Below the pieces are notes generated by a model, which saw only the letters and a program-made list of their open reading frames with translations, was not told the DNA's origin and did not search any database. Of a stretch of 29,758 bases of DNA, positions 1 through 29,758 are shown piece by piece. Within the stretch, counting starts at the first letter, position 1. Every line of letters begins with the position of its first letter. A program made the position numbers and the translations under genes. The DNA comes from a virus, in IMG/VR virus record IMGVR_UViG_3300023174_000498, positions 1-29,758 of that record; one strand, given 5' to 3'.

Positions 1-2301
1 AGCAAACAGATTTTCTCTCGGCAGAGTATTGCCGCCGTAACCACTCCTATCATCCAAGTCGTTTTCGGCATATACACTTTGGTTGGTGTTCACTGAGTCT
101 GCGTTTATGCCTCTTGGTGTTGCTCCTGCCCCGTAGAATTCACTGCCCACATTCTGACCAGGATCAATGACTTTTGTATATGTTTCGCCTGTTTCTGGAT
201 TGATTGCTTTAACTGCAACACCTTGATTTTTGTAAGTGTAATATATTTCGCCTGTTTCTGGATTGATTGCACTAACAGTTTCAATGTTTTGTGTGGGAGA
301 TTTTGCTGTAGGACCGCCGGAACCGGTCCATGAACCTACTACATTTAGAACGCCATCAGTCACATTGTCTATTGCTTGATTAACTGATCCAGTTAATGGA
401 TTTAAAATCGTCTGTACTCCGTTGTTAGCTAGCTGGCCAAACTTGATGCCTGCTGCAGCGCTGAGGCTGGCGGCCACTTTTTGGCCTATTTTTGAATCGC
501 CCAGGAAAGTGCTATTAAGTGCTTGATACAATCTTTGCCCAGCAAGGCCGCCAGCAAGGCCGCCAGCAACTCCACTTGTTGTGTTAACTATATATGCTCC
601 CGCAGTGCCACCGGTTGTATAAACAATCCCTGTTCTAGGATCAGTGTATGTTTGAACTTGTGTGGGCGGAACATTTTGTCCTGCTGCAATAAGATCTCTG
701 GTATTTTGCGGCGCATTAACTGCTCCTGTGGAGTTCGTGCCCGGGTAAACTTGCAACACCTTACTCTGGTCTGAGTCGTAAATTACCCTGGTTCCATCCA
801 AGTATTCGTATTCAGTTATACTTTTTCCCGATTCATCGGTACTGGGTGTGATGTATTTTAAATTCTCGCTTAGATTATTTGGATTATAAGTTCTACTGGA
901 AGTGGCCACAGTTTGAAAGCTACTGACTGTTTCTGTTCCGTCCGCAGTTTGAATAAATGCAGTAGTCTGACCAGTCACTGGCTGACCTTGTGCATTTACC
1001 TGTATCGTGCCATTGGTCGACTGCACTTGGAAAATTGTGGGTTGCGGTGGTTGTCCTTGCTGACCGGATCTGATGTAATTATCTAATAATCCCGCAGAGG
1101 CAGAGGCTGCGGCTCCAGTAATTACTCCTGCGGCAGCTCCGCCAATAGTTACCCCGCCAAAAGGACTGCTTATGGCATAAGGATTAGCATTAACTAGTGC
1201 GCCTGTGCTGCCGTACACTTGACTGCTACCCAATGTACTGTTATTTGTGGGTACAAATATTGAATTCAATGCACTGTTTAGCACTGTGCCCACAATTTTT
1301 CCTGCATATTGCCCTAAAATTGGTTTGACCACACCTGACAAATTAACGCCCTTGCTTTGGTTATACAATTTATACATGTTAAGTATATTACCCAATACAC
1401 CAGCTCCACCTGTATTGCCGTCTGGTCTATATAAATCCCTGGATCCATTGGTAATAGCGCCCAATATGCCGCTATTGGAATAGATGTTAGTGGTGCTGGT
1501 GCTGATGGGACTTTGCACATTATCGTAGTGCAATATACCAAAACCATTAACATCAACTGCATTTACATAGCCTGTTCTATATTTGACAGTTTCGTATGCC
1601 AGCGTCATTGTGTGTTCCAAGATGCCATCCCCCTGATAGGAATCGTGGTTGCCGTGTCGCCATGCAGTGATCATTGGATTTATAAGAACATACTCTGTAA
1701 ATCTTTTGTTATGTAAACTAAAAATAGATATCGATTTTAAAAACGGATCTAGTGTTAAGTTTCGAGGACTGAATCCCCATCCGGTTTTTTGTCTAAGTTC
1801 ATACACACCTGCCTGTTTATGTGCAGTTCTATACACATCCGGCATCATGTTGCTAGAGGCATAATCGCTATCTCTATAATAGAATGTGTAGTAATCGTTC
1901 CAAAACGTTGTTATCAAGTCTGCTGCATCGTCGTGGAATGCAATATTAATGGGGTCGTACGCTAGACTAGTTTGAATTATGTTTTTTCTATTATAGGAAT
2001 TGAGTGTTTTGGTGCCTAAAGTAAATTTTGGTAAATCTACTCTCTTAGCTAGCATCCCATTTTCATATTGTTCTATTAGTGTTTGAGTGCTAATACCATC
2101 AGGCGCAACCAAGGCTTTTAGCGCACTAGATATGCTGTCAAATGCCGATGTGTTTACATTTATGACAACATAGAATAAAAAAGATTGCTTGGGGGCAAGT
2201 CGATAATTGTCGGCCAAGAATAGCTTGGTGGCGTGATCATACGGGTGTGTTTTTACCCCGCCGCCAATTGGTTTTAGATCTGCGTTATATAATGAGGCCA
2301 T
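1..2301 (-). CDS. Tail-tube-fold virion protein, 3' end cut by window (gp54/gp48-like candidate)
   Basis: An open frame of 767 codons runs from the ATG at 2301 to the left window edge with no stop, so the C-terminus is missing. Residues about 20-170 look like a tail-tube fold: hydrophobic strands, a 'VDLPKFTLGTKTLNSYNRKN' stretch, then 'FHDDAADLITTFWNDYYTFYY' split by a short gap and a 'EHTMTLAYETVKYRTGYV' strand. This pattern is typical of tube-like baseplate or tube-cap proteins in T4-like phages; gp54 or gp48 is my best guess. The rest is low-complexity, Gly/Ala/Thr/Gln-rich, with two glycine-zipper-like stretches (encoded near 1081-1170 and 541-590) and a duplicated 'AINPETGE' motif. It follows gp19 but is separated from it by a terminator. 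No Shine-Dalgarno precedes the ATG. The existence of the gene is certain; the exact family is inferred. Confidence 0.85.
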   Translation of the reverse strand, partial: MASLYNADLKPIGGGVKTHPYDHATKLFLADNYRLAPKQSFLFYVVINVNTSAFDSISSALKALVAPDGISTQTLIEQYENGMLAKRVDLPKFTLGTKTLNSYNRKNIIQTSLAYDPINIAFHDDAADLITTFWNDYYTFYYRDSDYASSNMMPDVYRTAHKQAGVYELRQKTGWGFSPRNLTLDPFLKSISIFSLHNKRFTEYVLINPMITAWRHGNHDSYQGDGILEHTMTLAYETVKYRTGYVNAVDVNGFGILHYDNVQSPISTSTTNIYSNSGILGAITNGSRDLYRPDGNTGGAGVLGNILNMYKLYNQSKGVNLSGVVKPILGQYAGKIVGTVLNSALNSIFVPTNNSTLGSSQVYGSTGALVNANPYAISSPFGGVTIGGAAAGVITGAAASASAGLLDNYIRSGQQGQPPQPTIFQVQSTNGTIQVNAQGQPVTGQTTAFIQTADGTETVSSFQTVATSSRTYNPNNLSENLKYITPSTDESGKSITEYEYLDGTRVIYDSDQSKVLQVYPGTNSTGAVNAPQNTRDLIAAGQNVPPTQVQTYTDPRTGIVYTTGGTAGAYIVNTTSGVAGGLAGGLAGQRLYQALNSTFLGDSKIGQKVAASLSAAAGIKFGQLANNGVQTILNPLTGSVNQAIDNVTDGVLNVVGSWTGSGGPTAKSPTQNIETVSAINPETGEIYYTYKNQGVAVKAINPETGETYTKVIDPGQNVGSEFYGAGATPRGINADSVNTNQSVYAENDLDDRSGYGGNTLPRENLFA
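183..270 (-). repeat. Imperfect 63-bp direct repeat in the tail protein
   Basis: An identical 25-bp stretch occurs at 183-207 and 246-270, offset by 63 bp (21 codons). It encodes the motif 'AINPETGE' twice, each followed by Y and a T/Y-K segment. This is a small in-frame duplication near the low-complexity C-terminal half of the gene. Confidence 0.8.
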
Positions 2302-2306
2302 ACAGA

Positions 2307-2314
2307 TATTTATT
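2307..2314 (-). promoter_or_regulatory. Late-promoter-like octamer AATAAATA, 5 nt before the ATG
   Basis: Minus-strand AATAAATA differs from the T4 late consensus TATAAATA at one base. Only five bases separate it from the ATG at 2301, so the expected start of transcription would fall on or next to the A of the ATG. A strong terminator lies directly upstream. Either the transcript is leaderless or the gene depends on readthrough. Confidence 0.5.
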
Positions 2315-2316
2315 CA

Positions 2317-2342
2317 ATAAAAAAGCCCGCCGAAGCGGGCTA
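2317..2342 (-). terminator. Intrinsic terminator after gp19
   Basis: A perfect GCCCGC/GCGGGC stem with a TTCG tetraloop (minus strand) is followed by six T. It lies 17 nt after the gp19 stop and should end the gp18-gp19 transcript. Confidence 0.9.
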
Positions 2343-2358
2343 TAATAAGTTTCATGGT

Positions 2359-2982
2359 TTAACCAGTAATCGCTCTTGTTGGATTGAACTGAGTAATACC
2401 TGCATTGCCGACTCCGCCTGGGTTGGTGGTTTGTAGTGCATTATCGTAACGAATAGCACATGTGATGGTAACAGGATCGTTACTACCATAATCTAAATCA
2501 TTATAATTTACTTCAGTTAAGAAACAACCGTATAATTCCCATGTTTCTAGCACTGTGGGTTCTGTTGTGCCGTTGGCACCGTCAAGTAATTCAATACGAC
2601 TAATAAATTTATAATCAATGCCTGAACTTGCGCTAGCTTGTTCCATAAAATCGTATTGTTTTTGTAGTTGTTCGCCAATCAAACGGCTTACGTTACCACC
2701 TGCGTCATCGCGGAATGTGACAGATGTTGTGGTCCATGTTGGTCGACCTGCAAAGTAAATTTTACTGTTATACACAGGAACTTCGATTGGATCAAATGTC
2801 ACTTGTGGGCGAGCAAATGTCATGATTTGCTTGGTTAATTCAGTCCTTGGATTGGATACACCAAAATTCTCAAATAGTCCGCGAAAGCGAAATTTGAGTT
2901 TGGGCATAAGTAAACCTTGTGTGGTAGCACTTTGATTGCCACCCAAGGGCACTGTGAATCGTGTTAATGATGAGACTGCCAT
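2359..2982 (-). CDS. gp19: Tail tube protein (gp19-like)
   Basis: This 207-residue protein has the features of the T4-like tail tube subunit: N-terminus 'MAVSSLTRFTVPLGGNQSAT', then 'GLLMPKLKFRFRGLFENFG', a 'QIMTFARPQVTFDPIEVPVY' segment and a C-terminal 'YDNALQ' end. T4 gp19 is about 163 residues, so this one is somewhat long. It polymerises as hexameric rings inside the sheath and forms the DNA channel. It lies directly after the sheath gene with only 3 nt between stop and start, so the two are co-transcribed, and it is followed by a strong terminator. The order gp18-gp19 is conserved in T4-like phages, which supports the call. Confidence 0.93.
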   Translation of the reverse strand: MAVSSLTRFTVPLGGNQSATTQGLLMPKLKFRFRGLFENFGVSNPRTELTKQIMTFARPQVTFDPIEVPVYNSKIYFAGRPTWTTTSVTFRDDAGGNVSRLIGEQLQKQYDFMEQASASSGIDYKFISRIELLDGANGTTEPTVLETWELYGCFLTEVNYNDLDYGSNDPVTITCAIRYDNALQTTNPGGVGNAGITQFNPTRAITG

Positions 2983-2985
2983 ATT

Positions 2986-5900
2986 TTATGCTCCTGTTCC
3001 TACGGCTGTTGCGCTAGCTAGATTGCCTGCTTGGATTTCACCAGGGTTTTTCAATCTAATTGGAATGTATATAAATTCAACATCTTTAGTGGGTTGAATT
3101 GCAACGTCTACATACAATTCATTTCTGGCAATACGCTCCGGTGTGTTGTTAGTACCGTCGCAAACTACTAGATAGTCTGTTAGTCCGCGCTTTGCAACTA
3201 AATCATTTAGCAAACTAGAAACTATTGCGCTAATTCCGTTGCGTGTGATCGGATCGTTTGGTTCAAACAAGAATGGACGAGCTAGTATGTTCAATTGACT
3301 TCTAATATAGTTAACTAATCTTGCAACATTGATTCTGTCTAACGCACTTGGAGTTTCACTCAGCGTCTTTTGACCGTATACAACCAATCCTGTGCCAGGT
3401 AAATTGGTCAAAGGATTAATTTTGTTTGTATACATAACATCGCGTAAGCCTTGAGTTATGCCAACACTGATAAACTGACCACTTTCTGCGTCCACATATC
3501 CGATTGCATTTAAGTTGTCAATCAGGCCGCGGCGTGTGCCGGCCGGTGCTAGCCAAGGATAAGAAATATTATCACTCTTAATGATGCTGCGTAGCAATGC
3601 ATGACTTGCTGGGACCACAACTGAATTTCCGTTCAAGTCATTTGTTTGTCCGCTCGGGTAGTATACACCAACATAAGGGTTAATAGTGTTGAGACCGTTT
3701 TCGCCAGTTGATGTAACACCACCTCCATTATTAGCCCAATCTTGGATGTCTGTGCCAGTAGCAGGTAATCTTAATGGAGTATCTGCTATAATAAAGGCTG
3801 TGTTGTCCTTGTCTGCATTTAGTGCAGTCATATTAGGTATCAACTCTGGATAGCCTGGGCAGCAAATCAAGTTGAAGACGTTTTGATCTTCACGCAGCGA
3901 TGTGCCACTGTCGATTGCACTCTTTAGTGCGCTAACTACTACGCCACGTTGGGCTTTTCTACCAAAGTTAGGTAAGCCGTTGTCACTGAAACCACTGACT
4001 GATACCCAAGTTGCTTGCTCTGTTGGTAGGCTTTCGTTTGGATATGCAGCACTTGTGAAGTATGCAGCCTTATATTGTTTGACATTATATCCGCTTGCTC
4101 GTGTATTGAATAACATGATACCACGTGGATACAGCGTTGCATCTGGTGCATCTAAGTCCACATAGTTGCTTGATCGCAATGCGCTGATTGTTGGAATAGA
4201 ATCTGTTGCAGGGTCTACATTACCCGATGGCGCCCAGCGAGCATCTGCAAAGATTATACCGTTTTGACTCACAACATCTGACGTGTCGATTAATACCCAC
4301 TGGTTGACTCCAGAGACAGATTGCCATCTGTAGATCTTGGGATAGTTTTCCAAATCTGCAGAGTCTAGCCATAAGTCGCCGTAAACCAATGGTGTACCGT
4401 CGTCTTGTTCAGTCGGTGCAGTTGTGCTAATAATGGGACCTGTACTATTCGTTTGAGTCAGGTTGTAACCTCTAATGTCAGCTGTTACGTTTCCGTATCC
4501 TGCCCAGCTGGATCCAGTGCTAATCATTATGTCAACACGTCTAGGAGTATTGTAATACCAATAAACATCGTTATCTGGTGCCACATATGGCTGTGAAGCA
4601 CTCACTGTGTAGCCTTCCACACTCAAGGGTTCAAAATTTGTACATAGCAATGTGGTATCGCCTGTCACTGCGCTTGCATACACATTGGTTGCACTTGTGT
4701 TGATACCAACGTTTGCTAGTGCAGTGCCAACTAGATCTTTCACGAACATCTCGCCACCCAGTGCATGTGTTAGGGTAATTTCACCTGTGCTCAGTTGACC
4801 TGCTGTAACGTTGGGTATGGCCGCGGCGGAAACTGCACTAATAAAGCCATTGATTGAGGCTGTTGCAATAGTAACATTGTATGTTGTTACATTGGGACTG
4901 GTTGCAACTGGTCTTGTTATCACACTGAACGTTGCACCTACATTGGCCGCAACTGGCTGAGATAGACTTCCTGTTACCACCAATGCGCCAGCATTCTTTC
5001 TTCTATATAAAACTTCCCCGAATGTGACAGCGTTGCCACCAAGGTTGTTGTAATTTGTAATTACAGTGTCTTGTACAATATTAAAGCCGCCGCCGGTGGG
5101 ATCCAGTCCATAACTAGCTTCAAACAAAGTATTATAATCGCCAACTGTTTTAGCGTCCCACGATAGTGACGAACCATTATATTCTTTCACTACCAAGTTT
5201 AGGCCGCTGCCAACTGCACTGGCCTTTTGCCATACTGAACCAGTTGGACGACCCAAGTTGGCAGCCAAGTTAGAACTTTGCCAATTAGGAATACCATAAT
5301 ACGGAGCTGCGTTGGTAGCTGCTGCCAAATAAGTACCTGCTGTAATACCCAAGTCAGTTAATGGTGTGTTATTACCGTTGCTAATAGCCACTGCGCCATT
5401 GGTCGCAGACTGTGTAGCAGTAATAATAATTTGATACGCAGAACTCAATCTTGCTGTGACACCGGTTATGGCTGCGGAATTAATTGCAGAAATCACTGTT
5501 GTCAAATTCGAACCAGTAGACACCGTTACATTAGTGCTGTTAATTCTAATATTTGCGTTTGCGCTGATTGTTGCATTGGCCACACTACCTGTAATGGTAG
5601 GTATACCTGCTTGCCAACCCACGTTACCAACCAGTTGCCATGAATTATCATAGCGTTTGTGGAAAATAGGATTAGTGTCTAATAGAGTATTAACTGCATA
5701 CTCGCCTATTGCACCTGTAGAAACGTTGGGAACGTTGCCGGTTAATTGTGCGTTACTTGTTATAACTATGACTGCCTCGGATGCAAAACTTTGTGTGCTG
5801 GCATTCCATTCATAAATGCCCCAATTGGTATTGGCAGTGTCCAACCAGAAACTACCGTTTGCTGGATCTGCCAATGGTCTAACTGTGGTTCCTGCAATGC

Positions 5901-6252
5901 TGGCCATATCAATGTTAGCACGTTGAACATACATTGTGTTGCTAACGCCTAACGCACTGTATGCCGCTAGTAAACCATATTCATTTTGCTCGTCCCCGTT
6001 GATTGGAGCTCCGCCTGATGTTGTTTTAAAAATAGGCGTACCAAAAGTTGTAACTAGGTCACGTTGACTAGTGATGTTATATACCTTGCCAGCATTTTCC
6101 ACTAGTGTGCCTGATGCTATCGATGTGCCGCCTGGTGCGATTTTATCCTGTGCTGTTGCCAAAAGAACATACGCAATACTACCGACTGCGGTTGGTGCAT
6201 AATTGCTTTGATCAATTACCGTAACTTGTACGCCTGGAGAAACTAATGCCAT
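2986..6252 (-). CDS. gp18: Tail sheath protein (gp18-like), oversized
   Basis: The 1088-residue product is much longer than T4 gp18 (659). The N-terminus (residues 1-120, 'MALVSPGVQVTVIDQSNY...') and the C-terminal half (about 720-1088, with 'EDQNVFNLICCPGYPE', 'NPYVGVYYPSG', 'RPFLFEPNDPITRNGI' and 'DVEFIYIPIRLKNPGEI') carry the typical contractile sheath core. Between them are exposed insertions: a 'GSFWLDTANTNWGIYEWN' / 'GDLWLDSADLENYPKIYRW' pair (near 133-150 and 620-640), and two modules resembling flagellar hook IN motifs (about 220-308 and 436-525). The ATG is preceded by GAGGAA at good spacing and by a late-promoter octamer 28 nt upstream. The sheath contracts to drive the tube through the host envelope; the insertions probably decorate its outer surface (inference). 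Confidence 0.95.
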   Translation of the reverse strand: MALVSPGVQVTVIDQSNYAPTAVGSIAYVLLATAQDKIAPGGTSIASGTLVENAGKVYNITSQRDLVTTFGTPIFKTTSGGAPINGDEQNEYGLLAAYSALGVSNTMYVQRANIDMASIAGTTVRPLADPANGSFWLDTANTNWGIYEWNASTQSFASEAVIVITSNAQLTGNVPNVSTGAIGEYAVNTLLDTNPIFHKRYDNSWQLVGNVGWQAGIPTITGSVANATISANANIRINSTNVTVSTGSNLTTVISAINSAAITGVTARLSSAYQIIITATQSATNGAVAISNGNNTPLTDLGITAGTYLAAATNAAPYYGIPNWQSSNLAANLGRPTGSVWQKASAVGSGLNLVVKEYNGSSLSWDAKTVGDYNTLFEASYGLDPTGGGFNIVQDTVITNYNNLGGNAVTFGEVLYRRKNAGALVVTGSLSQPVAANVGATFSVITRPVATSPNVTTYNVTIATASINGFISAVSAAAIPNVTAGQLSTGEITLTHALGGEMFVKDLVGTALANVGINTSATNVYASAVTGDTTLLCTNFEPLSVEGYTVSASQPYVAPDNDVYWYYNTPRRVDIMISTGSSWAGYGNVTADIRGYNLTQTNSTGPIISTTAPTEQDDGTPLVYGDLWLDSADLENYPKIYRWQSVSGVNQWVLIDTSDVVSQNGIIFADARWAPSGNVDPATDSIPTISALRSSNYVDLDAPDATLYPRGIMLFNTRASGYNVKQYKAAYFTSAAYPNESLPTEQATWVSVSGFSDNGLPNFGRKAQRGVVVSALKSAIDSGTSLREDQNVFNLICCPGYPELIPNMTALNADKDNTAFIIADTPLRLPATGTDIQDWANNGGGVTSTGENGLNTINPYVGVYYPSGQTNDLNGNSVVVPASHALLRSIIKSDNISYPWLAPAGTRRGLIDNLNAIGYVDAESGQFISVGITQGLRDVMYTNKINPLTNLPGTGLVVYGQKTLSETPSALDRINVARLVNYIRSQLNILARPFLFEPNDPITRNGISAIVSSLLNDLVAKRGLTDYLVVCDGTNNTPERIARNELYVDVAIQPTKDVEFIYIPIRLKNPGEIQAGNLASATAVGTGA

Positions 6253-6280
6253 GTTTCATTTCCTCATAAATCTATAAAGA

Positions 6281-6288
6281 TATTTATC
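6281..6288 (-). promoter_or_regulatory. Late promoter GATAAATA for gp18-gp19
   Basis: Minus-strand GATAAATA sits 28 nt before the gp18 ATG, with a GAGGAA ribosome site between. It matches the T4-type late octamer except for the first base. It starts the gp18-gp19 unit, which ends at the hairpin near 2330. Confidence 0.7.
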
Positions 6289-6330
6289 GAAAGTAATGAA
6301 ATATAGTCTAGTTGGAGTACCTTTCGAAAT

Positions 6331-6338
6331 GATAAGTA
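6331..6338 (+). promoter_or_regulatory. Weak late-promoter-like octamer GATAAGTA
   Basis: Plus-strand GATAAGTA (two mismatches to TATAAATA) ends 7 nt before the ATG at 6346, so the predicted leader would be about 2 nt. It diverges from the gp18 promoter, the two lying about 40 bp apart. No Shine-Dalgarno is visible at normal spacing. This is a tentative call. Confidence 0.35.
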
Positions 6339-6345
6339 TTTTACA

Positions 6346-6693
6346 ATGAGATCTATATGCCCAATTTGCCACCAAAACCCAGTTGCTATAAATTATACCA
6401 GCAATGGTAAAACAAGATATAGAAAAATTTGCAACAGTTGTGACAGACAAGACAAAAAATTAAAACCCATTCCGCCACCTTGGTTTAAAGCAGGGTATCG
6501 AAAAAAGCCCGTTTGTGAAAAATGCGGATATCGGGCCAAATACTTAGAAAAACAAATGACTGTGTATCATGTTGACGGTAATTTAAAAAACACAACCACA
6601 ATGAATTTAAAAACAGTTTGTTTAAATTGCAGAGTCGAAATTGCCCACAGCAGGCTACCTTGGCGGGAGGGCCCGCTTACACCAGATTTTTAA
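6346..6693 (+). CDS. Small four-CxxC zinc protein with HNH-like C-terminus
   Basis: This 115-residue protein has four CxxC pairs: CPIC (5-8), CNSC (29-32), CEKC (57-60) and CLNC (92-95), enough for two zinc sites. Residues 75-95 follow the HNH layout (H75-V-D-G-N79, N87, then C92-x-x-C95), but the residue after C95, where HNH nucleases often have the last metal-binding His, is Arg. So it is zinc-binding by pattern, and nuclease activity is doubtful. Proteins with this layout are, from memory, common conserved hypotheticals in T4-like aquatic phages. It is on the opposite strand from its neighbours and its last 17 bp overlap the 3' end of the dNMP kinase gene. Its role is unknown. Confidence 0.85.
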   Translation: MRSICPICHQNPVAINYTSNGKTRYRKICNSCDRQDKKLKPIPPPWFKAGYRKKPVCEKCGYRAKYLEKQMTVYHVDGNLKNTTTMNLKTVCLNCRVEIAHSRLPWREGPLTPDF

Positions 6694-7288
6694 GTTGACG
6701 ATACAGTTCTTCTACTGAATCATTGTTATCAATGATAAGATCAAACTCTGTACCAGCCCAAGAAAACTCGCTGGCATGAATTGCGTTAAGTCCCAACCAT
6801 TCCCGAGCTTGGTTATCGCCCCTATTGGCAGATTCTGCAATACTGAACCATGCTGGATCCGGTCCTCGCACAATTCTAATTATGCGGCCACCGGCTCTGC
6901 GTATACTGGCAATTTCGTTAGGAAATCTACAATCACTGATTACAATGTGATCTTTGGCTGTGCGCAGTTTATTTTCTACACTAGCAATCCAAATATCATC
7001 ATGGAACGCTTTTCGGCACACCTCTGTGCCCCATTGTTGTAGCACATGTCTCGGGGTTAAATTGGGCATATTCAGACGTTGACTCCACCATGGATCAATT
7101 TGTTCCCGCCATTCACGGGCCGCTTTAGTCCGACCTTCTAATAATTCTCGATCCCAACCGAACACTGCTGCTACTGCGTCTTTGAGAGTTCCTGCATAAC
7201 TTTCTCTTTTAAATTCATGAAAGTTTACCAAATAATCTGCGGCAGTGTCTTTGCCTGCGCCAATCAAACCACAAATACCTATAATCAT
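6677..7288 (-). CDS. Deoxynucleoside monophosphate kinase (T4 gp1-like)
   Basis: The 203-residue protein opens with a P-loop, G7-L-I-G-A-G-K13-D14, matching the GxxGxGKD form used by phage dNMP kinases and related P-loop NMP kinases. Later features fit too: 'RHVLQQWGTEVCRK' (the 'LQxxGTE' signature), 'IVISDCRFPNE' and a C-terminal 'DLIIDNNDSVEELYRQL'. The enzyme phosphorylates dNMPs to dNDPs, feeding the phage DNA precursor pool in the cytoplasm. It follows gp13 after 32 nt with its own AGGGAG site, so it is probably co-transcribed with a late structural gene, which is an odd place for a nucleotide enzyme. Its end overlaps the convergent zinc protein. Confidence 0.88.
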   Translation of the reverse strand: MIIGICGLIGAGKDTAADYLVNFHEFKRESYAGTLKDAVAAVFGWDRELLEGRTKAAREWREQIDPWWSQRLNMPNLTPRHVLQQWGTEVCRKAFHDDIWIASVENKLRTAKDHIVISDCRFPNEIASIRRAGGRIIRIVRGPDPAWFSIAESANRGDNQAREWLGLNAIHASEFSWAGTEFDLIIDNNDSVEELYRQLKNLV

Positions 7289-7320
7289 AAAAAAGGACTC
7301 CCTGGAGACCTTATTTTACA

Positions 7321-8478
7321 TTATCCAGTGACCCATGTCAACGGTTGTGACCCATCAACATAATTTTTTAGTTCTTCTTCCAACTTTTCCATTTCGGCCT
7401 GTGCTTCTTGCAGTAGGGCTGCACCGTTCAAACTGCCGCCACCTTGTGGGCCAGCAATTTGACTGAACTTGCCGCGAGCTTGGCCTAGAATCGATTTACA
7501 AAACGCAAGAGCATATTCTTGTAACCAGGGATAAACCATTGGATCACTCAAAAGTAAACTGTCGGGTTTATGGTTAAAAATCCACAATAACACACTTTCC
7601 ATGTTGTTTGTCTCAGGGTCTTTGTCTGGGAATAACACCGTAGCTTTTTGCAGGTCCGAGCCAGTGACTGAAGTTGCGCCCAATGACTGACTAGCAGTTA
7701 CCGTAATCGTGGTGCCGTTAACTGTCAGAACTCTATATTCTCCGCTATAGCCTCTGGTAGGACAATTTTGAATATAGATACTATCGTCTACCGCAACTGT
7801 TTGCAATGGCGCTGATTTCAACACTATAGTTATAGTGCTACCTATAGTTGTCCCACTCGAGGACAAACTTGTTAATGAAACACTTTGGCCGTTGTCGTAA
7901 GGAATTTTCCTCACCAGAGTAAGTTTTTTAGTTACACGGTTCCAAGTGTAGTTCATATACCCACCAAACATGGTCATGGCCAGTTCTTGATATTGGGTGA
8001 ACAGTTCGTAGTTGGTCAATCCGCCGACACGGCCTGCAACTAACATATATGTGTTCAAATAACCGCTGGCAAAGGGTTCAAATTGACTAGCTGTTGTGCC
8101 ACTAACACTACCAATGCCTCTTCGGAAGATTTGACGCACTTCCATGATATAATTGGGCAGTATGTATTCTTGTACGTTGGGCATTAGATCCAAAAACGCA
8201 TAACTTTCTTCAACTGCGTTTTGAGCTTTTTGTCGATATTTGGTAAGTGCTTGTTTAATTGCTAGATCGTAATGCTCTTTATCCAACTCAACGTCAACAA
8301 TCTGATCACCTAGACGTAGACGAATGTAATCAACCATGTCATTGCGTAATTGATTAAGTGTTTGAATTTGTGGGTTAGCCGCTATAGCAGTGGCTTGACT
8401 AATGGGACCAGGACCGCCAAGGTCCTGGGTTCTAATGCTTAAATCGTTTTTTAGATCTGGCTGTATTAATGTTGACAT
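7321..8478 (-). CDS. gp13: Neck protein (gp13-like)
   Basis: This 385-residue protein matches the T4 gp13 plan: an N-terminal helical part with 'YIRLRLGDQIVDVELDKEHY' and 'LAIKQALTKYRQ' (52-83), a middle with 'TNYELFTQYQELAMTMFGGY' (155-174), 'YTWNRVTKKLTLVRKIP' (177-193), and a C-terminal helix containing 'YPWLQEYALAFCKSILGQ' (316-333), 'GKFSQIAGPQGGGSLNG' and a final 'PLTWVTG'. It joins the portal/head to the tail. Residues 197-282 are a beta-rich insertion absent from T4 gp13 (309 residues). The start has AGGA 7 nt upstream and a late-promoter octamer 18 nt upstream. gp14 and gp15, usually next to gp13, are here on the opposite strand 1.8 kb away. Confidence 0.85.
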   Translation of the reverse strand: MSTLIQPDLKNDLSIRTQDLGGPGPISQATAIAANPQIQTLNQLRNDMVDYIRLRLGDQIVDVELDKEHYDLAIKQALTKYRQKAQNAVEESYAFLDLMPNVQEYILPNYIMEVRQIFRRGIGSVSGTTASQFEPFASGYLNTYMLVAGRVGGLTNYELFTQYQELAMTMFGGYMNYTWNRVTKKLTLVRKIPYDNGQSVSLTSLSSSGTTIGSTITIVLKSAPLQTVAVDDSIYIQNCPTRGYSGEYRVLTVNGTTITVTASQSLGATSVTGSDLQKATVLFPDKDPETNNMESVLLWIFNHKPDSLLLSDPMVYPWLQEYALAFCKSILGQARGKFSQIAGPQGGGSLNGAALLQEAQAEMEKLEEELKNYVDGSQPLTWVTG

Positions 8479-8496
8479 AAATGAGTCCTATAGCCA

Positions 8497-8504
8497 TATT
8501 TAGC
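8497..8504 (-). promoter_or_regulatory. Late promoter GCTAAATA for gp13-dNMP kinase
   Basis: Minus-strand GCTAAATA ends 18 nt before the gp13 ATG, with AGGA in the short leader. It is flanked by a 6-bp inverted repeat (TATAGC/GCTATA). It lies in the 42-nt gap after the preceding gene's stop at 8521. Confidence 0.6.
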
Positions 8505-8520
8505 TATATGAACTCAGATG

Positions 8521-9687
8521 CTATGCAACTTTTAACAACAACCAATCCACACTGATACGACCAGTTAACTTGGTTTCTGTGGCTTTGATATCGTCCAAGA
8601 ACTTTCTAAGTTGGACTTTGCCCGCTTTGGCAAACTCTTTCAGCTTTTCATCCGGTTTACGTAGAGTTTTGCTAGTGGACTTGTCAGTGTCGAAACCTTC
8701 AATGCTGGTGCCTTTGATACTGAGTTGCTTGTATGCCGCAGCCACATACTTTCCGAGTTTTCGTGTTTTGGAGTTGTAGACCCACAATTCGCTGGCTCCG
8801 ATTATATCCGCAGGGTTGATAGAGACCATTTTGAGTGACGCATCAGATTTCGCATACTTGAGCTTTGCAACCTGCTTTTCTTTACTAGGAGCCTTCTTAA
8901 CACGAGCTTTCTTAGTCGCTTTTTTGACTCCACGGTACTGATCCACTGCTAACAATAGATCATCGATCCAGGCAATGATGCGTTTGAAATCCGCTGCCTT
9001 GAGGTGGCTATAACCCTCTTTGAGTTGGGCATCTTCTTTTCCCTGTGCGCCTACTAGTTCGGCCTTGCGCTTGCTGTACACGGCCTCGTACTTGCCCAAC
9101 TGACTCTGCGCCACATTGTTGGCAACTAAAAAATCATACAGTTTAGTTGGATTTTTAACACCTGTTGCGACGTCGTCAAAGACCCCCTCGAGTTCTCCGA
9201 TGATTTCACTAGTCTTTTCATTTAGTCGATCCTGAATGGTGGGCACATGTGCTTTGGGCTTGTCGACGGCTGCTAGTGCAATTACTTCAGGTTCGGCTTT
9301 GTCAATAACTTCTTGTACGCTATTAATAATAAATTCAATGTGGCGACCACGAAAGGGCATGCCTTGACGATGTGCCATGATCAAACTGCACACTGTCATA
9401 GGTAACAAACGATCACCTGCACGATTAAATGCACGAATTTCTTCTGTTGTTAGTTTACTGTTCCTTTGCAACCATTCAACCACATACTTCTTGCAGTCCT
9501 TTTGACTATAGTAATAATTGTAGTAATAGAAACTCTTACGTAGGCGGCTATCAAATTTCTCTCCGTCCCAATCTGCAGATTCTGCCGGCCATTCGGGTTC
9601 CGGACCTGTATATTTCTCGTCTGCAAATGCAACACGTACAGCACGTGGTGCCTTAGTTTTAATCTTGATTCCTGCCACTGTTGCCAT
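8521..9687 (-). CDS. Conserved-type phage protein of unknown function, 388 residues
   Basis: The start is the ATG at 9687: AAAGGAG lies 8 nt upstream, and the A of this ATG is the last base of the previous gene's TAA stop (TAATG coupling). An earlier in-frame start at 9735 lies inside that gene and is unlikely. The protein begins 'MATVAGIKIKTKAPRAVRV', has a very aromatic run near residues 53-61 ('SFYYYNYYYSQKD'), a predicted helical middle, and a Lys/Arg/Ala-rich linker ('KKATKKARVKKAPSKEK') near residues 257-273. The C-terminus is 'LTGRISVDWLLLKVA'. There is no recognisable catalytic motif. It lies at the end of a three-gene unit under sigma-70 promoters, which suggests early expression. 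A DNA-binding or takeover role would be a guess. Confidence 0.8.
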   Translation of the reverse strand: MATVAGIKIKTKAPRAVRVAFADEKYTGPEPEWPAESADWDGEKFDSRLRKSFYYYNYYYSQKDCKKYVVEWLQRNSKLTTEEIRAFNRAGDRLLPMTVCSLIMAHRQGMPFRGRHIEFIINSVQEVIDKAEPEVIALAAVDKPKAHVPTIQDRLNEKTSEIIGELEGVFDDVATGVKNPTKLYDFLVANNVAQSQLGKYEAVYSKRKAELVGAQGKEDAQLKEGYSHLKAADFKRIIAWIDDLLLAVDQYRGVKKATKKARVKKAPSKEKQVAKLKYAKSDASLKMVSINPADIIGASELWVYNSKTRKLGKYVAAAYKQLSIKGTSIEGFDTDKSTSKTLRKPDEKLKEFAKAGKVQLRKFLDDIKATETKLTGRISVDWLLLKVA

Positions 9688-9920
9688 TACACACGCTCCT
9701 TTTTTACGCGGCCAATTCGGCTCGCTTTGTTCCAATCATAAACAACACCATCTGGACACACGCCATCCCGGATGCTGTCTACACCAAAAATTCCACACGC
9801 TTCAAATTCAAGACCTTTAATAGTCACAAACACCCCAACAGTTTTGGCAAAGATCATTGCTTCGTCTAGAGTTGAAAACTCGTTGAGTGGCAGATTATTT
9901 TTGCTTGTTATTTTATACAT
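9687..9920 (-). CDS. Small hypothetical protein, 77 residues
   Basis: The ATG at 9920 lies 6 nt after a perfect TATAAT, so the mRNA is probably leaderless; no Shine-Dalgarno exists upstream and the next in-frame Met is 20 residues in. The stop (TAA) overlaps the ATG of the 388-residue gene by one base. The product ends with a 'VDSIRDGVCPDGVVYDWNKA' and 'SRIGRVKKERV' region, a C-terminal arrangement I recall from hypothetical proteins in aquatic T4-like phages, and there is a short basic tail. Its function is unknown. Coding is supported by codon continuity, the coupled stop/start and the promoter. Confidence 0.8.
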   Translation of the reverse strand: MYKITSKNNLPLNEFSTLDEAMIFAKTVGVFVTIKGLEFEACGIFGVDSIRDGVCPDGVVYDWNKASRIGRVKKERV

Positions 9921-9926
9921 AGTGTA

Positions 9927-9955
9927 ATTATACTACCAAATTGGTTTTATGTCAA
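9927..9955 (-). promoter_or_regulatory. Perfect sigma-70 consensus promoter for the 77-residue gene
   Basis: On the minus strand, TTGACA (9955-9950) and TATAAT (9932-9927) are separated by exactly 17 nt. All twelve consensus bases match. The predicted +1, 7 nt past the -10, is the A of the ATG at 9920. The -35 starts just after the stop of the upstream 88-residue gene. The host RNA polymerase should read it from the start of infection. Confidence 0.9.
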
Positions 9956-9956
9956 A

Positions 9957-10223
9957 TTAGTACATGAGTGCAGTAAATGTGCCCCACTGCCCAAAAACTG
10001 TAACGCATTCATCAAATTGAACTTCTAGTTCAGTGTACTTTAGTGTTATTTTTTTAAGTCTGCGACAATTTACAAATTCCCTGTCCAATTCATTCCATAC
10101 AGAGCTGACATTTTTATAAAATTTAAACATTTTACTTTTGGGAACTATCCCCATGGATTGCAACTGGCTAAAGCATTCTTGCAATTTAGTATGGCTTTGG
10201 CTGTGGCGTTCGTACATGTCCAT
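9957..10223 (-). CDS. Small hypothetical protein, 88 residues
   Basis: The product is 88 residues, 'MDMYERHSQSHTKLQECFSQ' onward, predicted mostly helical, with Lys/Arg in the middle and 'YTELEVQFDECVTVFGQWGT' near the end. No domain is recognised. It is the first gene of a leftward early-type unit. The ATG at 10223 would be at +1 of the perfect promoter upstream; a second in-frame ATG two codons later (10217) is an alternative start, with GGGATGG just before it. Its function is unknown. Confidence 0.72.
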   Translation of the reverse strand: MDMYERHSQSHTKLQECFSQLQSMGIVPKSKMFKFYKNVSSVWNELDREFVNCRRLKKITLKYTELEVQFDECVTVFGQWGTFTALMY

Positions 10224-10229
10224 CCCATA

Positions 10230-10258
10230 ATTATATAACCAAAATCATTAATTGTCAA
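10230..10258 (-). promoter_or_regulatory. Perfect sigma-70 consensus promoter for the 88-residue gene
   Basis: On the minus strand, TTGACA (10258-10253), a 17-nt spacer and TATAAT (10235-10230) match the bacterial consensus at all twelve positions. The ATG at 10223 lies 6 nt past the -10, the same geometry as the promoter at 9927-9955. It points away from the adjacent late promoter of gp14. Confidence 0.9.
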
Positions 10259-10261
10259 ACC

Positions 10262-10269
10262 CATAAATA
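10262..10269 (+). promoter_or_regulatory. Late promoter CATAAATA for gp14-gp15-Nudix
   Basis: Plus-strand CATAAATA ends 20 nt before the gp14 ATG, the spacing seen at most late promoters in the window. It sits 3 nt beyond the -35 of the divergent sigma-70 promoter, so early and late polymerases would compete for this site. Confidence 0.7.
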
Positions 10270-10289
10270 CACTATTATCGGAATCCAGT

Positions 10290-11669
10290 ATGCCAAGACT
10301 AAGCATGTGGCGCGACAACCACACAAATGATTATAAATTCTTTGACCAGCGTATCAGCGAAACGTTTACCATCGGCGGTACTGGTATTTTATTACACAAG
10401 TATTTAGGACCCACTGCACAAGCCAACGCCTATGTTACTACAGGAAATACCAGTGCCAACACAAGAACTTTATATTTTGCCAACGTAAGCACATTTGAAG
10501 CAGGGCAAACAGTTTCTGGTGTGGGCATACAAAGCAATACCATAATTTTTAGCACCAATGTGTCTGCTAACTCTATCACTATTAGCAGTAATGCAACTTC
10601 CACCATTAGCACCGGTCGTCCCATTAGCATTTATTGGAATCAACCCAGTCAACCCAATTACACAAATCAAAGTCTATTGAACATACAAGATTTATTATTT
10701 TTAGAAAATAGAGATCGAAAGTATGATACCAGTGTTTATGTATTAAGAGGCATCTACAACGTTAGCGATAACGACTGGGACCTAAGTCAGTTTGGACTAA
10801 TGTTGAGTACTGACACTATTGTCGTGACATTCCACCTGACAGACACTGTGGCTTCCATTGGAAGAAAATTGATGAGCGGGGATGTGATCGAGTTGCAACA
10901 CAAAAAAGATTACTATCCATTAAACAGCGATTTACCCGCAGCATTGAAACGATTCTATGTCATTCAAGATGTAACATTTGCTGCCGAAGGATTTAGTCAG
11001 ACCTGGTGGCCGCACTTGCTAAGAATCAAAGCCACACCACTCGTTAATGCGCAAGAATACAAAGATATTCTTAACAATATTACCGCTAGTGAAAGCAACG
11101 ACACACCATTGGGTCAATTCATGACCAACTTCGACTTGCTCAATCAAATCAATGATGCAGTTATTGCACAAGCAGAAATCGACGTGCCCAAAAGCGGATA
11201 CGACACAGATGTTCTTTATGTTGAACCTATTGCCAGCGAAGGGAATCCAGGTGACCCGTTGGGAACTCAAGTTGATGATACTAGCATACGTGTCGATAGC
11301 ACAACTATACCGTTAGCAGACTCCGGTGTAGTTACTCCCGATACCACTATTCCTGCCTACTTGGGCGGTGACGGAACTAGCCCCAATGGTTGGCCTGTTA
11401 CAGTCAGTACCAGTTTTCCGGGTCAGCCTGCCATCGGCGATTACGTTCTACGTACAGATTACATGCCCAATAGACTTTTCCGATTTGATGGTCGTCGTTG
11501 GATCAAAATTGAAGACAATGTGCGTACAACACTTACACCTGGACCAAATAATCAAACACAACGCAGTAGGTTTGTTAACGACTCCAGTACATTTACCAGT
11601 GTCGAAGGTCAAACACTTCCAACCAGACAAAGCCTTAGCAAGGCGCTTACCCCAAAGGCAGATAACTAA
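10290..11669 (+). CDS. gp14: Neck protein (gp14-like), with inserted beta-module
   Basis: The 459-residue product opens 'MPRLSMWRDNHTNDYKFFDQ' and contains a core resembling T4 gp14: 'NIQDLLFLENRDRKYD' (131-146), 'DWDLSQFGLMLSTDTIVVTF', 'MSGDVIELQHKKDYYPL' and 'LKRFYVIQDVTFAAEGFSQT', the gp14-like 'FGL...GDVI' layout. T4 gp14 is 256 residues; extra length comes from a beta-module at 52-115 and a long C-terminus with a 'RLFRFDGRRWIKIED' strand. gp14 with gp13 completes the head for tail docking. It overlaps gp15 by one base (TAATG). That gp15 follows and is clear supports the call; by sequence alone this is moderately sure. Confidence 0.75.
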   Translation: MPRLSMWRDNHTNDYKFFDQRISETFTIGGTGILLHKYLGPTAQANAYVTTGNTSANTRTLYFANVSTFEAGQTVSGVGIQSNTIIFSTNVSANSITISSNATSTISTGRPISIYWNQPSQPNYTNQSLLNIQDLLFLENRDRKYDTSVYVLRGIYNVSDNDWDLSQFGLMLSTDTIVVTFHLTDTVASIGRKLMSGDVIELQHKKDYYPLNSDLPAALKRFYVIQDVTFAAEGFSQTWWPHLLRIKATPLVNAQEYKDILNNITASESNDTPLGQFMTNFDLLNQINDAVIAQAEIDVPKSGYDTDVLYVEPIASEGNPGDPLGTQVDDTSIRVDSTTIPLADSGVVTPDTTIPAYLGGDGTSPNGWPVTVSTSFPGQPAIGDYVLRTDYMPNRLFRFDGRRWIKIEDNVRTTLTPGPNNQTQRSRFVNDSSTFTSVEGQTLPTRQSLSKALTPKADN

Positions 11670-13258
11670 TGGCTTTACAACAATTTTTTTACGACCAACA
11701 AATACGTCGATTTATCGTTCAGTTTATTCGAGTGGTGTCAAACTTCCAAGTTGAATTTGGTAAGGATCGTAGTGGAGTAACATCATTGCAGCGTGTGCCT
11801 GTTATATACGGAGACAGTAGTAGGCAGGTTGCCAGTATACTCACACAGGGCAGCGAAAGTTATCTACATACAGTACCTGCCATGGCAGTGTATGTTACTG
11901 GGCTGACATATGATCGTGATAGAGTGCAAAACCCAACGTTCACTAGCAAGATGCAACTGCGAGAGCGATACTATGATCCTTATTCTGGCAATTATAGCAC
12001 ACAGCAAGGTGACACCTTGACCGTTGAGCGACTAATGCCTGTACCCTATAGTTTGACCTTAAAATTAGACATTTGGACCAGTAATACTGAACAAAAATTA
12101 CAACTAATAGAACAAATTTGTACTTTGTTTAACCCTGCACTGGAGATACAGAGCACAGATAATTATATCGATTGGACCAGTTTGAGTTACGTTTTACTAA
12201 ATGACATTCAATGGACTAGTCGTACAGTGCCATCAGGCAGCGATGTTAATCCAATGGATATTGCAACACTGACTTTTATTTTACCAATTTGGATTAGTAG
12301 TCCGTCATTGGTTAAGAAAATGGGTGTGATTCAAAAGATTATTGCAAGTGTGTTTAACAGCGAAAATGACTTAGAAGATGCTATTTACAATGATAACAGA
12401 CTGTTAAGCAGACAATACATAACCCCACTACAATACAGTGTGTTATTAATCGGTAATCAATTGAGTTTGGTGCGATACAACAGCCCTGTGGTGAACCCCA
12501 TTGAATCGCAAGTGATTAAGAAAATCTCAGCCAACGTGTTGTCAAACACCACTGTAACATTGAGTAGCACAAATGACATTCAAACTGGCATGCGATTGTC
12601 TGGCACTAATATAAACTCTAATTGCACCGTTATTGCCATTAACGGTGACACTATTACAACTAACACAAACGTCACTGCTAATGTGGGTGATAGAATTAGC
12701 TTCACACTTTATTCTTATAAGATAGGCATTAGCGAAAATTGGAGAGATTTAGTTAATGTGTATGGAAATTTAACTAATGGCACAAGTCAAATTAAACTTG
12801 AATTGGACGACGGCAACGAAGTGATGGGCACTGTTGCATACCACCCGTCTAATGATAATGTGTTGTTATGGACTGCGGATGTAGATACTATGCCAGTGAA
12901 CACACTCGAGCCAATTAATGCCATAATAGATCCAGAACGCAGTCGACCAAATAATGATTTATCGGCCGCAACATTGAACACTCGCTACCTGCTAGTTAAT
13001 GATTATGTGGGCACAGAAGGTGACCAACCTACTTATAACTGGCTAGGTAAGGATGGCCAGGCACTAGTGGCCTATGCAAATGATATTATTCAATTTAACG
13101 GAGAATTTTGGTTTGTTGTATTTGACAGCGGTCAGGAAAATTCTGTACAATATGTAACAAACTTAACTAGCACGGTTCAATATAAATTTAGTAATGGCGC
13201 ATGGACTAAAAGTTACGAAGGACCGTACGAAGCAGGAAAATGGGAACTGATACTCTAA
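11669..13258 (+). CDS. gp15: Tail terminator / sheath stabiliser (gp15-like), C-terminally extended
   Basis: Residues 1-220 match the T4 gp15 plan: 'QFFYDQQIRRFIVQFIRVVS' with 'NFQVEF', 'RVPVIYGDSSRQVASIL', a 'VYVTGLTYDRDRVQNPTFTS' strand, 'MPVPYSLTLKLDIWTSNTEQ' with 'KLQLIEQICTLFNP', and 'DIATLTFILPIWISSPS'. T4 gp15 (272 residues) caps the tail tube and sheath so the tail can join the head. Here the protein is 529 residues. The extension holds a beta-module at 284-347 like the one in gp14, and a C-terminal 'AYANDIIQFNGEFWFVVFDS'-type part. Translation is coupled to gp14 (TAATG), and its 3' end overlaps the Nudix gene by 19 bp. Confidence 0.87.
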   Translation: MALQQFFYDQQIRRFIVQFIRVVSNFQVEFGKDRSGVTSLQRVPVIYGDSSRQVASILTQGSESYLHTVPAMAVYVTGLTYDRDRVQNPTFTSKMQLRERYYDPYSGNYSTQQGDTLTVERLMPVPYSLTLKLDIWTSNTEQKLQLIEQICTLFNPALEIQSTDNYIDWTSLSYVLLNDIQWTSRTVPSGSDVNPMDIATLTFILPIWISSPSLVKKMGVIQKIIASVFNSENDLEDAIYNDNRLLSRQYITPLQYSVLLIGNQLSLVRYNSPVVNPIESQVIKKISANVLSNTTVTLSSTNDIQTGMRLSGTNINSNCTVIAINGDTITTNTNVTANVGDRISFTLYSYKIGISENWRDLVNVYGNLTNGTSQIKLELDDGNEVMGTVAYHPSNDNVLLWTADVDTMPVNTLEPINAIIDPERSRPNNDLSAATLNTRYLLVNDYVGTEGDQPTYNWLGKDGQALVAYANDIIQFNGEFWFVVFDSGQENSVQYVTNLTSTVQYKFSNGAWTKSYEGPYEAGKWELIL

Positions 13259-13671
13259 AAGCCAGTTGCGGTGCATTAATATATTGCACTTCCACCAAAC
13301 GATACTTATTTTTGCTACGCACCGGGGGCAAATACCCTAACACATGGGGTATTGTTGGAGGCAAAATTGAGCCAGGTGAAATTGAATTGATTGCATTGAA
13401 TCGGGAGATCAACGAAGAACTTGGAGGGGAAATTAAGGGCGCACAAATACACAGTGTCAATCAATATATAAGTGATGGGGGTAATTTTACATACCATACA
13501 TTTTTAATTCAAGTTGACGAAGAATTTGTTCCTGATTTAAACTCAGAACACAAAGGCTACTGCTGGGTTAAATTGGATGATTATCCTAAGCCGTTGCATC
13601 CAGGTGTTTACAAAACTTTTAAAATTAAAGAAACGCTCGATAAGATTCGCGAAACTGAACTAATCAAGTAA
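13240..13671 (+). CDS. Nudix hydrolase
   Basis: This 143-residue protein contains a full Nudix box, G41-x5-E47-x7-R55-E56-I-N-E59-E60-L-G62, the metal-binding and catalytic helix that hydrolyses nucleoside diphosphates linked to another moiety. The last position of the box is Gly instead of a bulky aliphatic residue. Before it lies 'YLFLLRTGGKYPNTWGIVGG', the usual strand-loop. Phage Nudix enzymes can clean nucleotide pools or remove mRNA 5' caps; the substrate cannot be read here. The ATG lies inside the end of gp15 (19-bp overlap), preceded by GCAGGAAA. It shares the late gp14-gp15 transcript. Its end overlaps the convergent glycosyltransferase-like gene by 8 bp. Confidence 0.92.
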   Translation: MGTDTLKASCGALIYCTSTKRYLFLLRTGGKYPNTWGIVGGKIEPGEIELIALNREINEELGGEIKGAQIHSVNQYISDGGNFTYHTFLIQVDEEFVPDLNSEHKGYCWVKLDDYPKPLHPGVYKTFKIKETLDKIRETELIK

Positions 13672-14404
13672 CTCCGATGTCGCATTCGGAGATAAATTGT
13701 CGAATTCCGATTTGTCTAACGTTAGAACAATATTTCCAAGACTCAGGCATATCCTCGGATCCACCAGGCATAACTCTAATAAATTCTACATTTTCATAGG
13801 TATCAAAGACTTCTTTGCATTGTTTTTCCCATAGTGCGCCATCAATTTCCGATGTCTTGCTGCCGTATCCATGTGTGCCTGCGTAAATATTGTTATTAAA
13901 ATGCGGACTATCTTGTCCGTCAAACCCCATAAAATAAACATGATTGTGTTTATCAAATGCGGCCAAATATAGTGCTGTGGCACCTGCACACATATTTTTA
14001 TCAAACGGAATCAAATGAAATTTATCGGGATATTTTTTAATATGTCTTATTCCAGTAATCACAATGTTATTATCTGCATAACCTGACTCCACTACTTCCT
14101 TAACGATCTCAGGATGTCTGACTATTAAAAAGTGAGGATTGGTATCTCTATGTAATGCATTACATCCGTAGACTGTTAATTTTTTATTGGCAAGTAAACC
14201 ACCTTTGTGATTGATCAACAGAGCAAAATTTATGTTTATATATTGTCTACTTAACCCATTGCCGATAACCAAGGACATGCCAGTGTTCCGATTAGTTATG
14301 GTATTAGGGAACCATTCCCGTTCTTGAATAACCCGACCCTGTACCTTGTTGGTACCGTGTATGATAAATTCACCTAAATAATCATTTCTGTATTGTTTTT
14401 CCAT
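13664..14404 (-). CDS. Rossmann-fold protein, DUF115/CST-I-like putative glycosyltransferase
   Basis: This 246-residue protein shows the motif order of the DUF115/MptE-like and CST-I sialyltransferase-type families: 'SLVIGNGLSR' (44-53, nucleotide-binding loop), 'YGCNAL' (79-84), 'CAGATALYLAAFDKH' (139-153) and 'HVYFMGFDGQD' (155-165). In these families the motifs line a sugar-nucleotide site. I recall similar proteins as hypotheticals in aquatic phages. The gene has its own late promoter and AGGAAG site, and lies beside the fibre genes. It might modify host surface or virion glycans, but the sugar and acceptor are unknown and the family is inferred from motifs alone. It is convergent with the Nudix gene. 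Confidence 0.7.
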   Translation of the reverse strand: MEKQYRNDYLGEFIIHGTNKVQGRVIQEREWFPNTITNRNTGMSLVIGNGLSRQYININFALLINHKGGLLANKKLTVYGCNALHRDTNPHFLIVRHPEIVKEVVESGYADNNIVITGIRHIKKYPDKFHLIPFDKNMCAGATALYLAAFDKHNHVYFMGFDGQDSPHFNNNIYAGTHGYGSKTSEIDGALWEKQCKEVFDTYENVEFIRVMPGGSEDMPESWKYCSNVRQIGIRQFISECDIGVT

Positions 14405-14424
14405 TGTAGTCTTCCTATTACTAC

Positions 14425-14432
14425 TATTTAAC
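14425..14432 (-). promoter_or_regulatory. Late promoter GTTAAATA for the glycosyltransferase-like gene
   Basis: Minus-strand GTTAAATA ends 20 nt before the ATG at 14404; the leader contains AGGAAG. It lies in the short gap after the fibre gene stop at 14453, with no clear terminator in between. Confidence 0.62.
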
Positions 14433-14452
14433 CAATTCTGTATTATTTCCCA

Positions 14453-15973
14453 TTATAATCTACCTACTACCACTTCTATTAGAGTTTGTTCATCGGATTC
14501 AAAATTTTCCAAAGATTTACCTACTACACATCCAGGAGCATAAGAGTATTGATTTAATTTTTGTGCTACGCCCGGAGTACTACTGGTGACCAGCAAGTCA
14601 CCTTTACACACAGGCCCTTTGACTTGGCATGGTACACGACCTTGCAAGGCCACAGGTAAACCATCACACCCGCTGTTCATCAGGTATGCAGGATTAGTAG
14701 AAATGATGCCGGCTACTCGTGTGTCATGTGATTCAGTGGTTGTTGTTATTTCTTGTTCCCCACCAAATATAACAACAGTGCCAGGTGCATACTCTGCGTC
14801 TGCGATATAATTTTCTGCCAAGTCAGCATATTGTGCTGTTGTTGCTTTAGCAAATATTGTGTTAAATGTGGCTCCCGAAGCTCCGATGTTACCTGTACCC
14901 GAAGTTCCGCCGTTGACGATAGCGGTGGCATTGTTGCCGCTATTAACTGTTATCTGTCCTGACGCTGTAACAGAAGTAAACGATCCAGTGCTTGCTGTGG
15001 AATTACCGATCGGTGTATTTTGTAAACCGCCATTTGCAGTAAATGCGCCTTGATACGTTAATGGTCCGGAACCACTGCGACCCAAACTCAGCTGGGTACC
15101 ATTACCAAATATCAGATACCCTTGCGATCCATCTTGCTGGCCTTTTAGTACCATTGTGTTGGCTAGGTTTATATCGCCTAGCCAAACATCATCACCGACT
15201 GCGTAATTTGTGCCATTTCCATTATTAGTAGAATAAACTTGGCCGCAGTAAACGTTTCCGCTTACACCAATGCCGCCGTTTGGTACTATCAACACACCGG
15301 TACTGGCACTTGTCGAAGTTATACTAGCATTGGCAATTACTTGTCCGTTGGCTTGATATAACAAGCTGGTTGCACCGCCAAAGCTCGAACCACCGTTATT
15401 AAATTGCACTTGTGTAGCAGTGCCGCCCGGGGGTGTGACTGATCCTGCACCCAAGTTAGTTCCAGCACCTGCAGCCAAACTAGATATATCAAAGTATCCG
15501 CCTCGGCTAGTACCGCCTGTTTCAAAAATCCTAAATTTGTTTTGAAAAACATCAACAGTAACACCAGTTGATAGTGTGGTATTGGTAACTGCGTTAGCTA
15601 ATTGTAGTTCACCGCCTTCGTCCCCTGATCTGTTTGTGGATCTAATAAATTGTCCGTACACATATTCTGTTGCTGTTATGGACGTTACATTGGCGCTGTT
15701 GCTAGCTACTAAATTTCCAACTGTTAAATTAGCGTTGGCTGTGACTGTTAGGTTGCCGGCGGCTTTACCTGTGCTGGATGTATATACAAGGTTAAAGCCT
15801 TGTATGCTTTCTCGCCAAATAATGGCCACATTGGAGCCGCCGCCTTGACTACGATCAAACAGCTCACCTATGTCTCTATTGGCCACGTTACCAAAGTTGG
15901 TAATTGTAATTGGATCACTAAATGTAGTTAAGTTAGTGTTAAGATTATTGAATGCCGGTCTTGTTAATGCCAT
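14453..15973 (-). CDS. Tail-fibre-type protein with conserved C-terminal domain, 506 residues
   Basis: The protein is a beta-rich, Asn/Thr/Gly/Ser-rich adhesin: N-terminus 'MALTRPAFNNLNTNLTTFSD', then stretches such as 'YVYGQFIRSTNRSGDEGGEL' and 'GTATQVQFNNGGSSFGGATS'. The last 125 residues ('KATTAQYADLAENYIADAEY' onward, with 'VAGIISTNPAYLMNS', 'ALQGRVPCQVKG', 'KGDLLVTSS' and 'GKSLENFES') are the same domain as at the end of the 1479-residue fibre. Its shape resembles known phage fibre intramolecular-chaperone/autocleavage domains (Peptidase_G2 class); that is a suggestion, not shown. The protein is probably a receptor-facing fibre. It has its own late promoter and a strong terminator upstream. 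Confidence 0.82.
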   Translation of the reverse strand: MALTRPAFNNLNTNLTTFSDPITITNFGNVANRDIGELFDRSQGGGSNVAIIWRESIQGFNLVYTSSTGKAAGNLTVTANANLTVGNLVASNSANVTSITATEYVYGQFIRSTNRSGDEGGELQLANAVTNTTLSTGVTVDVFQNKFRIFETGGTSRGGYFDISSLAAGAGTNLGAGSVTPPGGTATQVQFNNGGSSFGGATSLLYQANGQVIANASITSTSASTGVLIVPNGGIGVSGNVYCGQVYSTNNGNGTNYAVGDDVWLGDINLANTMVLKGQQDGSQGYLIFGNGTQLSLGRSGSGPLTYQGAFTANGGLQNTPIGNSTASTGSFTSVTASGQITVNSGNNATAIVNGGTSGTGNIGASGATFNTIFAKATTAQYADLAENYIADAEYAPGTVVIFGGEQEITTTTESHDTRVAGIISTNPAYLMNSGCDGLPVALQGRVPCQVKGPVCKGDLLVTSSTPGVAQKLNQYSYAPGCVVGKSLENFESDEQTLIEVVVGRL

Positions 15974-15994
15974 TGTCTATCTCAAATATTGTAG

Positions 15995-16002
15995 TATTTA
16001 GT
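15995..16002 (-). promoter_or_regulatory. Late promoter ACTAAATA for the 506-residue fibre
   Basis: Minus-strand ACTAAATA ends 21 nt before the ATG at 15973 and lies directly beside the terminator of the preceding gene. Confidence 0.62.
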
Positions 16003-16004
16003 AA

Positions 16005-16034
16005 AAAATAAAGGGTCCGAAGACCCTTTATTTT
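16005..16034 (-). terminator. Strong terminator after the 1479-residue fibre
   Basis: A 13-bp stem (with a GGGTC/GACCC core) has a TTCG tetraloop in minus orientation (CGAA in plus) and A/T runs on both sides. It lies about 14 nt after the fibre stop at 16048 and could also stop plus-strand transcription. Confidence 0.92.
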
Positions 16035-16047
16035 GAGTTGGCTTTTT

Positions 16048-19000
16048 TTATAATCTACCAATTACCACTTCAATTACGCCTTCGGTGCCATCAAAGTTTT
16101 CTAGCGATTTACCAATTACTGTACCCATTTTTGGATTAGCGTCTGCTCTGGCATAGCCGTTGCCTGCACTGATCATCATGTCGCCTTTACGTACTTGGCC
16201 TTTGACTAGACACGGTACACGACCTTGCAGTGCTATGGATACCACTTTGCCTGCACCTTCGTATGCGCTGTTCATCAAATAAGCTGGGTTTGTAGATACT
16301 ACACCTGCAACTCTTGCTGTGGCATTCGATGCCAGTGTAACTTCTGATACACCGCCAAATTCCAATACAGTGCCTGGAGGATATACGTCATCGCTGGCAT
16401 AATTTTCTGCCAAGTCAGCATATTGTGCTGACGTTGCTTTGGCATGGATTGTGTTGTATTGTAATACTGTGCTACCAATATTGGCACTGCCGTTTGCACT
16501 TGGTAAAATGCTGCCGCTGTGTGTTATAGCAGTTGAGCTAAACACCACTGTGTTGGCAGTTCCCCCCACTGTGACAGCAATATTTGAGCTAGAATAAACT
16601 TTAACGTTACTGGTTCCTGCTGTAATACTTGTGGCGTCAACACCAATCAATGAGCTACCGTTGGCACTCAATACTGCTGGGGTGGTTCCGTCCGGACCAA
16701 AGAAAGCAATAGTGTTGCCTGCTGTTTCTTTGATTACAATATTGCCCATGTACAATGTTGTGCCGCTTAACCATAAATCTTTCCAACGACGTGAGTTAGA
16801 ACCCAAACCATATGTCACATTGGCACTTGGCATAATATTACCAGTGAATCTAGCCTCGCTGTTAGCTTGAATACTGAACGATTCATTTCCAGCAGTTCTA
16901 AATGTGGTAATTTGACTACCTGCAGCAGGTAAGTCGTAGAACAGACCTGTTGTACCAGCAGCGTCTGTGATGGTTGTAACCTGTGTTGTTGTTACGAACA
17001 CACGGAAGTCAATTGTGTCTGTGCTAGCTGGAGCTTCTGTAAATGTAACCACGTTACCTGCGATGCTGTATGCGGCAGTTGGTTCTTGTACCACACCGTT
17101 GATACTGACTATGGTACCTGCTGTGGTTGCGTTGGCAATCGGAATAGTAAACGATGTTGCAGATCCGTTACCAGTTTGTGTGTTAGCAGTTACAATAGTA
17201 AAGTTTGTACTAGGAACATTCCAGGCACTACCATCATACCATTCTGGCAAGTTTGATGTTGTGCTGAAACGGAACATACCAATAACTGGTGAACTGGGTC
17301 TTGCGGCAGTGGTTCCTTTTGGCAACATGATACTGTTGTTTGTGGCAAAATCTATTACTGTGCCTGTTGTTGGCGTAGCAGTATTAACACCAATCTGAGA
17401 TCCAGTAACTACAAATGTATTGGCTGTGGTGCCTTGAATAACTGTCCTGCTGTCATTCAAACCACTATTGAATGTGGTTGTGCCTGTGCCATTTGGATTG
17501 ATAGTCAATCCAGTGTTGGTTATGTTGCTGCTGATTGTGGTGTTACTGAATGTAACGTTGCCCAAGTTGGCTGCTGTTTGTACATTCAATGTGCCTGCAA
17601 TACCTGCTCCGCCAATTACCACCAACGCACCAGTAGTTGATCCTGTACTTGCTGTACCGCTGTTAGCAACAATATTGCCACTAGCAATGATTGTGCCAGT
17701 CGAAGTTATTGTGGTAAATGCGCCTGTACTGGCTGAAGCATTACCAATTGGTGTTGATTGCAAACCGCCATTAAAATTGCCTGCACCAGTGGCTACCAAT
17801 GAGCCTGATAGTGTAATACCAGTACCATTGATGTTGCCAGTTACACCCAGTGTTGTGCCAATAGTTGCACTACCTGTTAATGTGGCACTTGTACCATTGA
17901 TGTTGCCAGTTACACCCAGTGTTGTACCAATAGTTGCACTACCTGTTAATGTGGCACTTGTACCATTGATGTTGCCAGTTACACCCAGTGTAGTGCCGAT
18001 TGTGGCAGATCCGTTGACTGTTAACGCTGCACCGGTTATGTTACCTGTTGCACTTACAGTAGTAAATTGACCAGTGCTGGCTGATGCATTACCAATCGGA
18101 GTTGCTTGAATACCGCCTAATGCACTCAATGATGTGATTGCGGTAATTGAGCCGTTGCTAGTTAGTCCTGCACCTGTAATGTTGCCAGTAGCACTTACAG
18201 TAGTAAATTGACCAGTGCTGGCTGATGCATTACCAATTGGTGTTGCTTGTAGACCACCCAAGTGCTGGCCAGCGCCTGTTGTAACTATGGAACCACTTAG
18301 TGTAGCACCAGTACCGTTGATATTACCTACAACACCCAGTGTGCTTCCAACTGTTGCGGATCCGTTAACGGTTAACGCAGATACAGTTGTGTTGCCGCTT
18401 GAACCTACAGTAGTAAACAGAGCTGTACTTGGTGTTACGTTACCAATTGGAGTATTTTGAATACCACCCAGTGCTTGTAAAGTTGTACCCACTACTGCAC
18501 TAGTATTAACTGTTAAACCGTTAACTGTTATGTTACCAGTATATGTTGTTCCACCCGAAACACTTAGCGTACCAGAAACAATAGTGTTACCTACTCTGAT
18601 TTGATCATATTGAGCATTGGTAAAATCAACTGTGATACCAGGCTCAGCAACAACGTTACTGAATAATTTCCAGGTACCGTCTGTGTTGTCTCGTACGAAA
18701 CCAGTGTGCTGATAAATGTTAGCATTGACGTTGCCTGGGTTACCACCTTGATATTGACTATAAAAACCAATACTGTAGTTATATGGGAAAATACTATTAG
18801 CAGTTAGGTATAATAACGGATCTTGAACTGACAATGTGTTTGCTTGGATCGCAATAATGTTACCAGCATAGATGTTACCAGTAACATACAAGTTTTTATT
18901 AACGCTTGCGCCGCCAGTGACCTGTAAAGCTCCAGTACTTGCACCTGTTGCATCTGTTGCATTGGTAATAGTAACAATACCTGACGCACCTAATGCTGTG

Positions 19001-20487
19001 GTAGAAACGTTACCAATAGTAGCGTTACCAGTCACGCCTAATGTTGTACCGATTGTTGCGCTGTTGTTTACAGTCAATGCACTGGTTGTTACGTTACCGC
19101 TAGAACCAACTGACGTAAACAAAGCAGTGCTTGGTGTTACGTTACCAATTGGGGTTGCTTGTAAACCACCTAAACCACTAATAGTTGTTATGGCTGTGAT
19201 CGATCCGTTGCTGGTCAATGCAGCGCCTGTAACGTTGCCTGTTGCACTTACAGTAGTAAATTGACCAGTGCTGGCTACAGCATTACCAATTGGGGTTGCT
19301 TGTAAACCACCTAAACCACTAATAGTGGTTATGGCTGTAATTGAGCCGTTACTAGTTAGTCCTGCACCCGTAATGTTGCCAGTGGCACTCAATGTTGTAA
19401 ATTGACCAGTGCTGGCTACAGCATTACCAATTGGTGTATTTTGTATACCGCCTGCAATAGTAATAGAATTTACAGTTATTGTACCAATTACACTGGCATT
19501 ACCTATAGTTGCATTTCCAGATACGCCCAAAGTGGGCACCGTAGCACTGCCTGTTAATGTCAAACTTGATCCAGCAATGTTGCTGGTAACACCTAGAGTA
19601 CCTCCAACGGTTGCATTATTGTTAACTGTTAGAGCATTGGCAGTTACGTTGCCACTTGCGCCCACAGTTGTGAATAATGCTGTGCTTGTTGCTGCATTAC
19701 CAATTGGTGTTGCTTGTAGACCACCCAAGTGCTGGCCAGCGCCTGTTGTAACTATGGAACCAGTTAGTGTAGCACCAGAGCCATTGATGTTTCCAGTCAC
19801 GCCCAGTGTTGTACCAATTGTTGCAGATCCGTTAACTGTTAATGCTGCACCTGTTAAATTGCTACTGAATCCGCCTGTAGTACCTTGAATTGCTCCGTTA
19901 CTGGTCAATGCATTAACAGTGGCAGTGCTGAAAACACTCAACGTTGATCCTAGGTTAACTGCGCCCAATCCAACCAGTGTGTTGGCCACTGTTACTGTGC
20001 CTGCATCACTACGGATAGTCATTGCACCGGTAGAATTTAATGTGTTGCCGCTAATTGTAAAGCCACCCAGTGTGGTTGCACCCAATGCTGTGGCATTACC
20101 AAACACCAAGTTACCATAAGCTGTAGTGGCAATGTTGCCTGTAGTTAAACCGTCTTCTGTGGTATTAATGAATACAAAGGCACCTTGATTTTCTTTCCAA
20201 CCAATGAATCTGTTGCCGCCGGAGCCTCTAATTAACACCAACCCTAAATCAAAACTGGTACCTGCATTGCCTAGGCCCAGAGTTAGTAATGGGTCTGTGA
20301 TCTGTGTTGTGGTGCTTTGAACTGCTGTGACGTTGCCAGTAACAGTTAGATTGCCGTTTAACACCAAATTACTGTTAAACGTCAAATTGTTGTTCATTTT
20401 ATCGCCGGTAAGTGTACCACTGGCGATTTTAACGTTTGTGATTACTAAATCGGTAATCTGATTATTTTTAATTCTTGTAATAGCCAT
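16048..20487 (-). CDS. Giant repeat-built tail fibre, 1479 residues
   Basis: This is the largest gene in the window. The N-terminus 'MAITRIKNNQITDLVITNVK' and 'NGNLTVTGNVTAVQSTTTQI' is typical of aquatic T4-like fibre proteins. The centre is a chain of similar modules ('SATIGTTLGVTGNINGTSAT', 'GLQATPIGNASASTGQFTTV') that probably forms a long trimeric beta-structure. Near residue 1080 a 'GMFRFSTTSNLPEWYDGSAW' motif and a 'TIVSINGVVQEPTAAYSIAG' module follow, then 'SSNITNTGLTINPNGTG'-type repeats nearby. The last 130 residues are the domain shared with the 506-residue fibre. The start has AAGGG and a late promoter 22 nt upstream. It probably acts in host recognition. Repeats suggest length change by recombination. 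Confidence 0.85.
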   Translation of the reverse strand: MAITRIKNNQITDLVITNVKIASGTLTGDKMNNNLTFNSNLVLNGNLTVTGNVTAVQSTTTQITDPLLTLGLGNAGTSFDLGLVLIRGSGGNRFIGWKENQGAFVFINTTEDGLTTGNIATTAYGNLVFGNATALGATTLGGFTISGNTLNSTGAMTIRSDAGTVTVANTLVGLGAVNLGSTLSVFSTATVNALTSNGAIQGTTGGFSSNLTGAALTVNGSATIGTTLGVTGNINGSGATLTGSIVTTGAGQHLGGLQATPIGNAATSTALFTTVGASGNVTANALTVNNNATVGGTLGVTSNIAGSSLTLTGSATVPTLGVSGNATIGNASVIGTITVNSITIAGGIQNTPIGNAVASTGQFTTLSATGNITGAGLTSNGSITAITTISGLGGLQATPIGNAVASTGQFTTVSATGNVTGAALTSNGSITAITTISGLGGLQATPIGNVTPSTALFTSVGSSGNVTTSALTVNNSATIGTTLGVTGNATIGNVSTTALGASGIVTITNATDATGASTGALQVTGGASVNKNLYVTGNIYAGNIIAIQANTLSVQDPLLYLTANSIFPYNYSIGFYSQYQGGNPGNVNANIYQHTGFVRDNTDGTWKLFSNVVAEPGITVDFTNAQYDQIRVGNTIVSGTLSVSGGTTYTGNITVNGLTVNTSAVVGTTLQALGGIQNTPIGNVTPSTALFTTVGSSGNTTVSALTVNGSATVGSTLGVVGNINGTGATLSGSIVTTGAGQHLGGLQATPIGNASASTGQFTTVSATGNITGAGLTSNGSITAITSLSALGGIQATPIGNASASTGQFTTVSATGNITGAALTVNGSATIGTTLGVTGNINGTSATLTGSATIGTTLGVTGNINGTSATLTGSATIGTTLGVTGNINGTGITLSGSLVATGAGNFNGGLQSTPIGNASASTGAFTTITSTGTIIASGNIVANSGTASTGSTTGALVVIGGAGIAGTLNVQTAANLGNVTFSNTTISSNITNTGLTINPNGTGTTTFNSGLNDSRTVIQGTTANTFVVTGSQIGVNTATPTTGTVIDFATNNSIMLPKGTTAARPSSPVIGMFRFSTTSNLPEWYDGSAWNVPSTNFTIVTANTQTGNGSATSFTIPIANATTAGTIVSINGVVQEPTAAYSIAGNVVTFTEAPASTDTIDFRVFVTTTQVTTITDAAGTTGLFYDLPAAGSQITTFRTAGNESFSIQANSEARFTGNIMPSANVTYGLGSNSRRWKDLWLSGTTLYMGNIVIKETAGNTIAFFGPDGTTPAVLSANGSSLIGVDATSITAGTSNVKVYSSSNIAVTVGGTANTVVFSSTAITHSGSILPSANGSANIGSTVLQYNTIHAKATSAQYADLAENYASDDVYPPGTVLEFGGVSEVTLASNATARVAGVVSTNPAYLMNSAYEGAGKVVSIALQGRVPCLVKGQVRKGDMMISAGNGYARADANPKMGTVIGKSLENFDGTEGVIEVVIGRL
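16051..16445 (-). other. C-terminal fibre domain paralogous to that at 14456-14850
   Basis: The last ~130 residues ('KATSAQYADLAENYASDDVY', 'ARVAGVVSTNPAYLMNSAYE', 'VSIALQGRVPCLVKGQVRKG', 'GTVIGKSLENFDGTE', 'VIEVVIGRL') match the end of the neighbouring fibre. DNA is alike too: 'ttctgccaagtcagcatatt' is present in both copies. This common C-terminal cap may be a trimerisation/maturation domain. Confidence 0.85.
17822..18028 (-). repeat. Three 69-bp tandem repeats in the giant fibre
   Basis: Copies begin at 17822, 17891 and 17960, with a period of exactly 69 bp (23 codons). The first two are nearly identical; the third diverges in its last third. Each encodes one 'GNINGTSATLTGSATIGTTL' module plus three residues. 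In-frame repeats like this let fibre length change without breaking the frame. Confidence 0.85.
18051..19420 (-). repeat. Dispersed ~141-bp repeats in the giant fibre
   Basis: The sequence around 'acagtagtaaattgaccagt' recurs at 18055, 18196 and near 19249; a diverged copy lies near 19390. Pairs are 141 bp apart (47 codons). Each encodes 'GNASASTGQFTTVSATGNIT' followed by 'SNGSITAIT' and a '(G)LQATPI' motif. Spacing was counted from the sequence; copy limits are approximate. Confidence 0.75.
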
Positions 20488-20509
20488 GTCAAACCCTTGT
20501 TTATAATAC

Positions 20510-20517
20510 TATTTACC
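20510..20517 (-). promoter_or_regulatory. Late promoter GGTAAATA for the giant fibre
   Basis: Minus-strand GGTAAATA ends 22 nt before the ATG at 20487, with AAGGG in the leader. Upstream lies a run of T after the previous stop but no strong hairpin, so some transcription may come from the five-gene fibre operon. Confidence 0.6.
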
Positions 20518-20545
20518 AAAAAGAAAAAAAATGAGTTCGTTGACG

Positions 20546-21682
20546 TTAAAAAGAACTTTGAATATTTGCTCTAATCCACGTATCAGTGGCCACACAAATA
20601 TAAACAAAAGTGGAATTATAAGCAACTTGGCCGGCTACGCCATAGCTCGAACTAGATGCGGGCACGTTATTGCCTATTAGATTCAAGCCAGCAGCTTGGC
20701 CACCAGCAATAAATCTAATGTCCACTGTGTCTGTACTTAGTGGAATTTCTGTAAAAGTAATGGAATTGTCAGCTACAGTATACGCAACCCCGGGAGTTTG
20801 CTGTACACCGTTTAAGCTAACTAACACACCACCGGTTGTAGTAGTTTGATTCAACGGATAAGTATTCCCTGAACCATTTCCTGTAAATGTTTGATAGCTA
20901 ACTGCTGTAGTAACAGGAACCCACGAATTTCCGTTGTAGTATTCTGGAGATGTTAAATCTGTATTATATCGCAAGCTACCTGCAGGTAATCCTGTCTGCT
21001 GTCTAGCAGTATTTCCGCTAGGAATCGCCACAGCATTTCCTGTCATCGAGACTATACCGTTACCTGTCGGTACTATCGTAATATTAGCACTGGCAAGATC
21101 CGAACTGATCGTTGTGTTAGAAAAAGTAATGTTACCGGTGTTGCTAGAAATCGACGCGACACCTTTGCTGCCAATATATCTATAGCCTTCTATAAACACC
21201 ACATTGCCAGCTACTGCTGTGGGAACGCTGGTATCGTTAAAATTTAACAGCCCTGCTTGCGGATCAAAGAACCAAGCATCGTTATTTCCGCTACCATCAG
21301 GAAATAGTCGTGTGCCCGTAGCGGCAGCGTTGGCTGCACCGGCTGGTGCAGCCCACATCCTGGGTTGGTAGGTTGAACCAAATTCAGTGCTGATCCAATC
21401 CTGTAAATTAGTTACCCAGGTTCTGTTGGTAGTAGACGTAGCATCGTTGACCATTTGAACTGCGGTAGTTCCTGTGTAGACTCTTACTACTGCGGTATTG
21501 GCCACTGGAGCAGTATTCGGTATTAAGTTACTATAGACCCATAGTGTGTCGCCACGTATCAATAACGGGCTAGCATTGGCTTCGTTACTGGCACTCTTAT
21601 TCGAGCTGGTATCTGTCTTGGCTACACCAAAACCTACCTTCTTCCACAAATAATCAACTTTCTGTGCGTCGGTTACTGCCAT
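20546..21682 (-). CDS. Fibre/baseplate-linked structural protein, 378 residues
   Basis: The N-terminus 'MAVTDAQKVDYLWKKVGFGV' is a form I recall in aquatic T4-like virion proteins and may be a docking region. The C-terminal half carries modules shared with neighbours: 'SLRYNTDLTSPEYYNGNSWV' (237-255), 'VLVSLNGVQQTPGVAYTV' (286-303), and an end 'VAGQVAYNSTFVYICVATDT' plus 'WIRANI', a common phage fibre end module. The ATG at 21682 follows the preceding stop by one base, without an obvious Shine-Dalgarno, so translation is coupled. It is the last gene of the five-gene fibre operon. The precise function is unknown. Confidence 0.8.
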   Translation of the reverse strand: MAVTDAQKVDYLWKKVGFGVAKTDTSSNKSASNEANASPLLIRGDTLWVYSNLIPNTAPVANTAVVRVYTGTTAVQMVNDATSTTNRTWVTNLQDWISTEFGSTYQPRMWAAPAGAANAAATGTRLFPDGSGNNDAWFFDPQAGLLNFNDTSVPTAVAGNVVFIEGYRYIGSKGVASISSNTGNITFSNTTISSDLASANITIVPTGNGIVSMTGNAVAIPSGNTARQQTGLPAGSLRYNTDLTSPEYYNGNSWVPVTTAVSYQTFTGNGSGNTYPLNQTTTTGGVLVSLNGVQQTPGVAYTVADNSITFTEIPLSTDTVDIRFIAGGQAAGLNLIGNNVPASSSSYGVAGQVAYNSTFVYICVATDTWIRANIQSSF

Positions 21683-21683
21683 A

Positions 21684-23543
21684 TTAGTTTGTTGCTGTTA
21701 CTATACTTAATGCTGTTACAGTCTGACCTGTATACAGTTTCAATCTTACAAAAATTTCATTAGTAGCTGTGCTACTACTACTTACCGTACCAAATGTACA
21801 GGTTTTACTTTGTGTGCCTGAACTGTTTGATACAAATATTCCTCCTAGGGCACAACCGTTAGATCCGTTACCGCCTGCGCTTACGTTTGCTCCAGGTACA
21901 CCAGATCCGCTATAAGCAGTTCCCATGTCTATCCATCCGTTCAATGTGCTGGTACTGTCAATGGTACTGCCCGGCAATGCTACCCAAACGTTGCCCACAT
22001 TACCTGTTACACTGATGTTAAATTTACTAACTGTAGTTCTTGTAAATCTAAAAGTAAAGTACTGCGGGCCAGTTCTACCAGAACTCAAATTTGGTCCTAC
22101 TGGCAAATAACCGGTGCTGTAATTTGTTTGGTCATGTTTTAATACTGCGGCTACCACTGTAGCGTCGTATGTTTGTAGTGTTGATGTTTGGCTGTTAAAT
22201 GCTGTGTTAGCTGTAATAGCCGGGGTATCTGTGCTACCCGGGTTGATTACACGCAGAGCGTTTCCGCTGCCACTACCCACGCTGGTTACTGTAATGCTAG
22301 TTTCTTCGATTTGCGTACTAGTTCCTGTCTTATATAAAACTGTTACACCAGGGCTAAAACTGTTCGACCCTGTAGCATAACTGTTGTCTGCTGTTAATGT
22401 GGGACCAGAGCTACTAGAACCAAATCCTGATATCACTGCTGCTGTTGTTGATATAGATGCATTGCCTGAACTTACATATAAGTTTTGGGCTAATGGCCAA
22501 GTTACGCCAGCAGCCGCATAAGTTACACTGGCAGGTGCTGCTATTGCACCGCCTGCTGTGCCTGTTACAAAAGCATATGCACTTGAGCTTGCACCGCTTG
22601 GGAACATATCGCCACTAAGTCTATTAACGTTAGCTGTCAATGTGAAAACACTAGAACTATTTAAATGAGGAATGGTACTAGAGTAGGTAGAACTATTAGT
22701 AGTCAATGAAATGTTAACGTTACTCCATGCTGGAGTTCCTGGTGCGCTGGCATCATAATACCAGTATGGTGTATTTGTTCCGCCAGCAGCGTTGTGTACG
22801 ATGTAAACTTCATTCCACCCAGCTGGCACGTTGCCACTCAAACTGCTACTGAAAGAATACCAAAAACCCGCAGTGACGTTTGATACGTTGGCATAGTCAC
22901 CACTGCGTGTGATAACCAAGTTACCATATGTACCGCTAGAGTTACCTGCAATCAATGTGACATTGCCAACTGCTACACCATTTCTATATGCTGTTACTGT
23001 GCCTGTGTCTCCGGGGCCCACGTTGGCAATAGTAGAAGTTGTATAGGTAGTTGCACGTCTTACGTTTGAAACGCTTGTGCCGCCTGCAACCGATTTATTA
23101 GCGCCTGTAGTATTGTCAGTCTGTATAAAATTACACATACGGTAAGTGCTTAATGTACTAATCGTTAATGTGCTACTACCCGGAAATGTCGGAGGTGCTG
23201 TTGGTACTAATTTACCTAATACGTAGTTTAACTGAGCAATGCCATCTGTTACTGTGGTAGTATTGGTCAATGTTACTGCGTTACTGACCAATTGGCCTGC
23301 TGTATTAGCACCCATTAAAACATTGCTACCTAATATTCCTGTTAAGACTCTGCCATTACCTGTAACATAGTCGGCATATAAATTTCCGGTAATTGTTAGT
23401 GCCACGTTGGCACTGGAATTATTAATACCCACGCGACGATTAACCACATCTAAGTAGATTAAGTTGCCATCGAAGCTTAGGTCTTGTCCTTGGCGAGCTA
23501 GGTCGCTTTGTAACATGACTCCGGAAATTTTTCCTATAGCCAT
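21684..23543 (-). CDS. Fibre-type structural protein, 619 residues
   Basis: The start 'MAIGKISGVMLQSDLARQGQ' with 'DLSFDGNLIYLDVVNRRVGI' and 'NNSSANVALTITGNLYADYV' is a typical N-terminal arrangement of aquatic T4-like fibre proteins. The remainder is beta-rich with high Ser/Thr/Gly/Asn; no catalytic motif is seen. 'AAGGGTAAC' precedes the ATG. It probably forms part of a tail fibre or baseplate appendage. It is the fourth gene of the operon and is directly followed by the 378-residue gene. Confidence 0.82.
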   Translation of the reverse strand: MAIGKISGVMLQSDLARQGQDLSFDGNLIYLDVVNRRVGINNSSANVALTITGNLYADYVTGNGRVLTGILGSNVLMGANTAGQLVSNAVTLTNTTTVTDGIAQLNYVLGKLVPTAPPTFPGSSTLTISTLSTYRMCNFIQTDNTTGANKSVAGGTSVSNVRRATTYTTSTIANVGPGDTGTVTAYRNGVAVGNVTLIAGNSSGTYGNLVITRSGDYANVSNVTAGFWYSFSSSLSGNVPAGWNEVYIVHNAAGGTNTPYWYYDASAPGTPAWSNVNISLTTNSSTYSSTIPHLNSSSVFTLTANVNRLSGDMFPSGASSSAYAFVTGTAGGAIAAPASVTYAAAGVTWPLAQNLYVSSGNASISTTAAVISGFGSSSSGPTLTADNSYATGSNSFSPGVTVLYKTGTSTQIEETSITVTSVGSGSGNALRVINPGSTDTPAITANTAFNSQTSTLQTYDATVVAAVLKHDQTNYSTGYLPVGPNLSSGRTGPQYFTFRFTRTTVSKFNISVTGNVGNVWVALPGSTIDSTSTLNGWIDMGTAYSGSGVPGANVSAGGNGSNGCALGGIFVSNSSGTQSKTCTFGTVSSSSTATNEIFVRLKLYTGQTVTALSIVTATN

Positions 23544-23553
23544 TTGTTACCCT

Positions 23554-23979
23554 TTATGATGCGTTTGTACTGTTGAAGTTGTGCAGTACTGTAATAGTTT
23601 GTCCAGCAGTACCGTTTGTTGGATTCAACGCCAAATATGCATTGCCTTGGAACTGATAGTTAGTTCCAGGAATCTGTTGTACGCCGCCAACAAATACCAT
23701 TACGTTGGCTTCTTGTCCTGCACTGTAAGTATAGGTCATTGGACCATATTGTGTAGTAGCGTTAGCAGTAGTGAATGTGTCTTGAATAATATTAACGGTA
23801 CCAATTTTGGCAATCTGATTCCATACATTGTTGTAGAACAACTCTACTCTGCTTTGTGCCACGTTGAATCTAATTAAACCGTCTTTGGTAGCATCGCCGT
23901 AAGCACTGCTAACTACCATTGGTAATTGTGCTGCCAATGCGCCTGGAGCTAATTCTGGATTTTTAAGAAAGCGACCCAT
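23554..23979 (-). CDS. Small fibre-type protein with NGVxQ-like module, 141 residues
   Basis: The N-terminus 'MGRFLKNPELAPGALAAQLP' is followed by 'DGLIRFNVAQSRVELFYNNV' plus 'WNQI' (33-56) and a beta-module with 'VMVFVGGVQQIPGTNYQFQG' (93-112). The last two parts are short versions of the modules in the 378- and 1479-residue proteins. It overlaps no gene; the ATG comes 2 nt after the previous stop, preceded by AGGAAT. It is probably a small virion component; function unknown. Confidence 0.8.
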   Translation of the reverse strand: MGRFLKNPELAPGALAAQLPMVVSSAYGDATKDGLIRFNVAQSRVELFYNNVWNQIAKIGTVNIIQDTFTTANATTQYGPMTYTYSAGQEANVMVFVGGVQQIPGTNYQFQGNAYLALNPTNGTAGQTITVLHNFNSTNAS

Positions 23980-23981
23980 TA

Positions 23982-24290
23982 TTAGATTCCTATAGAACTT
24001 ACTGTTACTGATGTGGTGCTAGCATTGCTTACGTTAGCCTGAATACTATCATTATTGCCTAAAATAAATTTTTCTGCGTAGACGATTTGTGTGTTGTATG
24101 CAGAAACAGATAAGTTAGAATAAATGATGTTTTGACTATTGGCTGTAAATCCGCTAGGTACAATATAAACGTTAACTGTTTGCGCAATTGAACTATAATT
24201 ACAAATGTGAATAGTTGTTATTGCACTGTTACCGGAACTTACATATATGTTTCCTGCCGATGTGCCTAATGCTGATGTTCTGATTGCCAT
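23982..24290 (-). CDS. Small structural protein, 102 residues
   Basis: This beta-rich protein starts 'MAIRTSALGTSAGNIYVSSG' and ends 'NASTTSVTVSSIGI', with an 'TVNVYIVPSGFT' strand pair. An AAGGAA site lies 7 nt before the ATG. It lies second in the fibre operon and may be a small cap or connector. No family is recognised. Confidence 0.78.
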   Translation of the reverse strand: MAIRTSALGTSAGNIYVSSGNSAITTIHICNYSSIAQTVNVYIVPSGFTANSQNIIYSNLSVSAYNTQIVYAEKFILGNNDSIQANVSNASTTSVTVSSIGI

Positions 24291-24300
24291 TTAAAATTCC

Positions 24301-24924
24301 TTAACCAAATATAATGCTGTACTTAATTGCAGCCGATTTACTAGCTAGCTCGTCTGCTGTGCCAGAATTATTAAAATAAATTCCTGTGCCACCGCTGTTT
24401 ACAACACCAGTTGTTAAATTTGCAGTGCCCAATGTTATGTTAGTTGCGTTTAGATTACCGGAAATTGTCATTAATGAATTTCCGGTCCAAGTTAAATTTC
24501 CACCTACGTTGCTGACTAGTCCATCAGTTTGGTAATAGGCCAATTGATATTGCTTACCTTGGTTAACTGATCCAGTTGTTGCACCGGCAGTAGAAATATT
24601 AGCATATCCTGCAGGGTTTCTAATATTGCTGGTAATCTGCCAAGCCTGTACTGTTTCGTTCCAATAAAGTGCAGGTATGTAGTAACCAGGACCGCGATAT
24701 ATTTCGATGCCACTGTTGCCAGAAAATGGACTTGATACGTTGGAGTCAAGTGTAATCGTAGGATCAGCAGTGCTGATGTTGGCCACATTGACTACAGAAG
24801 TATTTCCTTGTACATACAAGTTACCATAAATTTTTAAAGTGTCGGTCGTAACTATAACATTGGCTGCTGGGGCCACCGTTGTTAAATTATAATCGCCTGT
24901 ACCAATACGCTTTGTGACGCTCAT
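24301..24924 (-). CDS. Structural protein with fibre-type N-terminus, 207 residues
   Basis: I place the start at the ATG at 24924 ('MSVTKRIGTGDYNLTTVAPA'). A TTG four codons upstream also lies in frame, but the 20-nt spacing to the late promoter and the GGGA site support 24924. The middle contains 'DTLKIYGNLYVQGNTSVVNV' with 'ANISTADPTITLDSN', and residues around 68-84 read 'GIEIYRGPGYYIPALYWNE', which resemble fibre beta-modules in the other proteins here ('NTLSVQDPLLYLTAN' in the giant fibre). It is the first gene of the five-gene fibre operon. Function unknown beyond virion structure. Confidence 0.8.
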   Translation of the reverse strand: MSVTKRIGTGDYNLTTVAPAANVIVTTDTLKIYGNLYVQGNTSVVNVANISTADPTITLDSNVSSPFSGNSGIEIYRGPGYYIPALYWNETVQAWQITSNIRNPAGYANISTAGATTGSVNQGKQYQLAYYQTDGLVSNVGGNLTWTGNSLMTISGNLNATNITLGTANLTTGVVNSGGTGIYFNNSGTADELASKSAAIKYSIIFG

Positions 24925-24944
24925 TATTAATCCCAATTATATGA

Positions 24945-24952
24945 TATTTATG
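24945..24952 (-). promoter_or_regulatory. Late promoter CATAAATA for the five-gene fibre operon
   Basis: Minus-strand CATAAATA ends 20 nt before the ATG at 24924. It supports that ATG as the real start, and lies just after the terminator near 24980. Confidence 0.7.
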
Positions 24953-24965
24953 CTTGGTAAAATAA

Positions 24966-24995
24966 AGACAAAAAATGGGCCGAAGCCCATTTATT
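24966..24995 (-). terminator. Terminator after the 300-residue capsid-linked gene
   Basis: An 8-bp stem (AAATGGGC/GCCCATTT) with a TTCG tetraloop is followed by a run of T on the minus strand. It lies about 17 nt past the stop at 25012. Confidence 0.88.
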
Positions 24996-25011
24996 GTAAT
25001 ATTCGAAAATA

Positions 25012-25914
25012 TTAAGCGTAAGCTACTTGCACAAATGTGTCTGTAGGAGCAGCTAAATGGTAACGGAATCTGTTAGGATTATTCGCACCAGTGAAACCAC
25101 CTGTAGTACTAGATTCAGGTGTGCCGCCATCCAAGAAGTCAAATACAAATTTGTTAGAAATTTTGCTAGCTTGGAAAGTAGAAGTAAATCCAGATGTGTT
25201 TGAAGACACCGTTTGAGTTGAACCTAAAGCCACAGCAATGTTAGAACCAGAGTTAATTGCAATCAGTGTAACATTTCCTGTAATACCAGAGTTCAATAAG
25301 TTGATAGTTTGTCCAATTTTAAAGTTAGCATTACCACCAAGTTGAATGTCGCCTGCGTTCCAAGTAATGTAAGCAGATGTTCGATTTGTATAACCAGAGA
25401 TAATGCCTGTTCCGATGTTAGCAACGTTAGCATTACTAATATTAGCAACCGTACATAGAATACTCATTGTATTGGCTGCTGTCGGTGTTCTTAAGTTAAC
25501 AAGAGTACACTCGCCAACGTTTTGAACTGTACCAGTTCCTGAACCAGCTGCTTTGGCAACGAACACTTCGTTGGTGTTAGCATTTGGACCTGCACCCATC
25601 GCTACCCAGTCTGTGTTACCCACGGAGTTAATTCTATAAGCATTACCAAGTGTAACGCTTTCGTCGTTAACAGTGTTTTCGTCTGACACTTGAAACTTGT
25701 GTGCACCTTTTTGACGAATAATGCTACCAACAGAAACTGTTGCGCTGCCAACTTTTACGTTGGGCTGAATTTGACGACCCGTTTGTGCTGTGAAACCACC
25801 TGTACCACCCACATAAGTTCCAGCTGGAATCTGTGTAGGCATTGTATAACGGTCAACCATTGTAGTAGTTGAGTCTGGGTTTGTGTATGTTTTTGTAATT
25901 TTTAATTTTGCCAT
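25012..25914 (-). CDS. Probable head or virion decoration protein, 300 residues
   Basis: The protein starts 'MAKLKITKTYTNPDSTTTMV'. Residues about 57-78 ('SATVSVGSIIRQKGAHKFQV') and 135-142 ('ECTLVNLR') resemble small beta-rich structural proteins of aquatic T4-like phages. Residues 90-130 hold the widespread phage module 'GNAYRINSVGNTDWVAMGAG' ending 'AGSGTGTV'. The last part, 'FRYHLAAPTDTFVQVAYA', looks like a terminal strand. It is located after gp23 with its own perfect late promoter and a long leader (about 70 nt), and is flanked by terminators, so it may be made in large amounts. A capsid decoration role is inferred from position only. Confidence 0.75.
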   Translation of the reverse strand: MAKLKITKTYTNPDSTTTMVDRYTMPTQIPAGTYVGGTGGFTAQTGRQIQPNVKVGSATVSVGSIIRQKGAHKFQVSDENTVNDESVTLGNAYRINSVGNTDWVAMGAGPNANTNEVFVAKAAGSGTGTVQNVGECTLVNLRTPTAANTMSILCTVANISNANVANIGTGIISGYTNRTSAYITWNAGDIQLGGNANFKIGQTINLLNSGITGNVTLIAINSGSNIAVALGSTQTVSSNTSGFTSTFQASKISNKFVFDFLDGGTPESSTTGGFTGANNPNRFRYHLAAPTDTFVQVAYA

Positions 25915-25935
25915 TTTTTACTTTCCTTTAAAATG

Positions 25936-25977
25936 TTAGCGTTCTAGGCTACCCGAAGTGGCACTCCGAGAGTTCAT
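25936..25977 (-). other. Possible 13-codon upstream ORF in the leader of the 300-residue gene
   Basis: An ATG at 25977, 11 nt after the late octamer, opens 'MNSRSATSGSLER' and a stop at 25936, about 20 nt before the main ATG. There is no Shine-Dalgarno. It may be chance; it is noted because other late leaders here are only about 15 nt. Confidence 0.25.
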
Positions 25978-25988
25978 TGGAACAAGTA

Positions 25989-25996
25989 TATTTATA
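25989..25996 (-). promoter_or_regulatory. Perfect T4-type late promoter TATAAATA
   Basis: This is the only exact TATAAATA among the mapped sites. It is directly after the gp23 terminator and drives the 300-residue gene through a leader of about 70 nt with AAAGGAAAG near the ATG. Confidence 0.85.
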
Positions 25997-26007
25997 GCAT
26001 AGTCAAC

Positions 26008-26031
26008 AAAAAAGCCCCTTGCGGGGCTTTT
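26008..26031 (-). terminator. Terminator after gp23
   Basis: The minus strand reads AAAGCCCC, GCAA loop, GGGGCTTT, then T, a 9-bp stem with a T-tract. It lies about 40 nt past the gp23 stop and ends the head operon. Confidence 0.9.
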
Positions 26032-26068
26032 AAGTAACTTCCCATCCCGGGGTTTAGTCTTTCCTGGA

Positions 26069-27253
26069 TTACTGGAATGATAGGTTAGCAACAGAAATTT
26101 CGCTAACGTAGTCACCAGCATTACCTAGAGACGATGCTGTGTTTGTCAACTCAACATATCCGTAACGAGTCATAAAGCCTACGACTGGTTCGAATGTGCT
26201 TGGGTCTAGAACAACACCAGAGCTCATTAGAGGAATGTATGGGCAGTAGAACGCTGCGGCATCAGCCTCAGATGAACCTTTGTAACCTACTAGAACAGCT
26301 TGGCTATCGCTAGCATAGCTGTCAACGTAGATGCGCATTGCGCCGTTCAATGTACCAACAAACTTGGTGTTTGTAGGTGCTTCGAATGTGCCTTCTGTTG
26401 TACGAGCAAACGCTGAAGTAGTTGCAGATTGCAATACTGTCAATGCAGCTGGAGAAACAACAGCCCAGTTACCTGCGCCACGACGTGTGCGTTGTGCGAT
26501 CAAGTTAGCTGCACGGTTGATAAGAACAGCCAAAGCAGCGTGTTCGTCACCAACGAATGTAGCTGTACCGGATACAGCGGCTTGGTCGTATGCGAAATCT
26601 GTAGCTGCCAACGAACGTAAAGAACCTAGGATCTCTTGGTCGATTTCAACTGTGATTTCTTGTGCTAGAGCAGCCATAATTTCTGCTTCGATGTCCAAAC
26701 CATGCATAGATTGTGCATCTTGCGCGGCTTCAAATGTCCAACGTGCAGACAATTTACGTGTCTTAGCTTCAACAACTTGCTTCAAGATCTGTACGTTGAT
26801 CTTGCGTCCTGGTGCACCTTCTAGTGAAGATGTGCTAGAAGCACGGCCTGTTGTCAAGCTGCCAGAGTAAGCTGTGGCAATCTTGAATGGACTTAGTGCT
26901 TCGTCACCAGCAGTTGTGCTTGTGTCGAATGGACTTGGAGCTGTTGCTGTAGCAGTTTCACCGTAGCGAACACGCAATGTGTGAATCTGTGCAACTGGAC
27001 CAGTCATGGGCTGTACACCAACGATTTCGTTAGCGATAACAGTAGGCATAACACGACGGATAACTGGTAGAATAACACGGTTAAGTGTAGCTACGTTACC
27101 TGCAGATGTTGCGCCAGCTGTTGCATTTTCAGCCAAGTGCTTGCGAGTGTTCTCTAGGATAACACCCATTGTGGTTCTGCGAGAACCGTTTAGACCTTCT
27201 AACAGGGCATCTTTGGTTTCGCCCCAGCGGCCTTCTAATAGTGCTTGTGTCAT
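26069..27253 (-). CDS. gp23: Major capsid protein (gp23-like)
   Basis: The 394-residue product has T4-like capsid signatures: 'NRVILPVIRRVMPTVIANEI' with 'VGVQPMTGPVAQIHTLRVRYG' (57-98), 'KTRKLSARWTFEAAQDAQSM' with 'HGLDIEAEIMAALAQEIT' (163-203), and a C-terminal 'FMTRYGYVELTNTASSLGN'. T4 gp23 is 521 residues; this one is short but the core is intact, and 'HLAE' at 39-42 is a candidate gp21 cleavage site. It forms the hexamers of the head. AAAGGAAAAAG precedes the ATG, and only 20 nt separate it from gp22, so the genes are co-transcribed. Confidence 0.95.
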   Translation of the reverse strand: MTQALLEGRWGETKDALLEGLNGSRRTTMGVILENTRKHLAENATAGATSAGNVATLNRVILPVIRRVMPTVIANEIVGVQPMTGPVAQIHTLRVRYGETATATAPSPFDTSTTAGDEALSPFKIATAYSGSLTTGRASSTSSLEGAPGRKINVQILKQVVEAKTRKLSARWTFEAAQDAQSMHGLDIEAEIMAALAQEITVEIDQEILGSLRSLAATDFAYDQAAVSGTATFVGDEHAALAVLINRAANLIAQRTRRGAGNWAVVSPAALTVLQSATTSAFARTTEGTFEAPTNTKFVGTLNGAMRIYVDSYASDSQAVLVGYKGSSEADAAAFYCPYIPLMSSGVVLDPSTFEPVVGFMTRYGYVELTNTASSLGNAGDYVSEISVANLSFQ

Positions 27254-27273
27254 TTTCTTTTTCCTTTTAGGGT

Positions 27274-28374
27274 TTACTTTAGCCCTGCTAAACGCTTGAT
27301 TTCAACTACATTATTATAGTCGGGTTCCGCGCTGACCTTAGCAGATTTATCACCAGTCACTTCAACACGGCTCTCTGTTAGCGCAGGTTTTTGGCCTTTT
27401 GCTACAGTTGGGCTATTGTTTAAAACAGCTGGCAAATACTTTTCGTATGCAGATTGCAATTTAGGCGTCTGCACACCTTCTAATAAGCTAACCATAACGG
27501 CTTGCTTCTCTTTGTTTAGAGGCTTCAACAACTCGTTAAGAGTAGCTTGGCGCTCTTGTGATTCTTTAATGATTCGCAGCTCACGGTCCTTGGATTCAAC
27601 CAAAGAAGTTTTTTGTGCTACAAAAGTTTTTGCTTCTGCAATTACACGATCCTTTTGTGCAACAACTTGGCGTAGTTTTGCAATCTCTTGGTTTTCGTTC
27701 AAGTGAGTTAAACTAAACTCGCCTGCGAAAGCTTCAAAAATTCTACGACCAAACATGTTCTCGCGAGCAAGTTGGATATCTTCTTTTAGTTGAGTCATTT
27801 CAGACTCTAATTTCTTGGCCACAGATTCTTTTACAAGTTCAGAACTCTTAGCGACAAATTGACGCTGTAGTTGCTCTAGTTTGGACTGAGCCTCACGAAC
27901 CAATTTAACTTTAGTTTCGACTACATCTTTTTTGTCTTTGGCAAATTCTTGGATTTCTTCTGCAAGAGCTTTGATAACAAACTTTTCAAGACGCTGTGTA
28001 GCTTCTTTAGTTAGTTTACGATCACTACGTAGTTCTTTAATTTCTTCTGCTAGTTTTCCAACTAGGAATTGGTCAAAGCGTTGTGCAGATTCCTTCATGC
28101 GTTGATTATAACGCACACGGTCAGCTGCTAGCTGTTGCTTTTCTTCCGCAAATTCGCGAATTTCTGCTTGGAGACTTTCTGTCACCATTTTATCAAGAGC
28201 TTCGACCATTACACCTTTGTCGTGTTCATAGCGTTGTGCGAACTCATCACGCATTTCTGCGCGAACTTGTTCACGTGCTTCATTTAACTTAGCTTCCCAA
28301 GCTTCATTGATAGATTGCTTGGTTTCTTCGTTAATGATACCACTGTCTACTAATGGTTTGATAGCATCAAACAT
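27274..28374 (-). CDS. gp22: Prohead core scaffold (gp22-like)
   Basis: The 366-residue protein is almost wholly alpha-helical and charged, with long heptad-like coiled-coil stretches ('EEKQQLAADRVRYNQRMKES', 'ATQRLEKFVIKALAEEIQEF', 'SELVKESVAKKLESEMTQLK'). It starts 'MFDAIKPLVDSGIINEETKQ', and 'FGRRIFEAFAGEFSLTHLNE' (208-227) and 'LNELLKPLNKEKQAVMVSLL' (near 284-303) resemble gp22 of T4-like phages. T4 gp22 is 269 residues. It assembles inside the prohead and is degraded by gp21. An AAGGGGAAATGA region gives a good ribosome site, and the neighbours gp21 and gp23 settle the call. Confidence 0.9.
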   Translation of the reverse strand: MFDAIKPLVDSGIINEETKQSINEAWEAKLNEAREQVRAEMRDEFAQRYEHDKGVMVEALDKMVTESLQAEIREFAEEKQQLAADRVRYNQRMKESAQRFDQFLVGKLAEEIKELRSDRKLTKEATQRLEKFVIKALAEEIQEFAKDKKDVVETKVKLVREAQSKLEQLQRQFVAKSSELVKESVAKKLESEMTQLKEDIQLARENMFGRRIFEAFAGEFSLTHLNENQEIAKLRQVVAQKDRVIAEAKTFVAQKTSLVESKDRELRIIKESQERQATLNELLKPLNKEKQAVMVSLLEGVQTPKLQSAYEKYLPAVLNNSPTVAKGQKPALTESRVEVTGDKSAKVSAEPDYNNVVEIKRLAGLK

Positions 28375-28387
28375 GGATCATTTCCCC

Positions 28388-29023
28388 TTAAATTTTTAAG
28401 TCTTTGATGAGACGTTTTACTTCCTCAGCCAAAAACTTTTGTACTTTTTGATTTGCACCGGCATCATGTGCCATTTCGATCACTCTATGTCCATGGCGCA
28501 TATTCAAAAGACCTTCATAAACAGCCTTAGGATAAGCGTTAGGAGCACTAGGTTGTGCAACGATATCAACAGTGACAATTTCAAAGTCACTGACATGTCC
28601 TGAGCTTTCATTAACGTTACCGCTACCTCTGCTCGAAACACCCAACTTCACTCCGCTTTCTAGCATAGTTGTTACCAACTGTCCCATTGGCGTAGGAAGT
28701 ATTTTTAGTTTACCAAAACCGTTAGGGCCATCCATCCACATATCTGTGATCATATGACACACACGGTCTAGATTAATTTTTAAATCATCTGGATGGTCTA
28801 GTTCGCCTAACACACTATAACCATCACGGACTTGTTTATTAATAGCATCAACTGCTGTGGCAATTTCATCTGTGGGGTAAACACGCTGATTAGCGTTTTT
28901 TACTCCACCTTGAATGAAAATGCCTTTCATGTACAGGCTCTTCTTACCTTCAGCATTAGACTCTGCCAAAACTTCCATTCTGGCATTGTCAAATGATAAG
29001 TGTTCCTGTATTAAACCTCGCAC
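28388..29023 (-). CDS. gp21: Prohead maturation protease (gp21-like)
   Basis: The 211-residue protein (T4 gp21 is 212) starts at a GTG at 29023, with AAGGA 8 nt upstream. Family hallmarks are 'SVLGELDHP' (H77), 'GKLKILPTPMGQ', 'GVKLGVSSRGSGNV' (S130 or S131 as nucleophile) and 'VDIVAQPSAPNAY' (152-164), as in T4-type prohead endopeptidases. It cleaves scaffold and capsid precursors after head assembly. Its order 21-22-23 is the T4 order, only 11 nt after the preceding gene's stop. Confidence 0.93.
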   Translation of the reverse strand: MRGLIQEHLSFDNARMEVLAESNAEGKKSLYMKGIFIQGGVKNANQRVYPTDEIATAVDAINKQVRDGYSVLGELDHPDDLKINLDRVCHMITDMWMDGPNGFGKLKILPTPMGQLVTTMLESGVKLGVSSRGSGNVNESSGHVSDFEIVTVDIVAQPSAPNAYPKAVYEGLLNMRHGHRVIEMAHDAGANQKVQKFLAEEVKRLIKDLKI

Positions 29024-29034
29024 AGTCTTAGTCC

Positions 29035-29758
29035 TTACTTAGCTAGAGGGCTTTTATCGTTCGTGCCGCTTTGCTCGCCTCTTTGGGCAGCAGGAGCCTT
29101 GGATTTAAAGCTATCGCCTTTTGCACCAGGAACGTTCTTAAACTGTCCTGCGTGTGGCAAGTTGCCTTTACCTTTAGTGTATTGGTTGTTTGGTTGTGGA
29201 ACTGGTTTGTTGTCTGGGTCAGACTCTGTGCCGCCACGTGCGATATTTTGTGTTGAACCGCCCATATCGTTTTTGCCAGCAACAACAGATTTAGTGTTCT
29301 TTTCGCCTTGACGCTCGTTATCGCCTGTTTCTGCGCCTACATTTTGTCCTGTTGGAGTTTTTTGGTTACCTGGGTATTCACCGATTTTTTCAACATATTC
29401 ACGTATCCACTCAGACTCGGTCATTTTCTTTGGTTCTTTTTTGCCCTTAAGCATTGTGTCTTTCTTAGACATTTTAGCTTCTTGAACGCTTTCTTCCATG
29501 TCTTCTTCATCTTCCGATGCTTCATTGTTGTAGTCTGATGTGTCTTCGTCATCAAGTTCCATCATGTCGTCCATGTCATCCATGTTGCTAGAGCCGTCAC
29601 CCATTAGTGCGTCAAATTCGGATTTTAATTCGTCCAATGCATCTTCAAGATCCATTACACGATCTTCAATTGCGTCGTCTCCGCCTACATCATCATGATG
29701 ATCATCGCTGCTAAACTCGTCGCGTACGGCGTCTGGATCCATGTCCATGTCCATGTCA
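29035..29758 (-). CDS. Acidic prohead-core-like protein, 5' end cut by window
   Basis: The frame is open to the right window edge; residues before the ATG at 29754 are still in frame (Asp), so the true start probably lies outside. The visible 239+ residues begin with a repeated Met-Asp run and an Asp/Glu-rich half ('DDHHDDVGGDDAIEDRV', 'DDEDTSDYNNEASEDEEDME'), then 'KKMTESEWIREYVEKIGEYP' and a Gly/Lys/Asn/Pro-rich low-complexity end ('NDMGGSTQNIARGG', 'PGAKGDSFKSKAPAAQRG'). Position before gp21 and the acidic make-up fit a gp67/gp68-like internal core protein. The family is inferred from position. Confidence 0.7.
   Translation of the reverse strand, partial: DMDMDMDPDAVRDEFSSDDHHDDVGGDDAIEDRVMDLEDALDELKSEFDALMGDGSSNMDDMDDMMELDDEDTSDYNNEASEDEEDMEESVQEAKMSKKDTMLKGKKEPKKMTESEWIREYVEKIGEYPGNQKTPTGQNVGAETGDNERQGEKNTKSVVAGKNDMGGSTQNIARGGTESDPDNKPVPQPNNQYTKGKGNLPHAGQFKNVPGAKGDSFKSKAPAAQRGEQSGTNDKSPLAK

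Follow-up and report, generated by a model that had tools for sequence, protein, structure and literature searches.

Genomic Setting and Promoter Anatomy

The window analysed here is an entire IMG/VR record of 29,758 b. Its proteins match a tail sheath, a major head protein, a head-tail adaptor, and a dNMP kinase, in the manner of T4-type structural genes, and the tail sheath is closest to those of jumbo phages (e.g., Phosso, PA5oct, and Munch). The records of relatives reach 354 kb, whereas the window's own record is limited to 29,758 b.

Two small genes head an operon on the minus strand. The first encodes a protein of 88 residues (P0002; 9957-10223, ATG at 10223), and the second a protein of 77 residues (P0001; 9687-9920, ATG at 9920) that belongs to an orphan phage family. 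Each is preceded by a TTGACA hexamer, a spacer of exactly 17 nt, and a TATAAT hexamer (minus strand, 10258-10230 and 9955-9927), with the ATG 6 nt further on. For the 88-residue gene, the -35 hexamer lies at 10253-10258, the -10 hexamer at 10230-10235, and the 6-nt discriminator TATGGG at 10224-10229. For the 77-residue gene, the corresponding elements are found at 9950-9955, 9927-9932, and 9921-9926 (discriminator TACACT). As the second promoter begins 2 nt past the stop codon of the 88-residue gene, the space between the two genes barely exceeds the promoter itself. Both promoters fall within the sigma-70-type definition (TTGACA, 16-18 nt, TATAAT), and they are the only two in the window in which all 12 hexamer positions agree with the consensus.

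The next gene of the operon (phrog_11903; 8521-9687, minus strand) is devoid of its own promoter. Its ATG (9687) overlaps the stop codon of the 77-residue gene (TAATG), and it is led by an AAGGAG Shine-Dalgarno (SD) sequence. A third strong promoter, TTGACA-17-TAAAAT (7313-7341, minus strand), lies upstream of the dNMP kinase gene. There, the ATG (7288) is located 24 nt from the promoter and the leader contains an SD-like AGGGAG, so that a leadered class is present in the same window. This leader (7290-7313 in the window; homologues in L039 and L071) also carries a terminator-like hairpin and a T-run just before the ATG, with the SD-like AGGAG/GGGAG held in the 3' arm of the hairpin. In L074 and L085, by contrast, the dNMP kinase gene is of the leaderless kind, with a gap of 6 nt.

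The first-pass annotation had described two perfect sigma-70 promoters with 17-nt spacers and 6 nt to the ATG, and had judged them unlikely to occur by chance; both statements proved exact. A first-order model predicts 0.012 perfect promoters with a 17-nt spacer per window; requiring an ATG at 6 nt lowers the expectation to 0.00025. It could be argued that A/T-rich phage DNA yields perfect promoters near ATGs, as promoter-like sites of ordinary quality do not exceed shuffled sequences (49 weaker sites vs. 48.8 in shuffles, bases 1-20000). Nevertheless, the low expectation of the joint pattern, its conservation over many relatives, which already refutes chance, and a genome-wide P of about 1e-11 (see below) make this explanation vanishingly improbable.

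No SD is present upstream of either ATG 10223 or ATG 9920. For the 77-residue gene, an in-frame TAG (9935-9933), just before the -10 hexamer, excludes an upstream start, and the next in-frame ATG is codon 22; the earlier remark that this gene has neither an SD nor a nearby alternative start is thus correct. Neither mRNA is structured in its first 50 nt. Both genes show the features of leaderless genes, namely an AUG start no more than about 5 nt from the predicted 5' end, and no SD. The same annotation had placed the transcription start (+1) exactly on both start codons. This stands for the 77-residue gene, where the base at -1 is T and +1 is predicted at the A of ATG 9920 (initiator T(-1)A(+1)). 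For the 88-residue gene, the placement has to be relaxed: the predicted initiator is G(-1)A(+1), GGG directly precedes the ATG, and the predicted +1 lies at the ATG or at most 3 nt away, giving a leader of 0-3 nt.

Conservation in the 77- and 88-Residue Families

Relatives of the 77-residue protein occur in at least 429 IMG/VR stretches, and none were found in GTDB genomes or GenBank phages. Its protein matches are restricted to uncultured Caudovirales, the predicted structure has a pLDDT of 64, and searches for its function returned no Pfam or PHROG family and no PDB fold match. Among 58 non-redundant relatives, 40 carry a promoter (TTGAC-N18-TATAAT, with at most two mismatches) just before the ATG. 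The gap from promoter to ATG is 6 nt in 37 of these, 5 nt in two, and 7 nt in one; the spacer is 17 nt in all 40, and none has an SD. The remaining 18 relatives lack the promoter, and a clear SD is found in nine of them. The annotation had named non-conservation of the spacing in relatives as a result that would speak against leaderless genes. The comparison shows it to be conserved, and supports the leaderless reading.

In 25 divergent upstream sequences, the hexamers reach 1.8-2.0 bits per position, with the intervening bases mostly below 0.7; since the promoter-bearing relatives were picked by their hexamers, this invariance partly reflects selection, whereas the distances and the base at -1 are much less constrained by it. 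Spacer and flank bases drift, and only the two hexamers, the 17-nt length of the spacer, and the 6-nt gap persist. A pyrimidine occupies position -1 in 24 of 25 promoter-bearing upstreams vs. 2 of 17 without the promoter (Fisher P = 2e-8), as expected if transcription starts at the A of the ATG.

These alignments also bear on whether the ATGs at +1 are used at all. The proteins might instead start inside, from an internal ribosome site, the 6-nt gap being the remainder of a compact promoter. Short reading frames could indeed be mis-started, and codon 22 of the 77-residue gene is an ATG. Nevertheless, conservation of the N-terminus MYK(V/I)ISK begins at residue 1, and extends to relatives in which an SD precedes the same ATG. 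In addition, seven relatives (L018, L019, L021, L024, L025, L033, and L036) carry a four-residue N-terminal extension with an unchanged gap, which means that the promoter has shifted upstream with the new ATG. An internal start is, for these reasons, very improbable.

The C-terminal 25-30 residues of the family (consensus DGKCPDGVAYDWNKASRIGRVKKERV; 9687-9776 in the window) are nearly invariant, with a low-confidence structure prediction, and appear in this respect as for a conserved binding tail. In L030 (4891-5001), the leaderless promoter of the 77-residue gene adjoins the 3' end of a tRNA gene, and a similar tRNA-like sequence lies just upstream in L023 (4469-4505).

The 88-residue protein is predicted to form a three-helix bundle (pLDDT 93.5), and has no Pfam or PHROG family and no PDB fold match from which to assign its function. 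All 15 family members examined carry the promoter at 5-9 nt from the ATG, most of them at 6 nt. Although the start codons differ by two codons among members, the gap is preserved. A second in-frame ATG (10217) had been proposed as a possible start with a very short leader. Its use is less likely, since the longer start is also found in L083 (MDILERH), again with a gap of 6 nt; in favor of the proposal, L060 starts at the equivalent of 10217, likewise with 6 nt.

Other Genes with the Same Arrangement

The class also includes genes for DnaJ (PF00226), UvdE (PF03851), and a 5'-3' exonuclease (PF02739). UvdE has the arrangement in all three related records, and the exonuclease in two. For the latter, a promoter lies against the ATG in 42/42 non-redundant IMG/VR upstreams, 37 of them at 6 nt and three at 9 nt, and no SD is found in any of the 42. 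These relatives are close (77-88% protein identity). Presence of the promoter played no part in choosing the set, and the hexamers stand out from their flanks. The three related records had led to the expectation that UvdE is uniformly leaderless, which had to be abandoned, as only 7 of 53 relatives keep the arrangement. With this result and the 18/58 relatives of the 77-residue protein that lack the promoter, the arrangement is seen to be gained and lost by lineage.

Genome-Wide Signal and Breadth

In three related records of 338, 354, and 225 kb, an ATG is found at distance 6 after 10/29, 12/46, and 7/30 perfect promoters, respectively, against expected numbers of 0.48, 0.83, and 0.64. This corresponds to an excess of approximately 10-20-fold (P = 2e-11, 3e-11, and 3e-6). 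Neighboring distances are at background level, with at most one ATG at distances 4, 7, and 8 and a few at 5, and promoters with a wrong -35/-10 spacing show no distance-6 peak in these records. The enrichment is not significant in PA5oct (P = 0.26) or Munch (P = 0.08). T4 and Sinorhizobium phage Phosso contain no perfect promoter of the TTGACA-17-TATAAT type, and are hence uninformative on the spacing.

The breadth of the arrangement was surveyed by scanning, in collection order, for perfect promoters followed by ATGAA within 0-30 nt. This free-gap scan replaced the first loci of a scan fixed at distance 6, which were biased and not used for frequency. In these small, first-come samples, distance 6 accounts for 10/56 viral vs. 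1/57 cellular cases (P = 0.004), and distances 5-7 for 17/56 vs. 3/57 (P = 0.0005), which suggests that environmental phages often carry leaderless genes. At some perfect promoters (G001:C1:6421-6491 and G002:C1:282836-282906, the latter on the minus strand), the ATG at +1 opens a mini-ORF of only 4-6 codons, reminiscent of 5'-uAUG mini-ORFs in E. coli.

The SD-Led Class and the Transcription Start

The same phages also contain strong promoters at the other common promoter-ATG distance, 18-33 nt, where the gene is led by an AAGGAG-type SD. In the 63 promoters of this class, the sixth position after the -10 hexamer is a pyrimidine (Y) in 84% of cases, the seventh an A in 70%, and the eighth a T in 76%; bases 6-8 read CAT in 29/63 and TAT in 9/63, mostly continuing as ATA. 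As no start codon is present there, this Y-A-T motif identifies the seventh base as +1 without reference to translation. The initiator of the leaderless class is likewise Y-A-T, but with G at +3.

This motif helps to weigh the possibility that the promoters are real, with transcription starting 1-5 nt upstream or heterogeneously, so that the mRNAs would have very short leaders. The GGG before the ATG of the 88-residue gene and the minority of family members at 5, 7, or 9 nt are compatible with such near-leaderless transcripts. The peak is, however, one base wide (6 nt, with some at 5), and the initiator of the SD-led promoters independently designates the seventh base, which leaves such a start unlikely.

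The spacing could also be a general habit of a host rich in leaderless genes, rather than specific to the phages. Leaderless genes are common in some phyla, e.g., mycobacteria and Deinococcus-Thermus (PMC4633059, PMC12340547). Against this, the same phages give 63 strong promoters AAGGAG-type SDs vs. 41 that are leaderless, and the promoters here are full -35/-10 promoters. A host habit is a serious candidate, albeit a rather unlikely one, and the leaderless mechanism itself would be compatible with it.

Promoters of phage tRNA arrays (L243:2851, minus strand; L030:892, L026:1411, L038:1524, and L078:4061) are followed by a small hairpin and a GTTCTTTAAAAATTT-like sequence. This resembles the boxA antiterminator of bacterial rRNA operons, and may also point to the host. 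Record G002 (L243, L244) contains about 48 predicted tRNA genes in about 23 kb, with many isoacceptors duplicated.

Proposed Mechanism

Promoter anatomy, the conserved exact spacing, the absence of an SD, and the Y-A-T initiator can be read directly from the DNA. The favored interpretation, to which we give a probability of about 0.87, is that host-type sigma-70 promoters are fused to start codons and yield leaderless mRNAs, translated by leaderless initiation, in a class that stands beside the SD-led one. Unmodified host RNA polymerase of the sigma-70 type would use both promoters. Transcription of the 77-residue gene would start on the seventh base after the -10 hexamer, the A of the ATG, and that of the 88-residue gene at the ATG or at most a few bases upstream. 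Both mRNAs would then open with AUG, with neither leader nor SD, and a 70S ribosome with initiator tRNA would bind the 5'-terminal AUG. The sharp 6-nt peak fits the need for an AUG at the very 5' end. As the 77-residue gene has no SD, its product would come mainly from its own short transcript, with little from read-through of the 88-residue gene. The annotation had also called both genes early; early timing is plausible, the host-type promoter being its one indication.

More broadly, this group of environmental, mostly jumbo, T4-like phages would possess host-type promoters of two kinds, one leaderless and one SD-led. The SD-led class would share the promoter and the initiator, but its transcripts would start with AUA, not AUG.

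Comparison with Known Systems and Significance

The best known phage example is the lambda cI mRNA transcribed from PRM, which is leaderless and serves as a standard substrate for leaderless initiation. As proposed here, it is a phage mRNA starting at its AUG, without an SD, and made by the host sigma-70 RNA polymerase. Leaderless repressor mRNAs, which PMC9031893 and PMC4965119 discuss, come, however, from isolated genes of temperate phages, whereas approximately 10-18 candidates are found here per jumbo-phage record. Unlike lambda cI, some of these candidates encode enzymes of replication and repair, and their spacing is exact and conserved.

In E. coli, leaderless initiation involves 70S ribosomes and requires a 5'-terminal AUG (PMC9031893; PMC4965119). 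The 5'-uAUG leadered mRNAs of this bacterium also have a 5'-terminal AUG, bound there by 70S ribosomes, but their main product is that of the downstream SD-led gene, whereas the 5' AUG starts the main gene here (PMC4965119). In Deinococcus-Thermus, a -10 element located a few bp upstream of the start codon gives leaderless mRNAs, beside a class with promoter and ribosome-binding site (PMC12340547). The likeness lies in the -10 element adjacent to the open reading frame and in the two classes found side by side; these are, however, cellular genes with a weak -35 dependence, in contrast to the full consensus -35/17/-10 of the phages (PMC12340547).

Among giant phages, AR9 has mapped promoters, and the paper describing them remarks that phage transcripts are often leaderless; nevertheless, AR9 uses its own RNA polymerases and has leaders of 26-491 nt (PMC5312081). 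Pseudomonas phage PA5oct and Salmonella phage Munch, related through the tail sheath, have host-type promoters, but no significant excess of ATGs at 6 nt. A conserved, exactly spaced leaderless class in lytic jumbo phages was not found in the literature searched, mostly without subscription papers. Leaderless phage mRNAs are known; the novelty lies in lytic genes that form a conserved class with exact spacing, in phages that use SDs as well.

Studies of leaderless translation in SD-using bacteria have so far relied on a few mRNAs, e.g., lambda cI. With dozens of conserved leaderless genes standing beside SD-led ones behind the same promoter, this phage group constitutes a natural, replicated test of when leaderless initiation is favored. 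Gene calls can be corrected as well, since gene finders requiring an SD may overlook such genes or assign them a wrong start. As to what the phages might gain, any benefit is a matter of conjecture, and we only tentatively put forward, as a possibility more doubtful than not, that environmental jumbo phages keep a dedicated leaderless channel. Selected lytic genes, including a replication nuclease, would be tied to promoters with +1 on the start codon and translated by 70S ribosomes solely from their own transcripts, which would supply product when initiation through SDs becomes limiting or is altered during infection.
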